DNA from: Okeania sp. KiyG1
GTDB taxonomy: Bacteria; Cyanobacteriota; Cyanobacteriia; Cyanobacteriales; Microcoleaceae
Direction: 5' to 3'
Assembly (NCBI RefSeq): GCF_014132355.1
Contig: NZ_BLZO01000198.1
Coordinates: 1-64,000, forward strand
DNA length: 64,000 nt
Below are positions 1 to 64,000 of the stretch, in pieces; the stretch's first letter is position 1, and each line of letters starts with the position of its first letter. Below the pieces are notes generated by a model that ran no database searches, was not told where the DNA came from, and worked only from the letters and a program-made list of their open reading frames with translations. The translations under genes were made by a program, and so were the position numbers.

Positions 1-1464
1 TGGTTCAACGATGGTAGTGGCAAATTTACTGACTCTGGGCAATCTTTGGGGAGGTCCCAGGGCAGAGGAGTGAGTTTAGTAGATTTGGATGGAGATGGCG
101 ATCTGGATGCTTTTGTTGCTAATTGGAGTAATCAGCCAAACAAAATTTGGTTAAACGATGGTAGTGGCAAATTCACTGACTCTGGCCAAGCTTTGGGGAA
201 CTCCAGTAGCCAAGATGTAAGTGTAGCAGATGTGGATGGAGACGGTGATCTTGATGCTTTTGTTGCTAATCAAGGTAAGCCAAACAAAGTGTGGTTAAAC
301 GATGGTAGTGGCAAATTCACTAACTCTGGGCAATCTTTGGGGAATTCCAAGAGCTTAAGTGTAAGTTTAGCAGATGTAGATGGAGACGGTGATTTAGATG
401 CTTTTGTTGCTAATTATAATCAGCCAAACAAAGTGTGGTTCAACGATGGTAGTGGCAAATTCACTAACTCTGGGCAATCTTTGGGGAATTCTGCAAGCTG
501 GGATGTGAGTTTAGCAGATCTGGATGGAGATGGCGATCTGGATGCTTTTATTCCTAATGATGCTAATCAGCCAAACAAAGTGTGGTTCAACGATGGTAGT
601 GGCAAATTCACTGACTCTGGGCAATCTTTGGGGAGGTTCTATAGCCATGGTTCGAGTTTAGCAGATGTGGATGGAGACGGTGATCTGGATGCTTTTGTTG
701 CTAATAGGAATAAGCAGCCAAACAAAGTGTGGTTAAACGATGGTAGTGGCAAATTCACTGACTCTGGGCAATCTTTGGGGAATGTCACTAGCTTAGGTGT
801 AACTTTAGGAGATGTAGATGGAGACGGTGACTTTGATGCTTTTGTTGCCAATTATAATCAACCCAACAAAGTTTGGTTAAACAACCTAGATCAGTATATC
901 AAGACTTGTGAGAATACAGCACCGAACAACTTAGTAATCAATGGCAGCTTTGAAACACCAAAAACCCCTAAAGAAGAAGATTATGTTTTTGTAACTCCTT
1001 ATGGTTCGTATCCCAAATTAGTTCCTCCTGTGAAAGGATTGGATAATTGGGAATTAGTGGAAGGGCCTGGTATCATAGTTTATAACGATAATCTGTTTGT
1101 ATACGATGGCTACAAATACTTCCAAGCCTACGATGGTTCACAATTGGTGCAGCTAGATAGTGACAATGCCACAACTAAAATTTCTCAGAAAATAGCGACC
1201 CAACCAGGGGATATCTACAAGCTAACTTTTGGATTTGCAGGCAGTGGCAAATCAACGACAGAACATGACAAACTGAATGTAAATTGGGGTTCGGAATTAG
1301 TGGAAGCACTGGATAAACTTGACAGTGATACTGAATGGGAGGTGAAAACCTACAACCTGCAAGCGAAAAGCACTGAAACTGTTCTCAGCTTTGATAATCT
1401 GAATGAGACAGCTAATGGTTATGGTGCTAATCTTGATGGAATAAGCGTGAACTTATGTCAGTAG
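1..1464 (+). CDS. VCBS/FG-GAP repeat protein with C-terminal DUF642-like domain (5' end outside window)
   Basis: The reading frame is open from base 1, so this is the C-terminal part of a longer gene; the in-frame TTG at 46 lies inside a repeat and is not a start. About six tandem units of 47-50 residues each carry WLNDGSGKFT, SGQSLG and a Ca-binding D-x-D-G-D-G-D-x-D loop followed by DAFVAN, the pattern of VCBS/FG-GAP beta-propeller blades. After about codon 300 a different domain begins (NLVINGSFETP, LDNWEL, GSQLVQLD, ISQKIATQPGDIYKL), which resembles DUF642 / choice-of-anchor carbohydrate-binding modules. The repeats are almost identical at DNA level, so recombination could change their number. 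Such proteins are usually extracellular or surface-bound and Ca-dependent. Ligand and export route are not visible because the N-terminus is missing. The stop TAG lies just before a MITE. Confidence 0.85.
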   Translation, partial: WFNDGSGKFTDSGQSLGRSQGRGVSLVDLDGDGDLDAFVANWSNQPNKIWLNDGSGKFTDSGQALGNSSSQDVSVADVDGDGDLDAFVANQGKPNKVWLNDGSGKFTNSGQSLGNSKSLSVSLADVDGDGDLDAFVANYNQPNKVWFNDGSGKFTNSGQSLGNSASWDVSLADLDGDGDLDAFIPNDANQPNKVWFNDGSGKFTDSGQSLGRFYSHGSSLADVDGDGDLDAFVANRNKQPNKVWLNDGSGKFTDSGQSLGNVTSLGVTLGDVDGDGDFDAFVANYNQPNKVWLNNLDQYIKTCENTAPNNLVINGSFETPKTPKEEDYVFVTPYGSYPKLVPPVKGLDNWELVEGPGIIVYNDNLFVYDGYKYFQAYDGSQLVQLDSDNATTKISQKIATQPGDIYKLTFGFAGSGKSTTEHDKLNVNWGSELVEALDKLDSDTEWEVKTYNLQAKSTETVLSFDNLNETANGYGANLDGISVNLCQ

Positions 1465-1465
1465 T

Positions 1466-1626
1466 GATATCATGTCCGGTAGCATCGGTCTTGTATAGCA
1501 AAGGTAAGGAAGAAGGAAGAAGGAAGACGGAAGAGGAAGGAAGGCTACCCTCGCAAGAAAAAAACCATTATTTCCTGTAGATATTCACCTTTGGGTTTAC
1601 ACAAATGATATAAACGGACATGATAT
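1466..1626. repeat. MITE-like element, TATCATGTCCGG family, copy 1
   Basis: This segment starts GATATCATGTCCGGT and ends CGGACATGATAT, forming terminal inverted repeats. Inside are a purine-rich AAGGAAGA tract, GCTACCCTCGCAAG, and the phrase CCTGTAGATATTCACC. It is the reverse complement of the copy at 2453-2630 and matches the copy at 8632-8810. No coding capacity is seen. Mobility by a transposase elsewhere is inferred from the inverted ends. Confidence 0.75.
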
Positions 1627-1716
1627 GATATTTGGCTAAAGTTTTGGAGCGATCGCCTTAGCTAGATCAAACAGGGCGATCGCTCTGCTCTACTGGTGTA
1701 ACGCAGGTGATTTTGT

Positions 1717-1993
1717 GATATCAAATCCGGTAGCATCGGTGTAATTAGATGGGGAGATGGGGAGATGGGGAGTGTGGGAGATGGGGAGTGTGGGAGATGG
1801 GGAGATGGGGAGATGGGGAGTGTGGGAGATGGGGAGATGGGGAGATGGAGGGATGGGGAGATGGAGGGATGGGGAGATGGGGAGATGGGGAGATGGGGAG
1901 ATGGGGAGATGGGGAGATGGGGAGATTAAGAAATATTTGGTAATGGTTGAAGATGGAACATTTTTTACGTGCCGAATTAAACGGATTTGATAT
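1717..1993. repeat. MITE-like element filled by a GGGGAGAT minisatellite
   Basis: The ends are GATATCAAATCCGGT and CGGATTTGATAT, a variant of the TATCATGTCCGG ends. The middle (1749-1926) is an array of about 20 GGGGAGAT / GGGAGTGT / GGAGGGAT units. Open frames across it are low-complexity artefacts. The next element starts directly at 1994. Confidence 0.7.
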
Positions 1994-2126
1994 GATATCA
2001 TGTCCGGTTGAATAATTAGACTTTGCTGGAAGGAAGGCAGAAGGCAGAGAGAGGGTAGGAGGCAGAAGGTTTTCTCCCATTGTCACCTTAATTTTATACA
2101 CGCTCCGATGCTACCGGACATGATAT
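1994..2126. repeat. MITE-like element, TATCATGTCCGG family, copy 3
   Basis: The ends are GATATCATGTCCGGT and ACCGGACATGATAT. The 133-bp body has a purine-rich GGAAGGCAG tract and no gene. It directly follows the minisatellite-bearing element, so the two are arrayed in tandem. Confidence 0.7.
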
Positions 2127-2209
2127 GAATTAGATTTTGTAGCGTGCATTATATTATGTCAGGTTGAATAGTTATAAATAAATGACGGAGGAGTCAGGAG
2201 TCAGGAGTC

Positions 2210-2430
2210 ATATCATGTCCGGTTGAATACTTACACTTTGGAGGAGGTAATACCAATTTGATAAATGTTTGCTACAAATAGTTAGGCTATTTCTTAGGAG
2301 TCAACCCACCCCTCGCCCCTCCCCTCCCAACCCACCCCTAACCCCGACCGTGGAGGGGAGGGGAAGAAAGAAGAACAACTGGAGTTGAAGGAGAAAGTTT
2401 TTTTTATAACTAATTATCCGGACATGATAT
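2210..2430. repeat. MITE-like element with nested GC-rich repeat
   Basis: ATATCATGTCCGGTTGAATA on the left and ATCCGGACATGATAT on the right bound this element. Nested at about 2254-2360 is a second repeat (ATTTGATAAATGTTTGCTAC, then a CCCACCCCTCGCCCC block and GACCGTGGAGG). That nested repeat recurs almost unchanged at about 50367-50481. Confidence 0.65.
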
Positions 2431-2452
2431 AAGAAATAATAAATAAGAAGTA

Positions 2453-2630
2453 ATATCATGTCCGAACGCAATCGTTTGTGTAAACCCAAGGGTGAATATC
2501 TACAGGAAATTTAGATTTTTTTCTTGCGAGGGTAGCCTTCTTCCCTCTTCTTTCCTCTTCCCTCTTCCCTCTTCCAACTTTGGTCTTCCTTACCTTTGCT
2601 ATACAAGACCGATGCTACCGGACATGATAT
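2453..2630. repeat. MITE-like element, TATCATGTCCGG family, copy 5
   Basis: This inverted counterpart of 1466-1626 has ATATCATGTCCGAACG on the left, GTGAATATCTACAGGAA and a CTTCCCTCTTCC tract inside, and GATGCTACCGGACATGATAT on the right. The five elements fill most of the 1.3-kb gap between the VCBS gene and the phytase/GDPD gene; the remaining 130 bp to 2763 holds no clear gene. Confidence 0.75.
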
Positions 2631-2763
2631 AAGGAGTAAGAAGTAAATTCTAGTGGTCAATAGGAGTCAAGGATTCAGTCGGTAGACTACAGTAAGGAAG
2701 TTCCATGGAACCTCCCTAATAAAAGTAAAGATTTGTCTCTACTACTTGACAGATGTTACCTTC

Positions 2764-5700
2764 TTACCTGATTTGGAAATTATCCTCAGTAATAGTAGGC
2801 GCACCGTCAAGGATAGCAAACTGAGTAGAATCATCACCTGTATTGTAGAACAGACCGCCAGACTCTTCACTGTAAACAATGAAAGCACTAGAACTATCTA
2901 CATCATCATCGTCGGTGACTATCACGAAATCACTATCAACGCTGAACCCAATTCCAGCAGCACTGTCAAGAGCAGTAAAGGTTGACTTATCTAAGAGGAT
3001 CAGGTCGATCTCTTGAAACTCTAGAATAGTGTCAACACCAAAATCATCGGTGTCAAATTCCTGATTACTATTGTAGATAAAACGGTCAATACTAGCTCCA
3101 CCAGTAATAGTATCGTCTCCGGGACCACCATTAATGCGATCGCGACCTTGACCACCATTCAGCACATCATTTCCATCACCACCAAACAAGAAGTCAAAAC
3201 CAGGACGACCTTGTAGTGTATCATCTCCATCTTGCCCATATAGGAAGTCATTGCCACGACCACCAATTATTTCATCGTCACCAACACCACCTACTAAGGT
3301 ATCCGCACCATTCAATCCCGAAATAGTATCGTCACCAGTACCACCATTGAGAGTGTCTGGTTGAGGAGTACCTACAATTAACTGGTCATTACCAACAGAG
3401 GTATCTTGAATAACGACTTCAGCTACTCGATTTTGGGCATCAACAATATAACCATCTCCTGGTGCTGGTGCCAACCAAGCCGTTATAGTTTCATCTCCTT
3501 CCAATTGATTATCAGGAATAGTTGTCCAAGTCACAGTTGCTGTAGTTGCTCCTGCGTCAATAGTAATGGTAGAAAGGAGTCCACTGCCTAATACATCGAA
3601 GTCTAGGTTAGAAGCATTAGTTAGCTCAGGAGGAAATAATACATCACCAAAATCATTAATTAGCTCAGGAGGAAATAATGCATCACCAAAATCATTATCA
3701 GTATTCGTTTCTAACCAATTCACTTGTAAACCTCCACTCGGAGCAGCTCTAGTTAAATTGAAGGTTAAGGTGTATTGGTCTTCATCTTCAGTTAGAGGTT
3801 GATCCCCCTGTCCAAACTCGATACTTACTATGGTAGGTGGGTTCAATACTGTTAAGTTCAGAAGTTCATCTAGGTCTATCTGGATAATCTCGTTATTATC
3901 AATATCTGGTCCCCGACCAATGGAGAAAGGATAGTTATTGTCATTGGCAACTAGAATAGTATCTTCATCAAGAACTAACACATTTTCAATGGTGACAAAC
4001 GGGAAGTCAAAGGTAGTTTCGCCATCATCGTTGAGGTCATTGGGGTCGTCAATATTTAGTAAGTCTACAACTTCCTCTTTGGCAACAAAACCTTCGTCAT
4101 CAACTTCAGAAATGTCAATCTTAAAGATTTTCTTGAACTGAGCGTCGTCCCCTTGCTCGCCATCCCTTTCAATGACTAAAAATTCAGTTTCATTGATGGG
4201 AGTAAAATCACCAATAGCATGACCAGCAACATCTGTGGGGTAGAAACCGACTAGACCTTCAAAAGAACTAGACTCAGGATCGAATTCATAGATCCGGAGG
4301 GCATTTTCTGGATCGCCTGCAACTGCACCCTCTAATAAAGGATAGAAAGTTTCGCGATCGGGACTGAATGCCATACCTTCATAACCACGGGTACGAGGTA
4401 AGTTAGGTTCATCAATAAATTGGTCTACAACTATACTACCTGTGGCAGGGAAGTCAGTAAAGAAACCATCTGCACCTATTTCGATGAGTTGCTCAAATTC
4501 TTCTCCTGGAGTCTGGGGTGTACCGTCTTCGGTCAGAGTTAGAAAACGCTCTTCATCCCGCAAGGTATAGGGGTGAACTTGTAAACCTGCATCGTGAGCA
4601 TCCTCAATAAAGGAAGTAATTTCTCCTGTCAACTGCTCATCAATTTCTGCTTCTCCGTCTCCATCACCATCAACTGGAGTATCTAAAGAGTTGCGCAACA
4701 GAATATTATTTTTCCAAGGTCCTGCACCTTCTGCGTACAACTCGCCGATCGCTTCTAGAAGTTCTGGACTGTCAAGGTCTGCATAAACTGTATTTTCAGA
4801 CAGAGGAGTATCTAGTGCATCTAGGAATTCTTGACCGTAAATATCTACTAAGTCGTTACCTTCAGCAACATTAAACCGGATGTCGAATGGGAAGGAGAAG
4901 GTATCAGTTGGATCTGCTTCATCAGTTGTATCCCCATAGAGTTGAACTAAAGGAATATCTCCGAGTTCTGCATTATCCAACTGTTCTTGTAAGTCAATTA
5001 AGTTGGCAAACTCAAATGACTGAATAAAAATACGGTCGGGGTCAGTGAAACCTGTATCTTGCAGGGTTTCAATTAGTGCTTCTTCTAAAGATAAGTCCTG
5101 CTCATCAAAGAAGGTGGGGTGTTTGGTTTCAGGATAGATACCAACCTCAAACCCAAAACCTTCCATTTCTTGTACCAACTCAATAACTTCCTCGAAAGTG
5201 GGAATTTCAAACTCACCATTGAAAGATTGGTCGCGGAAGTCACGAGGTTGAACGGCACGCAGTTGCTTAATTTCTTCCAGAGTAAAGTCTTCAGCAAAAT
5301 AAGCAGTAGTTTCTACACCATCAAGGAGCTTTGTACTTTGACGTTCTGGACCGAATACTTCAGCAACGTTGGTGGTATCGTCCAACATGGGTTCGTGTCG
5401 GGCAATGAGAACACCATCGAAAGTCGTTACGAGGTCTGGTTCAACGAAGTCTGCACCTTGAACGATCGCTAGACGATATGCTTCTAAAGTATGTTCTGGG
5501 AAGTCACCACTTGCACCCCTGTGTCCGATAACTATTGGTGCGCTACCGTCGAGAGTATTAAAGCGGAAGTCAGGATTTTGAGGCGATCGTACTTCGTCGG
5601 TAACTATAACATCTCGAACGGGGTCCCCTGTGCGTGCGAAGTCGGTAAAGAAACCATCTGCTCCAATTTCGATGAGTTGTTCAAATTCTTCTTCAGGAGT

Positions 5701-7875
5701 CTGGGGTGTTCCTGTTCCTAAAGCTTCAAAGGAAATACTACCCTCAGCAACATAAGCTCCTCCTGTTGGAATAAGTAACCCTGTATCTGGGTCTGTTATA
5801 AAACGGACGTCAGAATCTTCTGAGAGAGGAAAACCAAATCCCACGAAACCAGAAGTATCAACTTCAGTATCAATTGGATCGACTGTACCACTTCCCTCAA
5901 CAATATCTAGATCGTTATCATTCAAAAAGTCTTCTGATATAAACACACTGTTGAAGCTACCTGAGTCTGAACCACCAACTATTACAAACTCACCTGTTTC
6001 CTCATTCTCTTCTAACAAAAAGTTGTCAATGAAAAAACCTGCTTCTGTACCTGCTAAGTCAGGTTCACCTATTTCTTCTGCAAGTTCGGGAGCAACAAAC
6101 AAGGGAATTGGTGGCGTAGTAACTATTCCTGTATTCTCGTCTAAGATTAAGTCTGCTGGAGTGAATGTAAAGTCAAAGAATGGTTCTAGATTATTACCTT
6201 GTTCGTCAGTTTGAGTGTTATCAATACGACTATAAAGAGCAGCATTTCCACCGGGACGCTCTATACCTATTAAGGCGTTGACAATTAATTGCGGACTATC
6301 AAATTCCTCAGTATTATTAGGGTTAAGAGTTAGAAAACGTTCTTCATCCCGTAAAGTGTAGGGGTGAACTTGTAAACCTGCATCGTGAGCATCCTCAATA
6401 AATGAGGTAATTTCTCCGGTTAACTGATCGTCAATTTCTGCTTCTCCGTCTCCGTCTCCATCAACATCTGTCTCTAGAGATTCGCGCAACAGAATGTTAT
6501 TTTTCCAAGGTCCTGCACCTTCTGCATACAACTCGCTGATCGCTTCTAAAAGTTCTGCACTGTCGAGGTCTGCATAAACTGTATTTTCAGATAGAGGAGT
6601 ATCTAGTGCGTCTAGGAATTCTTGACCGTAAATATCTACTAAGTCATTACCTTCAGCGACATTAAAACGGATATCGAAGGGGAAGGAGAACCCAGCTTCA
6701 GGATTAGCTCCTTCGGTAGTATTTCCATAGAGTTGAACTAAAGGGATATCTCCAAGTTCTGCACTGTCTAACTGTTCTTGTAAGTCAATTAAGTTAGCAA
6801 ATTCAAAGGATTGAATGAAAATGCGATTTGGATCGGTGAAATTTGTATCTTGGAGGGTTTGAATTAAGGGTTCTTCTAAAGATAAATCTTGTTCATCAAA
6901 GAATGTAGGGTGTTTGGTTTCAGGATAGATGCCAACTTCAACTCCTGTTTCTGCTTCTACTTTTTGAACGAGTTCGATGACTTCTTCTAATGTCGGAATC
7001 TCAAATAACCCATCAAAACCAGGGTCGCGGGAGTCACGAGATTGAACAGCACGCAGTTGTTTGATTTCTTCTAGAGTAAAGTCTTCTGCAAAATAAGCTG
7101 TAGTTTCTACACCATCAAGTAACTTAGTACTTTGACGCTCTGGACCGAATACTTCAGCAACATTCGTAGTATTGTCCAACATGGGTTCGTGTCGGGCAAT
7201 GAGAAAGCCATCAGAAGTAGTTACCAAGTCGGGTTCGATGAAGTCTGCACCTGCGGCGATCGCTGCTTCATAAGCTGCTAGGGTATGTTCGGGTAAGTCT
7301 CCACTTGCACCTCTATGGGCAATAACTAGAGGTTCTTGACTGTTAAGGGTGTTGAGTTCAATAGGGTTGGGTGTGGCAATTGGAGCTTCTAATAAAGTTC
7401 CGGTACTATCGAAGTGTAAGATATAAGGTCCGAATTCTTCTCCGATCCAAATATCGCCATTATTATCAATAACAAAAGACTCTATATCAAAGTCTGCTCC
7501 TGTTAAGAGGCGATCGTTTGTATCTTCATTGACAATATCAAAGGGTATAAGATTATCAGGATCTGCTAGTTGAATAAAGTCTTGAACCTCAACAGTAGCA
7601 TCACCATCTTCTGTTCCAGCAAAGTCGGGGTCAACTTGATATAGTCTGAGTAAATAATCTGCACTATTTCCTTGAGAACCGAAACCGTTATCAGAGAGAA
7701 ACCAATAACTGCTGCCATCTTCGCTATCGGGAGCAAATTGAACGCCACTAAAACCTTGGACTGGTTGACTGTCAAATGGTGTGGGTCGATTATTTGTATT
7801 AATGAAGTTCCCTGATGGGGGACCGTCTGCAAATGTGTCTGCTGGTAATACAGCAAATCCTGTTAATTCTGCCAT
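2764..7875 (-). CDS. Secreted phytase-like / tandem glycerophosphodiesterase / Calx-beta / RTX protein
   Basis: This 1703-residue mosaic protein is probably a phosphoesterase scavenging organic phosphate outside the cell. Residues 1-170 and about 1163-1340 look like two halves of an esterase-like-phytase propeller (YWFLSDNGFGSQ, DIWIGEEFGPY; then GYEGMAFSPD, IENVLVLDEDTILVANDNN). Between them sit two GDPD barrels. GDPD1 (about 181-517) has HRG at 187-189, E214, D216 and H229. GDPD2 (about 779-1142) has H785, R786, E812, D814 and H827. GDPD1 is itself interrupted: its last strand (GTPQTPEEEFEQL, 722-747) is displaced by about 200 inserted residues. A Calx-beta-like domain (1346-1490) contains a 13-residue tandem duplication. 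RTX nonapeptides (GGxGxDxL) at 1494-1592 and an acidic tail suggest type I secretion; no Sec signal is seen. The start is ATG with GAGAGGAG upstream. Domain homology is clear; natural substrate and phosphate regulation are inferred. Confidence 0.88.
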   Translation of the reverse strand: MAELTGFAVLPADTFADGPPSGNFINTNNRPTPFDSQPVQGFSGVQFAPDSEDGSSYWFLSDNGFGSQGNSADYLLRLYQVDPDFAGTEDGDATVEVQDFIQLADPDNLIPFDIVNEDTNDRLLTGADFDIESFVIDNNGDIWIGEEFGPYILHFDSTGTLLEAPIATPNPIELNTLNSQEPLVIAHRGASGDLPEHTLAAYEAAIAAGADFIEPDLVTTSDGFLIARHEPMLDNTTNVAEVFGPERQSTKLLDGVETTAYFAEDFTLEEIKQLRAVQSRDSRDPGFDGLFEIPTLEEVIELVQKVEAETGVEVGIYPETKHPTFFDEQDLSLEEPLIQTLQDTNFTDPNRIFIQSFEFANLIDLQEQLDSAELGDIPLVQLYGNTTEGANPEAGFSFPFDIRFNVAEGNDLVDIYGQEFLDALDTPLSENTVYADLDSAELLEAISELYAEGAGPWKNNILLRESLETDVDGDGDGEAEIDDQLTGEITSFIEDAHDAGLQVHPYTLRDEERFLTLNPNNTEEFDSPQLIVNALIGIERPGGNAALYSRIDNTQTDEQGNNLEPFFDFTFTPADLILDENTGIVTTPPIPLFVAPELAEEIGEPDLAGTEAGFFIDNFLLEENEETGEFVIVGGSDSGSFNSVFISEDFLNDNDLDIVEGSGTVDPIDTEVDTSGFVGFGFPLSEDSDVRFITDPDTGLLIPTGGAYVAEGSISFEALGTGTPQTPEEEFEQLIEIGADGFFTDFARTGDPVRDVIVTDEVRSPQNPDFRFNTLDGSAPIVIGHRGASGDFPEHTLEAYRLAIVQGADFVEPDLVTTFDGVLIARHEPMLDDTTNVAEVFGPERQSTKLLDGVETTAYFAEDFTLEEIKQLRAVQPRDFRDQSFNGEFEIPTFEEVIELVQEMEGFGFEVGIYPETKHPTFFDEQDLSLEEALIETLQDTGFTDPDRIFIQSFEFANLIDLQEQLDNAELGDIPLVQLYGDTTDEADPTDTFSFPFDIRFNVAEGNDLVDIYGQEFLDALDTPLSENTVYADLDSPELLEAIGELYAEGAGPWKNNILLRNSLDTPVDGDGDGEAEIDEQLTGEITSFIEDAHDAGLQVHPYTLRDEERFLTLTEDGTPQTPGEEFEQLIEIGADGFFTDFPATGSIVVDQFIDEPNLPRTRGYEGMAFSPDRETFYPLLEGAVAGDPENALRIYEFDPESSSFEGLVGFYPTDVAGHAIGDFTPINETEFLVIERDGEQGDDAQFKKIFKIDISEVDDEGFVAKEEVVDLLNIDDPNDLNDDGETTFDFPFVTIENVLVLDEDTILVANDNNYPFSIGRGPDIDNNEIIQIDLDELLNLTVLNPPTIVSIEFGQGDQPLTEDEDQYTLTFNLTRAAPSGGLQVNWLETNTDNDFGDALFPPELINDFGDVLFPPELTNASNLDFDVLGSGLLSTITIDAGATTATVTWTTIPDNQLEGDETITAWLAPAPGDGYIVDAQNRVAEVVIQDTSVGNDQLIVGTPQPDTLNGGTGDDTISGLNGADTLVGGVGDDEIIGGRGNDFLYGQDGDDTLQGRPGFDFLFGGDGNDVLNGGQGRDRINGGPGDDTITGGASIDRFIYNSNQEFDTDDFGVDTILEFQEIDLILLDKSTFTALDSAAGIGFSVDSDFVIVTDDDDVDSSSAFIVYSEESGGLFYNTGDDSTQFAILDGAPTITEDNFQIR

Positions 7876-8631
7876 TTGATTCTCCTCTCACCTTAAAATT
7901 GATGTTTTAGATTGATTTTCTATTTGGAAATTCGATAAAAAAAAAGTTTTATCTGAGGCATAAAAATACAGTCAAGAAATATGCCTTGTAGTTGATTTTT
8001 AGGAATCAATCTAAATCCAAATTTCTGAACAAGCTGAAATGTCTATTTGACTCTTTAAGCTTTGCTCTATAAAAATCAATTGGAAATTTTTACTAATTCC
8101 CAGCACATTTTATTGGGTGAAGATTAAATCAATATTTCAAAGAGGTTAAGAAAATATTTTTTTCGGTTAAAGAAATAAAATAAATAGTTTAAGTTACAAA
8201 AAAAACGTTTACCGAAATATTGTGGTTTAATACCATTTATCAAAAACTTTTCTACATTTTATTGAGCAGGGGACCCACCCTCGCCCCTCCCCCTCCTGGG
8301 AGGGGAAGTAGGGGAGTGGGGGAGTGGGGGAGAAGTAAAAAATAAGAATAATTAACATTAACTGGGCTATTTTTAGCAAAAAAGTAACTCTACCTGTTTT
8401 GATTAATTAAAAACTGAAATCTTACCCAAGTATAGCGTTACTTTTAGGAATTGGTTTAAAGCCTCCCCTTGATCGGGGATAATAAATAAAAATGTTCATG
8501 ATTAGTCAATCAATTCCGTTTTAAAGGAGAGGTAATTCTAAATTCTAAATTCTAAATTCTAAATTCTTGAAAGAGGAAGTTATATACAAATTTTTAGCAC
8601 TACTACTTAACTTAGTTATGAAAATTAAGTT

Positions 8632-8810
8632 ATATAATGTCCGCTGGGGCGCGTTTGTGTAAAATCAAGGGTGAATATCTACAGGAAATTTACGTTTTTT
8701 CACACTTTTAAGCCTTCTTCCCTCTTCCCTCTTCCCTCTTCCTTCTTCCTTCTTCCTTCTTCCTTCTTCCTTACTTCACTATACAATACCGATGCTACCG
8801 GACATGATAT
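8632..8810. repeat. MITE-like element, TATCATGTCCGG family, copy 6
   Basis: The left end is ATATAATGTCCGCTGG and the right end GATGCTACCGGACATGATAT. The internal phrase GTGAATATCTACAGGAAATT and the CTTCCCTCTTCC tract are shared with 2453-2630, in the same orientation. Tract length differs between copies. Confidence 0.75.
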
Positions 8811-9247
8811 TAGTCACTTAACATCACAATTTTTTTGCTAATTTTCATGGAAATACTAAATGATTTTTGTGGATTGAAATAATGACTGATTTTATAAATA
8901 TTGATTTTTATAAATCAAGAAAAATCAGTATTTCAGGTGAATTTATATCAACCTACTGCCATAGTAGAGAAATTTTTTAATGTCTGACTATAGAAATTTG
9001 CACTTCAACTATCAGTCTGATTTTTTCTATCTTGAAAAACATAGAGATAACTTAACTTTTACCATTTCGGTTTGTACCAATCGTCACGAAAAAGTATACT
9101 CTTATATTTTAACTTATTGCCATCAATGAGTAAGTATTAAAAGAAACAATTTTCAATCTAATATAGTGTTTTTATTTGAGATATAAATCTAGATTGAGGT
9201 TTTTTCTAAGAAAAAAATAACGCCGAGTGAATACCTTATATCCTTGT

Positions 9248-9420
9248 GTTTACTACTATTTAATGCTGTTTTACCTCCTTTACTATTCCCTCCATACCTT
9301 TTTCATAGAACTTAGTCTCCACATCCCAGATAAAAACGCTATATTTGAAATTATTAGTAAATACATTTGTAAGCATTTCCTGCGGAATGCTGCCCAAACA
9401 GCTATTAGCAGTCAGCTCGA
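9248..9420. repeat. Dispersed repeat shared with 50689-50930
   Basis: TACTATTTAATGCTGTTTT, CTTTACTATTCCC and CACATCCCAGATAAAAACGC at 9248-9347 recur at 50689-50780. The following TAAGCATTTCCTGCGGAATG with AACAGC recurs at about 50875-50930, 19467-19530 and 54430-54490. A 74-codon open frame over this segment is rejected because the repeat explains it. Confidence 0.6.
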
Positions 9421-10070
9421 GGGCAATAAGACCTTACTTTTAAGGACATAGTTTAAATGAATATAGACTTTAACGACTTTTGTAGTAAGATTAATTCTAG
9501 CTCAATTAATACAGCTTTAAATCCACACGAAAAGCAATAGCTGATAGCTGACGGCTGAATGCTTACATACATTTTGGTATAAGAATATAGAAATCTTTAT
9601 TACTAGAATAAAATTAGATTATTATAAACCATATTTTTCTAAAAGCGCAGCACCAAAAAAAATGCGTACCAAAAAAAATCCCTAAACCCCTATGCTTAAC
9701 TAACGGCGCTACAGAATTTATAGAACTACATAAATATTCGTCTATTTCCTATTCCCCACTCCCCACTCCCTACTCCCTTTTCACTCAAATTTATTGTCAA
9801 ACGCCAAAGAACATACTGCTATATTTATCAGAATTTTCTGATTCCCTGCTTCTTCTCTTGATGCACTACCAGGTACTTCTAAGTTCTTACAAAGGAGCTA
9901 ACGTAGTTCGCTGACCCTAGGTGGTAAAACTATTCCATATTCCCTTCTTATAGCGGTTTTCAAATAGATAGACTACAGTGGCCAAAGTATTCTCCTACTG
10001 CCTACTCCCTGCTCCCTACTCCCTGCTCCCTAACTCAAAAGAATTGTGTCGTCTACTTAAATGAATTGCT

Positions 10071-11127
10071 ATGAAAATAGAGAAAAAACGTAAATCTTTG
10101 AAAGAGCAAATTTACTATATTTTTGAACATTCAGACCATAAAAATCTTTTAAGTTTGCTAGATGATTTGCTAATTACTATTCTAACAAGCATTAGTATCA
10201 GTGCGTTTATTTTGGAAACTTCTCCCAGCTTTTCAGATATTTATTCTGAAGATTTAAAATTAGTCGAAATAATTATAACAGGATTGTTTACTTTAGAATA
10301 TTTTCTTAGAATCTGGGTATGTACAATTAATCCTAAATATCGTCATCCCATTAGTGGTAGACTAAAATATATAATTACCCCATTATCATTGATAGATTTG
10401 ATCGCTATTTTACCGTTTTATTTGCAAGTATTATTTCCCAGCTTGGAATTTATAAAATTTACATTGTTACTGCGTTTATTTCGCTTATTCAAAATCAGTA
10501 GATACTCTGAGTCACTGCGGACTATTATTAAAGTTATAGTTCTAAAAAGAGGAATTAATAGCTACATTGCTGGTAGTAATTTTTGTGTTAGTCTTTGTTT
10601 CAAGTCTCATGTTTTTTGCAGAACATGAAGCACAACCAGAAAAATTTTCTAGCATTTTAGAGACTATGTGGTGGGGAGTAGTAACTTTAACAACTGTGGG
10701 TTATGGAGATGTTTATCCTACGACGAATGTAGGCAAATTATTAAGTGCTGCTGTAGCATTTTTAGGTATCGGAATTTTTGGTCTACCAGCAGGTATAATT
10801 GCATCTGGTTTTGCAGAAGAAGTTCAAAAAAGAAGGGGAAAAAAAATAGTTCATCCAGTAGGAAAAGATATTAAAATAACGGCAGAAACTACATTTCCCT
10901 TAAACTCAGATGTCAGACATCATATACACCCAGACTTCAGACATCATCATACAAAACAAGAGCAAAAGCAGGCGATCGCTGACTATATTGAAGAATCATC
11001 CGAAATTATGAAACTTTGCATCGAAACAGCAAAGAAAAAGTACGGAAATTATTTTCAAAATGAGGAAATTATTAAAGATTTTGCTATGGTTCTTTATCAG
11101 GAAACAATGCGCAAATTTCATCGTTAA
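10071..11127 (+). pseudogene. Voltage-gated potassium channel, frameshifted
   Basis: Two overlapping frames together encode a six-helix Kv-type channel. The first (10071-10628) gives S1-S4, with an arginine-bearing S4 (LLLRLFRLFKISRYSESLRT). The second gives S5, pore and S6 with the selectivity filter TTVGYGD and gating segment GLPAGIIASGF, then a cytoplasmic tail with a short repeat (SDVRHHIHPDFRHHH). Read through, the join would be VIVLK-EELIATLLVVIFVLVFVSSLMFFAEHE. The shift lies at the A5 run 10544-10548: four As would keep one frame, so one extra A (or two missing) separates the voltage sensor from the pore. Without correction the first frame yields a poreless 185-residue product. It could be a true pseudogene, a base-calling error, or rescued by slippage; the downstream frame has no convincing start of its own. 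Confidence 0.85.
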
Positions 11128-11138
11128 AAGTCAGGAAG

Positions 11139-11213
11139 GAGATGGGGAGATGGGGAGATGGGGGGATGGGGAGATGGGGAGATGGGGAGATGGGGGGATG
11201 GGGAGATGGGGAG
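11139..11213. repeat. GGGGAGAT minisatellite
   Basis: An array of about nine GGGGAGAT / GGGGGGAT units starts 12 bases after the channel stop codon. The same unit forms arrays at 1749-1926 and, on the other strand, 46231-46353. Confidence 0.85.
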
Positions 11214-11708
11214 TAGGACACGGGGACGCACCAGACGCGGGGACGGGTCGATTTGTGGGCGAACAGGCAAAGGTTTCGGCCATTTTATCTAAATAAATTT
11301 TCTTGAATTTCAGCAGAAAATTTCAGTATTTTGAGGCAAATAAGAGCAAATAACTAGGAGTTAACGAAGTCAGAAGTCAGAAGTCAGAAGCGAGTGTGTA
11401 ATTCTGAGGGGAACTCAGAATGTAAGACACACTCAAGACAGTCAGAAGTTATTTTTGTAACGGGGATGCGTGAGCAACTCTCCAAAAATATTGCGCCTTA
11501 AAAGGCGGGGTTTTAGACCCATATTATTTTGATAAACTGAATATAAAAAGCTCCATTACCGTAAGCTATACTGACTTTTAGCTTTATGAGCGCAAACCCT
11601 AAATATTGAAGTAATTATAAACATATATTATGTAACTGGATTCTATGTGCAATTAACCGGATTTGATATAAGATCTACGACCTACGACCTATCACCTACC
11701 ACCTTGTT
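11214..11708. other. Non-coding gap with dispersed repeats
   Basis: The gap holds a CAGAAGT triplet array (about 11370-11390) and a repeat with GGGGATGCGTGAGCAACTC and CTTAAAAGGCGGGG (about 11455-11515). The latter recurs inverted at about 13690-13760 and 18672-18740. No gene or tRNA is seen. Confidence 0.5.
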
Positions 11709-11823
11709 AATAGACATCTCCAATAATAAAAAGAAAATCAATTATCCCACAGAAATTATCAATTCTTCCCTCCTGGGAGGGGCGAGGGGTGGGTCCCTAC
11801 TCCCTCTTTTCTGGAGATGTCTA
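11709..11823. repeat. MITE-like element with perfect 11-bp TIRs (TAGACATCTCC)
   Basis: TAGACATCTCC at 11709-11719 and GGAGATGTCTA at 11813-11823 are perfect inverted repeats around a 93-bp body with a GGGAGGGGCGAGGGGTGGG block. The last three bases (CTA on this strand) are the TAG stop codon of cbiO. A second copy lies at 16683-16809. Confidence 0.8.
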
Positions 11824-12555
11824 ATAATCAATGGGTAAACCATAATATTCAAGAGTTGAAGTATCTTGAATAATATTTTGAGTAGAAGTATCTACTTGAA
11901 TTTGACCAGATTGCAAAATCAAAGCACGTTGAGTTACTTTAGCAACCCAGTTTAAATCATGGGAAGCAATTAATATAATTTTTACTGGTAATTGTAAGAT
12001 AATTTTAGCTAAATTTTTTCGCCATAAAGGGTCTAGACCATTAGTGGGTTCATCTAAGATTAAAATTTCTGGTTTTAATGCTAAAACAGCAGCTAAAGCA
12101 GCCAATTTTTTTTGACCTCCTGAAAGTTCATATACAGATCTATCTGCATACTTTTCTAAACCAAATTTTACTAACAAATCATTAGCAATTTCTGTAGCAA
12201 TTTCTGGAGATAAACCATAGTTAAGCGGACCAAAAGTTATATCCTCTAAAATTGTAGGCATAAACAGTTGGTCATCAGGATTTTGGAAACAAAAACCTAT
12301 TTGACGACGTACTTGAGATAAAGTTTTTTCTTCTAGGAGAATTCCTTGAATCCAAATTTCACCAGATACAGGTTTTTTTAAGCCGACCAAAGTTTCCATA
12401 AAAGTGCTTTTTCCTGTACCTGTAGGTCCTAACAAAGCGACTCTTTCTCCAGGCTTAATTGTCAATGAAAGACTCCGTAAAATCGGTTCATTTTGTGGAT
12501 ATTCAAACAATAAATCCTTAACATAGACACCAGCTTGTGGATAATCCTCTTGCAT
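11821..12555 (-). CDS. cbiO: ECF Co/Ni transporter ATPase (CbiO)
   Basis: This ABC ATPase of an energy-coupling-factor metal transporter powers Co2+ or Ni2+ uptake with CbiQ and CbiM. Visible motifs are Walker A GPTGTGKST, Q-loop FCFQNPDDQLF (the FQNPDDQ form typical of ECF A-components), signature LSGGQ, Walker B ILILDEPT and the H-loop IASHD. At 244 residues it has normal length. The ATG is one base after the cbiQ stop (TAAAATG), so the two are probably translationally coupled. The stop codon TAG is the terminal triplet of a MITE, so the original C-terminus may have differed by a few residues. Cobalt versus nickel cannot be decided from the ATPase. Confidence 0.92.
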   Translation of the reverse strand: MQEDYPQAGVYVKDLLFEYPQNEPILRSLSLTIKPGERVALLGPTGTGKSTFMETLVGLKKPVSGEIWIQGILLEEKTLSQVRRQIGFCFQNPDDQLFMPTILEDITFGPLNYGLSPEIATEIANDLLVKFGLEKYADRSVYELSGGQKKLAALAAVLALKPEILILDEPTNGLDPLWRKNLAKIILQLPVKIILIASHDLNWVAKVTQRALILQSGQIQVDTSTQNIIQDTSTLEYYGLPIDY

Positions 12556-12556
12556 T

Positions 12557-13366
12557 TTATCGATGACTAATTATTAACAGTAAAAAATATATTTCTGCAA
12601 TTACAAAACTAGCAGCAATTATTAAAGATAAGAATAGATATATTAAGTCTGGTCTATATTTAAGATTGTTTGTAGAACCAGAATATATTCTATTATTTTC
12701 ATTATGCAACACATTGCCATAACCGCGCAACAACATTGCCTGATAAACTCGTTCTGCTTGTTGATAACTTCGCACTAAAAGACTACCTGTAAGAGCAGCA
12801 TAAACTGATAAGTTTCTCCAACTAAATTTGTTTCGTTTAAAGCCTCTTAATCTAGTAGCTTTAAACATCATACTCAGTTGATTAGATATTTCAAAAATAT
12901 AACGATAAGATAACAACAGTATATCGGTAATAATGGAAGAAATTCCCAACTGCCTCATCCCTTTTATTGTTGTTAAAAATGAACTTGTACCGAATAAAAT
13001 TAAACAAGTAGTCATAATGGCAAAAAAACGACTAACAATTAATATAACTGCCAGACATCCTTCCTGGCGAATTGCCAAAAATCCGTATTGCCAAATAATT
13101 GTTTGACCAGACAAAAAAGGTAATAATACGATTACTCCTAACAAAAAAAATCCTGGATAACGTAATCGACTAATTAAAAATGATAAAGGTAGCTTTGAAA
13201 CTCCATAAAGCAGAATAGTTACTAAAAGCATTAATGGAATTAAATACCAATTTTTAACAGTAGCAAAAGCAAACATTAATGCCATTAAACCAATAAGTTT
13301 ATATCTCACATCCCACTGATGTATTGGAGAGTTTAAATTGGCATATTCATCTAGGGCAAATTTCAT
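12557..13366 (-). CDS. cbiQ: ECF Co/Ni transporter transmembrane T-component (CbiQ)
   Basis: This 269-residue inner-membrane protein transmits ATP-driven movement from CbiO to the S-component CbiM. It starts MKFALDEYANLNSPIHQWDVRYKLIGLM, the usual CbiQ opening (D-x-R-x-K before the first helix). It has five to six hydrophobic helices and the cytoplasmic coupling segment with A-T-R-L-R-G-F-K and Q-A-M-L-L-R-G-Y, which correspond to the two A-R-G motifs that dock on the ATPase. It lies directly upstream of cbiO with a one-base gap. The cbiM gene is 1.6 kb further upstream, separated by repeats, so cbiQO probably needs its own promoter. Confidence 0.92.
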   Translation of the reverse strand: MKFALDEYANLNSPIHQWDVRYKLIGLMALMFAFATVKNWYLIPLMLLVTILLYGVSKLPLSFLISRLRYPGFFLLGVIVLLPFLSGQTIIWQYGFLAIRQEGCLAVILIVSRFFAIMTTCLILFGTSSFLTTIKGMRQLGISSIITDILLLSYRYIFEISNQLSMMFKATRLRGFKRNKFSWRNLSVYAALTGSLLVRSYQQAERVYQAMLLRGYGNVLHNENNRIYSGSTNNLKYRPDLIYLFLSLIIAASFVIAEIYFLLLIISHR

Positions 13367-13484
13367 TACTATAAATAGGTGCTAGGTGTTATATTATGTC
13401 CGCTTGAATATTTATAAATAAGTAGGGGCAAAAGGCAGTTTGCTTGCTCATAACTATCGTTAACGCCCGTACAGGAGTAGGTAT

Positions 13485-13636
13485 TCATTAATTGATAATG
13501 GATAATGGATAATTGATAATTACCTCTGGTTAAAACCTAGAGGATTGAAAATAAGGAAATATTATTTCTTTTTTTTCCCCTTAAAAGGGTCGGCTTTAAA
13601 CCAGAATTATTTAATTATTAATTATTAATTATTCAG
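13485..13636. repeat. AT-rich fold-back element
   Basis: TAATGGATAATGGATAATTG and TACCTCTGGTTAAAACC lie at one end, CCCCTTAAAAGGGTCGGC and TTATTAATTATTAATT at the other. Near-copies lie at 13913-14066 and 59491-59646; inverted or longer versions lie at 15681-16062, 42063-42289, 47981-48106 and 48769-48968. Confidence 0.7.
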
Positions 13637-13912
13637 TAAGGATAATAGAGATATTTTTCCTGTGTCAGAGCATAGGTTTTTCCAAATTCCTATTATCAAA
13701 ATAATTGGGTCGCGCAACCCCACCTTTTAAGGCGAAATATTTTTGGAAAGTTGCTCACGCATCCCCTACTTCCCTCCCTCCTGGGAGGGGTTAGGGTGGG
13801 TTGGGAGGGGTTAGGGGTGGGTTAACTTCTGACTTCTGACTTCTGACTTCTGACTTAGTTAACCAGACTTGATATTAGGTAGTACATTTTCAACAATTAA
13901 TAGGACTCCTTT

Positions 13913-14066
13913 CATTAATGGATAATGGATAATGGATAATGGATAATGGATAATTACCTCTGGTTAAAACCGTTACGGAATTTAATATAAGGAAATATTA
14001 TTTCTTTTTTACCCTTGAAAGGGTCGGCTAATCAAGCTGAATAATTATTAATTATTAATTATTCGG
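13913..14066. repeat. AT-rich fold-back element
   Basis: This copy of the 13485 element has four GGATAAT units, TACCTCTGGTTAAAACCG, GGAATTTAATATAAGGAAAT and CCCTTGAAAGGGTCGGC, and ends in TTATTAATTATTCGGTAA. Confidence 0.7.
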
Positions 14067-14900
14067 TAAAAATAACCTAAACAGTTTTTTGATGGAAGCT
14101 ATATTTCACAATTTATTCCAGATAAAATTTGTACAACTGATTTTTACATAGCTCCATAATTAATTGTTACCGATAAATTATGGTCTAAAGCCTCCCTTTT
14201 TAAGGAGATAAAAAAAGAGAATATTCCATATTTTAAGCCTCCTTATTGCAAGAGGTATTGATAACTTATAACTGATAACTGATAACTGAAATGACCTCTC
14301 CTTAAAATAGATAATATTGGCATAATTGTTATTTTTCTTGATTTCTTTTTTAAAGAAGAGGGCTTAAATCTTACAGCAAATTCTAGCAAGGGAGAGGTAC
14401 ACCTAGAAGCGGGCAAGATGCTCGCACTAGAAACATTAAATTGTTAATTTATGTACTTCATAACTTCGGAAAATGCTGTAATTATTCGGTAACTTTTAAA
14501 AAATTTTCCTCACTTACCTAATACTTTATGTTAACTCTTATTTGCTGTAGACGAGAAAAGTTTACTGCTCTATCTAACACCTAACTTTGAAAGCAAAGAA
14601 ACAAATAACAAAAGAAGGAAAAATTTGTAGTTAAAAATTTGACTAACTAATAGTTATTCAAGATTAATTTGAAGGATATAGTAGTCCAAGGAAAAGCGAG
14701 GAAATATCAAAAGCTTAAAACTCAGACAATGCCAGATTTTTCTTTCTTCCTTCTATCTTCTTCCTTCTTCCTTCTGCGTATAACCTATCAAATTTCCTCC
14801 CTCACCTATTTTCCATCACGATATTTCCTAATAAGAGTTTCATATAGAATCCGGTTATAATAGCTTATATATATGTTTATAACTCTATAATTACTTCAAT

Positions 14901-14981
14901 CTCCCCTACTCCCTTACTCCCCTACTCCCTTACTCCCCTACTCCCTTACTCCCTTACTCCCCTACTTCCCTACTCCCCACC
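14901..14981. repeat. CTCCCCTACTCCCTTA minisatellite
   Basis: About eight units of CTCCCCTA / CTCCCTTA lie 19 bp beyond the cbiM stop codon. Confidence 0.75.
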
Positions 14982-14999
14982 CCCAACTATACAAAAGTT

Positions 15000-15644
15000 C
15001 TAAGAAGGTAAAAGCTCTGGCATAACTCGACGCAAAAAACTGATAATCATTGCAGTTAAAATACCTTCTATTCCCATCAAAGGAATATGAGAAATCATTA
15101 ATCCATAAATTACTCTCTGCTCTAAGACACTATCAAACCCAGAAGGTACATTTGTAATAATTATCGTAAAAAATATTAAACTAGAAACTCCAATAGCACT
15201 AGCTCCAGCAATAAATCCAAAAATACTCATAGATAAACTTTCCTTAATTCCATTTCCTAAAAGATGACGTAGCTGAAATATTTGATAAGCCAAAAGCGCA
15301 GGTATTCCCATAATTAAACCATTAATTCCTAAAGTAGTTAAACCACCATGTCCGAACATTATTGCTTGAAAAAATAGACCAACCAATATAGCTGGAAAAG
15401 CATAATAACCCAAAACAGTTCCTAACAAACCATTTAATACTAAATGAACACTAGCTGGTGGAATAGGAATATGAATACTAGAAGCTACAAAAAAAGCTGC
15501 TGTTAATAAAGAAGCTTTAGGAATGCTAGCTTGAGGATTTGGTAAACGATTAATTTGGCGTAGAGAATACCAGGTAATTAAAGAAGTAATCCCATAGCCA
15601 CTAATACAGAGTTGAGCAGGTAAAATACCTTCTGAAATGTGCAT
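15000..15644 (-). CDS. cbiM: ECF Co/Ni transporter substrate-binding membrane protein (CbiM)
   Basis: This integral-membrane S-component captures Co2+ or Ni2+. The start is placed at the ATG that gives M-H-I-S-E-G, because in this family the free amino terminus and His2 are metal ligands; a longer version from an upstream TTG would bury them. The 214 residues show helices with the conserved SSIHIPIPPASVHLVLNG loop (further metal-binding histidine) and GLFFQAIMFGHGGLTTLGIN. The C-terminal segment LQKGLM-type CbiN is absent here. cbiL-like lies upstream at 16071, and cbiQO downstream beyond a repeat block. Metal choice is unresolved. Confidence 0.92.
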   Translation of the reverse strand: MHISEGILPAQLCISGYGITSLITWYSLRQINRLPNPQASIPKASLLTAAFFVASSIHIPIPPASVHLVLNGLLGTVLGYYAFPAILVGLFFQAIMFGHGGLTTLGINGLIMGIPALLAYQIFQLRHLLGNGIKESLSMSIFGFIAGASAIGVSSLIFFTIIITNVPSGFDSVLEQRVIYGLMISHIPLMGIEGILTAMIISFLRRVMPELLPS

Positions 15645-15680
15645 TATTGAAGATTTAAAATTATCCCGATATAAGGTCAA

Positions 15681-16062
15681 ATAATAATTAATAATTAATA
15701 ATTAATAATTAATAATTAATAATTAAAGAATTCTGGTTTAAAGCCTCCCCTTTAAGGGAAAAAAGCGGTTGAGGGATGGATGGGTTTCCTAACCATATCC
15801 AATCAACCAAGACAGCGGTCGTTTTGCTTCGCATAACTACGTTAACGGCTGTCGCCGACATGTTTGCGAGCGCATTCCGCACCGAAAAAGCGCAGCTTCC
15901 CGAAGGGTGAGATGGATGGGTCTCCTGCTCTTATCAGAGCCGCTCCGCTAACGCCATATCCATGAGACCAAGAGAAGAAATAATATTTCCTTATATTCAA
16001 TTCCGTAACGGTTTTAACCAGAGGTAATTATCAATTATCAATTATCCATTATCAATTAATGA
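15681..16062. repeat. Long fold-back element with internal GC-rich inserts
   Basis: Runs of TTAATAATTAATAATTAAT lie at the left, ATTATCAATTATCCATTATC at the right. Inside are AAAGCCTCCCCTTTAAGGG, ATCCAATCAACCAAGA, and a GC-rich insert (about 15810-15960: TTCGCATAACTACGTTAACG, GAGCGCATTCCGC). It separates cbiM from the cbiL-like gene. No gene is seen. Confidence 0.65.
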
Positions 16063-16070
16063 ACATTATT

Positions 16071-16577
16071 CTAATGTTCTTCTTGTGGTCGATCTTGAGT
16101 TTTAAATCGCCAAAAAAATAAACCAGTTCCCACAAAACCCCACATAGTACAACCGATCATTAATCCCTTTTGTAGCGGGTTATAATCATTAGAAATATTG
16201 CCTAAATACTTGTGATTGTTGCTGACATTATGATTATGATAATTGTTAGATTCATCTACTTGAAAAGGGATACTGACCAACCCACCATGACCAGCTTGAC
16301 GCACCTTAATTTCCCAAGTTCCAGACTGAGAAGAATCAGGGGAAAAAATAAAATTTCCTTGCTCATCAGTTGTGTCTTTTAACCATACTTTACTTGGATC
16401 GACCGGAGCATAAACAGTGACAGAAGCATTAGCTAAAGGAGTGCCAGTATCGTAAGTAGCATTAATCTTAATTGCCTGAGTAATTTGATGTTGAATTTTC
16501 ACTCCATGAGCTATGGCTTTTCCCTGTAAACCTACTGAAGATAAAAATATTAAAGGAATAACAAATTGCCATTTCAT
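16071..16577 (-). CDS. CbiL/NikL-like periplasmic component of the Co/Ni transporter
   Basis: The protein has 168 residues. An N-terminal signal peptide (about 1-24, ending GKAIA) would leave a mature protein starting H-G-V-K. Residues 30-110 form a carboxypeptidase-regulatory-like beta domain (ATYDTGTPLANASVTVYAP, TDEQGNFIFSPD, WEIKVRQAGHGG). A histidine-rich linker (NNYHNHNVSNNHK) precedes one C-terminal membrane helix (GLMIGCTMWGFVGTGLFFWRF). This architecture matches the L subunits found with CbiMQO/NikMNQO transporters; a role in metal delivery is inferred from family and neighbours. The gene name is not certain, so no symbol is given. Confidence 0.75.
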   Translation of the reverse strand: MKWQFVIPLIFLSSVGLQGKAIAHGVKIQHQITQAIKINATYDTGTPLANASVTVYAPVDPSKVWLKDTTDEQGNFIFSPDSSQSGTWEIKVRQAGHGGLVSIPFQVDESNNYHNHNVSNNHKYLGNISNDYNPLQKGLMIGCTMWGFVGTGLFFWRFKTQDRPQEEH

Positions 16578-16682
16578 ATTTTACCTATGGATAATTTTTA
16601 CTTTAGCAATCTTGCCATTATTTACAATGAAATAGGATTTATTTTATAGAAAATCCCAAATTACTAAATTACCCAATTTAAT

Positions 16683-16809
16683 TAGACATCTCCAGAAAAG
16701 AGTCAGTAGGAAGTAGGCAGTAGGGACGTTCCATGCAACGTCCGTACAGAGAAATAATTGATATATTAGTGTGAGAATTGATTTGATTTTTGATTTTTGG
16801 AGATGTCTA
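16683..16809. repeat. MITE-like element (TAGACATCTCC ends) with nested 28-bp palindrome
   Basis: Perfect 11-bp TIRs, TAGACATCTCC at 16683-16693 and GGAGATGTCTA at 16799-16809, pair this 127-bp element with 11709-11823. Nested at 16720-16747 is a palindrome with arms GTAGGGACGTT and AACGTCCGTAC. The remaining gap to 17037 holds TTCGCATAACTATCGTTAAC-type repeat sequence and no gene. Confidence 0.8.
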
Positions 16810-17037
16810 TTGATTAGATTTCTTACAAGGCTGAAAGTCCAATAAATTATTAGTGCAGGATGGCAGAAATAACTAACCAGTTACAAAATCCGAAAAGCCT
16901 TACCAATCAATACTTTTGAGGGTGCCATTCGGAGCTTGGCGCTAGCCAATGCCATTTGCTTCGCATAACTATCGTTAACGCCCCTACGACTTTTGACTTC
17001 CGCGTAGCGGCACTAGACAAAAATTATCTTTGACTTT

Positions 17038-17895
17038 TTAATTTTTACTTACCAATGACTCATGGCAATGACCTTCACCTACATGACCCAAACTGGGTAA
17101 AATTGTCATTAACTTTTGATAGTCAGCAGGGGAAAGTTTGCTTTTCAATGTAGCCATATCTGCTTCAACCTTTCCTCCTTCGGCGATCGCTGCTAGAGGT
17201 GCAAAACCTAATGCTCCTGTATTAATTTCGTCATCTGAGGCGGCACTACCATCACCGAAAAGATGGTCAAAATGGAATGTTGTTTCCAATTCTGCACTAT
17301 CTCCACCTTGGAGAATACCTTTGCGCTCATCTCCAACAAAATCTCCACAGGTAAATTCTAGCTCCTGGTCAACTTTTAGGATAAAAGGTATCGTCTGACC
17401 ATCTTTAGTTGCAGTGCCATTCATTAATAAAGAATAACCCTGAGCTGGGCCAACCGTTGCTTTGAGCATTTTCCAAGAGATGGCATTGTAGCGACCTGGA
17501 GGTGCAGATACCTCGCTTACCAAAATAGCTTCCGCAGTTTCATCCCCCTCTGCCAAGTCTACTGTTTTAGTTTGAGCAAGAATGACTTTTTCTTTTGCCT
17601 CTGGTTTTCCTCCCGTTTCAGCATTATAGGGTGGGTCTGTTTGGTAGGCAGTCACTTCGACTAAATTCGCGTAGAGTTGGTCAAATGTCACTTTCCAACC
17701 ATCTTTAGTAACGAAACCTTCTCTGACAAAGTCTTCTCCGTTGGCACGAAGCTTAAGAGTGCCTGGAGTATTGTCAGTTGTTTGGGTTTGCTCCGTCTCA
17801 GTTTCAGTTGTTTGGGTTTGACAACTGCTCAGTAGAACACTAGGAATGACAAAGGCCAATGTTGACCATATTAAAAGCTGTTTTCTCATCTTCAT
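17038..17895 (-). CDS. Putative lipoprotein next to the Co/Ni transport genes
   Basis: The chosen start, M-K-M-R-K, puts the lipobox V-L-L-S-S-C about 25 residues in; an ATG 48 bases upstream would push it too far from the terminus. After a Gln/Thr/Glu-rich linker, the domain (about 230 residues) has TLKLRANGEDFVREG, VTFDQLYANLVEVTAYQTD, SAPPGRYNAISWKM, FILKVDQELEFTCGDF, TTFHFDHLFGDG and a C-terminal GHVGEGHCHESL. The layout recalls DUF4382/MbnP-like beta-sandwich lipoproteins. The H-F-D-H and G-H-C-H motifs could bind metal. Its position next to the metal-uptake genes on the same strand suggests a role in metal binding or sensing; this is inference. Confidence 0.7.
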   Translation of the reverse strand: MKMRKQLLIWSTLAFVIPSVLLSSCQTQTTETETEQTQTTDNTPGTLKLRANGEDFVREGFVTKDGWKVTFDQLYANLVEVTAYQTDPPYNAETGGKPEAKEKVILAQTKTVDLAEGDETAEAILVSEVSAPPGRYNAISWKMLKATVGPAQGYSLLMNGTATKDGQTIPFILKVDQELEFTCGDFVGDERKGILQGGDSAELETTFHFDHLFGDGSAASDDEINTGALGFAPLAAIAEGGKVEADMATLKSKLSPADYQKLMTILPSLGHVGEGHCHESLVSKN

Positions 17896-18206
17896 TACTT
17901 TTACAGTTGTATAGGATGTCGAAAGTAAGAAAATTTTAGCCATGGCATTTTGATTTACAGGGAATTATGGACATGAATGACCATTTCTCTCAAAATCTAT
18001 GTTGCTTACTTTTTTGGCCTTCTTTTTTTACACATCTCTGTTATTTAGTAAACACTTTTTTACAAAAATTAACAATCCCTGGGGAGGGCATTATAGCCCT
18101 ACGCGCAAGTCAGAAGTTAGAAGTCAAAAGTCAAAAATCAGAAGTCATCCCCGACACTCGTTTGAGTCTTTATAATTGCCCTAACCTATTTGCCTAGTGC
18201 TATATG

Positions 18207-18504
18207 TAGGGTTTACTGAATAAGTCTTATGGGTGAGGGTAGGAAACAGGAGACAACCCACCCCTCGCCCCTCCCCTCCCAACCCACCCCTCGCCCCTCC
18301 CAGGAGGGGAGGGGGAGACAGGAGAAATGGGAACGAGCGAGGAGATAGGAGTAAGAATTGTAAAAATGATTTTTCTGCCCAACTATGAGCCTAAAATACG
18401 CTCCTTTTTGACCTTGAGCAACCGAAAAGCTGGCACTTTTTTCAACCTAAAACAGCTAAAACCTTTATATATCAATGCTTTTATATTAGATAGGTAAGCC
18501 CTAT
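18207..18504. repeat. MITE-like element, TAGGGTTTGCTGAA family
   Basis: TAGGGTTTACTGAATAAG on the left and TAAGCCCTA on the right bound about 298 bp. The body contains the CCCACCCCTCGCCCC block and phrases (GACCGAAAAGC-like, TTTTTCAACC) shared with the copy at 20701-21001; another copy is at 56840-57016. Confidence 0.7.
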
Positions 18505-18750
18505 GTAGAAAAAATAATAATTAAGTATTAAAAAGTTTTTTTTAATAAGGCATAAGGCATCCTCCCTTTCAAAGCTATCCCTTACCCATAAGTCTTAGAG
18601 GTATTGCAGGGTGGGGACGCACCCCTAACACCTCCCAGGAGGGGAATGTGGAGAGATGGTTATCAAACAGGATTGGGTCGCGCAACCCCACCTTTTAAGG
18701 CCAAATATTTTTGGAGAGTTGCTCAAATCCCCGTTACAAAAATAACTTCT

Positions 18751-18823
18751 GTACGGGTGGTTTCCGTTCCGGAATACTTCGTAAACGCGTAATTAGGAGC
18801 ATTCCGTAGGAAACCACCCCTAC
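18751..18823. repeat. Palindromic element with GTACGGGTGGTTTCC arms
   Basis: GTACGGGTGGTTTCC on the left and GGAAACCACCCCTAC on the right flank a core with CCGTTCCGGAAT and GGAGCATTCCG. The arms resemble those of the 28-bp GTAGGGG palindromes, with a longer core. Confidence 0.6.
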
Positions 18824-19098
18824 TGACTTCATTAAAGTAGCAACGCTGCCAGAAATCAAATGGCGCACCCATTCCTTATTCACTTTTAGCCACCTCTGTC
18901 ATTATTTATCTTTTAAAGATTTAAAAGCAATTTTAAATTTTGAGATAATAACTATTACTATCAGAAATAAGATGATAGAATTATGGCTTTAATAAAGATC
19001 AAATAAAAAAACTAATATGTAAAAAATTGTCAATATTTTTGAGACCCCCTACAATATTTAATTGTCTTAGCATTAGCCAAAAAACTTACTTAACTAAT

Positions 19099-19467
19099 AT
19101 GATGAATCACTTTCGTTTTCTATCCTTATCTGGAATCATTGCTAGTTTAATTGCCATGAGTTCCTGTGCAAATACAACTACTCCAACTGTAGATCCTAAC
19201 GCTAGTCCTAATAGTTTAAATTCACCAGTATCTACTGCTTCTGACACCATGAGCAAAATAGATATAAATGATGCTTCAGACTCAGACTTAAAAAAATTAG
19301 CAATCAAGTTAAACATACCGGATCTACCAGAAAAAATAAAGGAAAATCGTCCTTACAAAGATATTAACGAATTGGCGGTCAAACAAGTCATCAGTCCTCA
19401 ACAATTAGACTTTGTGAAGAATGATATAACTGTTGCAAAACCTACCCAAACAAAAGAAAACAATTAA
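19099..19467 (+). CDS. Lipoprotein with ComEA-like helix-hairpin-helix segment
   Basis: The ATG at 19099 (or the next codon, also ATG) gives a signal peptide with lipobox I-A-M-S-S-C; a longer frame from a TTG at 19027 would misplace it. After a Thr/Pro/Asn linker, residues about 55-120 read KIDINDASDSDLKKLAIKLN and KENRPYKDINELAVKQVISPQQLDFVKN, the N-A-(S/T)-x-x-x-L...G/R-x-x-x-P-Y...L pattern of ComEA/PsbU-type helix-hairpin-helix domains. In ComEA this domain binds DNA; in other cyanobacterial proteins it is structural. The protein is about 122 residues and likely anchored in a membrane. Function unknown. Confidence 0.7.
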   Translation: MMNHFRFLSLSGIIASLIAMSSCANTTTPTVDPNASPNSLNSPVSTASDTMSKIDINDASDSDLKKLAIKLNIPDLPEKIKENRPYKDINELAVKQVISPQQLDFVKNDITVAKPTQTKENN

Positions 19468-19906
19468 TGTAAGCATTTACTGCGGAATGCTGCGCAAACA
19501 GCCATTAGCTATTAGCTAGTCTCATAAGATCGGAACTACCTTATCAGTAATTAATTTTGCCAAAGGTAAAAGCAACCTTTGAAATAGAGAGAGTTTGAAT
19601 AAAAGTTACTGCAAAAATCCTCTTCCCAAACCTTAAAAGTAATTATTCATTACTAATTGCTGAATGCGAGCCCATCCCGTAGGGAAGTTCTGACTGCTAA
19701 TAGCTGAATGCTTACCCCCTACTAATATATTCCTTATTTCCTTAGTAGTAGTAGGGGTTGAAAAAACTTTTGTATTGAAATTATCTATAGAGAAAATTAA
19801 TATCTTTCATCCTTAAATAAAAGTTAAAATCATGTATTTTGTTGATTAAATATATATAATTCAGAAGTGACAATTAAGCTGAAAAAACAAGAATTGATAC
19901 AGTAAA
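19468..19906. other. Non-coding gap with TAAGCATTT repeat
   Basis: TAAGCATTTACTGCGGAATG, AACAGCCATTAGCTATTAGC and TGAATGCGAGCCCATCCCG belong to the dispersed repeat also at 9365, 50875 and 54250-54490. The last 100 bases are plain AT-rich and probably carry the promoter of the ferritin-like gene. Confidence 0.5.
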
Positions 19907-20341
19907 ATGATAGAACTTAATACAGAAAAAGCTGTAGAGTTATTAAACTCTATTATGGAATTTGAACTAGCAGGTGTAGTGCGCTATACTCATTACTCCC
20001 TAATGGTGACAGGACCTAATCGCATACCAATTGTACAATTTTTTCAAGCTCAAGCAAATGAATCTTTACTTCATGCTCAACAAGCAGGAGAAATATTAAC
20101 AGGTTTAGAAGGTCATCCCACATTAAGAGTAGCTCCAATTGAAGAAACAAATCAACATTCAGTACCCGATCTTTTAAGGGAAAGTCTTAACCATGAAGCT
20201 AAAGCTTTAGAACTATATAAAAGCTTCTTGGGAACTGTAGAAAACGCAAGTATATATTTAGAAGAATATGCTCGTACCATGATTGGTCAAGAAGAGTTAC
20301 ATAATATGGAAATCAAAAAAATGTTGCGTGACTACAGTTGA
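19907..20341 (+). CDS. Bacterioferritin-like (ferritin-superfamily) protein
   Basis: This 144-residue four-helix bundle is conserved among cyanobacteria. Helix A has MEFELAGVVRYTHYSLM with E18/E20 and H29; helix B has QANESLLHAQQAGEIL with E52 and H56; helix C has LNHEAKALELYK with E97; helix D has GQEELHNMEIKKML with E129-x-x-H132. These are the expected di-iron positions, though helix B has E-x-x-x-H rather than the usual E-x-x-H, so the ferroxidase site may be altered. Expected role is iron storage or oxidative-stress protection in the cytoplasm; I cannot tell whether it binds heme. Confidence 0.85.
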   Translation: MIELNTEKAVELLNSIMEFELAGVVRYTHYSLMVTGPNRIPIVQFFQAQANESLLHAQQAGEILTGLEGHPTLRVAPIEETNQHSVPDLLRESLNHEAKALELYKSFLGTVENASIYLEEYARTMIGQEELHNMEIKKMLRDYS

Positions 20342-20700
20342 TTAATTTAACCTAGAGTAAATCTCTAAAATTATCATAGCAATCCATCTAAAAAATGTGA
20401 ATATCTGCCCAGAAATTACATATTATTTAGGATTAAAGAAAGAGCAATCGGATTGCTTCATTTTTCCTAATACCAAAGAAAAAATATCAACTATTTTGAT
20501 AAAAATTTTGTGATTATTTACCAAAAATAATCCGCTTTTTTATTGCTAAATATGGCGTTGGTTATTGGAGGTATTAAATCAGTAATCTAGGTAAATTTAA
20601 GAGTAATTCTTTGAATGGCAGGATTAGATATTGTCTTTACTTAATTGACCGAAAAGCACTTTTCTTTCTCCTGACTCCTGACTCCTGACTCCTAAGTAAT
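20342..20700. other. Non-coding gap
   Basis: AT-rich sequence without a convincing frame; it ends in a triple TCCTGACTCCTGAC array just before the MITE at 20701. Confidence 0.5.
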
Positions 20701-21001
20701 TAGGGTTTGCTGAATAAATATCAAAGCATTGACTGATATTGGTTTTAGAATTTTTTGGTCTAAAAAAGTACCAGCTTTTCAGCGCAAGAAGCTCAAAAAG
20801 CTAGTATTTTGGGACGATTATGGCAGAAAAATCACTCTGACAATTTTTCCGACTACCTCCTCTATAATTCCCATTTCTCCTGTCTCCTGTCTTCCCCTCC
20901 TCCACCGGAGGGGTTAGGGTGGGTTGGGAGGGGGAGGGGCGAGGGGTGGGTTGTCTCCTGTCTCCTACCCCTACTAAAAGACTAGTGAAGCGCAAACCCT
21001 A
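20701..21001. repeat. MITE-like element, TAGGGTTTGCTGAA family, copy 2
   Basis: TAGGGTTTGC at 20701-20710 and GCAAACCCTA at 20992-21001 are perfect 10-bp TIRs around about 280 bp of non-coding DNA. The internal GC-rich block (GGAGGGGTTAGGGTGGG) is the same as in other repeats of this window. Confidence 0.8.
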
Positions 21002-21045
21002 ATTAAAGTTAATATCATACAATAATTCACCAACGCCCTAAATAT

Positions 21046-21471
21046 TTATTCATCTTCATTAGGTACAGAAGGAAAAGATTCAATCCACTTTTGATGAATA
21101 CTCCAATCCAAAACAAGGCCAGCCACAGCAAAAGCCACTAAACTTTCTATACCCAAGACCATTAAAGGCCATAAATCAAGAAACGTATCCCCATAACTTA
21201 ATCCCGCATCAATTTGTCCCAAACCTCTGACACTGCCAAAGGCCACCACTGCTCCGGATTTTAGATGGGGGTTACTATCCTGACGGATGATATAACGATA
21301 AGTCACGCCAAACAGAAAACCACTAATAAAAGCAATAGCGCCTTGAAACAAAAGATTCCAACCTAAAGCTATAATTTCTAAATCTGCCAATAACTCAAAC
21401 TTATGGGCCAAAAATAGGCTGTTACCGAAGGCGATCGCTCCAGAGGTTAAAAATAGGGAAATACCAGCCAT
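21046..21471 (-). CDS. Conserved cyanobacterial membrane protein, N-terminus cut by an IS605-type element
   Basis: From the ATG at 21471 the product has 141 residues with three to four hydrophobic helices (AGISLFLTSGAIAFGNSLFL, WNLLFQGAIAFISGFLFG, LWPLMVLGIESLVAFAVAG) and the cytoplasmic motif RYIIRQDSNPHLKSGAVVAF. The same frame is open upstream as K-E-R-I-E-S-L-K-A-G-T into the end of the insertion element at about 21503, so the true N-terminus has been separated. Beyond the element, an ATG at 22894 on the same strand (MVKYSSNFTFTE) may be the lost start. Function unknown. The protein may still be made from the internal ATG. Confidence 0.65.
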   Translation of the reverse strand: MAGISLFLTSGAIAFGNSLFLAHKFELLADLEIIALGWNLLFQGAIAFISGFLFGVTYRYIIRQDSNPHLKSGAVVAFGSVRGLGQIDAGLSYGDTFLDLWPLMVLGIESLVAFAVAGLVLDWSIHQKWIESFPSVPNEDE

Positions 21472-21571
21472 AGTTCCTGCTTTGAGAGATTCTATTCTTT
21501 CTTTGACATCCTCTCCGGCCTGAAGGCGCGGAGATTCCTACTGAACCGTAGCTCTTCGGTGGGTTGACGTT

Positions 21572-22763
21572 TCACAGGCTGCTGCTACCAGATGCGCTAG
21601 TCTTATGCTTGCCTCCACGTCCGTTTAATGTCTCGGACTGCCCGCCCGCGACTAATATATTTATTGCTGCATTCTCATCTCTGTCGTGTTTGGCACCACA
21701 ATTAAGGCATTCCCATTCTCGCACTTGAAGGTCTAATTTGCCTCCACGAAAACCACAACATGAACATTTTTGAGTCGTCGCCTCCCAACGACTAATTACT
21801 CTCAAATCACGACCATACTTTTCTGCTTTTCCTTCTTACGAAAGTTCTAAATTGTCGCCAACCTAAATCAGATATAGCTCTGGATAATTTGCGGTTTTTT
21901 ACCATGCCAGAAACATTCAAGTCCTCTAAAACAATTGTTTGGTTTTCACAAATTATTTCAGTGGATAATTTATGCAGAAAATCTGTCCTTGTATCTTTCA
22001 ATTTGGCATGGAATTTAGCAACTCTAACTCTGGCTTTTTCATACCTTTTAGACCCTTTAGTTTTATTAGATAATGACTTACTTAACTTTCGATACTTCTT
22101 AATCCGTTTTTTCAATGGTTTTGGTGCATCAATCTTTGTACCATTGCTGAATGTTGCAAAGGTTTTAATACCTAAATCTATGCCTACTGAATTATCAGTT
22201 TTTGGTAAAGTTTCTGGTTTTATTTCTACTACAAAACTAAGAAAGTATCTATTAGCTGAATCTTTAATAACTGTTACTGAGCTAGGCTCACTAGGTAGTT
22301 TTCGCATAGCAGGCTACTTTCAGCTTTCCAATCTTGGCTAAATAAACTTTATCTTGGTGTACTTTAAACCCCCTCAAGGTAAACCTGGCAGTCTGCGCGT
22401 GATTTCCTGGTTTTAAATTTTGGAGGTTTTATGGATCTTGCTTTTCTCTGACCCTTTGTAGAACTGAAAAAGTTTTGTAGGGGCGAACGGCCGTTCGCCC
22501 CTACGGTTTAAATCATTCAATGATTGCTGTAATGGTACAACTGAAACCTCTGATAACCATTCTCTATCCTCCACCTTTTTAGCTTGAGTAATAAACTGTT
22601 TTTGTAGTTCAGAGTTAGCAGGTTTTTTCTGTCCTAATTTGTATTTTTCTTGACAGTAAGCTAGACTATCATTCCAGACAACGCGCACACAACCAAATAG
22701 CTTTGCTAATCGGTATTTTTGTCCCGGTGTTGGATAGATACGGTACTTAAACCTAGCTTTCAT
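21572..22763 (-). pseudogene. tnpB pseudogene A
   Basis: Three frames together form an IS605 TnpB, an RNA-guided nuclease-like transposon protein. The N-terminus is MKARFKYRIYPTPGQKYRLA (22763-22413). The middle has RuvC-I VGIDLGIKTFATFSNG and RuvC-II IVLEDLNVSGM (22307-21807). The C-terminus has the zinc ribbon C-S-C-C...C-L-N-C and RuvC-III D-R-D-E-N-A-A-I-N-I (21805-21572). Frames break near 22310-22413 and 21806. A 28-bp palindrome is inserted in frame in the N-terminal part, adding about RRGERPFAPT. All catalytic residues remain, but no single frame encodes them. Confidence 0.85.
22477..22504. repeat. 28-bp perfect palindrome inside tnpB A
   Basis: The arms are GTAGGGGCGAACGG and CCGTTCGCCCCTAC. 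It lies inside the tnpB coding sequence without breaking the frame locally. The same sequence is at 44044-44071, with variants at 40738 and 43852. Confidence 0.9.
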
Positions 22764-22986
22764 AGTATGACTTTAAACTAACAATACGATAACATAGTTA
22801 TTGAAGAAAAACCAATTTAAAAGTCGCCCGCTTATGGGCGAGGCTTCAGACCCCATTTTTCGGTGAAGGTAAAATTTGATGAGTATTTGACCATATACTA
22901 TATCTTTAATTATTGATTAGCATCAGTTTTTTGCCTCAATTAATCTTATAGCACTACAAAAATTGGTTAAGACATTTTTCAATAAC

Positions 22987-23055
22987 GATCCCCCTAAATC
23001 ACCCTTAAAAAGGGGGACTTCCGGCTTCCCCCTTGTCAAGGGGGTTAGGGGGATC
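22987..23055. repeat. Inverted repeat GATCCCCCTAA ... TTAGGGGGATC
   Basis: This 69-bp structure has outer arms GATCCCCCTAA and TTAGGGGGATC, with inner arms CCCTTAAAAAGGGGG and CCCCCTTGTCAAGGGGG. It is a known style of small cyanobacterial dispersed repeat, upstream of petN. The rest of 22871-23162 is AT-rich and probably includes the petN promoter. Confidence 0.75.
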
Positions 23056-23162
23056 TCCAGAAGTGTACCTCACGCTTACTGAGAAATGCTATGTAGTCAA
23101 AATACCCTAAATCAAATATTATAAAATTTGAAGTAAATGTTTACCTTTTTCTAAATGTAGTT

Positions 23163-23252
23163 ATGGATATTTTGTCATTAGGCTGGGTTTCACTTTTAGT
23201 TGTGTTCGGCTTCTCTATTTCGATGGTAGTCTGGGGTCGTAACGGTTTCTAG
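23163..23252 (+). CDS. petN: Cytochrome b6f complex subunit PetN
   Basis: A 29-residue protein, [20 protein letters not shown] plus MVVWGRNGF, matches PetN almost over its whole length. PetN is a single-helix subunit of the cytochrome b6f complex in the thylakoid membrane, needed for complex stability. The family signature G-W-V-S-L-L-V-V-F and the end V-V-W-G-R-N-G are both present. It is monocistronic here. The start is the only ATG giving the family N-terminus. Confidence 0.95.
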
Positions 23253-23476
23253 AAACTAAGCATCGGTTTTTATAAACCTAATTTTTTTTGATGCGATCGC
23301 ACTAAATAGTTTTCCTTAGTAATACCAGAGATGGGGTAGGTTTGTTGCCTCTCCCCATCAACCTTGGGAAATAACATTGTTTAACCAATAATATTATATC
23401 AGTTTAATACTATCTCCATTAACTTTTTCCGTCTTCCGTCTTCCGTCTTCCTTCTTCCTTACTCCTTCTTCAAAAA

Positions 23477-23770
23477 TTATGCCAAACGTTCACAAACTAG
23501 AACAGTCCCCTTTTCTCCCCCTATAATGCGAAGCTCTTCATCTAAATAAAGCACTTCTAAACGACCTTTAGGCGATCGCTTCATTGTAAAAGAAATTTCT
23601 CCTGTTTCTGTATTCATACCTTGGGGTGGCACTAACCCAAACATCAACTTTAAAAATACAGACATTAATTGTTCTTTTAAACCTTTCTTTGATGATTTAT
23701 CTTGACCAAATATATCTTTCCAAATTGATAAATTTTGAGATTTTTGTGGAGTTAAAGTTCCTCCAGTCAA
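23477..23770 (-). CDS. C-terminal fragment of a PAP/fibrillin-like protein
   Basis: The frame ends SPKGRLEVLYLDEELRIIGG and EKGTVLVCERLA, which resembles the conserved C-terminus of PAP/fibrillin (plastid-lipid-associated) proteins, carotenoid- and thylakoid-associated lipocalin-like proteins. It has 97 residues from a TTG; the frame stays open a little further upstream (RYLKAYKTLQVELTGG) to a stop near 23840. Family members are about 200 residues, so the N-terminal half is missing. On the other strand a different fragment begins over the same junction. The family call is moderate; the truncation is clearer. Confidence 0.5.
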   Translation of the reverse strand: MTGGTLTPQKSQNLSIWKDIFGQDKSSKKGLKEQLMSVFLKLMFGLVPPQGMNTETGEISFTMKRSPKGRLEVLYLDEELRIIGGEKGTVLVCERLA

Positions 23771-23784
23771 TTCGACTTGTAAGG

Positions 23785-24213
23785 TTTTATAAGCTTTCAG
23801 ATATCTATTCTGAAATCTCCATCAACGGAAAATCTCAGGCATTATCTCAGTTAATCATGCAAATTCTTAGCCAAAAGCTAGACTATAAAGCTGAATACTG
23901 TGAAACCCAGGTACAGCAATCATTAGAGGTAATGACAGCTAGCCATAATAATATATATAAATCAGAGGAGGCGGCAGAAGCTAAAGGCCATATACAAAAA
24001 GCTATTCAACCTAATATTTCTGTGGGAGATTTTGTTGACCTAGATTGTGGCAAGATTTTCATCAGAATAGTTGCTATTTCTAAAGAGAAATTGAAGGGTG
24101 TTTGGGGCGCAAAAGGCATAATTGAGTTTTCGCTCTCAGAAATATGCAGAGTCAAGCAATATTTAGGGGAAAAGCATTTAGGGGAAAAATACTCATTGGT
24201 CTGGGAACGCTGA
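23785..24213 (+). pseudogene. Fragment of an unknown protein
   Basis: The frame reads about FYKLSDIYSEISINGKSQAL, then SQLIMQILSQKLDYKAEYCE, SVGDFVDLDCGKIFIRIVAI and a C-terminus EFSLSEICRVKQYLGEKHLG to a stop at 24213. No plausible start exists; the first in-frame ATG after the junction (23857) is inside a helix. The 5' part was probably lost where this piece abuts the PAP-like fragment. An 11-residue near-repeat (LGEKHLGEKY) is seen near the end. I do not recognise a family. Confidence 0.4.
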
Positions 24214-24288
24214 TATTTTCTGCTTGAATATTTGGACAAACTTGAATCTTATGAAAGATTCAAGAGTTCTTTACTGGCCAATTTATTG

Positions 24289-24458
24289 ACATTTTTTGAT
24301 TGTCCAGCTTGATACGCTTTTTGATACGCTTTTTGATACGCTTTTTTATCCATTTTTCGTCCATTTGCTATCTAAAGAAGGCTGAAAGCTCGGAAACTCG
24401 TTATCTTTCTAGTAAGCGGGTAGGGGGAATCGAACCCCCATCATTAGCTTGGAAGGCT
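24289..24458. repeat. Left attachment-site repeat (attL) with 3' part of tRNA-Gly
   Basis: This segment matches 34896-35075. It contains ATTGTCCAG, three tandem GATACGCTTTTT units (24311-24346), CCATTTTTCGTCCATTTGC, GAAGGCTGAAAGCTCGGAAA and, at 24416-24458, the last 43 nt of tRNA-Gly(UCC) on the minus strand. Sequence identity ends exactly inside the anticodon stem. It marks the left border of the integrated element. Confidence 0.9.
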
Positions 24459-24586
24459 CTATATTCATTCATTTCTGTTGCTGCTATTGCGTTGTTCTGA
24501 TGGTTAAGTTTTTTTAAACTGATAAATTTCATACACACTTTAATACTCATTTCTTGTTTCCTTTAAGAAAGAGCTTTAAATGTTTT

Positions 24587-25780
24587 ATGAATGAAAAACA
24601 AGTCCATTTATTGGGGATGGCCAAAGTTGAGTCTTTTCAAAATCGCTTAAGAGTTCGCTTTCCTCGTAGCTTGTTTGGTGGTCAGCAAAAAACTCTTGCT
24701 TTGGGACTTCCAGATTTACCTAAGTATCGTGCGATCGCTGAGGCTAAAATTGAGGCGATTAATTCTGATATTGCTCTGGACCAGTTTGATTTTACGTTGG
24801 ACCGTTACAGGCCACAACATAGACAGAAGTTGCATTTGGTTAGGGCTGAGGAGTTTAAGTCTCAAGTTTCTCTGCTGGAATTGTGGGATAAATATTATGA
24901 GTATGGGTTGCCTAAGTGGAAGGAAAGCACCCAAGTTTACTTAAAGACTTCAATTAGGCGATGGTTGGAGAAGGCTGAGGTTCAAATTGATTCTGTGGAT
25001 AAGGCGCTGGAGTTGAGAAATTTTTTGTTGTCTCATACTTCTGAGTCTATGACTAAGCGGGTGTTGACTTGGATTAATGCTGCTTTTAATTGGGGGTTAA
25101 AGCGGAAGTTGGTGGGGGGTGAAAATCCTTATGAGGGGATGGCTAATGAGTTGAGGCACAATTACCAGAAGACTACGACTCCTTTGGCTTTTACTTCGGC
25201 GCAGAAGTTGACAATTTTGGATAATTTTGCTAACCACAAGGGAAATTGGAATGGTCGTGGTGTAACTGGGAAGGGTTATTGTCATTATTTCCCGTTGGTG
25301 AAGTTTTGGTTTTTGACTGGGTGTCGTCCTAGTGAGGGGATTGGGTTGACTTGGGGGGCGATCGAGTCTAATTATCGGTTTCTGTTGTTTGCTGGTGGGG
25401 CGGTGCAGTTGGTGTCGGGTCGGACTGTGAGTACCAATAGCAGTAAAAATAATAAGGTGAGGCGGTTTCCGATTAATGAGGAGTTGAGGGAGTTGCTGAT
25501 AGGGATTAGACCTGAGTCTCCGGAGCCATTGGATTTGGTTTTTCCTAGTTTGACTGGCAAGGTGATTAGCTACAACAATTTTTGCCACAATGCTTGGCGA
25601 CGGATGGTTTGTGAGTCTGTTAAGAAGTCCACGCCTTACTCATGCCGGGACACTTTTATTACTGAGCAGTTGAGTAAGGGCGTTAGTTCTACGATTATTG
25701 CTAAGTGGTGCGATACTTCGGTGAAGATGATTGAGACTCACTATTTTGATTCTAGTGTGATTAATATTTTGCCTCTTTGA
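24587..25780 (+). CDS. Tyrosine integrase (site-specific recombinase)
   Basis: The protein probably catalyses integration at tRNA-Gly. The N-terminal arm-binding region has RLRVRFPRSLFGG and TLALGLPD; the core-binding region follows (about 90-190). The catalytic domain shows TGCRPSEG (Arg I), KNNKVRRFP (Lys) and TPYSCRDTFIT (Arg II, with Tyr in the place of the usual His). The third box has KWCDTS instead of L-G-H-S, and the nucleophile lies in ETHYFD. Missing histidines are seen in some active integrases. Start choice: ATG at 24587; a TTG at 24554 and an ATG at 24620 (after GGGG) are alternatives. It lies 130 bp from attL, as expected for an integrase. Confidence 0.9.
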   Translation: MNEKQVHLLGMAKVESFQNRLRVRFPRSLFGGQQKTLALGLPDLPKYRAIAEAKIEAINSDIALDQFDFTLDRYRPQHRQKLHLVRAEEFKSQVSLLELWDKYYEYGLPKWKESTQVYLKTSIRRWLEKAEVQIDSVDKALELRNFLLSHTSESMTKRVLTWINAAFNWGLKRKLVGGENPYEGMANELRHNYQKTTTPLAFTSAQKLTILDNFANHKGNWNGRGVTGKGYCHYFPLVKFWFLTGCRPSEGIGLTWGAIESNYRFLLFAGGAVQLVSGRTVSTNSSKNNKVRRFPINEELRELLIGIRPESPEPLDLVFPSLTGKVISYNNFCHNAWRRMVCESVKKSTPYSCRDTFITEQLSKGVSSTIIAKWCDTSVKMIETHYFDSSVINILPL

Positions 25781-25871
25781 AGTTGTTGAAAAGTTGAGGC
25801 GATCGCCTCTATTATTTTGTAGTTTTGCGTGGTTTTAGGATTCACGAACCTCTAAGGGGTTTGTGCAGTTT

Positions 25872-27470
25872 TTGACATACTCCCGACGCTCCCCTACGGG
25901 AGAGCGCGGGATTCTTCAGCCAGAGAAAAACTGACCGCAGTTTTAACAGAAGTGATGTCCTCCTCCTGTGTTGAAAACAATCCTATTTTTTGTATTAGGA
26001 GTGCTGAGTTATAGTCTCTGTCTAATTCCTGTCCACATTTAGCACAGGAATGCCAGCGTTCTGATAAACTTTTAGAGACTTTATTCAGACATTTCCAACA
26101 ATGTTGGGATGTACCTTTTGGGTCTACTTTGATAATTTTTTGCCTAGTTTCCAGGCTACATACTCCAAAACCTGAACAAACTGCCCAAAAGCTGCATCTT
26201 GCAAAGATTTATTTAATCCTGACTTAGCTGATTGACCATTGGGCAAAAACTGACCATTATCACCCAATTTAGCTTTGCAACGTCTGATTAAATTTGCTAT
26301 TTGCAGGTCTTCTAAAAATATCACCTGACAGTCACTAAATAAATGATAAGCCAGTTTGAATTGCCAATCCAAACGTTGTCTAGCTATTAATTGATGCAGT
26401 CTAGATATTTTACCTTTGAGAATTTTCCAACTCTTTGAATGTTTGTGTTTTTTAGCTAATCTCGCCTGAAGTTTAGACAAGCGATGCTCAGAACACCTGA
26501 AAAACTTCGGGACTTCTATAAATTCACCATCACTGGTAACAGCATAGTACAATAATCCTAAATCAATACCTTTTGAGTTATCTTCGGTGGGTTGAATTTC
26601 TGCACGCCTCAAAGGTACAGCTTGATCTTCTATCGTTAAGCTGATATACCATCCATCTGCCGCCCGTATCACTGTACCTGTTTTCACCTTGAATCCTATT
26701 GGTATTGAACGATTGTAGACAAAGGGGACTAAACCAATCTTTGGTAGATTTATACAAAAACGACCGTTGGCATTTTTGACTATGTTGGCATTTGATAGCT
26801 GAGGATAACTGAAAGAATTATAATAATGCCGACCTTTAAATTTAGGTCTACCACTGGTTTTACCCTTGTGATCAGGTTTGGTAAAGTTATCCATTGTTGT
26901 TTGCACACGCTGGATAACATCTTGCAACACCTGAGAGTGCATCAACTTATACTCAGGGAAAAGTTTTTAGTCCGTGCTAAATCTGCTAGTTGAACAGTCT
27001 CCCAAACAACATATCCATTAACTGTGTTCGGATGCTTATCTCCTTTCCTTGTTATCGGATTACCAAAAATGTCCTTTTTTCTACCATCTCGTGTTTGTAC
27101 CCTAAATTCAGGGATATTCTGATAAATCTGGTCTACTGGCACCACTGAAACATTAAGAGGACAAGCATTTACTGGTGTGCGTGTTGCTTCAAACCAGTTT
27201 AGCCTTTCAGCTAAACGGTAATTATATTGCTTTCTGGCCATTTCTAACCAATTGGCTATAATTACCGTTTGACTTTTATGGGGTTTTAGCTTGTACTTGT
27301 ATTTCAGTAACATGGCAGAATCTACCAGGATTTCTATATTAGTTATTATAATGGCTATGTTAGAAATTTTCAATAGCTATAGCAAACAGGATCTTATGAA
27401 AACCACACACCCTGGCCCGGCTCTCATCCCGACGCTCCCCTACGGGAGAGCGCGGGACTTCCCGCCGGGG
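25872..27470 (-). mobile_element. IS200/IS605-type insertion within the integrated element
   Basis: The 3' end is GACATACTCCCGACGCTCCC; the sequence CCCGACGCTCCCCTACGGGA occurs at both ends in the same orientation (25883 and 27428), each able to form a CTCCCCTACGGGAG hairpin. Only tnpB lies between. The insertion is younger than, or nested in, the plasmid-like element. Confidence 0.65.
25894..27373 (-). pseudogene. tnpB pseudogene B
   Basis: This is a TnpB of about 480 codons in three frames. 27373-26942 gives the N-terminus (YKYKLKPHKSQTVIIANWLE, ending LADLARTKNF). A one-base shift in a T run near 26960 leads to FPEYKLMHSQVLQ and the central part (26945-26124) with RuvC-I KGIDLGLLYYAV and RuvC-II VIFLEDLQIANL. 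A second shift in an A run near 26130 leads to the zinc ribbon C-W-K-C...C-A-K-C and RuvC-III LDRDYNSALL, ending with TAG at 25894-25896 inside the terminal hairpin. All catalytic acidic residues are kept, so inactivation looks recent. Confidence 0.85.
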
Positions 27471-27487
27471 AAGTTAACGCCTACTTT

Positions 27488-27778
27488 TTACAGGTGTTTA
27501 GTTCCATTGAATCCTATGTCCACATAGGGGGTTGATTGAAACTCAATACTAGGGGATGAGTGAGCTATTGGGTTAGTAAAAGATGCGTTTGGTAATGGGG
27601 GCATTGGCGTACTTGGCATATAAGCATTTGCATAGTAGGTCAAGATACGTCTAATCAACTCGTTTAAAGGGATGCTTTGCTGTGCTGCAATGACTTTCAA
27701 TTTGTAGTGAATTGTGGGGTCTAGTTTAGTTCCTACTTCTTTTCCAGGTGGCTTTAGTTGTTGCTTTTTTCGTTTCAT
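27488..27778 (-). CDS. Ribbon-helix-helix (CopG/Arc-like) protein
   Basis: The 96-residue product has KKQQLKPPGKEVG followed by the RHH core T-K-L-D-P-T-I-H-Y-K-L-K-V-I-A-A-Q-Q and IPLNELIRRILTYY: a short basic strand and two helices, as in CopG, ParG and Arc. The C-terminal 45 residues are Pro/Ser-rich and probably disordered. On plasmids such proteins control copy number or partition and bind iterated operators. Here a 114-bp repeat with tandem 12-bp units begins 46 bp upstream of the start codon and is repeated once more further out; autoregulation or partition-site binding is inferred. Confidence 0.7.
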   Translation of the reverse strand: MKRKKQQLKPPGKEVGTKLDPTIHYKLKVIAAQQSIPLNELIRRILTYYANAYMPSTPMPPLPNASFTNPIAHSSPSIEFQSTPYVDIGFNGTKHL

Positions 27779-27823
27779 ATATTTTGGGCAATGCTACAAG
27801 TCTTATTGTGACTTCTAATTCTA

Positions 27824-27937
27824 ATAGTGTCCATTTTTCTTGAAGCTACCAAACTCCTACTGGAAGGTGAGGTGTATAGTGGGGTGTCTAGTGACTACTG
27901 TACACCTTACTAGACAGCAACTGTTTTTAGTATTAGC
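27824..27937. repeat. 114-bp direct repeat with 12-bp iterons, copy 1
   Basis: It starts ATAGTGTCCATTTTTCTTGA and ends AGTATTAGC. In the middle are tandem near-copies AGGTGTATAGTG and GGGTGTCTAGTG. It lies in the upstream region of the RHH gene. Copy 2 is at 28242-28355 with the same length and order. Confidence 0.85.
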
Positions 27938-28241
27938 TGCAACACATTTTTGATTATCTAAGAACTGGAAGTGGGAGAATTTTCCATTTGGGAAGTTTAG
28001 AGTGGTAGTTAAAGGTAACTTAAGAGTGCTAGTAGTAATGATTTGTAATGTCTCTGAGAAAAGAATAATCAAAAAATCCTTGTAGCCCCCATTGGCTCGT
28101 AATTTATGGAAGAATCACTGCGAGAGCTTCTTACCTTCTTATGGAGTGCTGATAAGAATGAATTTTCATTTTATAGTCACCAAACAAGGTAGTAGGAGTG
28201 ACTAGGGGTAATATTTTTACCCAAAAAAAAAGGAGTAAGGT

Positions 28242-28355
28242 ATAGTGTCCATTTTTTTTGAAGTTATCAAGCTCCTGTTGGAAGGTGAGGTGTGTAGTGG
28301 GGTGTCTAGTGGCTACTGTAAGCCTCACTACACAGTAACTGTTTCTGGTATTAGC
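28242..28355. repeat. 114-bp direct repeat with 12-bp iterons, copy 2
   Basis: It begins ATAGTGTCCATTTTTTTTGA and carries AGGTGTGTAGTG and GGGTGTCTAGTG, ending GGTATTAGC followed by GATCGC. Substitutions relative to copy 1 are scattered, so the duplication is not recent. Short minus-strand frames across both copies look like by-products. Confidence 0.85.
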
Positions 28356-28434
28356 GATCGCTCCTACTCAGTTTCTAACTTAGTGAGATAGTCTTGTCCC
28401 TCTCTTCTGGTAAGTTTTTTAGACTATATATTTA

Positions 28435-28575
28435 ATGTCCGTTTTTTGTGAGAATATTTGGCACGGAATTGTCCTTGATGATTATCCTTCACATAAAATC
28501 AAAAGGGATGGCCTTTCTCGATTGGCAGCTAAACTATACTATTTCTTCTTATTGATTTGGGTATGTCCTAGCTAG
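28435..28575 (+). CDS. Possible 46-residue small protein
   Basis: The ATG-started frame MSVFCENIWHGIVLDDYPSH continues with KIKRDGLSRLAAKLYYFFLL and IWVCPS. It has a hydrophobic C-terminal half. No ribosome-binding site is obvious and I recognise no family. It is listed because it is the only plausible frame in the gap between the iteron repeats and 29240; it may be spurious. Confidence 0.2.
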   Translation: MSVFCENIWHGIVLDDYPSHKIKRDGLSRLAAKLYYFFLLIWVCPS

Positions 28576-29239
28576 TTCTTAGAGCGTATTTTAATAAGCT
28601 GCAAGATTAATTAAATTTTTTGATAAAAGAGTAAGGGTTAACCCTTTATAGGTAAAACCACATCATACTTCCACAGCCTATACATGATTGTGTTGACTGA
28701 TTGAATTTGCCAAGGCTTTAAAGTAATTTATGAGTTACTACCACTTTGATTTTAAATTGTCAAATCTGTATCAAATGGCCTGTTTCTCAAGCAAAGGTTC
28801 TGTATTGAGTGTGAGCTTTGAGGGGCAACAACTAGGTCAACTATATTGAATAAGCGATCGCTTATACTTATGAGATGCTACACAAGTCTGAGAAGTAAAA
28901 TTACTTCCACTCAGGACTTCCACTACCATTTCCCAGTAATTTTCAGCTAGTTAATTTTGGAAGTTGGTAAAAGTGGAAGTAGGGAAGTTTTTCAACTTTT
29001 TGTGATGGAAGATGTGTTACATCTAAAACGTCAAGTTTATCTGATATTGCATTAAGCTTTTTGTGGCCTACCTTAAATATCAAATCTGGTCAACAGACTT
29101 GACACCCGATCGCCAACCTGTTAGATTAGCTACATCAACGAAAAAGGCTTTTAAAAAAAGCGGACTAATCAGGTGCTGGAAACACCCAATTAGCCCTAGC
29201 CCCAAAAGTTGACGATACCAACTCAAGAGGATAATAGAG
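28576..29239. other. Non-coding gap within the integrated element
   Basis: I see no gene. Features are GATCGCTTATACTTATGAG, a GTGCTGGAAACACC hairpin near 29171, and TTGACACCCGATCGCC at about 29098, which may be part of a promoter for the gene at 29240. It could hold a replication origin. Confidence 0.4.
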
Positions 29240-29779
29240 ATGCTATCTCACAATAATTCTGCGCGTCAAGGTAAAAGACGTGCTAAACGGCTTTTGGTTA
29301 AAGAAGCTCGTGCCAAAGCACCAGAATTTAAGCGCTATAGAAAATTTCAGCGTAACTTATCTTTACCTGATGGGTTCCCATCACCACGTTTCAAATTTGG
29401 GGACTTCGTTAGGACAAATGAAGGAGATGAGGGACAAGTAGTAGGAATGAGTTTATACCGACGTGGCTTGGATGAATATTGGTGGAACTATGAGCTGGAC
29501 CTTTGCATTGAGTCTCCCAACTTCCAGCTTTACCAATGTGAAGAAATAGTCAGTCGAGAATTCTCATATCCTGGGTGGGATAGTCCTGCCTGCAACAATT
29601 GGCATGAATGGCAGCTTACCTTGGTGAAAAGATGTAGTAATCGTATTTGTTTAACAAATCAATTGTTTGATGAAATGTTTAGAAAATGTGTTGATATTCA
29701 GCAAGCTAAACACAACGCAAATTGTAATCATCAGTTGTTTTATGCAGCTTCTCAGCTTTCTGTGAAATCCTGGAAGTAA
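29240..29779 (+). CDS. Unknown protein of the integrated element
   Basis: This 179-residue protein starts with ATG after AAGAGGATAATAGAG, a good ribosome-binding site. The first 50 residues are strongly basic (RQGKRRAKRLLVKEARAKAP, FKRYRKFQRN). Next comes a segment with SH3-like character, PRFKFGDFVRTNEGDEGQVV followed by YWWNYELDL, then a Cys/Trp-containing region (YPGWDSPACNNWHEWQLTLV, KRCSNRICLTN). Basic charge and position suggest nucleic-acid binding, but I know no family for it. A strong terminator follows 20 bp after the stop, so it is probably a single transcription unit. Confidence 0.65.
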   Translation: MLSHNNSARQGKRRAKRLLVKEARAKAPEFKRYRKFQRNLSLPDGFPSPRFKFGDFVRTNEGDEGQVVGMSLYRRGLDEYWWNYELDLCIESPNFQLYQCEEIVSREFSYPGWDSPACNNWHEWQLTLVKRCSNRICLTNQLFDEMFRKCVDIQQAKHNANCNHQLFYAASQLSVKSWK

Positions 29780-29799
29780 TTTTAGATTAGTTTTTGATA

Positions 29800-29829
29800 C
29801 GTCAACTTTAATTAGTTGACGTTTTTTTT
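29800..29829 (+). terminator. Rho-independent terminator
   Basis: The stem CGTCAACT / AGTTGACG with loop TTAATT is followed by eight Ts. It closes the 29240-29779 gene and separates it from the recombinase at 29856. Confidence 0.9.
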
Positions 29830-29855
29830 GTACTATTACATGAGAGAAAGAAGGA

Positions 29856-30890
29856 ATGTCTTTTAAATCATACAAAGAGATATTTTTAGAGATAGAGGAA
29901 CAATATTTCAACGGAGTTCATAAGAACAGTAAGCGCAGGCGAAGCCGTAACAATATAAGTGATAATAATTCTTATAATCGCACTAATAAAGTCTATTTTG
30001 ATAAGATTTTAAATCAAAATGAGTGTCCAACATTAGACTCGTTAAAAAGTGCTTTATATAGCTGGACTCCTGGCACAAAATCGTTCAAGAATGCCTATTA
30101 CATTTATAAAAAGATAGCTTCAAAAGCTACCAACAGTCAAGAATTAATCAGGCTTTTTGATGGCATTGACACTATTCAAACTATATTTCAAGAGAAACAA
30201 AGCATTTCTTGGAATGAGTTTTACAATTGGCACAATAAATGCAGTCAAGACTGTCAAGAATGTGATGAACCGTGGTTATGGGTATGTGCTATGTGTGTTA
30301 CTTATGGGTTAAGACCTTCTGAAATTGCAGCAGCACAAAATCTTTTTAAATCTTGGTCTCGGCGCAATACTACTATCAAAGCTATCAACAATCCTAGCAA
30401 CAAAGATATGTTATTGGTAGTTGGAGAATTTACATATTTTGGTACATCTACTAAAACAGGGGCAAGAATCGCTCGTCCTTTAATACTTAACCAAAATATT
30501 TGGGATGAATTAAGGTTAAAACAGCCAAAATTACCAGTAATAAATAGCAATTCAACTAATTCTAAAACACTTGTAAATTTATTCTCTGGCCGATTTAGGA
30601 AGGCGCTGATAAGAATGAATTGTCCCATAACTCAACCTTATGCTTTTCGACATTTGGCTAATCAATTGGGTGAAAAGTATGGTGTACCTCAAGAGATAAG
30701 GGCTAGGTCATTGGGACATTCTGTGGCCGTTAATGATAGTGTTTATAAATCTCGGTCAAATCTAGAGACGGAGGTTGATTTACTACTAAACTTTTCAAAA
30801 TCATATTCAAATGGACAAGAGTTTAGTCCATTTGATTTTGATATGGCTGTGGAGAAAATTAAAAGTATTAAAGCTATTTTGGAAGCTTGA
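29856..30890 (+). CDS. Second tyrosine-recombinase-like protein
   Basis: The 344-residue product has a catalytic fold: VTYGLRPSEIAAA (Arg I), FGTSTKTGARIARPL (Lys), QPYAFRHLANQLG (Arg II, with Tyr in place of His), RARSLGHSVAV (His III) and a tyrosine in SVYKSRSN. The N-terminal part is basic (SKRRRSRNNISD). It differs strongly from the integrase at 24587 and may act in resolution, excision or partition rather than tRNA integration. Like that integrase it has Y-x-x-R in box II. Its start (ATG) follows GAGAGAAAGAAGGA. Confidence 0.75.
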   Translation: MSFKSYKEIFLEIEEQYFNGVHKNSKRRRSRNNISDNNSYNRTNKVYFDKILNQNECPTLDSLKSALYSWTPGTKSFKNAYYIYKKIASKATNSQELIRLFDGIDTIQTIFQEKQSISWNEFYNWHNKCSQDCQECDEPWLWVCAMCVTYGLRPSEIAAAQNLFKSWSRRNTTIKAINNPSNKDMLLVVGEFTYFGTSTKTGARIARPLILNQNIWDELRLKQPKLPVINSNSTNSKTLVNLFSGRFRKALIRMNCPITQPYAFRHLANQLGEKYGVPQEIRARSLGHSVAVNDSVYKSRSNLETEVDLLLNFSKSYSNGQEFSPFDFDMAVEKIKSIKAILEA

Positions 30891-31464
30891 CATAGTTACC
30901 ATTTGCTGCTTTTGAGGGGGATGCTGATCAAACTTGTCAATGTCAAGATTTTATCAGGGGTAAATTTCAAACTCCACACGTTTAACCCTTGTACACTGAC
31001 TTGTACACTGACAAGTCTTCTTAAAATCCAGAAGCTTTATAGCGACTAGATTGCACCTGTCTAGTATGTCTATACTACAGCTTACTGCTGACAATTAGAT
31101 GCTTTCACTCTTAAAAATCAGTTAATATCAGCGATGTAATCCTGTTAAGATTCAACGCAATGGTAGTAAGATACTTTTCCTAACGGTAGCAAGGTTCTAA
31201 TTTAATTATCAAAAAAAATTTGCTTCCTTGGTGCGATTAGAGTTATGATTACAGTGTGTACCCAAAAAAAATGCTCGGCTACCAACCGAGCGTTAGAAAA
31301 TTCCAATTTAAAAACCCAATAAACAAAATATTGCCTATTGAGGTTCAATATTTATATCTTCTCATTTATAGTAGGAAAACGCAACATTGTAGTGTAATGT
31401 CTGAAGTAATTATTTAGAGAGAAGTTTAACGGTTTATTGGGTTCATAGCTCAAAGATAAAAACT
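30891..31464. other. Region upstream of the replication gene; possible control region
   Basis: No gene is seen. A tandem CTTGTACACTGA pair lies at 30988-31011. A GCTCGG/CCGAGC hairpin lies at about 31273. A long-range inverted repeat, ACCCAATAAAC at about 31313 and GTTTATTGGGT at about 31431, brackets 110 bp just before the CyRepA1 start. Together these suit operators or an origin; activity is inference. Confidence 0.45.
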
Positions 31465-34400
31465 ATGAACCACTACGATTTAGAAGATGGAAACTATAAT
31501 AATACATCCTCTCATAATTATAACACTAATAGTAATTCTCACCATAATCAGGACAATAATGGTACAAGTCCCCAAAACTATCTAGAAGATAGTGGGCTGA
31601 ATATTTCCCCCTACCATCGACAAGAATTTCACAAAAGTTTTGTCGATGATGAATTAATAAATCTCAACGTCCGCTCTATTGAAGGGTTTGAAGCGCAACA
31701 GCTTTACTTTAGCTATTGGGACGGCGATCGCCTTAACAACGGCGCTCCTGCTGGTAGATTATTGGAAAAAACAAACCATCTTTTGCATGGTTGTTGGTAT
31801 ATTTTTATAGTCACAGAATTAGGTTTAGTCCCACACTTCAAACCAGACAAGCCTAGAATAACTGACGACAGAAAGATTAAATATGAACAGATAAAAGGTT
31901 CAAGAAATGGTATTTTTCTGCCTAAGATAACTTATGGTCATGTAAAGTTGATTGCTGAAAGATTTAAAGTTAAAAACTATCCCCAAGGTGAGCTAAATGC
32001 TTACTGTGAGAAAGCTTGGAACTGGATAGCTGCTAACAAAAAAATCACGATTGCAATTACTGAAGGCTGGAAGAAAACAATGGCTTTAATGTCTGTTGGA
32101 ATTCCAGCTATCGGACTCTCTGGAGTCTGGAACTTCAATAACTCCAGTAATGATAAAACATTAATCCCTACTTTCTATAAGTTCAAGGGTCATAATTTCT
32201 GTTTTTATTATGATAATGACAGTAAACCTAAAACTATTAAGCATGTAAATACTGCAATCATAAGGTTATCAACTGCTCTTCTAAAAGAAAGAATAGCAAA
32301 AGCAACTTATAGATGTCATTGGTCATCGACATCATCCAAAGGGATTGATGATTATTTATATGACCATGATGGTGATGAACAACATCTACTATATGAACCT
32401 ATAACCTATGGCGAGAAGTCCGAGAAAATTGCTTCTGACTTGGTTGTGAATGTTCAATATTTGACCAACGAAAATCTAGAAGCAATCCCAGAAGTAAAAA
32501 AGGTGATAGCAGAAAACAGAATCATCCTTATGAAATCAGCAAAAGGGTGTGGCAAAACAGAAGTGATAGCAGATTATATTTATGAATGTCAGCAGTCTGG
32601 AACTAAAACGCTAGCACCAATTCATAGAGTGCAACTTATGACTGAACTTTCTGGGCGCTTTGGAATTGCGAACGCTAATAACTATATGAAATCACTAGAT
32701 AAAGTATTTGGATTAGCAGTTTGTACCGATTCCATGCACGCAAACAGCAAGACTAAATTCAATCCTGATCATTTCAATGATAGCATTGTCGTAATAGATG
32801 AAATTGAGCAGGTACTTTGGCACACTGCAACAGCAAAAACGGAAGTAAGAAAACATCGTCCTGAAGTAATCAATAATGTCATCAAACTAATACAAAATGC
32901 TGGAAAATTTATTGGTAGTGATGCCGACCTTTCAGCAGCGACAGTAGACTTGATAACTGAAATCACAGGTCAAAAACCTTTCGTCATTGAAAATAAATAC
33001 AAGCAAAAAGACGGGCACTGCATGATATATACTCAAGGCAGCCCATACAAAATTCTTGAGGATTTCTTAAAAGAAGCAGACAAAGGTAAAAACTTAATGC
33101 TTTTTGTAACAGGTCAGAAAGCATCTTCATTATTTAGTTCTATTAATATGGAGACAATGCTTAAAGCACGATATCCAGATGAGAAGATAATGAGAGTTGA
33201 TGCAGAAACTGTTGCCGACCCTGAACGACCTGAGTACGAGTTTTTTAAAGATTTTGATGGTAATGTAGATAAACATAAACCAAGTATTTTAATTTGTACT
33301 CCTGTTATGGAGACGGGGATAAATGCAAAAACAAAACACTTTGATAGCTTCTGGGGACTTAATTGGGGAAATTTAACTGTTGACTCTTTCTCTCAAGCAG
33401 CGGGTAGGATTAGAGAGAAGATACCAAGATATATATGGAGTTCAAATCGACCATTAAATGTTGCAGGGAATGGTTCATGTTTTGCTTCACAACTAATTGC
33501 AAGTGCCAAGCAACAGCATGAACTAAATAAAGCTGTTATCAGCTATAAAACCAATCGTGGTGCTGACGACTTTGAAGTGTTTTCAAATGATAGCATTTTA
33601 AGATATTGGGCAAAGAAAGGCGCGATAATAAATGCGCAAGGAAAAGTGTTAAGGGAATCAGTGATAGCAAAATTTGCTAGCGACTATGAACATCTCAGTA
33701 TCAACGATGAAGTGGTAGCAAAAAATGTAAAGATGGAAATATCTAGCTTACTAAAGACTACTAGAGAAGCTAATATGAACGAATTTTACTCTGATGTTAT
33801 TGCTGCCGAATATGTAGGTGATATCACTTTTGATAAGTTGAGCAGTCAGAAAGAAAAGAACTATCAACAAAGATGCTGTGAAAGAAAAAATAAAACTATT
33901 AGAAAACTGTCTCCAGTGTCAAGAAAATCTGAACTATCTCCAGAAATTTTAGAGGCTGAAGACCGTGGAGACTTTTATCATATAATGCTTCACTGGCTAT
34001 TGATTCAAGGATTAGAAATTGCTAGCAATATAGATGCTGAAAGACATCAGAAAGGTGAGTTTATTTTAGACAGCAATAGCAAGGTATCTTCTTCAAAGAT
34101 TTTTTACTTTGAACAATTTGGCATTCAAGAAATAATAAATAACCCAGATAATGAATATTCTAATAGTCACCCATTAATCAAAAAAGTAGGGGCAAATATT
34201 AGAGCTGGTTTTAACCATCTTAGAGAATTAAAAGTTAGTATTCGTGACTTATGGAGCTTGGGTGGGCTAATTTTTGAATCAACTGATTGGGTATTAGTTA
34301 AATGGTGCTTGAGGCTTTTGGGTTTTGATATGAGACAAAGTCGCCGGACTGGTAAAAAACGATACTACTACCTAGTAGATAAAAGCAAGTGCCCCAGAGA

Positions 34401-34674
34401 AAAAATTACAAAATATTGGGATGAATATATTCCAGCTCCCAGAGAAGTCCAACAACTCAAACTACCAGATATAGAAGTAGGTGATTTGGTCGGAGCCAAA
34501 ATCAACGATCGCTTTTTTGATATGTGCCAAGTCCTGGAAAAGATAGGGGACAAATTAAAAGTTTGTTGGGGTCTAGTAGATAAAAAAATTTTTGAACTTG
34601 GCCAAGACGTTGTTTGTAAGCTTTGGAAAAGGGGGCCAGACGGGGTGTATCCCGCATGGTCTCTCAACTCGTGA
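31465..34674 (+). CDS. CyRepA1-type plasmid replication protein (DUF3854 + SF2 helicase)
   Basis: This 1069-residue protein has the layout of cyanobacterial CyRepA1 plasmid initiators. After an Asn/His-rich, disordered N-terminus (1-55), residues about 75-300 match the DUF3854 Toprim-like region: YFSYWDGDRLNNGAPAGR, IAITEGWKKTMALMSVGIPA with E200, FYYDNDSKP with D250. A helicase part follows with Walker A ILMKSAKGCGKTEVIAD (about 354-370), Walker B IVVIDEIEQVLW (D445, E446), ILICTPVMETGIN and SQAAGRIREKIPRYI (motifs V and VI). The C-terminal about 100 residues have an SH3-like WGLVDKKIFELGQDVV segment. It probably melts or primes an origin. It is the main evidence that the 24.3-35.1 kb insert was a plasmid. 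Confidence 0.85.
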   Translation: MNHYDLEDGNYNNTSSHNYNTNSNSHHNQDNNGTSPQNYLEDSGLNISPYHRQEFHKSFVDDELINLNVRSIEGFEAQQLYFSYWDGDRLNNGAPAGRLLEKTNHLLHGCWYIFIVTELGLVPHFKPDKPRITDDRKIKYEQIKGSRNGIFLPKITYGHVKLIAERFKVKNYPQGELNAYCEKAWNWIAANKKITIAITEGWKKTMALMSVGIPAIGLSGVWNFNNSSNDKTLIPTFYKFKGHNFCFYYDNDSKPKTIKHVNTAIIRLSTALLKERIAKATYRCHWSSTSSKGIDDYLYDHDGDEQHLLYEPITYGEKSEKIASDLVVNVQYLTNENLEAIPEVKKVIAENRIILMKSAKGCGKTEVIADYIYECQQSGTKTLAPIHRVQLMTELSGRFGIANANNYMKSLDKVFGLAVCTDSMHANSKTKFNPDHFNDSIVVIDEIEQVLWHTATAKTEVRKHRPEVINNVIKLIQNAGKFIGSDADLSAATVDLITEITGQKPFVIENKYKQKDGHCMIYTQGSPYKILEDFLKEADKGKNLMLFVTGQKASSLFSSINMETMLKARYPDEKIMRVDAETVADPERPEYEFFKDFDGNVDKHKPSILICTPVMETGINAKTKHFDSFWGLNWGNLTVDSFSQAAGRIREKIPRYIWSSNRPLNVAGNGSCFASQLIASAKQQHELNKAVISYKTNRGADDFEVFSNDSILRYWAKKGAIINAQGKVLRESVIAKFASDYEHLSINDEVVAKNVKMEISSLLKTTREANMNEFYSDVIAAEYVGDITFDKLSSQKEKNYQQRCCERKNKTIRKLSPVSRKSELSPEILEAEDRGDFYHIMLHWLLIQGLEIASNIDAERHQKGEFILDSNSKVSSSKIFYFEQFGIQEIINNPDNEYSNSHPLIKKVGANIRAGFNHLRELKVSIRDLWSLGGLIFESTDWVLVKWCLRLLGFDMRQSRRTGKKRYYYLVDKSKCPREKITKYWDEYIPAPREVQQLKLPDIEVGDLVGAKINDRFFDMCQVLEKIGDKLKVCWGLVDKKIFELGQDVVCKLWKRGPDGVYPAWSLNS

Positions 34675-34895
34675 TTTTGGCTTTCAGAATAAACTTGTGT
34701 TTTTTTTGTTGACTATACATTCAATATAAATCTCTGTAACTCTTTATTAGTAATAGTTTTAGACATTTATACATTTTCCAGTTGAAAGTTGTACATTTTT
34801 CAAGCTTCAACTACTTTCAGTTTTTATGGAGATTATCCTAAAATCCTGGCCTTAGTGTGACTAAATTTATGTTTATATCTAACTTGTAATTAGTC

Positions 34896-35075
34896 ACATT
34901 TTTGATTGTCCAGATTCATACTCAATTCATACTCAATTCATACTCATTTCTATATAGATTTTTGTCCATTTTTCGTCCATTTGCTATCTAAAAGAAGGCT
35001 GAAAGCTCGGAAACTCGTTATCTTTCTAGTAAGCGGGTAGGGGGAATCGAACCCCCATCATTAGCTTGGAAGGCT
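34896..35075. repeat. Right attachment-site repeat (attR)
   Basis: This matches 24289-24458: ATTGTCCAG, three tandem ATTCATACTCA units (34914-34946) where the left copy has GATACGCTTTTT units, CCATTTTTCGTCCATTTGC, GAAGGCTGAAAGCTCGG, then the tRNA-Gly 3' half. Beyond 35075 the tRNA continues intact, so the functional gene is restored at this end. Confidence 0.9.
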
Positions 35076-35102
35076 AAGGTTTTACCACTAAACTATACCC
35101 GC
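35032..35102 (-). tRNA. tRNA-Gly(UCC)
   Basis: The 71-nt cloverleaf has acceptor GCGGGTA/TACCCGC, D-arm TAGTTTAGTGGTAAAAC, anticodon loop CTTCCAA (anticodon UCC) on stem TTAGC/GCTAA, and T-arm GGGGGTTCGATTCCCCC. No CCA is encoded. It is the integration target of the adjacent element; its 3' 43 nt are duplicated at 24416-24458. Confidence 0.97.
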
Positions 35103-35206
35103 ACTTATTTAATAATAATAACACACTTTTCTAGAATTGCAACAAGTTCAGTAGAAAAAATTTTTAGATCGTATTTACTGCCATTTAAGCCTTAAATTAT
35201 AGAGCC

Positions 35207-36640
35207 TCGAGTGACATACTCCCACACTAAGCTTGCGCTATAGTGTGGGCTTCTCGTTTCGCAGTCCTGCCATTGCATGGGACAAGCGCGTGCTTTAAGG
35301 ACGTCTGGGCCCTGCCGCCCTATTTTTGATATTTATTGCTGCATTCACATCGCGGTCAATAACAACGCGGCAATGGGGACAAGAATGGATTCTTGTTGAT
35401 AATTCTTTAGGGACTTTTTCACCACAATTTGAGCAATTTTGGCTGGTATTTTTGGGGTTCACTGCTATAGTTTTCACCTCCAGCATTTTCAGCTTTGACA
35501 GTTAAAATAGTTAGGAATTGTCCCCATCCAGCATCGTTAATCGACTTACTCAATCTGGTTTTTGCCAGCCCTTTAATATTTAAATTTGCCTTCGGCGCGC
35601 CGCTCCGCGTCTACGTGGGCAATAACATCGGCCTTTGATCATAATTCATTAGCTGTTTTAAAATGAAAGTCTTTACGCTGATCAGCAACTTTTTTATGCT
35701 GTTTAGCTACAGCAATGACCGCTTTTAACCATCTTTTGCTGCCTTTTTTCTTACGGGATAAACGTTTTTGTAGAGTCTTTAACCGATCCGCGAGATGAGC
35801 GATAATATTGAGGAATTGGAACCGATTCTCCTTCACTTGTTACCAAAAAGTCTTTCAATCCCATATCAATTCCCAAAGTATTTTCTGATGTTGGTTCGAC
35901 ATCAGAATTAAAATTAGGAACCGATTTATCTTCTAAGGATAGCGTGACATAATAGCCGTCAGCTTTACGACTAATAGTGACGGTTTTAATGTTAAAACCC
36001 TCTGGCAATGGTCGATGTTGAATTAACTTTACTTTACCTATTTTGGGTAAGTTAATCCTATTTATCTCAATGCAATCTTGCTTGATTTGAGCATAAGTAA
36101 AGCTATGGTAACGACCTTTTCCTTTAAACCTTGGTTTGCCTAATTTTTGGCCGTTTTTATCGATCTTAAACCATCTATCAAATGCAAGTTTTACTCGTTT
36201 AATACAATCTTGCAATACTTGAGAATGAATTAATCTGTATTCAGGAAACTTGTCTTTGGTATTGACCAAATCTTTTTTTTGAGAATAATAATCCGGGTTA
36301 TCTCTGAGTTGAGGAATTGGTATTATGAAAGGACTTGCATTAACCGGACAGCGATTTTCTTCCCACCATGAAAATCTCTCCCCCAGTCGATAATTGTACT
36401 GTCTGCGTAACAAATCTAGCCACAATAGAATTGTGGCTATCTGATCTTTGTTGGGTCTTAATTTATATTGATACGCAGTCCGCATATTGCCCAAGTTTTG
36501 TGCTGAATTTTTATAATAACAGAAACTTTTTCATTATTATGTAAAACTCCAAAATCTTATTGTAAATTAATTGGACATCGAGTCCAATTAATTTACCGCC
36601 GATTCATCTCACGCTCCTCTTAAAAATTATGGCGTGAGGC
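35207..36640 (-). mobile_element. IS200/IS605-type element (tnpB only)
   Basis: The 3' end is GACATACTCCCACACTAAGC with a CCACACTA...TAGTGTGG hairpin; the 5' side has a hairpin CTCACGC ... GCGTGAG at 36608-36638. It lies between the tRNA-Gly gene and the end of the cyclase gene, 14 bp beyond the latter's stop codon. Limits are approximate. Confidence 0.65.
35295..36494 (-). pseudogene. tnpB pseudogene C
   Basis: The N-terminus YQYKLRPNKDQIATILLWLD to Ruv[19 protein letters not shown] is in one frame (36494-35751). The helical middle ([19 protein letters not shown]) is in another (35836-35639). The zinc ribbon C-S-N-C...C-P-H-C and RuvC-III DRDVNAAINI are in a third (35486-35295). Between the last two, a 28-bp GC-rich block (35588-35615, core CGGCGCGCCG) interrupts the RuvC-II neighbourhood. 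Not functional as written. Confidence 0.8.
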
Positions 36641-36651
36641 TTCTCGGCGGT

Positions 36652-38847
36652 CTAGCTAACTACAAAACCTAAAACCTCTTCATCTATACCCTTCAACTTC
36701 AGATACCCATACTTTTTCACCTCTCGACTATCCACATAATTAGCAACAATCTGCGATACCAAAATTGTATTTGGCTCTGCAGCTTCCTGTAGCCTGGCCG
36801 CAATATTTACTGATGGGCCAATAGCTGTATAATCAGACCGCTCTGCACTACCAAACATTCCCACTACAGCATTACCCTGATGAATACCACAACGAAATCT
36901 CACTGGCGATGCCCCATTCTGGCCAATCAACCCCAGATTTTGCCACCGCTCATTTAATTTATCCAACGCTTTTAACATGGCCCTGGCTGAAGCCACTGCT
37001 CGTTGTACCTGCTCACCTGCTGTCAACTCTTCAGGGGAACCATAAATTGCCATCACAGCATCCCCCACAAACTTATCCACAGTACCACCATTAGCAAAAA
37101 TAGCTTTTGTCATCTCTGCTAAATATTCATTCAACAACTCAGCTATTCTACGCGCTTGCAAAATATTCGACATCTGAGTAAAACCAACAATATCACTAAA
37201 CAAAACTGTGACCAATTTTGGTTCTGGTGTTAAATCTAAAGCCAATTCTCCCTGTGCTGCACGTTGCACCATTTCTGGTGGCAAAAACCGCCTCAGCACT
37301 GACTCCGTCAAATAGGAATTCAACTCTTGCACTCTTCTTTCATTCTCTTTCAAAGCTAATAAATTATTAACTTCTGCCAAAAGTTCTCTATCATTAAAAG
37401 GTTTTGATAAATAAGCATCAGCTCCTATTTCTACCCCTTCAACTCTGGTGTCTTCATCTGCTTTTGCTGTTAACAAAATAACTGGAATTCCTCGCAGTTC
37501 TTTTTCTTCTCTAATCATTTTAATTAAATCAAGACCAGACACTATTGGCATCATTAAATCTGTAATAATCAGATGAGGATGATGAATTTGTGCAATTTCA
37601 AATGCCTCAGATCCATTCCTCGCTAATAATAAATTAAAGTTAGATTTATGCAGAATTCTAGAGACATACCTTCTCAAATCTGGGTTATCATCTACCACTA
37701 AAATAGTAGGGGGCGATTCGCGAATCACCCCTACTGTCGCATCATTACTATTAACTTGAGCAATATTTTCTGCTTGCTCTACTGCAAGCAATTCCTCAGC
37801 TTCTTCTAATTCTGCTTCTACATCTGCAAACTCCACAGCCAACTTAGAAGCATTAAATTCAGCAGTTTTCTCTACAATTCGATCTGTCGGTAAATGACTA
37901 TTTCCTGTTTGTAGCCAAACTTCAAAAGTGGCACCTTGACCATAAACTGATTGTACATTTACTTGGCCATTATGAAGTTCTACTAATTCTTTGACTAACG
38001 CTAAACCTATACCACTTCCTTCATAAGAGCGATTTGCCGACCCTTCTGCTTGTCGAAATCGTTCAAATAAAAAAGGAATTTGTTCTTGAGGAATGCCAAT
38101 TCCAGAATCTTGAACCCTTAATAGACAATTTTCCCCTACTGGCTCAACTGAAATAGTAATTGTGCCTCCAGCTGGAGTAAATTTCATGGCATTTGATAGC
38201 AAATTATAGATAACCTTATCAAATCTTCCTATATCCAGATAAACTGGCGGGCAATTTTCACTAAATTCTGTAACCAAATGAAGCTGCTTTTTCTGACAGT
38301 AGGGGGTAAATGATTCCACAATGTTGCGACAGAAAGCTACAAGATTACAGGGTTGAAAAGAAGGCTGCATTCTTCCAGCATCAAGTCTTTGCAAATCTAA
38401 TAATTGATTAACTAATCTCAAGAGACGACGAGAATTACGCAGGGCGATCGCTCCTTGCTCTAGAGGTAAATCTCTGCTGGAATTAACTGCTTCTTCTAAC
38501 AAACCGATCGTTAAAGTCAGAGGTGTGCGAAATTCATGGGAGATGTTTTGGAAAAATTCTGTTTTGAGATGGTCTGCTTCTATTAGTCGTTCAGCTTGTT
38601 GTCTGGTTGTTTGATATAGACTAGATTGTTGTACGGCGATCGCTGCTTGGGAAGCTACTGCCTCAGCTAGTTCAATTTCATAAGCTTGCCATTGATGTCG
38701 GTCGAAATTGTGCCGCAGAGAAATACTACCAATAATTTTACCATCAACAGTGAGGGGTACTACCATCAAAGCACGAGCATTAGAGCGTAAGGGAAGTTGA
38801 GATTCATTAAATTCCGGATTTATACTCAGATCGCAAACTGCTATTGT
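36652..38847 (-). CDS. CyaC-like hybrid sensor kinase / adenylate cyclase, C-terminal part
   Basis: Continuous with the REC-GAF gene at 38841-40172 after a -1 shift. In the 705-residue frame from the first internal ATG (38769): end of a GAF domain (1-55), HisKA with H78 in NISHEFRTP, HATPase with N-box NLLSNAMKF, G1 DSGIGIP and G2 GSGIGLAL, a receiver domain (354-475) with D404 in TDLMMP, and a class III cyclase domain (about 515-680) with metal-binding D526 (FSDIVGF) and D570 (DKFVGD), substrate K566, and N655/R659 (NIAAR). This order is that of cyanobacterial CyaC, a cAMP-forming phosphorelay sensor. An imperfect GTAGGGG palindrome (37706-37734) is inserted in frame just before the receiver, coding VGVIRES. 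The frame extends up to 38847 with no start of its own. Confidence 0.88.
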   Translation of the reverse strand, partial: TIAVCDLSINPEFNESQLPLRSNARALMVVPLTVDGKIIGSISLRHNFDRHQWQAYEIELAEAVASQAAIAVQQSSLYQTTRQQAERLIEADHLKTEFFQNISHEFRTPLTLTIGLLEEAVNSSRDLPLEQGAIALRNSRRLLRLVNQLLDLQRLDAGRMQPSFQPCNLVAFCRNIVESFTPYCQKKQLHLVTEFSENCPPVYLDIGRFDKVIYNLLSNAMKFTPAGGTITISVEPVGENCLLRVQDSGIGIPQEQIPFLFERFRQAEGSANRSYEGSGIGLALVKELVELHNGQVNVQSVYGQGATFEVWLQTGNSHLPTDRIVEKTAEFNASKLAVEFADVEAELEEAEELLAVEQAENIAQVNSNDATVGVIRESPPTILVVDDNPDLRRYVSRILHKSNFNLLLARNGSEAFEIAQIHHPHLIITDLMMPIVSGLDLIKMIREEKELRGIPVILLTAKADEDTRVEGVEIGADAYLSKPFNDRELLAEVNNLLALKENERRVQELNSYLTESVLRRFLPPEMVQRAAQGELALDLTPEPKLVTVLFSDIVGFTQMSNILQARRIAELLNEYLAEMTKAIFANGGTVDKFVGDAVMAIYGSPEELTAGEQVQRAVASARAMLKALDKLNERWQNLGLIGQNGASPVRFRCGIHQGNAVVGMFGSAERSDYTAIGPSVNIAARLQEAAEPNTILVSQIVANYVDSREVKKYGYLKLKGIDEEVLGFVVS

Positions 38848-40172
38848 TTTTTTGTTTTTAGTAATTCCATTAAAACAGGATTACTATGAATGGGAACAAA
38901 TGACTGAGGTAATTCTACTGTAGTTGACGAGCTATCGTTGTCAGAAATTTCTGCCCTACAAGTAGAGTTATCTAAAAGAGTTGAAGCTTCATTAGTAGTA
39001 CTAATAGAGGGTTGAGTTTGGGCATCATATAATCCTACACATTGAACATATTCATCAGCTTCCGTCCACAAGGAGAGAACGCAACCATCTACTCTCAACG
39101 CTTTGCCTAACTCTTGAGTTATAGCAGCAAAAATATCTTGGGGATTCAGACTAGAGCGAATGGCAGTTGTAATGGTATTGACCAGAGCTTCTCTTTGAGC
39201 AAAACTGCTTAGTCGATCATAAGCACGAGCTTGTGATAGAGCTAGAGCAGCTTGCTCTGCAACCGTATTTAGGAGCTGTACTTCATGGTCTTGCCAGTTC
39301 CGGATCTCCTCACACTGATGCAGTGCCAAAACTGCAATGAAGTCTAATCGGGATAATAGAGGGACAATTAAACTAGAACGGATATTCCCCGCTTGATAAG
39401 CTTGTCGGCGTTGTTGCAGTTCTCTGCTTTCTCCCTGTAGCCTTTTATCAGTTTGGACATCTGAAATAATTTCTACATCAGTAGTTTCCCAAATAATATG
39501 ATTCAAGATTTCTTTTGGTATTTCAGTAGGATGAGGATTGACTGATTGTTGAGACTCATATTCTTGATTTCGATAAACAAACCATTCATCTTCTCCATTA
39601 CTATCTCTATCTTGAAAAGGGCGACAAACAGCTAAACTCACCTCAAACATTTGGCCAATAGTTTCCACTATTCTTTGGAGCATCTCCCGATAATTAGGAG
39701 CAGAGCGAATAGTATTGGTAACTGCGTATAGTAGAGACTTTTGTTGGAGAGCACGTTTTAGTTCGTCAGTGTGAGACTTGAGGACATTGTGAGTGTCAAC
39801 TGCCTGTTTAACTAATCCTCTGAGTTCCTCTGCATTCCAAGGTTTAGTCAAATATTTAAAGACTTTACCAGAGTTAATTGCTTTTACGAGGTCTTCTACA
39901 TCAGTGAAGCCAGTTAAAAGAATCCGAATAGTATCGGGGTATTGCTTGGCAGTTAAACTCAGGAATTCTGTACCACTCATTTTGGGCATTCGCTGGTCTG
40001 AAATAATTACAGCTACTTCCTCAGATTTTTCTAGAATTTCTAGAGCTTCCAGTCCACTTTGAGCACGCAACACCTTGTAGTCTTTGTGGAAAGTACGGTA
40101 AAGAAGGTCTAGGTTGTCTAATTCATCATCAACAACCAAAATTTTCGGTTTAAGTTTTTTTCTAGAACTCAT
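38841..40172 (-). CDS. CyaC-like sensor, N-terminal part (REC-GAF-GAF)
   Basis: The 443-residue frame has a receiver (ILVVDDELDN, phospho-acceptor D59 in ISDQRMP, K110 in LTKPW), a short coiled coil, a complete GAF domain (about 145-320) and the first half of a second GAF (LSSFAQREALVNTITTAIRS, DGCVLSLWTEADEYV). It stops at TAG directly after an A7 run (T7 at 38847-38853 on the given strand). A -1 shift at A-AAA-AAA continues as TIAVCDLSINPEF into the rest of the GAF, giving a fused protein of about 1173 residues. So this is the front of one gene, either frameshifted by loss of one A or expressed by slippage. Confidence 0.88.
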   Translation of the reverse strand: MSSRKKLKPKILVVDDELDNLDLLYRTFHKDYKVLRAQSGLEALEILEKSEEVAVIISDQRMPKMSGTEFLSLTAKQYPDTIRILLTGFTDVEDLVKAINSGKVFKYLTKPWNAEELRGLVKQAVDTHNVLKSHTDELKRALQQKSLLYAVTNTIRSAPNYREMLQRIVETIGQMFEVSLAVCRPFQDRDSNGEDEWFVYRNQEYESQQSVNPHPTEIPKEILNHIIWETTDVEIISDVQTDKRLQGESRELQQRRQAYQAGNIRSSLIVPLLSRLDFIAVLALHQCEEIRNWQDHEVQLLNTVAEQAALALSQARAYDRLSSFAQREALVNTITTAIRSSLNPQDIFAAITQELGKALRVDGCVLSLWTEADEYVQCVGLYDAQTQPSISTTNEASTLLDNSTCRAEISDNDSSSTTVELPQSFVPIHSNPVLMELLKTKKQ

Positions 40173-40410
40173 GCACCGCTCTCCGTGCTTTCAAGGCAGT
40201 AATGATCGATTATTATTTAGCAACTTACAGTTTATAGATAGGACACCGTTATGCTGGACAACTTAATGCTAAATGTCCATTTACACCTGTATCATCAACT
40301 AAAAAGCAAATCACCAACTTTGGTACTTGCTTCACTGAAAAAAGTTGTTTCAATCACAGTGGTTATTATTAATAATTTACTCATAATCAAGTTAATTAAA
40401 TTTAATTAAG

Positions 40411-41769
40411 TTAATAATCTCTATCGTGAAGTTCTCTCCCGTTAAATCGGAGATTATAACGGGAGCTTCTTAAGCAAAGAAGTTTCTTGCGAGTGCTGGC
40501 GCAACGCTGCGCGTTATATGTCGCGGAGCGAAACACAGGCTGACTAACGCCTAAGCCTCCACAAGCAGTCAAGATGATACCCACCTCGTTTAATGCTTTA
40601 TTTAATATGTTAATTGCTGCATTCTCATCTCTATCTAAAACTGTTTGACATTTAGGACAATTCGGGAGTTCTAACTGATAAAGTTTTAGGCACTTTATGA
40701 CCACAATTGCTACAATTTTGAGAAGTATGATGAGGATGTACGGGCGAATGGCCATTCGCCCCTACTTACATGAACACCGCGAACTGCCGCCACTGCATTC
40801 AACTTTTCAATAAAATTACCCCAGGCTACATCATAAATTGATTTTGATAGTTTAGTATTTTTAGCTAAACCTCTAATATTTAAGTTTTCCACTGCAATTA
40901 AATCATATTCTTTAACTAATTTATGAGCAGTCTTATAGTGGAAATATTCTCTTTGCCTGGCAATATGTTGATGTAATCTAGCTATTTTGTTTTGTACCAC
41001 CCTCCAATTATTTGAACCTATTTCTTTTCTAGCTGCTTTTTTTTGCTTTCTTGCTAAATTAGATTGAGATTTTCTATATAATTTAGGAACAGAAACAGTC
41101 TCACCAGTATTAGTAGTTATAAATTCTTTTAAGCCTACATCAATACCTACAGCAGTTTTGATATTATTTGTAGGAATTAGACTGAGGAACTGATTTATCT
41201 TCTAAACTAAAACTTACATAATAACCATCAGCTTTTTTGGTTATAGTTGCAGTTTTGATCATAAACCCATCTGGTATTGGTCTATGAACTATGACTCGAA
41301 TAGCACCAAACCTCGTAGTAATTATTTGTTTTCCATCAAATTTTATTACTGCTTTGGGATGATTAACTCTACTAAAACAAAATGACCTTAATTTGCCAGA
41401 CTTTTTAAATCTTGGTCGTCCTGCACGTTTACCAGCTTTATCAGGTATTAGCCAACGTTTCCAAGCTTTATCTAGTCTTTGTAAGTTAATTTGTTGAACT
41501 TCTAAATATATTTCTTTGTAGTCAGGAAATAACTTTTTTGTCTGTAAGAGTGCTGATTGCTGAAAATAATAATCTGGTCTACTAGAAATTTCACCAATAG
41601 GACATGAAATTAATGAACAACGGTCAACTTGACATCTAGTTCTATTCAACCAGTCTAGTCTTTGACCTAGAGCATAATTGTAATGTCTTCTTAACAGTTC
41701 TAGCCAATAATCTATTTTGACTGACTGTTGACAAGTGGGCTGAATTTTGTAGCAATGAGTAATTATCAT
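40411..41769 (-). pseudogene. tnpB pseudogene D
   Basis: The N-terminus CYKIQPTCQQSVKIDYWLEL to VSFSLEDKSVPQ is at 41769-41164. The next part (about 41160-41000) carries the RuvC-I region as a separate piece. 41000-40710 gives HQHIARQREYFHYKTAHKLV and the RuvC-II segment YDLIAVENLNIRG. The zinc ribbon and LDRDENAAINIL lie at about 40700-40600 in other frames. A 28-bp palindrome at 40738-40765 sits between RuvC-II and the zinc ribbon and breaks continuity. It lies upstream of the CyaC-like gene on the same strand. Confidence 0.8.
40738..40765. repeat. 28-bp palindrome inside tnpB D
   Basis: The arms are GTACGGGCGAATGG and CCATTCGCCCCTAC, with one mismatch. Same length and position class as the palindrome in tnpB A; the core AATGGCCATT replaces AACGGCCGTT. 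Confidence 0.9.
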
Positions 41770-42062
41770 AATTTTTATACTACTCTTTAGCGCTAGATTT
41801 GAACAGCAATCGAAACCTATTTAATTTGCAGCTCGGCAATTCCCCTCCCGTTAAATCGCAGATTATAACGGGAGACCCCGAGACCGTATCAAGTTGGAGT
41901 TGATATTCAATTAAGATACAGTTGCTTAAAATGTTACTATCGAGTATTTTTACCTAAAATCAAATTAACTAAAGTTTTCTGAAATTCAGAAAATTTTAAT
42001 TCTTTGGACTTTTAATTCTTGTTGTACATACTCAATGGTTAAGTTAAGTTAGGTGGGAAAAT
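41770..42062. other. Non-coding gap
   Basis: The stretch includes TCCCGTTAAATCGCAGATTA at about 41846, which also occurs inverted near 40440; it is probably the subterminal hairpin region of the tnpB D element (CCCGTTAAATC...GATTATAACGGGAG). No gene. Confidence 0.45.
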
Positions 42063-42289
42063 TTACCGAATAATTAAGGTTTAAAGTCTCTCCTTTAAAG
42101 GAGAAACAAGCGGTCGATCTTCGGAGCTTCCCGTAGGGTGGGATGGCGCAATTCGGAGCGACTCTGATAAGAGCGGGTCTCAGAGCCATATCCATGAGAC
42201 CAAGAGAGAAAAAATTTTCCTTTTATTCAATCCTCTTCCTTTTAGGGAGAGGTAATTATCAATTATCCATTATCAACTATCAATTATTG
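42063..42289. repeat. Fold-back element with internal GC-rich insert
   Basis: TACCGAATAATTAAGGTTTA and GTCTCCCTTTAAAGGAG-type sequence lie on the left, GGGAGAGGTAATTATCAATT on the right. Inside are GCGGTCG, GAGCTTCCCGTAGGGTG and CATATCCATGAGACCAAGAG. Same family as 15681-16062 and 48769-48968. Sequence from 42290 to about 42640 shows no gene. Confidence 0.65.
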
Positions 42290-42843
42290 AAAAGTACGTC
42301 CGAAGTGACTGGAAGGGAGTGGAAAGTTTGCACAGCATTCCGGACCGAAAGCAATCTCAAGGGTATGAGCTGCATCAACATTTCGTTAACTCAGATTTAT
42401 TCACGCCTACCTACTTTAGTGGACTTTCAAGTTATAAACTAGCACCCTGATTAGTATATACACTAAAAGCTGTAGTAGGCTGCTCAATATCATTTTTTCA
42501 TCTAAAATCACATTGCCTACAAAAATGACTTGATTTCTCACAAACCCTAAAATATTTTATTTTAGCTTTAAACTTTATAACCTTATTGCCTAATATAAGC
42601 TTTTGCCTTTTCCTAGATTTTTACCTAAATAACATGGGAGCATGAAAGCCATCGTCTTTTAAGCGATGGATGAAAGGTGAGGAGTCGGATTTTAAGGAGA
42701 TGTATTTTATTTGACCGAAAAGCTACGTTGAAGGCCCCCGTGTTTTAACCGGGGATGAAAACAACCGAGTCGTTTAGACTAGACAACTAAAGTAGTCTTG
42801 TGTTATTATTACTCACGGGTAAGCCATCCAACTACCATTTCAA

Positions 42844-44047
42844 ATGTACTCTTGTCAGCAAGTTTTAGTAAATAAAAATCCTGAATTAATTGCTATCTTA
42901 ACATTCCTATGCGAACAGTCTCACAAGCTAACTAACATGGGAATATATTATGGTCGGCAATTATTTTTAAGTCTCACAAAACTCTGGGCAAGTTTGACGC
43001 AGGAATTAGTCTATAAACACAACTATCATTACAAAATTTTATATTCGCTCTTCAGCACAACAAATATTGAGAACTGTAGCTGAATCATTTAGGTCTTCAG
43101 GATGGTCTGATTATGGCCTATAATGAAGGTAAAATCTCAAACAGACCAAGGATTCCTAACTACAGAAAAAAAGGGGGAATGGCTACAGTTAGTTACCCCA
43201 AGCAAGCATTAAAACTTAAAGGTAATCAAATTAGAGTACCACGCTTGTAATACTTGTAAGCGCTGGTTTGGAGTAGATAGTTTTTTAATTCCAATGCCTA
43301 ATAATCTAGCATTTTCTACTCTCAAAGAACTGAGAATATTACCGAGGAATAGATGTTTTTACTATGAAGCGTGTCTATGAAAAAGAAGTAATAGTTAAAC
43401 CTCAATTAAATCAAGAAAATGTATTAGGAATTGACCATGGTGTAAATAATTGGTTGACCTGTGTATCGAATTTAGGTGCTAGCGCGGGTTGTAGATGGTA
43501 AACATCTCAAATCAATGAATCGTTGGTACAACAAACAGGTATCAACTATCAAAGAAAATCAACCGACTGGATTTTGGTCAAATAGGCTAGCTTCTATTAC
43601 TGAAAAACGTAACCGCCAAATCCGTGACGGTATTAATAAAGCAGCCAGAATAGTAATTAATCATTGTTTAAAAAATACTATTGGTACAATTGTTTTTGGT
43701 TGGAATAAAGGTCAGAAAAATGAAATCAAATTAGGAAAGAAAAATAATTCAGAATTTGTACCAATTCCGACAGCTAGACTGAAAGAAAGAATAGCTCAGT
43801 TGTGCGATGAATATGGAATAATATTTATAGAAACTGAAGAAAGTTATACTTGTAGGGGCGAATGGCATTCGCCCCTTCATTTTTAGATGGTGACGATCTG
43901 CCTAATTATGGTGAAAAACCCGATGATTGGAAACCGTCAGGAAAAAGAATAAAGCGTGGTTTGTATAGAAGTAGTAATAATTGGTTAATTAATGCAGACT
44001 GTAATGGAGCTGCAAATATCATCACAAAAGTAAGCAGAAAGCTGTAG
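42844..44047 (+). pseudogene. tnpB pseudogene E (different subfamily)
   Basis: Pieces in successive frames: MYSCQQVLVNKNPELIAILT and LTNMGIYYGRQLF (42844 on), NRPRIPNYRKKGGMATVSYP (about 43140), VLGIDHGVNNWLTCVSNLGA (RuvC-I, about 43420), then VDGKHLKSMNRWYNKQVSTI to IIFIETEESYT (43476-43850), and FLDGDDLPNYGEKP with NADCNGAANII (RuvC-III, to 44047). A palindrome at 43852 splits the last two. The stop TAG is supplied by another palindrome at 44044. It is heavily decayed. Confidence 0.8.
43852..43877. repeat. Palindrome inside tnpB E
   Basis: The arms are GTAGGGGCGAATGG and CATTCGCCCCT, with one central base lost. It interrupts the coding sequence between ESYT and FLDGD and shifts the frame. 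Confidence 0.85.
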
Positions 44048-44110
44048 GGGCGAACGGCCGTTCGCCCCTACTTAAGCCGACTGTGTAGGGGCACAATGAA
44101 ATTGTCCCCA
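44044..44110. repeat. Two adjacent 28-bp palindromes at the 3' end of tnpB E
   Basis: 44044-44071 is identical to the palindrome in tnpB A (GTAGGGGCGAACGG / CCGTTCGCCCCTAC). 44083-44110 is a variant with arms GTAGGGGCACAAT and ATTGTCCCC. The TAG of the first is the stop codon of tnpB E. Confidence 0.85.
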
Positions 44111-44343
44111 AAGAGTGTATCTTTGGTCAGCTAAGAAGAAACGGAGCAACACGGATAAATCGCTGTTGCGTAGTATCTGCGCTTGTTTCCCCGTGACTTC
44201 AGTCCGGGGAGTAGTCAAACAACCTCAAGACAACTGCTACATTTATTCTAGGCTTTTATATAGAATTTAGATATAGCTAGTAAATTTATTGTGAACCCTT
44301 TATTTTTTTATCAAAGTTTCTACAGTCTCAAGCCCAAGAAAAA

Positions 44344-44967
44344 TTGTCTAATGAATTTAGTTTTTTCATTCGGGTTGCTCAATCAAAGGATATCAACAGT
44401 ATTACCGAAATTTTGACTAATAGTTTTTACTCCTGTCAAGGAATTATGGGTTATGTTCGTCCTTTTTTACGATTAGGTATTTACGAAGATTTACGCAATC
44501 GCATCCGTTCAAAAAGTGAGCATTATTTATGTATTGTTGCTATGGTTGTCGAAAATACTGAGTTTACCTGGGATGTATCTAATACTAGAGAACAAAATTT
44601 GGTAGGAACTGTGGAAATTGATGTGCGTTCGCGAAGTGGGATGGATGTCCTTTTGCTTAACTCTTGGCAATTAGATAATTTTGAGTATGCTTATTTATCA
44701 AATTTAGCTGTTGATGCTAACTATAGAAAATTAGGAGTGGCTCAAAAATTGTTAAGTTATTGTGAACATAAGGTATTAGGATGGGGTTTTTGTGAGTTAT
44801 ACCTTCATGTATTAGAAAATAATTATATTGCTCGAAGACTTTACGATAAAGCTGGTTATCAATTACAAGAAGTTGAATGGACTTTTGGTTCTCTACTATT
44901 TGGGCAACCTCGAAAGTTACTTTTGCGTAAATCTTTTTCAAAAGAGGGAGTAGGGAGTAGGGAGTAG
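44344..44967 (+). CDS. GNAT-family N-acetyltransferase
   Basis: Cytoplasmic acetyl-CoA-dependent acyltransferase of about 207 residues. Motif C/D: FIRVAQSKDINSITEILTNS; motif A: YAYLSNLAVDANYRKLGVAQ (R-x-x-G-x-A pyrophosphate loop) KLLSYCEH; motif B: LYLHVLENNYIARRLYDKAG with the Y-x-x-x-G-F/Y end. No ATG precedes the conserved region; the frame opens after a TAA at 44281 and the only usual start codon is TTG at 44344. The remnant IS605 element ends about 115 bp upstream, so the original N-terminus may have been altered. Substrate unknown (protein or small amine). Confidence 0.82.
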   Translation: MSNEFSFFIRVAQSKDINSITEILTNSFYSCQGIMGYVRPFLRLGIYEDLRNRIRSKSEHYLCIVAMVVENTEFTWDVSNTREQNLVGTVEIDVRSRSGMDVLLLNSWQLDNFEYAYLSNLAVDANYRKLGVAQKLLSYCEHKVLGWGFCELYLHVLENNYIARRLYDKAGYQLQEVEWTFGSLLFGQPRKLLLRKSFSKEGVGSRE

Positions 44968-45023
44968 GCAGAAATAATTGATGAAAATTAAATTGTTAAT
45001 TATTAATTATTAATTATTAATTA

Positions 45024-45974
45024 TTAATTATTCCCCCGCCATTTACTTACAACATTACCTAAATCTTTTGGCAACCAACTATCATATTGAGAATAGACAG
45101 GTAATCTTTTGATTAGCTGCCATCCTCGGGAGTGCAACACTTCTGCTAAAGCTTGATAATGAGGATGAGGATAATCAGGGTTTACTTCATCGTGAGGTCC
45201 AATTCCTCCTAAGTCACTCGCACCAGTTTCTAAACAAGCTAATAATATTTCCGGTTTTGTAACTAAATTAGGAGGAATTTGTAACGTAATAGTTGAGGGC
45301 AGAATTTGACGAGCGATCGCTACAACATTTGGCAACAAATTGATGTTGAAAGCTTCACCATTCCATATTTGTTGCTCGCCAGGACTGTAGGGCTGTAAAA
45401 TAACTTCTTGAATATGACCCCATTTTTTATGAACATTAGCGATCGCTGTTAATGTTTCTTTCCAGTCAGTTACAGTTTCTCCAATTCCTAATAATAAACC
45501 AGTAGTAAATGGAATTCTTAGTTCGCCAGCTAATTCTAATTGTTGTAAGCGTAAATGTGGTATTTTACTAGGAGCATTTTTATGAACTTTTTGTAATAAT
45601 TTAGGTGTCATCTGTTCCAACATTAATCCCATTGACACATTGACTTGTTTCAACTCTTTCATTTCTGCTCTACTAAGTGGCCCAACATTAGTATGAGGTA
45701 AAAATCCTAAAGATAGAGCTAGTTTACATAAGTCATAGATTAATTGGAACCAAGTTGGTCTATTTTGGCTGTTGGGATGTACTTCACCACTTAGAATTAA
45801 AATTTCAATTACACCTTGATTTTTTAGGGATAGTAATTTGGCTTCTGCTTCTGATAGACTCAGCCATGAACTTTTGCTTGGATCTGAGCGAAAATTACAG
45901 TAAGTACAATGATTAAAGCATTCATAAGTAGGAACTATTGTATAAGCAGGACTATATGTAACAATTCTAGACAT
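45024..45974 (-). CDS. cofG: 7,8-didemethyl-8-hydroxy-5-deazariboflavin synthase subunit CofG
   Basis: This radical-SAM enzyme makes, with CofH, the deazaflavin Fo from a ribityl-uracil and a tyrosine-derived radical. The 316 residues start at ATG; YSPAYTIVPTYECFNHCTYC holds the C-x3-C-x2-C cluster motif. Further family segments are LILSGEVHPNS, LGFLPHTNVGPLSRAEM, VSMGLMLEQMTP, FTTGLLLGIGET and VILQPYSPGEQ. In cyanobacteria Fo serves as antenna chromophore of DNA photolyases. cofH is not in this window. A row of TTAATTATTAAT repeats lies just beyond the stop. Confidence 0.95.
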   Translation of the reverse strand: MSRIVTYSPAYTIVPTYECFNHCTYCNFRSDPSKSSWLSLSEAEAKLLSLKNQGVIEILILSGEVHPNSQNRPTWFQLIYDLCKLALSLGFLPHTNVGPLSRAEMKELKQVNVSMGLMLEQMTPKLLQKVHKNAPSKIPHLRLQQLELAGELRIPFTTGLLLGIGETVTDWKETLTAIANVHKKWGHIQEVILQPYSPGEQQIWNGEAFNINLLPNVVAIARQILPSTITLQIPPNLVTKPEILLACLETGASDLGGIGPHDEVNPDYPHPHYQALAEVLHSRGWQLIKRLPVYSQYDSWLPKDLGNVVSKWRGNN

Positions 45975-46230
45975 GGGTGAAGTATTAAATTTAATTAGTC
46001 AAATTTTTGTCCAAAGTTGTGTTTACGGCAATATCATTAGTTTTCTCCACTGTTATCTCGACCCGGCAGCGATCGCCAAAATATGTGCGCCATATTATCA
46101 TGTCACACCGATAGAATTTTGAATTAATAGACATAGGCGTGAAAATCCAAAATCAAATCAATTATTTACCCGTACTGGCGTGACACGCCTAAAACTGTGT
46201 AATAGATTTTTGTTTCTAGGTGTCTTTATC

Positions 46231-46353
46231 TCTCCATCTCCCCATCTCCCCACCTCCCCATCTCCCCATCTCCCCATCTCCCCATCTCCCCATCTCCCCA
46301 TCTCCCCACCTCCCCATCTCCCCATCTCCCCATCTCCCCACCTCCCCATCTCC
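46231..46353. repeat. CTCCCCAT minisatellite
   Basis: About 15 units of CTCCCCAT / CTCCCCAC form the opposite-strand version of the GGGGAGAT arrays at 1749 and 11139. The surrounding gap 45975-46498 holds a half MITE end at about 46368 (TTCAACCATACATGATATAA) and no gene. Confidence 0.85.
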
Positions 46354-46498
46354 TCCCTACTCCCTTAATTTATAAGTATTCAACCATACATGATATAAGT
46401 TATTTTTTTATTGACTTTTAACATAAATATGATAATAAAATTCAAGTTTCATCAACAAAACTTATAACTTACTTAAACAACACTATACTTAACACCCC

Positions 46499-46527
46499 TT
46501 TACAAACCGAAATAAACTAGCTATATT
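46499..46527 (+). promoter_or_regulatory. psbA promoter, -35/-10
   Basis: TTTACA (46499-46504), a 17-bp spacer and TATATT (46522-46527) give a near-consensus sigma-70 promoter. This leaves a 5' UTR of about 80 nt before the psbA ATG, usual for psbA. Position is inferred from sequence alone. Confidence 0.75.
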
Positions 46528-46614
46528 ATTAACAACGGCGCAGGAAAACAAAAAAACACCTGCACCACCGTACCTCGAAAATTTCATACATACATAACAG
46601 CAATCATACATACT

Positions 46615-47676
46615 ATGACAACTACCTTACAACAGCGTGAAAACGCCAACGTATGGGAAAAGTTCTGTAGCTGGATTACCAGCACAGACAATCGTTTATA
46701 CATCGGTTGGTTCGGTGTATTAATGATCCCTACCTTGTTAACAGCTACTATCTGCTACATCATCGCATTTGTAGCAGCTCCTCCTGTAGACATTGATGGT
46801 ATCCGCGAACCCGTCGCTGGTTCCTTAATGTACGGAAACAACATCATTTCTGGTGCAGTAGTACCTTCCTCCAACGCTATCGGTCTACACTTCTACCCTA
46901 TCTGGGAAGCAGCAAGTTTGGATGAGTGGCTCTACAACGGTGGCCCATACCAGCTAGTAATCTTCCACTTCCTCATTGGCGTATTTTGCTACATGGGTCG
47001 TGAGTGGGAATTATCCTACCGCTTAGGTATGCGTCCTTGGATCTGTGTTGCTTACTCCGCTCCTGTAGCAGCAGCAACAGCAGTATTCTTAATCTATCCT
47101 ATTGGACAAGGAAGCTTCTCCGATGGAATGCCTTTAGGAATCTCCGGAACATTCAACTTCATGTTAGTGTTCCAAGCAGAGCACAACATCCTAATGCACC
47201 CATTCCACATGTTAGGTGTAGCAGGTGTATTCGGTGGTTCATTGTTCAGTGCAATGCACGGTTCTTTGGTAACTTCTAGCTTAGTACGTGAAACAACAGA
47301 AACTGAGTCTCAGAACTACGGTTATAAGTTCGGTCAAGAAGAAGAAACTTACAACATCGTAGCAGCTCACGGCTACTTCGGTCGTTTAATCTTCCAATAT
47401 GCATCATTCAACAACAGCCGTTCCTTACACTTCTTCTTAGGAGCATGGCCAGTAGTAGGTATTTGGTTCACAGCTTTAGGTGTATCAACAATGGCCTTCA
47501 ACTTGAATGGTTTCAACTTCAACCAGTCCATCATCGACTCCAGTGGTCGTGTAGTAAATACTTGGGCAGACATCATTAACCGCGCTAACTTAGGTATGGA
47601 AGTAATGCACGAGCGTAACGCTCACAACTTCCCTCTAGATTTAGCTGCTGTAGAAGCTCCTTCTATCAATGGTTAA
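46615..47676 (+). CDS. psbA: Photosystem II D1 protein
   Basis: D1 is the photosystem II reaction-centre core protein in thylakoid membranes, binding P680, pheophytin, QB and the Mn4Ca cluster. The numbering fits the family exactly: E130, Y161 (YZ), D170, E189, H190, H198, H215, S264, H272, H332, E333, H337, D342 and A344. E130 is the form associated with high-light (D1:2-type) D1. Cleavage after A344 (NFPLDLA) would remove AVEAPSING, a nine-residue tail compared with about 16 in most cyanobacterial D1, so the precursor is 353 residues. A strong promoter precedes it and a terminator follows; it is monocistronic. Identification is certain. Confidence 0.99.
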
Positions 47677-47709
47677 TTTTTGAGTTGATTGATTAAATTT
47701 TAGTTAGTC

Positions 47710-47741
47710 AAAAAACCCTCCCTTTGGGAGTGGTTTTTTGG
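47710..47741 (+). terminator. psbA terminator
   Basis: AAAAAACCCTCCC, loop TTTG, GGAGTGGTTTTTT form a stem followed by T-rich sequence, 33 nt after the psbA stop. Confidence 0.88.
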
Positions 47742-47772
47742 TTTGTTTGATGGAAAATTTAGGATAAAGGTT

Positions 47773-47953
47773 ATATCATTTTCGGTTGAATACTTATAAA
47801 TAACTGTTGTGAGGAGTCAGGAGTCAGGAGGAGAGTCAGCAGGGAATAAAGGAGGAAAAGAGGAAATAATTGATAATTTCAGTATTTTTTTGGTACTATC
47901 GGTACTGTCAGTCCTTAAATTTTATTTATAACTGACCCGTCCGAACATGATAT
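47773..47953. repeat. MITE-like element, TATCATGTCCGG family, diverged copy
   Basis: ATATCATTTTCGGTTGAATA on the left and CCGTCCGAACATGATAT on the right. Inside is a GAGTCAGGAGTCAGGAG tract as in 2180-2210. It lies between psbA and the next repeat. Confidence 0.65.
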
Positions 47954-47980
47954 TAGATAAAATGAAGATTACTAATACAA

Positions 47981-48106
47981 TTACCGATAAATTGTGGTTT
48001 AAAGCCTCCCCTTTAAGGGGAAAAATCAAAAAATTTTCATGATTAGTTAATCCTTCTATTACAGGAGAGGTAATTATTAATTATTAATTATTAATTATTA
48101 ATTGTT
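47981..48106. repeat. Fold-back element
   Basis: TTACCGATAAATTGTGGTTT, AAAGCCTCCCCTTTAAGGGG and GGAGAGGTAATTATTAATTA, ending ATTATTAATTGTTG. The end overlaps the TTG used as start of the next gene, so this insertion has replaced that gene's upstream region. Confidence 0.7.
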
Positions 48107-48476
48107 GAAAAAGCCAATATTTGTTAGTTGCACAGCTCTGGCATTAATATTTGGGTCTTTCACTAAAGAAGTAAATGCACAAAATGTCACATCAGCTCCA
48201 GGAGGTAGTACAGGTTGGGAGCCTGTTTCTACTACAAATGAGTCAGATTGTGCAGCTAAAGCAGTACAGAAAATGAGCAGTTTAGTAGCAACAGGACTAA
48301 TTAAAACTGTCACTGGTTCTTCTTCACGGTATGCAAGAGGAAATGCTGTTTTTAATATTGTCTGTCATAAGGATGGTAAGTATGTTCGGGTTGATATTAT
48401 ATGTTTTGGTAAGTGTGTGGATGACACTTATGACATTCGTTCCCAGATAGAAAAAATGCTGAGAAATGGTTGGTAA
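48102..48476 (+). CDS. Small secreted protein with signal peptide
   Basis: The 124-residue product, KKPIFVSCTALALIFGSFTK then EVNAQ, forms a Sec signal peptide (cleavage after about residue 26). The mature part has four to five cysteines (SDCAAK, NIVCHKDG, IICFGKCVDD), probably making disulfides, and the phrase KYVRVDIICFGKCVDDTYD. No ATG is available; the only start is TTG at 48102 or 48105, which lies at the edge of a fold-back repeat, so the native start may be lost. I recognise no family. Extracytoplasmic location is the only safe inference. Confidence 0.55.
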   Translation: MLKKPIFVSCTALALIFGSFTKEVNAQNVTSAPGGSTGWEPVSTTNESDCAAKAVQKMSSLVATGLIKTVTGSSSRYARGNAVFNIVCHKDGKYVRVDIICFGKCVDDTYDIRSQIEKMLRNGW

Positions 48477-49191
48477 ATCCAACCTTTATCTAAATTATCC
48501 AAAAAATAAAATTTTCTTAGAATTTAGTTTTTCCAAAGCTTCAAGTATTCTTGCTTTTAAATAACATATAATTGAACTACAAATAAGACTTAAACAAAAA
48601 CACTATAGCAATTCCCAAAAAGCGTTTCTGTACAAAATTCTTTTGCTGCTGTGTAAACCAAAGGGTAAATATCTACAAAAAATTTAAGTTTTTTTGGACT
48701 TTTAAGTCTTCTGTTCTAGATAACTAAAGCCTTCTTCCCTCTTCAATTCTTCCCTCTTCCTTAGCTTTACCGAAAAATTGTGGGTATGCGCCTCCCCTTT
48801 TAAGGGGATAATAAGCGGTCGTTTGCGGAGCAGTCCGTTAGATGGGATGGCGAGGTCTCCTCGCCATATCCAATCGACCAAGAGAAGAAAAATTTTCATT
48901 ATTAGTCAATCCTCTTCTTTTCAAGGAGAGGTAATTATTAATCATTAATAATTAATGATTAATTGTTGAAAATACCGATACTACCGAACTTGATATAAAA
49001 AGATAAAAATATAACTTTACCTCACGAGCTTGAGAAACGCTATATATTCAGTTAGTAATAAATTAAAACTATAACGTTATAGTTTTTCAACATCAAAATC
49101 TATGAAAAAACCAAGTTTTCAGGTTCTCCTACCGAAGTCCTGATTCAGTTTATGATAAAAAAAAGATACTAAATATATAAGCTGAATTTTT
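48477..49191. other. Non-coding gap with a degenerate MITE and a fold-back element
   Basis: About 48653-48765 carries GTAAACCAAAGGGTAAATAT, CTACAAAAAATTTAAG and a CTTCCCTCTTC tract, a degenerate relative of the 2453-2630 element. A fold-back element (48769-48968) follows it. At about 48970, CCGATACTACCGAACTTGAT is the far end of the split MITE. The last 150 bp presumably hold the promoter of the ABC ATPase gene. Confidence 0.55.
48769..48968. repeat. Fold-back element nested in a MITE remnant
   Basis: TACCGAAAAATTGTGG, TCCCCTTTTAAGGGGATAAT, GCGGTCG, ATGGCGAGGTCTCC, CATATCCAATCGACCAAGAG, AAGGAGAGGTAATTATTAAT. It appears to have inserted into a TATCATGTCCGG-family copy, whose two ends lie at about 48653 and 48985. 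Confidence 0.6.
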
Positions 49192-50175
49192 ATGGAATCT
49201 GCTGTCAATATTCCCACTGAAGCTAAGAAACCAGAAAAATTGCCAGTTGTGCAAACTACTAATTTAGGCAAATTTTACCGCACTGGTTTTTGGATGAATC
49301 AAAAAATAGAATCTCTTAAAAGCTGTACTTTGACAGTTTATCAAGGAGAAACTTTTGGACTTTTGGGACAAAATGGTGCAGGTAAAACTACCCTACTTAA
49401 AACTTTATTAGGAATTGTACGCCCTACATCTGGATCGGGAGCTTTATTAGGACAACCAATAGGCGATCGAGTGATTAAAGAAAAAATTGGTTACTTGCCA
49501 GAAAATCCTTACTTTTATGAATATTTAACTGGATGGGAATTTCTAGAGTTTGTAGCAGGATTATTTCAAATACCAACATCAATACAAAAACAAAGAATTC
49601 CAGAATTACTTGACTTAGTGGGGTTATCCAAATCAACGGCTATCAGAAAGCAATTACGTCAATATTCTAAGGGAATGTTGCAAAGAGTTGGTATGGCGCA
49701 AGCTTTGATTAATGACCCTGAGTTAGTATTTTTGGATGAACCAATGTCAGGTTTAGATCCAATGGGACGTTATCAAATCAGAGAAATTATTATCTCGCTT
49801 AAAAAACAAGGGAAGACGATTTTTTTTAATAGTCATGTTTTGTCTGATGTGGAGAAAATATGCGATCGCATTGCTATTCTTGCAGAGGGAGAATTAATTT
49901 GTATTGGTACTTTAGATGAAGTATTAGGAACTAATGAAAGTTATTATGTCAAGGGTAAAAGTGGTAATCTGAAGATTCTTAAGCAATGGATACCTGATTT
50001 AGAATTTGAGCATAATTTTTGGCAAGGTCATTTGCAGGGAGACCCCAAAGAATTTTTAGTTAGTGTGGGATTAATGAAAGCTACACTAATGAAAATGAAT
50101 ATAGAAAGGCTTAGTCTAGAAGAGTATTTTATGCAGCAATTACGAGAAAGGGGTATTTTTTCTAGTAAGGAATAG
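49192..50175 (+). CDS. ABC transporter ATP-binding protein
   Basis: The 327-residue ATPase has Walker A GQNGAGKTT, Q-loop GYLPENPYFYE, signature Y-S-K-G-M (replacing LSGGQ), Walker B LVFLDEPMSGLDP, and H-loop FFNSHVLSDVEKICD. The SKGM signature, PENPYF Q-loop and a C-terminal extension of about 90 residues (ESYYVKGKSGNLKIL onward) are typical of the DrrA/NatA/CcmA-like exporter family. No permease gene follows; the next 1.1 kb is repeats, so the partner is elsewhere or lost. Substrate unknown. It starts with ATG (MESAVNIPTEAKKPEKL). Confidence 0.88.
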   Translation: MESAVNIPTEAKKPEKLPVVQTTNLGKFYRTGFWMNQKIESLKSCTLTVYQGETFGLLGQNGAGKTTLLKTLLGIVRPTSGSGALLGQPIGDRVIKEKIGYLPENPYFYEYLTGWEFLEFVAGLFQIPTSIQKQRIPELLDLVGLSKSTAIRKQLRQYSKGMLQRVGMAQALINDPELVFLDEPMSGLDPMGRYQIREIIISLKKQGKTIFFNSHVLSDVEKICDRIAILAEGELICIGTLDEVLGTNESYYVKGKSGNLKILKQWIPDLEFEHNFWQGHLQGDPKEFLVSVGLMKATLMKMNIERLSLEEYFMQQLRERGIFSSKE

Positions 50176-51323
50176 ATTAATATCATGTTCCGTTGAATAA
50201 GTAGGTAGACGGGAAAATTTATCACTATGTAACGAAAAGTTAAATCTGAGTTCTAGAGTTAAATTTAATGGGGGGTCTTATTCTTATTAGGACTTACGCA
50301 TGAAGTACGAAAAACTAGGATTTGATATTGCTTCCCTGTAGGTCGCAATGACGAAAATATGTTGTAATGCCAATTTGATAAATGTTTGCTACAAATAGTT
50401 AGGCTATTTCTTAGAGTCAACCCACCCCTCGCCCCTCCCCTCCCAACCCACCCCTAACCCCGACCGTGGAGGGAGGGGAAGTCAGGAGTCAGGAGTCGTA
50501 TGGGAATAACTTCAATACCAGTTTTGAGCTAGTAAATTCTATTTTTTGTCAAAGGAAGACCTCCTGTAAAGTATTTTTCTCATGCTTATTATTCGTAACA
50601 TTCTTTTTTCATGCATGGTATAATGCATAAGTCCTATCTTATGTTTACTTCTCCCCTACTGCTCTACTCCCCTGCTAAATAAAATTTTGTTTGCTACTAT
50701 TTAATGCTGTTTTCCCTTCTTTACTATTCCCTTTTTCATAGCACTTGGTCTCTACATCCCAGGTGAAAACGCTACATTTGTTCTCTATAAAAAGAGTTTC
50801 GTAATATTCTTTGATATTGATCGAACTATAAATTTAAAATAAATTAATCAAAACTTTTTTCTTAAATTTTTAGTAAGCATTTCCTACGGAATGCTGCGCA
50901 AACAGCAGTCAGCCATCAGCTAGCCTCCTAGGTCGGAACTACGTTATCAGCTATGTGTTATAAACTCATTATCATACTAGAAGGGAATTATCCACCAAGG
51001 GGAATTAAAGTTCATTAATTAAATTGCCCATAACCTAACCTCAGTTATTGTTTGAATATTTTCATGCATCTGATTGCTGAATGTTAATAGCTGAATGCTT
51101 ACAATTTTTATTGTCTTTTTTCAACTTTCTAGCAATAGTAAATTCCCAAAAAAGTTGCCAGGCTTTCAGAGAAAAAAACTGCTGGTAATAACATATTGAT
51201 AGCTGTTAATAATTGTTTTTGTTTGACAGCGACTATACCCCAATGCAGATTTATGTATTGCCGTATATATTCAATATCTGGGATTATATTAGAATACTTT
51301 TTATGAACTTTAGTATGAATTAT
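50176..51323. other. 1.1-kb repeat-filled gap
   Basis: A MITE end lies at 50179 (ATATCATGTTCCGTTGAATA), a TAGGACTTACGCA element at 50288-50636, the dispersed repeat of 9248-9420 at 50689-50930, and further TAGCTGAATGCTTACA-type repeat pieces at about 51080. No gene is supported. Confidence 0.6.
50288..50636. repeat. MITE-like element with TAGGACTTACGCA ends
   Basis: TAGGACTTACGCATGA on the left and TGCATAAGTCCTA on the right are inverted repeats of 12-13 bp. Nested at about 50367-50481 is the repeat also nested in 2254-2360 (AATTTGATAAATGTTTGCTA plus the GC-rich block). Confidence 0.7.
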
Positions 51324-51766
51324 TTATTTCATCAAAATATTAGTATTACAACGTTTTTTAAGGGGATTTTTTTTGTCATATACCCCGGTCCAAATAGTAC
51401 GATAAACTAAGCATTGGTTGAGAAAAATAGCATCACCAAACTCAGCAATTCTAATCCAAGAATCAATATAATCGCAACTCCTTAAATTAGTATCCCATCC
51501 TCCAGATTCTAAAAAAGCATCCCGACGAAAAGCAACTTGAATAGGAGTACCAAATGGCACTAATTCTAGTAACATCCCATAGTGAATATCTTCTTGAAGA
51601 ATATAAAATGCTGTTCCAGGCCCTGTTTTATAAGTACGACTAATTTCTACCTGATGAAAATTAACTTGTGTTACCTGACAAGAAAGAATTACTGCTTGAG
51701 AATGAAGAGTAATGGCTTTAGTCATTTCCTCTATAGAACCCCTAACCGTATCTTCATAAATATGCG
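51324..51766 (-). pseudogene. Glycosyltransferase family 2 fragment
   Basis: The frame (open from about 51766, after a TAA) reads EDTVRGSIEEMTKAITLHSQ, VTQVNFHQVEISRTYKTGPG, GTPIQVAFRRDAFLESGGWD, DYIDSWIRIAEFGDAIFLNQ. The segment F-R-R-D-x-F...G-G-W-D...D...D-x-W-x-R-I-A-x-F-G resembles the acceptor-side half of GT2 glycosyltransferases or glycosyltransferase-like hydrolase domains. The N-terminal GT-A part with the DxD motif is missing and no start codon fits, so this is a remnant. The 3' end runs into AT-rich DNA. Confidence 0.5.
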
Positions 51767-52354
51767 CGTTTTTTTAGCCTTGAGTCAGGAGACAGGAGAC
51801 AACCCACCCCTAGCCCCTCCCCTCCCAACCCACCCCTAGCCCCTCCCAGGAGGGGGGAAGACAGGAGGTAAGAGGGAAGAGGGAAGATGTGGGGAGAAAT
51901 AATACAAAAAATTAAACACTCCTTCTTCATATTTTTCCTCAAAATTGATGTGCGAAAAGACTTGACTACCATAATTGTATAGTTCTCAAATGGGTTCTAT
52001 ACAATTAGCTGCCATATAGTTATCATCATCTAAAGATTTTATTCAATCTCCCTGAGCATTTTGTACCCCTAAATTCATTGTCGCTGCATGACCTTGGTGG
52101 GAAGAAGTACAATATTTAAATGATTGTAAAAGATAGTTAAGAATTAAATGTTTTGGCTAGTGTAAGCAAGTATGATGGAGTAGAAAGCTAAACCAAGATT
52201 AAATAAACATCCAGGAGTCAAGAAACGAATAAGTTAAAATCTAAGGATCTACCGCAGCAAGAAAAAAAGTTATTATCACAAGATTTATTGATATTAATAA
52301 CTTGTGACTTAATTTAAAAAGTAATTTTATCTTTAAATTTAGGAGAAAAAATTA
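51767..52354. other. Non-coding gap
   Basis: The GC-rich repeat block CAACCCACCCCTAGCCCC occurs twice at about 51800-51855, followed by a GAGGGAAGAGGGAAGA tract. The last 300 bp before gabD are AT-rich, with GGAGAAAAAATT as ribosome-binding site. No gene. Confidence 0.5.
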
Positions 52355-53722
52355 ATGGCGATCGCTACAATTAATCCAGCAACAGGAGAAACACTAAAAA
52401 CTTTTGAACCAATCACAGATGCAGAGATAGAAACAAAACTAGAACTAGCAATAACAACCTTCCGTCAATATCGTCAAATTCCCATGACTCAACGTGGGGA
52501 ATGGCTATTAGCAGCAGCCGACATATTAGAGAAAAATGCTGAAAAATTTGCTAAAATAATGACCCTAGAAATGGGTAAAACTCTAAGTGGAGCCATTGCC
52601 GAAGCTAAAAAATGTGCCCTAGTCTGTCGCTACTATGCAGAAAATGCAGCAAAATTTCTCGCTGACGTACCAGCACAAACTGACGCAAGTAAGTCCTTTG
52701 TCCGTTATCAACCATTAGGTCCAGTGCTAGCTGTCATGCCTTGGAATTTTCCCTTTTGGCAAGTTTTCAGATTTGCAGCACCAGCTTTAATGGCAGGAAA
52801 TGTAGGTTTATTGAAACACGCCTCTAATGTTCCCCAATGTGCTTTGGCCATTGAAGAAATATTTAAAGAAGCAGGTTTCCCAGAAGGAGCATTTCAAACC
52901 TTATTGATAGGTTCCAATAAAGTAGCAGGCATCATGGCAGATGACCGAGTCAAAGCAGGAACTTTGACTGGAAGTGAACCAGCAGGAATGGCTTTAGCAG
53001 CAATAGCAGGTAAATCAATTAAAAAAACTGTTTTGGAATTGGGGGGTAGCGATCCGTTTATAGTATTAGAAAGTGCTAATTTAGAACAAGCTGTGTCTAC
53101 TGCTGTTACAGCTCGGATGTTGAATAATGGCCAATCTTGTATTGCAGCCAAACGCTTCATCTTGGCAGAAACCATTGCTGAAGAATTTCAACAGCGTCTA
53201 GTAGAAAAATTTGAGGCTTTGAAGGTAGGAGACCCTATGTTGCCAGATACAGATATTGGTCCTTTGGCAACTCCATCTATTCTTCAAGAGTTAAATTATC
53301 AAGTAGAAGTTTCTGTTGAAAAAGGAGCAAAAGTTCTAACAGGAGGTCATCTTTTATCTGACGGTCCCGGAAATTTTTACCCTCCTACTATTTTGGCGGA
53401 GATTCCAGTTGATTCTCCTGCTTATGAAGAGGAGTTTTTTGGTCCTGTTGCCTTAATATTTCGGGTGGCTAATATTGATGAAGCAATAGAACTGGCCAAT
53501 AACACTCCCTTCGGATTAGGTGCAAGTGCATGGACTACAGATACAGCACAGACAGATAGGTTAATATCAGAACTAGAAGCAGGTGCAGTTTTTATTAATG
53601 GTTTAGTCAAGTCTGACCCCCGTCTGCCTTTTGGTGGGATTAAACGTTCTGGCTATGGTCGAGAACTTAGCAAAGAAGGAATTCTAGAATTTGTCAATAT
53701 TAAGACAGTTTGGATTAGATAA
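52355..53722 (+). CDS. gabD: Succinate-semialdehyde dehydrogenase
   Basis: It oxidises succinate semialdehyde to succinate with NAD(P)+. The 455 residues show the aldehyde dehydrogenase fold: PWNFPFWQ (129-136), LTGSEPAGMALA, general base E228 in VLELGGSDPF, nucleophile C262 in NNGQSCIAAKRF, and EEFFGPVA and PFGLGAS near the C-terminus. Together with the decarboxylase at 55205 it forms the cyanobacterial shunt that replaces 2-oxoglutarate dehydrogenase in the TCA cycle. The two genes share a strand but are separated by 1.5 kb of non-coding DNA. An AGGAGAAAAAATT site precedes the ATG. Confidence 0.95.
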   Translation: MAIATINPATGETLKTFEPITDAEIETKLELAITTFRQYRQIPMTQRGEWLLAAADILEKNAEKFAKIMTLEMGKTLSGAIAEAKKCALVCRYYAENAAKFLADVPAQTDASKSFVRYQPLGPVLAVMPWNFPFWQVFRFAAPALMAGNVGLLKHASNVPQCALAIEEIFKEAGFPEGAFQTLLIGSNKVAGIMADDRVKAGTLTGSEPAGMALAAIAGKSIKKTVLELGGSDPFIVLESANLEQAVSTAVTARMLNNGQSCIAAKRFILAETIAEEFQQRLVEKFEALKVGDPMLPDTDIGPLATPSILQELNYQVEVSVEKGAKVLTGGHLLSDGPGNFYPPTILAEIPVDSPAYEEEFFGPVALIFRVANIDEAIELANNTPFGLGASAWTTDTAQTDRLISELEAGAVFINGLVKSDPRLPFGGIKRSGYGRELSKEGILEFVNIKTVWIR

Positions 53723-55204
53723 TTAAGTATTTGGCGATAAGATAAATAAAGTTAATCTTGTCTACCTACTTAATAGTTGTTAAGAGTTATAGCAATTACT
53801 TAAAATATTGTCATACTTAGATTTAATATTTCTCAATCCTAGAAGTTGAATTGATTGCTGAGTATGCAATAACTGTTATTCTTTTCAGGGTGATTTTTAC
53901 AGTCTAAGCTATATAGTGCTGCTTCTAAAAGTTGGTCTTAGATGTGATATAAAATCTGTTTGTACAGTTATAAAAAAACCCGATCCTATAACTGAAGTAG
54001 TAGGGGTTTTACATAGAACCGACTTACATCTTCTCACTAACTATGGAATCCTAACTTCTAATACCATTTATTAGTCATTAAGTGCTACCCTTGGAAGGTA
54101 GTAAAAATCAGCATAAACTAGATACTATTTAGATGTAGAAAATTCAAGCATTGCAAATTTTTTGAGCATTGGTATAACTTCTAACCGTTAACTTTTAATT
54201 CCTGACTTCTAAATCATCAAATAACTAATTATCGGGATTTGATGGTAAGGTATTCGGCTGTCAGCTATTAGCTAGCCTCCGATGGTCGGAACTGCCGACT
54301 TCAGCTATTAATTTTGGGTCTGTGTAAAAGCAACCTTTGAAATTTAAAAAGAATAAAAAGTTACTGCCATGAGTCCCAGGACAAAACCTTAGAAGTAATT
54401 ATTCATTACTAATTGCTGTTTGCGTAGCATCCCGTAGGGAAATGCTGACTGCTGATAGCTGTTTGCGCAGCATTCCGCAGGAAATGCTTACATTTGATGT
54501 AAGGTATGAGAGGATGTTTAGTAAGTATAGTTTTTGTATCTAAATAATTCAGAATAATTATCAATCTACCTTTAATGCTTTCCCTATTTCAGGAGGGTTT
54601 ACTGGAAATTAGATGACTTTTTGATTACCTACTAAAAACTTTTAAAGCATCCCCTTAGATTCAATCTAAAGTAGGCAGGAAAAATAATTTTTATATCTAC
54701 TACTCAGATATATTTTTACTTTATTTTGCCGGCTTTAACCAAATAGAAAATTTATTTCCCACAGATACTTAATTACTTGGAAAAAATTGAATCTCTATTC
54801 AATTTATTTTGACTCCGGAAAATAAGAAATAATCAATTATATAATTTTTGTTTGAAAATTAAGTATCATATTTCAGCCTGTAATTTAGAGAAATAATAGT
54901 CGAAATTACTTTTCGCTGTACCCGTAAATCTATCTTAATTTAAAAAAGCGTTTTGGCGGAATGCTCCGCAAACAGCAATTGGTGCACCCAGCATTTCCTA
55001 AGGTCATAACCCACAAACAGCAAGTGATTTATACTGAAACCGAGAGAAATGCAATTTAAAAGGGGATTACCCCGATTAAATTATCCGGTGCCTACAGGAA
55101 TTTAAACCCAAGCTGATAGCTAAAAAGTGTTAGCCTAAACCTAGTTAAAGTTAAAAGTTTCGATTTAGTTTTCTACCACCTTTGATAAAAGGAGAAAAAT
55201 ACAA
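53723..55204. other. 1.5-kb non-coding gap inside the SSADH / 2-OG decarboxylase pair
   Basis: A weak hairpin (AAAACCC ... GGGGTTTT, about 53974-54012) may end gabD transcription. About 54250-54500 holds the GCTATTAGCTAGCCTCC and AGCATTCCGCAGGAAATG repeat seen at 9365, 19468 and 50875. The remainder is AT-rich. No coding region or RNA gene is recognised. Confidence 0.5.
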
Positions 55205-56842
55205 ATGAACACTGCAGAATTATTGGTAAAATGCCTCGAAAATGAAGGTGTAAAATATGTATTTGGACTACCTGGAGAAGAGAATCTAAATATCTTAGAA
55301 GCTCTCAAAAACTCCTCAATTCAATTTATAACTACCCGACATGAACAAGGTGCCGCTTTTATGGCAGATGTCTATGGTCGTTTAACAGGAAAAGCAGGAG
55401 TTTGTTTATCAACATTAGGCCCTGGAGCTACTAATTTAATGACAGGTGTTGCTGATGCTAATTTAGATGGCGCACCTTTAGTAGCAATTACAGGTCAAGT
55501 TGGTACAGATCGAATGCACATTGAATCTCACCAATATTTAGATTTAGTGGCAATGTTTGAGCCAGTAACTAAATGGAATGCTCAAATTGTTCGCCCTAGC
55601 AATACACCAGAAATTGTCCGTAAAGCATTTAAAGTAGCTCAACAAGAAAAGCCTGGTGCAGTACATATTGATTTACCTGAAAATATTGCAGCAATGTCTG
55701 TGGAAGGGAAACCTTTGAATCGTGATAAGCGAGAAAAATCTTATTGTGCTTATCAAAGTATGACTGAAGCAGCAGTGGCAATTTCTAAGGCGAAAAATCC
55801 TGTTATTTTGCTTGGAAATGGAGCGATTCGAGCTAATGCAAGTGAAGCTGTAACGGAGTTTGCTACACAATTAAATATTCCTGTTGCTAATACTTTTATG
55901 GGTAAAGGTGCCATTCCCTACACTCATCCTTTATCTTTATGGACCACAGGATTACAACAACGAGATTATATTAGTTGTGCTTTTGACCAAACAGATTTAG
56001 TTATTGCAGTTGGTTATGACTTGATTGAATATTCACCAAAAAAATGGAATCCTCAAGGTGAGATTCCAATTATTCATATTGGGGCAAAATATGCAGAGAT
56101 TGATAGTAGTTATATTCCCATAGCTGAAATAGTTGGAGATATTTCTGATTCTTTGAATGAAATTTTGCGACGCTCGGAACGCATAGATGAATTAAGTCCG
56201 ACTGTCTCAGAAATTAGAACAAATCTTCGCTCTGAATATGAGGGGTATAGTAAAGATAATGACTTTCCAATTAAGCCTCAAAAAATAATTTATGATTTAC
56301 GTCAAGTAATGGGGCCAGAAGATATTATCATCTCTGATGTTGGTGCTCATAAAATGTGGATTGCTAGGCATTATCATTGCGATCGTCCTAATACTTGTTT
56401 GATTTCTAATGGGTTTGCGGCAATGGGTATTGCTATTCCCGGAGCGATCGCTGCTAAGTTAGTCCATCCTGACCGTAAGGTAATAGCTGCAACAGGGGAT
56501 GGCGGGTTTATGATGAATTGTCAAGAGTTGGAAACTGCTTTGCGGGTGGGTACTGCTTTTGTGACTTTGATTTTTAATGATGGTGGTTATGGTTTGATTG
56601 AATGGAAGCAGGAAAATCATTTTGGTAAGTCTTCTTTTATTAAGTTTGGCAATCCAGATTTTGTTAAGTTTGCTGAAAGTTTTGGTTTGAAAGGTTATCG
56701 AGTAGAGTCTGCTACTGATTTAATTCCTACTCTGAAAGAAGCTCTTGCTCAAGATGTTCCTGCTGTGATAGATTGTCCTGTTGATTATCGGGAGAATACT
56801 CGTTTTACTAAAAAGTCAGGTGGTTTAAGTTGTTCTATTTAG
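55205..56842 (+). CDS. 2-oxoglutarate decarboxylase (ThDP-dependent, ALS-like)
   Basis: The 545-residue enzyme is of the acetolactate-synthase-like ThDP family. It begins NTAELLVKCLENEGVKYVFG, has LPGEENLN, catalytic E47 in TTRHEQGAAFMADVYGR, the ALS-like STLGPGATNLMTG, and the ThDP-Mg motif G-D-G-G-F-M-M-N-C-Q-E-L-E-T-A with IFNDGGYGLIEWKQ. The end YRENTRFTKKSGG is typical of the cyanobacterial 2-oxoglutarate decarboxylase paired with SSADH (as in Synechococcus PCC 7002), rather than true acetolactate synthase. It converts 2-oxoglutarate to succinate semialdehyde. An AAAGGAGAAAAATACAA site precedes the ATG. The TAG stop is the first triplet of a MITE. Confidence 0.9.
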   Translation: MNTAELLVKCLENEGVKYVFGLPGEENLNILEALKNSSIQFITTRHEQGAAFMADVYGRLTGKAGVCLSTLGPGATNLMTGVADANLDGAPLVAITGQVGTDRMHIESHQYLDLVAMFEPVTKWNAQIVRPSNTPEIVRKAFKVAQQEKPGAVHIDLPENIAAMSVEGKPLNRDKREKSYCAYQSMTEAAVAISKAKNPVILLGNGAIRANASEAVTEFATQLNIPVANTFMGKGAIPYTHPLSLWTTGLQQRDYISCAFDQTDLVIAVGYDLIEYSPKKWNPQGEIPIIHIGAKYAEIDSSYIPIAEIVGDISDSLNEILRRSERIDELSPTVSEIRTNLRSEYEGYSKDNDFPIKPQKIIYDLRQVMGPEDIIISDVGAHKMWIARHYHCDRPNTCLISNGFAAMGIAIPGAIAAKLVHPDRKVIAATGDGGFMMNCQELETALRVGTAFVTLIFNDGGYGLIEWKQENHFGKSSFIKFGNPDFVKFAESFGLKGYRVESATDLIPTLKEALAQDVPAVIDCPVDYRENTRFTKKSGGLSCSI

Positions 56843-57016
56843 GGTTTGCTGAAAAAGTTTTTGGTGAAGGGAAGCAACTGTTGATTTGGCAAGAGCTTTT
56901 TGAGGTTTAACAGCAGTAAAATTTTCACGAGTTCTAGTTTGCTGAGGTACATCCAAAACTTGACTCAATCTAAATATAGGTTTTGTCATGTACCTCACTA
57001 GCTTGGAAAGCCCTAT
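56840..57016. repeat. MITE-like element, TAGGGTTTGCTGAA family, copy 3
   Basis: TAGGGTTTGCTGAAAAAG on the left begins at the decarboxylase stop codon; AAAGCCCTATA lies on the right. An inner inverted pair GAGGTACAT / ATGTACCTC (about 56944 and 56988) is also present. It ends 24 bp before the 3' end of the convergent amine-oxidase gene. Confidence 0.75.
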
Positions 57017-57039
57017 ATTAGGAAGTTTTAAACAAAAAC

Positions 57040-59091
57040 TTAGCTGTTCTCAAGCTCATCTAACACATTCTCAAATGGATTAGGACTAAAAAGGTCATCC
57101 ATTCGGAAATTTTCAGCTTTTCCTTCTGCTTGCATGTGCTTGAGAACTGCTGCACTTGCATTTACTGCTGACTGCATTGCACCTTCAATCCAGCCTCCTT
57201 GAAAAGAGCAATTATTTCCAGCTAGATATACTCGTTTGTTCAATTGTTGGTATTGGTATACCAACTGACTTGTGGCATAGTATTGGTTGGGATAATTCAT
57301 CTTAAAAGCACCGTAGATCATTGGCTCTTTTTGCCAAACAACAGAAGCGAGTCTGTCTCCAGCTTGATCTAGAGTAATAGAATCTAAAGCAAGAACTATT
57401 GGGTCATCTTGACCTAATGATCCTTCAATACCAAACTGATAGGCTTTCTTCAGAGCATAATCTGGATTATCTGGGTAAAGAGTCTGATGAGCCTCGTAAT
57501 CCTGTATAGCCATAATCTTAGTAGAATCATCTCCCCAGTTGTAGCTGATGAGTACATTGGAAGCAGGATTATCAGGAGGATCGAGAAAATACATTTGTCG
57601 TGCCAGGGTATCTGTAAGAACGCATTTGATTGGTTCTCCACAAGGATCATTAGGAGGATGTGTTGGCCAACCTTTAATGCCTGTACTACCTGCCCAAGGT
57701 TTCGGGTCGATCAAACCAAACAACTTGGAAGAATTCATAATGTGGGGAATTCGCATACTATCGCGGATTTTATAGTCCTCATCGCCACCGAAAACTGCTG
57801 TACTTTTATTATAATTACTGTTAGCAACTCCATAGTCCCTAGGTGGAACTTTTGCATCTAGATTCATACGAATCTGCATACTGCGGAGAGTTGTAGCAAC
57901 AATCACATAATCGTATTGCTTACATTCTACTGTATTGTTAGGGGTTCCTGTTTGGATGCTGTAAACATTTACCTGGTTTGTATCATCTTGATCAATCCCA
58001 ACGTAGTCAACAGTTTCGTTGCAAATAGTAACACCTGGACTAGCACCATCACCATGATTGTACTCCAATAGCCCATTGACAATATCAGCCATTGCCATAC
58101 TAGGCGAATATTCTTGGTCATACTGCCAAAGTAAAAGACGAAATATCTCTAGAAAACAAACGGGGAACAAAGGACCGAAACCTCCACTTCCTAATCCTAA
58201 AACAGCAAACATATTGTACTGTTCCTCTCCCCAACGTTCTTCAAAGTAATCTTCAAGGGCCTTAACAAATGGCACATCATTGTAAATGCGCAAAAAGTAA
58301 TTCCAGTAGTCGATAATTTGATTTTTTTGTTCACAGTTCAGAAGTTCTTCCTGGAGCAAATTAGCGATACTATCTACATTATTATGATCTCCATAATTTA
58401 GAGAACCGATGAATTCTCCTATATCGCTTTGTAGCTGTTCCCAATTGACATTGTTTGGGTTGCCTGGGTCTTCTGGTTGTGGGAATGGCTCATCTTTCCA
58501 ACTGTATTTTAATCCCCGGAAAATTATCTGTGTAGCGACTACACCAGGGTTCGGGAAAATTTCCTGTATTTTATCTGGCTCTCCTGGATTGGATTTCTCC
58601 CAAACATTGGAAAAGTAATGCCAAAACAACTTGGAGTTTTCTGGGACTCTCATCGGCCCCATTTCATTTGTATATTCTTTGTTATTATTGCCTGTAAATT
58701 TGGGGGAATATGCACGTCCACCAACTAGAGCTTCTCCGTCTTTACGACGAGCTTCATAGACTGTGATATTTTTAATTCCTGCTCGACGCAATTCATAGGC
58801 GGCTGTTGCTCCGGCATAACCAGCTCCTATTATAGCAACCTTTACATTTTCTTGAAATTCTTCTTTAACGTTTGCAAAAGCATTAGAATCATCTCGTACC
58901 AATTGAGGATAATCATAAACAAAGCTATCCACCATGCGGGAATACCCGCTGTTTAGTTCACTTAGTAATTTACCCACAATGAGATTCTCGTCTCCTGATT
59001 GATCTTGAGGAATTCTTTCAGTCTTGGCCTTCAGCTTACCAATACCCTTTACTCCTCCAAAACCACACAATGATGGAAATATACCAGGCAT
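57040..59091 (-). CDS. FAD-dependent amine oxidase / L-amino-acid-oxidase-like protein
   Basis: The 683-residue flavoenzyme has the dinucleotide-binding motif VAIIGAGYAGATAAYEL (G89-x-G91-x-x-G94) and ITVYEARRKDGEALVGGRAY, the second FAD motif of the amine-oxidase family. Substrate-side phrases are TNEMGPMRVPENSKLFWHYF, VSIPTTL-like VIVATTLRSMQIRM, and the C-terminal flavin loop KRVYLAGNNCSFQGGWIEGA with a final helix. Size and motifs suit bacterial L-amino-acid oxidases, which release H2O2, ammonia and a keto acid. No signal peptide is seen; the first 80 residues are an unusual extension. Substrate cannot be told. It is convergent with the decarboxylase gene. Confidence 0.82.
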   Translation of the reverse strand: MPGIFPSLCGFGGVKGIGKLKAKTERIPQDQSGDENLIVGKLLSELNSGYSRMVDSFVYDYPQLVRDDSNAFANVKEEFQENVKVAIIGAGYAGATAAYELRRAGIKNITVYEARRKDGEALVGGRAYSPKFTGNNNKEYTNEMGPMRVPENSKLFWHYFSNVWEKSNPGEPDKIQEIFPNPGVVATQIIFRGLKYSWKDEPFPQPEDPGNPNNVNWEQLQSDIGEFIGSLNYGDHNNVDSIANLLQEELLNCEQKNQIIDYWNYFLRIYNDVPFVKALEDYFEERWGEEQYNMFAVLGLGSGGFGPLFPVCFLEIFRLLLWQYDQEYSPSMAMADIVNGLLEYNHGDGASPGVTICNETVDYVGIDQDDTNQVNVYSIQTGTPNNTVECKQYDYVIVATTLRSMQIRMNLDAKVPPRDYGVANSNYNKSTAVFGGDEDYKIRDSMRIPHIMNSSKLFGLIDPKPWAGSTGIKGWPTHPPNDPCGEPIKCVLTDTLARQMYFLDPPDNPASNVLISYNWGDDSTKIMAIQDYEAHQTLYPDNPDYALKKAYQFGIEGSLGQDDPIVLALDSITLDQAGDRLASVVWQKEPMIYGAFKMNYPNQYYATSQLVYQYQQLNKRVYLAGNNCSFQGGWIEGAMQSAVNASAAVLKHMQAEGKAENFRMDDLFSPNPFENVLDELENS

Positions 59092-59700
59092 AATTCACTT
59101 CCTTATAGTTACTAATTTAAGCTTATCATCTTTGCAGCTCTTCTAAGATAGTATAGTTAATCTAGGAGTCAGGAGTCAACAGGGAAGAGAATTTAGAAAG
59201 ATTTGCACACTGGCACTCAGATGAAAAATTTTTATACCGAATTAAGTGGATTTGATATGAAGAAGTAGACAGAAAAAAGTGGATAAAATCTGCTTACCAA
59301 AAATCACCTTTTTTTGAGATTTGTCTGATTGTTTTGAGCATCAGATTCAAGCTAATATTAGTCAGCGATCGCACTTGACAAGCAGAAAAAGTTGTTATAT
59401 TCTCTAATTAAATAACTATTATGGGAGAATAGTGGCTCTTTTTTTTAGGGCAATTAATTTTTCAATTTTCTCTATGGCAAAGGAAAGCCTTTCATTAATG
59501 GATAATGGATAATGGATAATTGATAATTGATAATTACCTCGGATTTTAACCGTTACGGAATTGAATATAGGGAAATATTATTTCTTTTTTCCCCTTAAAA
59601 GGTGAGGCTTCAAGGCGCGAATTATTTAATTATTAATTATTTGGTAATTTAAGTTTTAGGTAAAATCAAGAAAAATCTAATTTCCGAACTGCTGAAACAG
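59092..59700. other. Non-coding gap with fold-back element
   Basis: A half MITE end (AAGTGGATTTGATATGAAG) lies at about 59248, and a fold-back copy at 59491-59646 (GGATAATGGATAATTGATAA, TTACGGAATTGAATATAGGG, CCCCTTAAAAGG). No gene. Confidence 0.55.
59491..59646. repeat. AT-rich fold-back element
   Basis: Same order of blocks as 13913-14066, about 55 bp upstream of the protease gene. Confidence 0.65.
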
Positions 59701-61101
59701 ATGAAGTCTCTACATCGAATCCTTGGTCTAACTTTCCTTACATTAACTCTAACTAATTGTTCCTTATCCTCAGAACAAATATTTTCTCGACTAGAGCCTA
59801 GTATTGTCAGATTATTTTATAGAAATCAACCCGGACATGGAACTGGTTTTTTTGTCCGGGGAGAAAAGGGAGTCTGTACGGTACTAACGGCAGCTCATGT
59901 TGTGCAAAAAGAAGGAGAAAGAGCATTACAGACTGAAGATGAAAAAGTCTGGGATGTTGCTACGGTAGAAATATTTCCCAGAGATATAGATTTAGCTTTG
60001 GTTACTTTTCGCCCAGAGGGAGGAAAATGTAATTATCCGGCGCTGAAAATAGGTAATTCTGAAAGTCTGAAAACTGGTAGTTCTATTTATATTTCTGGTT
60101 TTCCCATTCGGCGTGGGAAATTAGTACCTCAATCTGTTTTAGGTAATGTTACACGTTTGGATAATTTGGCGCGGGGTTATGGAGTTTCTTATCAAACTTT
60201 GACTGTGGGTGGAATGAGTGGAGCGCCTGTTATGGATGAGAAGGGTGAGGTTGTGGCAGTGCATGGGATGAGTGATGTGGAGGTTGTGAAAAGTTTTGCT
60301 TCTCTACAGAGGAGTTTGTCTGAGTCGGAACGGCAGACTTTTCAGCAAGCTGTGGAAAGGGTGGAGACTGGTGTTCAACGTTTGACTTTTTCTTGGGGTA
60401 TGCCTATTAATTTGTTTCGGGAGTATCGAGGGAGGGCAATCGCTCTTGGTGGAGAAAAGCAGGAGGTTGATTTACAAAAGGTACTGCGAGAGGTAGAAAC
60501 TGGAAGACAAAAGCTACTTCAAGAACAGGAAGCTAAACTACAAAAGAAATTGGAGGAAGAAAAACGGCAGCCTGAAGAGGTAAAACAACAAGAACAAGAG
60601 CTGAAGGCTGAAAAACAAAAGCAGGTAGAAAACGAAATTTCTCTAGTTTCAGCTAAGGGGGTTGATTATAATAAGTTACGTAACTTATTGGCGGCGGGAA
60701 AATGGAAGGAAGCAGACGATGAAACAGAGAGAGTCATGGAAAAAGTTGCAGGTAGGGAGTCGGAAGGATGGTTGAGACTTGATGATCTGGAAAATTTTCC
60801 CTGCCAGGATTTAGGCACTATTGACAAACTTTGGGTAAAATATAGTAACGGTAAGTTTGGTTTTTCTTTTCAGGAGCGAATTTATCATGGTTTGGGTGGT
60901 ACGAAGGAGTACAACAGAAAAGTATGGGAAGCTTTTGGAGATAAAATAGGATGGCGTCAAAGAGGAGAATGGTTGCGTTACAATGACATAACGTTCAGTA
61001 TCAGCACGCCTTATACGGGGCATCTCCCCAAAGGTGTGGAAGAGGGAGGGGGGATGTCATGGTGGGAGGTACTCTTCTCTCGTGTGGAAACTTGTATTTA
61101 G
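59701..61101 (+). CDS. Lipoprotein serine protease fused to a GUN4 domain
   Basis: The 466-residue protein has a signal peptide with lipobox L-T-N-C (Cys20), so it is membrane-anchored outside the cytoplasm. Residues 30-215 are a trypsin-like (S1C/Deg-type) domain: H66 in VLTAAHVV, D97 in PRDIDLAL, S173 in VGGMSGAPVMD. No PDZ follows. A charged Glu/Lys/Gln coiled coil spans about 255-335. Residues about 345-455 form a GUN4 domain (LRNLLAAGKWKEADDETERV, WLRLDDLENFPCQDLGTIDK LW, FSFQERIY, FGDKIGWR, TFSISTPYTGHLP). GUN4 binds porphyrins in chlorophyll synthesis, and GUN4 domains also occur as modules of cyanobacterial proteases and kinases. All catalytic residues are present. Function of the fusion is unknown. 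Confidence 0.88.
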   Translation: MKSLHRILGLTFLTLTLTNCSLSSEQIFSRLEPSIVRLFYRNQPGHGTGFFVRGEKGVCTVLTAAHVVQKEGERALQTEDEKVWDVATVEIFPRDIDLALVTFRPEGGKCNYPALKIGNSESLKTGSSIYISGFPIRRGKLVPQSVLGNVTRLDNLARGYGVSYQTLTVGGMSGAPVMDEKGEVVAVHGMSDVEVVKSFASLQRSLSESERQTFQQAVERVETGVQRLTFSWGMPINLFREYRGRAIALGGEKQEVDLQKVLREVETGRQKLLQEQEAKLQKKLEEEKRQPEEVKQQEQELKAEKQKQVENEISLVSAKGVDYNKLRNLLAAGKWKEADDETERVMEKVAGRESEGWLRLDDLENFPCQDLGTIDKLWVKYSNGKFGFSFQERIYHGLGGTKEYNRKVWEAFGDKIGWRQRGEWLRYNDITFSISTPYTGHLPKGVEEGGGMSWWEVLFSRVETCI

Positions 61102-61312
61102 CGAAGCCTAACGCGTCATCAAATTATCTACCATCTCAAAAAAAGGTGCGTAACGGCAAAATTTCTGGAGTTTCCCGAAAATCAAAAAGAGGAAATCGTC
61201 ACACACTCTGGGATTTTCTGACTTCTAACTTCAAGATAGCGATCGCCTGACTATGCTAATATAAACAACATTAAATTATCAATCGAAATATTAATAATAT
61301 AGGAGGTAAAAA

Positions 61313-61603
61313 TTGAATTGGGAAATACACGAAGCACAACAAAATTTATCAGACCTCATCAAAGCGACAACCCAAAAACCACAAATGATTTATGAACAAG
61401 AAAAACTTGTAGCAGCTATTATAGATGCTCAAACATTTCAGGAATTTTTAGCATGGCAAAAACAACATCAAAAACCTTCCTTAGCTGATACCTTTGGAGA
61501 GTTACGAAGTTTGTGTACTGAAGCAGATTATGTACTAGAAATTCCCTCTCGCAAAAATAGAGCAAACCCTTTTAGTGACGATTTTGAAAATGTTTCTCCT
61601 TGA
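61313..61603 (+). CDS. Phd/YefM-type antitoxin
   Basis: The 96-residue protein starts at TTG, supported by a perfect AGGAGG six bases upstream. It reads NWEIHEAQQNLSDLIKATTQ KPQMIYEQEKLVAAIID, the Phd/YefM N-terminal fold (A-x-x-x-L-S-x-L-I...V-A-x-I-I). It overlaps the next gene by 14 nt, the usual coupling in a TA operon. It should neutralise the PIN toxin downstream and repress the operon. Confidence 0.85.
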   Translation: MNWEIHEAQQNLSDLIKATTQKPQMIYEQEKLVAAIIDAQTFQEFLAWQKQHQKPSLADTFGELRSLCTEADYVLEIPSRKNRANPFSDDFENVSP

Positions 61604-61988
61604 CACAAATATTATTAGTGAATTAGCACGAAAAAAACCTAATCCAAATGTATTAAATTGGGCAGCAAAAGTAACAGAAATATCCGTTAGTGTCGTTACA
61701 GTTGAGGAAATATCCTATGGCTTAAGTTGGAAACCAAACTCTCAAATTCAAGAATGGTTTGAGAATTTTTTTGAGTCTAACTGTCAGATTTTTCCAGTTA
61801 CTACAAATATTGCCAAATTATCTGGAAAATTGAGAGGTAGATTCCAATCTCAAGGTCAGACACGCTCTCAAGCAGATATGATAATAGCTGCTACTGCTAA
61901 AATTCATCAACTAACTTTAGTCACTCGTAATACACGAGATTTTGAAGGTTGTGGAGTTTTACTTCTTAATCCTTTCGAGGATAAATAA
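61590..61988 (+). CDS. VapC-type PIN-domain toxin ribonuclease
   Basis: Start ATG at 61590 (MFLLDTNIISELARK); a GTG 15 bases upstream is less likely. PIN acidic residues: D in FLLDTNI, E in VTVEEISYGL, D in SQADMIIAATA, and a last acidic residue in TRNTRDFEGCGV. About 132 residues, normal for VapC. It cleaves RNA, often initiator tRNA in known cases. It overlaps its antitoxin gene. Confidence 0.92.
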   Translation: MFLLDTNIISELARKKPNPNVLNWAAKVTEISVSVVTVEEISYGLSWKPNSQIQEWFENFFESNCQIFPVTTNIAKLSGKLRGRFQSQGQTRSQADMIIAATAKIHQLTLVTRNTRDFEGCGVLLLNPFEDK

Positions 61989-62011
61989 TATTAAATTATC
62001 AATCAAAATAT

Positions 62012-62239
62012 ATGTCAATTGTAATTAACTTAACTCCTGAATTAGAAGTACGACTCCGGGAAAAATCAACTCAACAAGGACAAGATATTTCCCTAGTTGT
62101 CAGTGAATTACTTGCCAGAGTATTAGACTGGGAAACTGTCGATACCGCAGAAGCTATTGAAGGTATTCAACAAGGATTAGATGATTTTGAAAATGGTCGA
62201 TTTCGTTCTTTTGATGAGTTTGCTAAAGCACAACGTTAG
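62012..62239 (+). CDS. Small antitoxin-like protein
   Basis: The 75-residue product MSIVINLTPELEVRLREKST and QQGQDISLVVSELLARVLDW is a ribbon-helix-helix-like antitoxin N-terminus, and AIEGIQQGLDDFENGRFRSF DEF is the toxin-binding tail seen in antitoxins of RelE/ParE toxins. No such toxin follows; it lies 23 bp after vapC. Its upstream sequence TTAAATTATCAATCAAAATA repeats the one before the Phd-type gene (about 61270), so it may have its own copy of the same promoter region. Possibly an orphan antitoxin. Confidence 0.7.
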   Translation: MSIVINLTPELEVRLREKSTQQGQDISLVVSELLARVLDWETVDTAEAIEGIQQGLDDFENGRFRSFDEFAKAQR

Positions 62240-62255
62240 ATTCAGTTATCAGTTA

Positions 62256-62492
62256 TCAGTTATCAGCTTTTGATAGTTGAGTAATTATCTCTTCCCGTAA
62301 CTCTTCAGCAGAATAATTAAAAATAGGGATTTTATATTGTCCTAAAACTTCGATAAAAGCTGATTTAGAATATCCTGCTAATTTTGCTGCTTTTCCTAAA
62401 TAAATTTTATTAATTTCATACAACTTTATTGCTAAGAATAACTTAGCCTCATTTTCCGAAATTCCCATAGGAAGTTCACAAACTAAATTCAT
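62256..62492 (-). CDS. UPF0175-family protein
   Basis: The 78-residue protein has EAKLFLAIKLYEINKIYLGK AAKLAGYSKSAFIEVLGQYK IPIFNY, matching UPF0175 (K-L-Y-E...G-K-A-A-x-L-A-G-x-S...F-x-x-x-L-x-x-x-x-I-P). These proteins resemble an HTH and are usually paired with a DUF3368 PIN toxin; no partner is seen here. AGGAG precedes the ATG at a good distance. It is convergent with the antitoxin-like gene at 62012. Confidence 0.8.
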   Translation of the reverse strand: MNLVCELPMGISENEAKLFLAIKLYEINKIYLGKAAKLAGYSKSAFIEVLGQYKIPIFNYSAEELREEIITQLSKADN

Positions 62493-62713
62493 AATTGCTC
62501 CTTTTCAGTTATCAGTTATCAGCTTTGGATGGTTAAGTTATCAGTTTTCCCCGATCGACTGCCGATGTCTAATAATTGATAATTAATCCCTAAAGGTTTA
62601 AAGCTTCTCCCTCCTAATAATTAATAATTAAGAAAAGAATTTTTAAACCTTTAAATTTCTATCTAACTTTATCAAGCTCTAATTATCAATTATCAATTAT
62701 CCATTATCCATTA
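62493..62713. repeat. Short repeats between UPF0175 and COP23 genes
   Basis: TCAGTTATCAGTTATCAGC arrays and TTATCAATTATCCATTATCC end repeats, including AAAGGTTTAAAGCTTCTCCC of the fold-back family. No gene. Confidence 0.5.
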
Positions 62714-63307
62714 TCAGTTATCTCCTGCCAACTTATCTTCCGTCGCCAAAAAATTTCCTAAATCAAGCACAGGGGACTCTCTGGAAAAATCAGGATGTGT
62801 ACCTTGATAAACAGTCGAACCATCAAATAACGCTTTAGTCATATCTACCATTGCCTGATAACCATCAACTTCCACATCCAAAGTTAACAATAACGGACAA
62901 CTATCACCACTCAACTTTGTTTTCGCACAAATAACTTCTTGCTCTGGAGTATTAGGATCTCGGCGACTTTCTATGGAAAGTAAACCATCTTTGCGGAAAT
63001 ATTCTAAGCGCTCCTCTATTTTTTCACAACGTTTAGCAGGAGTCCAACCCCCTCCCATAGGTATCACAATACCTAACCAGGGATGTTTACCTTTATCATT
63101 GTCATACATTACCGTCCAAACTTTTTGATTTTTATTTCCATCCAGTTTTAATTCGCAGGAAAAGCGGTCTGTTTTTTTTACCAGAAGGGTAGGCCAATCT
63201 TTGACAAGATCGATGAAACCAACTACTTCCATTAATAATCCAGCTATGGGAATTATTACAACTAATATGAACTTTCCTATTCGTGCAATTTTTCCATTCT
63301 CTGCCAC
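62714..63307 (-). CDS. COP23-domain protein with N-terminal membrane helix
   Basis: The 197-residue protein starts at GTG with GAGGAG upstream. A helix at 12-32 (FILVVIIPIAGLLMEVVGFI) anchors it. The remainder has FSCELKLDGNKNQKVWTVMY DN, GWTPAKRCEKIEERLEYFRK and EVICAKTKLSGDSCPLLLTL, the COP23 (circadian oscillating protein) pattern with four conserved cysteines likely paired in disulfides. Cyanobacterial COP23 is membrane-associated; its biochemical role is unknown. Clock control here is not shown. Confidence 0.75.
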   Translation of the reverse strand: MAENGKIARIGKFILVVIIPIAGLLMEVVGFIDLVKDWPTLLVKKTDRFSCELKLDGNKNQKVWTVMYDNDKGKHPWLGIVIPMGGGWTPAKRCEKIEERLEYFRKDGLLSIESRRDPNTPEQEVICAKTKLSGDSCPLLLTLDVEVDGYQAMVDMTKALFDGSTVYQGTHPDFSRESPVLDLGNFLATEDKLAGDN

Positions 63308-63491
63308 AAGTTTCTCCTCATCTATATATATTTATGAATATTTTTTGAGGGTATCTAAATAAACCCACAATATTTTACTCAATTTTTTGTGAGGAGTTTT
63401 CGGAAAGGTTGAACTATTTCAGTTATCAGTAAAAATATTGCTTGTCTTGTTAAAAATTTCAGATTTGATATACTGATAACTGATAACTGAA
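63308..63491. other. Short non-coding gap
   Basis: Contains a TCAGTTATCAGT / ACTGATAACTGA inverted pair (about 63419 and 63472). Confidence 0.5.
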
Positions 63492-63566
63492 ATGAGTATC
63501 TCACCCGAAAGACTTAAAGAATTACAAAATATAAAAGACTCTGAGATTGACACCTCTTTAGTGTAA
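63492..63566 (+). pseudogene. Remnant of a BrnA-like antitoxin
   Basis: MSISPERLKELQNIKDSEID TSLV and stop. The first 22 residues fit BrnA-type antitoxins, which continue D-S-E-I-D-x-S-D-I-P-E-L; here the frame ends instead of reading SDIPEL. The rest is not found downstream. Truncated and probably non-functional. Confidence 0.45.
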
Positions 63567-63667
63567 TGTAGCGAAATGAACAGAATTTTTACTTATGATA
63601 ACTTAAAAATTTATATACCTCCAAAAAGTTATAAGTTATTGATAAAAACTATAGTGCTAGAGTAAAA

Positions 63668-64000
63668 ATGACTATTATTACGACTAGAGAAGCAGCTTTT
63701 TTATTAGGTATTTGTTGTCAGAGAGTTAGAGTTCTACTTTCTCAGGGAAGAGTAAAAGGGGCTTATAAACATAAAGGATTTTGGCGTATTCCTCTGTATG
63801 GCCAAATGCCTGTTGTTATACCAGGTACTAGAGGACCGGAAGGCGTCTGGTGTAAGAGGCTGCGACAAGCCCCCACAAGAATTCATGTCAATCAAAAGAA
63901 AATTCAAGCCAATGGTAAGAGAATCAACACAGATCCTCAAATGACTCCCGAGCAACTAATACCAGTGGTTTCCATGAAGCAGGGGAAACATAATTATTTA
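63668..64000 (+). CDS. HTH (excisionase-like) DNA-binding protein, 3' end outside window
   Basis: ATG at 63668 opens a frame of 111 codons that is still open at base 64000. TIITTREAAFLLGICCQRVR and VLLSQGRVKGAYKHKGFWRI P form a MerR/excisionase-type helix-turn-helix (T-x-x-E-A-A-x-L-L-G...R-V-x-x-L-x-x-x-G-R-x-x-G-A...W-x-I-P). The rest (PGTRGPEGVWCKRLRQAPTR, IHVNQKKIQANGK) is basic. It may act with the adjacent TA remnants or a further gene to the right. Partner and function cannot be judged from this window. Confidence 0.7.
   Translation, partial: MTIITTREAAFLLGICCQRVRVLLSQGRVKGAYKHKGFWRIPLYGQMPVVIPGTRGPEGVWCKRLRQAPTRIHVNQKKIQANGKRINTDPQMTPEQLIPVVSMKQGKHNYL

Follow-up and report, generated by a model that had tools for sequence, protein, structure and literature searches.

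The site-specific integrative plasmid pHS87b of Pseudomonas aeruginosa (11.2 kb) carries its integrase gene beside the att site and uses the 3' end of a tRNA gene as core (45 bp), and in the part of its description considered here a TOPRIM-domain protein is suggested as replication factor (PMC4739549). The element reported here is like pHS87b in these respects and similar in size, but pHS87b occupies a tRNA-Thr gene, has a P4-type integrase and, in the same description, carries phage-related genes including one for a capsid protein and no CyRepA1; moreover, its circle was seen at about twice the abundance of the integrated form, whereas our element is known from sequence alone (PMC4739549). 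Among cyanobacterial plasmids, pSYSA and pAQ1 share with our element a replication protein of the CyRepA1 family, with DUF3854 and a helicase part, but are described as free replicons (PMC10079941, PMC9978351). As far as the pSYSA account goes, CyRepA1 is required for the plasmid to stay free, and the plasmid carries another putative integrase, slr7005 (PMC9978351). CyRepA genes also occur on the chromosomes of 80 of 145 cyanobacteria, where their role is an open question and 'further validation ... is needed' (PMC10899382).

In the window, i.e., the whole stretch of 64,000 nucleotides analysed, from an Okeania-like cyanobacterium, direct repeats bracket a segment of 10,617 bp lying in a glycine tRNA gene, matching the initial annotation, which had given about 10.6 kb; the plasmid-like element between tRNA-containing repeats that it described is thereby confirmed. 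The right end holds the whole target gene, tRNA-Gly(UCC) (35032-35102, minus strand; Rfam tRNA, 76 bits), which is overlapped by attR (34991-35075), and attL (24374-24458) contains the displaced 3' 44 nt of this tRNA (24415-24458). The two att sites are identical over 85 bp, compared with a longest exact match of at most 14 bp in 200 single-base shuffles, and the repeat extends outward at weaker similarity (24283-24458 against 34890-35075; 176 bp, 84%), so that the direct repeats of 170-180 bp claimed earlier stand, with a tRNA part of 44 rather than 43 nt. The core shared with the displaced copy is the 3' half of the tRNA, beginning at the anticodon loop, and the tRNA-end pattern was found twice in the window (expected 0.00 times). 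Next to attR lie 3.4 copies of an 11-bp repeat, ATTCATACTCA (34914-34950), and two diverged copies of a similar motif lie directly inside attL (24528-24551); together with the repeats at 24309-24346 outside attL, these 11-12 bp tandem repeats look like integrase arm sites, which is their likely nature. We rejected the clear tandem repeats as replication iterons because they adjoin the att sites, as in the sister elements; of the iterons proposed earlier, there remain a tandem pair of CTTGTACACTGA units upstream of cyRepA1 (30988-31011) and a 114-bp direct repeat (27824-27937 and 28242-28355, 87%). No transfer, capsid, packaging or terminase gene was recognised among the 15 inner ORFs of at least 70 aa by Pfam, or among 13 of them by PHROGs, as had been stated for transfer and capsid genes; Pfam likewise detected neither an FtsK/SpoIIIE-type Tra domain nor host-type cargo in these ORFs, which include one protein of unknown function, Orf179 (29240-29779, plus strand). 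A search of the genome assembly found the att-tRNA region and the window's CyRepA1 only once each.

The first gene inside the element, next to attL, is indeed an integrase: an open frame on the plus strand (Int; 24554-25780; 408 aa from a TTG) with PF00589 and Arm-DNA-bind_2 (Pfam), for which an in-frame ATG at 24587 fits better as the start because most homologue alignments begin near residue 20. Residues R258, K298, R365, W385 and Y397 are near-invariant across 40 Int ORFs, the window's included. Both att ends were located for seven of the 25 Int neighbourhoods read, window included, a lower bound since many Int loci sit at contig ends and, among the eleven loci scanned as new neighbourhoods, the search for att ends was confined to those with a whole tRNA. 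The targets are tRNA-Gly (window, G281, G308), tRNA-Arg (G109, G075, G043) and tRNA-Pro (G137), the segments in G137 and G043 being short (2.8 and 1.8 kb). In the window, G281 and G308, tRNA identity ends 1, 0 and 0 bases past GGAAGGC, and G285 and G119 each show an att half that agrees in extent to within 1-2 bases, with no tRNA of their own in the stretch read. The elements of this family in which a replication gene was seen measure 7.1-10.6 kb and lie in tRNA-Gly and tRNA-Arg genes. The four sisters of the window element (G281, G308, G109 and G075; 7.1-10.1 kb) share its integrase family and have arm-like short repeats at their att sites (the count used did not give them at both ends in G281 and G075), but each encodes one large replication protein of primase/helicase type (DUF5906, DUF3987 or DUF3854 with D5) where the window has CyRepA1. 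A scan of 62 genomes from the family showed Int and CyRepA1 combined and intact only in the window; the 21 remaining Int matches (E <= 1e-50) all lie on contigs without a listed match to CyRepA1 (E <= 1e-40). Plasmid records gave three distant Int matches only, and the records of pSYSA and pAQ1 none.

The replication protein (31465-34674, plus strand; 1069 aa; DUF3854 and an SF2-type helicase) scores 294.5 bits with NCBIfam NF042913 (cut-off 200), in line with the CyRepA1-type initiator first proposed. Its N-terminal DUF3854 reaches 100 bits (Pfam cut-off 23) and its C-terminal helicase part stays slightly below the cut-offs (ResIII 21.2 against 22.5; Helicase_C 19.4 against 23.5); it matches phrog_4913 'replication' (9.4e-29) and 196 plasmid records, the best one across most of its length, and is 27-30% identical to CyRepA1 of pSYSA and pAQ1. 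In the tree, which has long branches and in which the tool flags the window clade for long-branch joining and unusual composition, it falls into a clade (100/100) with copies from small contigs, of which one is apparently circular (6.2 kb); the sister contig L106 reads as a closed circle because of a 127-bp terminal overlap. All 10 rows labelled chromosomal fall into one 18-row clade (100/100) outside of which the window protein stands. CyRepA1 had been taken for a plasmid initiator, which agrees with the small-contig clade, but as a rule that CyRepA1 means plasmid this was rejected, because at E <= 1e-20 a match occurs in 206 of 291 genomes from the order and one clade of the tree is chromosomal. 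The window's genome has a second homologue, on contig C75, that is split in two frames and shows 59-60% identity to row L082 of the 18-row clade and 28-30% to the window's CyRepA1. With our own Int and Rec2 profiles, neither type of gene was seen in 20 CyRepA1 neighbourhoods, a non-random set hand-picked from the order-wide hits and including three from contigs of 28-124 kb.

Rec2 (29856-30890, plus strand; 344 aa) is tyrosine-recombinase-like and lacks the N-terminal domain of about 100 aa of its long homologues. It matches a PHROG integrase (E 2.2e-5), as do five of 18 family members to the PHROG integrase family, and the catalytic set R, K, RH, H, Y is present, with R153, K200, R265, H288 and Y297 invariant across the 18 sequences and H266 almost so; the second recombinase reported earlier is upheld to this extent, but not by Pfam, whose integrase model matches none of the 18 at E <= 0.01. 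A profile search of the PDB gave no match, hhalign of Rec2 with Int yields a probability of 0.65%, and the AlphaFold2 model of Rec2 alone has a mean pLDDT of 41.6; the assignment of Rec2 as a tyrosine recombinase is a weak point. Among 29 other Rec2 ORFs read, 23 have 431-496 aa, and those of them that were aligned carry an additional N-terminal domain, while the remaining six, of 288-374 aa, are possibly truncated or disrupted; a tRNA was read within a few kb at six of 30 loci, one being tRNA-Gly(UCC) (L048). Neither Rec2 nor Orf179 has a relative among plasmid records. The RHH protein of the initial annotation (27488-27778, minus strand; 96 aa) matches HicB at E 0.0016, below the Pfam cut-off, a weak assignment; it may be an excisionase, a copy-control or a partition protein, and the element appears to hold no firm excisionase candidate. 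The mostly non-coding stretch that follows (27779-29239) contains the 114-bp repeat and is a candidate origin or centromere. An IS200/IS605-type TnpB insertion (25881-27457, minus strand) is bounded by 31-bp direct repeats, its gene broken into two frames (26124-26945 and 26942-27373); the single PADLOC match among six window proteins was a TnpB piece as Cas12-like, presumably reflecting the known TnpB-Cas12 kinship.

The empty site proposed as a check was found in three relatives from the same genus, all MAGs (most compared genomes are drafts): the two flanks of the element, joined by script, align unbroken to G293 (827 columns, 85%) and G294 (412 columns, 80%), as well as to G291, where the left part is short (282 columns, 83%). 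This clean tRNA-Gly site and the small-contig CyRepA1 clade bear out an integrated plasmid-like element. The same gene order, also sought in related genomes, turned up as what reads as a degraded copy in the same genus (G250, SIO2B3), which has a piece of Int with an att half on one contig and Orf179, Rec2, a CyRepA1 tail, attR and the tRNA on another. In comparison with this relic, dN/dS is 0.17-0.20 for Rec2 (237 codons, two parts) and 0.21 for Orf179 (90 codons), values underlain by few differences and with one partner broken. To the left of the window element, ORF23626 (23626-24213, plus strand), conserved from about residue 41-56 onward, is probably the CyRepA1 gene tail of an older element, followed by what looks like its relic right arm (24283-24373) with three copies of TTGATACGCTTT at 24309-24346. 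We rejected ORF23626 as a host gene because its counterpart continues the CyRepA1 tail in the G250 relic. The link to CyRepA1 runs through G250: with a CyRepA1 profile built without the window clade, the G250 continuation reaches E 3.9e-6, the G293 form alone only about 0.02 and the window's own left frame gives no score, the pairwise value of ORF23626 against the window's CyRepA1 being 5e-4. Left of about 23.7 kb the window differs from G293 and G250, and the kinase gene of these two (G293 copy as query) has no match in the window. The left flank looks like the tail of an older element of like kind, and the tRNA-Gly site was probably occupied at least twice.

The open integrase by attL, the shared tRNA core, the empty site in relatives and the complete plasmid-type CyRepA1 gene are what the sequence offers, and we consider it likely that the element is an integrative plasmid, joining an Int/tRNA integration module to a CyRepA1 replicon. 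A fixed, decaying remnant that no longer excises or replicates is possible, if doubtful: the broken TnpB insertion, the single copy in the genome and the degraded relics elsewhere (Int, Rec2 and CyRepA1 broken in G250, tails only in G293 and G294) would fit a decaying element as well, yet Int, Rec2 and CyRepA1 are all open here, the catalytic residues of Int and Rec2 are conserved and the 85-bp repeats are still identical. The greater length of most other Rec2 ORFs and the tRNAs near some of their loci could point to two nested or fused islands, one dependent on Rec2 and one on Int, with Rec2 as a dead-end leftover of the composite; this is unlikely, as an inner att pair was not seen and Rec2 is short behind Orf179 in the G250 relic too, where its dN/dS suggests selection in the short form.

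Packaging by a helper phage, with the element as a phage satellite or the remnant of a prophage, would account for the integrase family being shared with an apparent prophage at a tRNA-Gly half in G119 (L117; judged from proteins) and, distantly, with four cyanophage records (26-28%), for weak matches of the CyRepA1 helicase part to 17 phage records (less than a third covered in the ten listed) and for P4-type primase-like proteins in sister elements (phrog primases; TIGR01613 at 72.5 bits, below the cut-off of 108.7). Such a reading is nevertheless very unlikely, given inner ORFs free of capsid, terminase or packaging matches in the Pfam and PHROG scans, IMG/VR pattern scans that gave no relative of Int, CyRepA1 or Rec2, and the many plasmid records matching CyRepA1. 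That CyRepA1 is an ordinary chromosomal homologue lying in the island by chance is barely credible: such a gene is common in the order and on the chromosomes surveyed earlier, but the window's copy lies outside the chromosomal clade and within the small-contig clade, and the genome has the other, split homologue on C75.

If the element is an integrative plasmid, Int with a directionality factor, perhaps the RHH protein, would recombine attL with attR, releasing a 10.6 kb circle and leaving tRNA-Gly whole; the circle would be replicated by CyRepA1, as by that of pSYSA, and re-inserted by Int. Rec2, an arm-less recombinase, may resolve circle multimers or be a leftover integrase. Spread would need outside help (mobilisation, phage or uptake), since transfer and capsid genes were not recognised. 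The CyRepA1 replicon has its nearest kin in small, apparently extrachromosomal Okeania contigs. More tentatively, we suggest an undescribed cyanobacterial group of small integrative plasmids with one integrase family, residing in tRNA-Gly(UCC) and tRNA-Arg(UCU) and freely swapping replication genes (D5/DUF5906, DUF3987, Prim-Pol, DUF3854-D5 and here CyRepA1), of which the window would represent the CyRepA1 branch, with an arm-less second recombinase of a family unknown to Pfam as resolvase and one tRNA gene repeatedly occupied within the genus. In that case, some unexplained 'chromosomal CyRepA' genes would be integrated plasmids and not host genes. The present case sets apart two kinds of CyRepA: a chromosomal lineage that is apparently inherited, and a plasmid gene entering via a tRNA-specific integrase. 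The element also suggests that cyanobacterial integrative plasmids form by coupling an integration module to varied replication modules. To our knowledge, marine filamentous cyanobacteria have few genetic tools, and for work in this group the element offers an integrase whose attB is defined.

Among described systems, AICEs such as pSAM2 have, like our element, a tyrosine integrase, a tRNA 3' end, an inner replication initiator and tandem insertions at one site, but they are defined with an FtsK-like Tra protein, and the replication proteins named in that account are RepSA, RepAM or Prim-Pol rather than CyRepA1 (PMC3218068). The tycheposons of Prochlorococcus likewise have a border with a tRNA gene and a tyrosine recombinase, but by their description are large cargo-carrying transposons (4-200 kb), whereas our element has a plasmid initiator in place of recognisable host cargo (PMC10872708). 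In pMIC7113.06 of Allocoleopsis franciscana, a related integrase (25%) stands beside a DUF3854 protein on one replicon, but this is a larger, free circle (28.8 kb) with ParM, and in the 19.2 kb of it that were read, simple pattern matching gave no tRNA-like end. The initial annotation had envisaged a new class should other copies exist; this is unsupported, because integrative plasmids in tRNA genes are already known from pHS87b and actinomycete elements, and the window element is of the pHS87b/pSAM2-like kind.

An exact direct repeat of 85 bp (24374-24458 and 34991-35075), which contains the 3' 44 nt of a tRNA-Gly(UCC) gene (35032-35102, minus strand), brackets the element on contig C198 of the 11.0 Mb draft genome, giving a size of 10,617 bp from core to core. 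Outward of this core, the similarity between the repeats reaches 176 bp at 84%. Exact matches in 200 single-base shuffles did not exceed 14 bp. The pattern of the tRNA end is present twice in the window, where 0.00 occurrences would be expected. When both flanks were joined by script and aligned to genus-mates, the alignment was unbroken for G293 (827 columns, 85%), G294 (412 columns, 80%) and G291 (282 columns, 83%, to which the left side contributes only about 60 bases). The site thus occurs empty, and the clean empty tRNA-Gly site expected by the initial annotation was recovered in G293, G294 and, over the shorter stretch, G291.

The first gene of the element, Int (24554-25780), encodes a tyrosine integrase with the Pfam Phage_integrase and an arm-binding domain, and its residues R258, K298, R365, W385 and Y397 are near-invariant among 40 Int ORFs including that of the window. 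A TnpB insertion with broken reading frames, flanked by 31-bp repeats, is followed by an RHH-type protein (weak match), a mostly non-coding stretch of 1.46 kb with a 114-bp repeat, Orf179, Rec2 and CyRepA1, the replication protein, which scores above the curated NCBIfam cut-off (294.5 vs 200 bits). All 15 inner ORFs of at least 70 aa were scanned against Pfam and 13 of them also against PHROGs; neither scan revealed a gene for a capsid, a terminase or FtsK-type transfer.

Rec2 (29856-30890) matched neither Pfam nor NCBIfam, its family profile found no match in the PDB, and none of 18 family members scanned matched a Pfam integrase. Five of these 18 matched a PHROG integrase family, and R153, K200, R265, H266, H288 and Y297 are conserved, suggesting a tyrosine-recombinase-like family; however, the comparison of the Rec2 and Int profiles gave no significant score, which counts against this assignment. 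Relatives (E <= 1e-8) are present in 53 of 291 genomes, and a tRNA lies within the few kb read at 6 of 30 Rec2 loci (the window and L043-L071). The Rec2 of the window is devoid of an N-terminal domain that its longer relatives possess (of 29 ORFs read, 23 have 431-496 aa). Because the same short form occurs in a relic of the element in Okeania sp. SIO2B3 (G250), at a dN/dS of 0.17-0.20, recent truncation is unlikely.

This relic is divided between two contigs, one with a piece of Int and an att half (partial tRNA copy), the other with Orf179, Rec2, the tail of CyRepA1, attR (the end overlapping the intact tRNA) and the tRNA; we infer that both belong to one broken copy. The left flank of the window is itself probably not plain host DNA, since a repeat resembling arm sites lies in it together with a short ORF (23626-24213), and ORFs similar to this one occur in G293 as well as on each of the two G250 contigs. 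In G250, such an ORF comes after the CyRepA1 tail (profile E 3.9e-6 in the G250 reading frame); taken alone, the tail ORF scores weakly against the CyRepA1 profile. A short stretch adjoining the tRNA in G294 resembles the tail ORF (32%, E 6e-4) and was not recovered by the CyRepA1 profile search. The six genomes of the genus comprise one with an intact element, one with a broken element, two with a tail or piece, G291 with no tail detected, and G292, whose contig stops 0.8 kb from the tRNA, so that occupancy is unreadable there. Similarity of G292 (L135, G292:C26, 1-778) to the window begins at the tRNA-Gly 3' end, and the 0.8 kb beyond the tRNA did not match the window's flanks; this site may hold another insertion with its end on the contig.

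Int matches at E <= 1e-20 occur in 126 of 291 genomes of the order, and at E <= 1e-50 in 16 of 62 genomes of the family (22 matches). Among these 62 genomes, a listed CyRepA1 match (E <= 1e-40) shared a contig with Int in 0 of 21 cases outside the window. Both att ends were found in 7 of 25 Int neighbourhoods, window included: in tRNA-Gly (window, G281, G308), tRNA-Arg (G109, G075, G043) and tRNA-Pro (G137), the segments of G137 and G043 being short (2.8 and 1.8 kb). In the three tRNA-Gly elements, identity to the tRNA ends within one base of the same anticodon-loop position, and the att halves of G285 and G119 agree with this extent to within 1-2 bases. The G109 element (L113, G109:C176:18001-38000; 1418-15783), in tRNA-Arg(UCU), carries Int and a DUF3854-D5 protein in two tandem copies with a period of 7,112 bp, sharing a 766-bp stretch that is 100% identical. 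The G119 locus (L117, G119:C2:296001-316000) has proteins that look phage-like by eye beside an Int-family gene and a tRNA-Gly half, and is perhaps a prophage sharing the site.

All nine replication proteins scanned from Int neighbourhoods have a primase- or helicase-type domain (DUF5906 and DUF3987 being counted as domains of this type), four of them DUF3854 + D5; such primases adjoin Int-family genes at L110, L113, L166 and L105. The closest long Int match is a broken gene in G285 (71% in the N-terminal, 82% in the C-terminal part), again accompanied by a DUF3854 + D5 protein. Since kin of Int stand beside replication proteins of this type, the element of the window is best seen as this integration module combined with a CyRepA1 replicon. 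The DUF3854 + D5 primases beside Int are of the same kind as cyanobacterial proteins that rank among the top matches of ORF531 from a fern plastome (PMC6220310), which raises the idea that such elements and mobile ORFs of fern plastids may be linked.

In a tree of 41 CyRepA1 proteins, that of the window groups (100/100) with copies from three contigs (6.3, 14.1 and 11.7 kb), far from pSYSA, pAQ1 and an 18-row clade (100/100) that contains all 10 rows labelled chromosomal. Long branches and an unusual composition, both flagged by the tree program for the window clade, make its deep placement unsure, whereas its membership is not in doubt. The two ends of the 6.3 kb contig overlap by 127 bp, so that it reads as a circle of 6.2 kb; the 14.1 and 11.7 kb contigs have no such overlap. 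The 14.1 kb contig (L103, G250:C56, NODE_149, 1-14121) also encodes a Zot/pI-like ATPase (phrog_197, 3.4e-6; M13 protein I, 3.3e-4) along with a number of small membrane-like ORFs, and is perhaps an inovirus-like plasmid or a cyanobacterial filamentous phage. A second CyRepA1 homologue of the window's genome, on C75, is 59-60% identical to L082 of the chromosomal clade and is frame-split near 11.5 kb of its locus (L118, G000:C75:60001-80000; 9671-12714). Even a genome of only 1.44 Mb (L084, G275:C1) retains one CyRepA1-like gene; this gene belongs to the chromosomal clade, and its retention suggests that the lineage has a role in the host.

The element is probably an integrative plasmid. Most likely, Int would excise it as a circle and later reinsert the circle, and CyRepA1 would replicate the excised form, as CyRepA1 of pSYSA does; we infer excision, replication and transfer alike. 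The main rival, that it is a decaying remnant, seems less likely to us; the broken TnpB frames and the broken copy in G250 speak for it, the conserved Int residues against it. CyRepA1, cyanobacteria and plasmids are named together in PMC10079941, PMC10899382, PMC9978351 and PMC9964548, and pSYSA is reported to have fused with other replicons upon deletion of its CyRepA1 gene (PMC9978351). Among the titles and abstract openings listed, from a literature set that lacks most subscription papers, none described an element with CyRepA1 inside a tRNA gene. Integrative plasmids inside tRNA genes are already reported from other phyla (PMC4739549, PMC3218068), and the element is therefore a variant of an existing kind.
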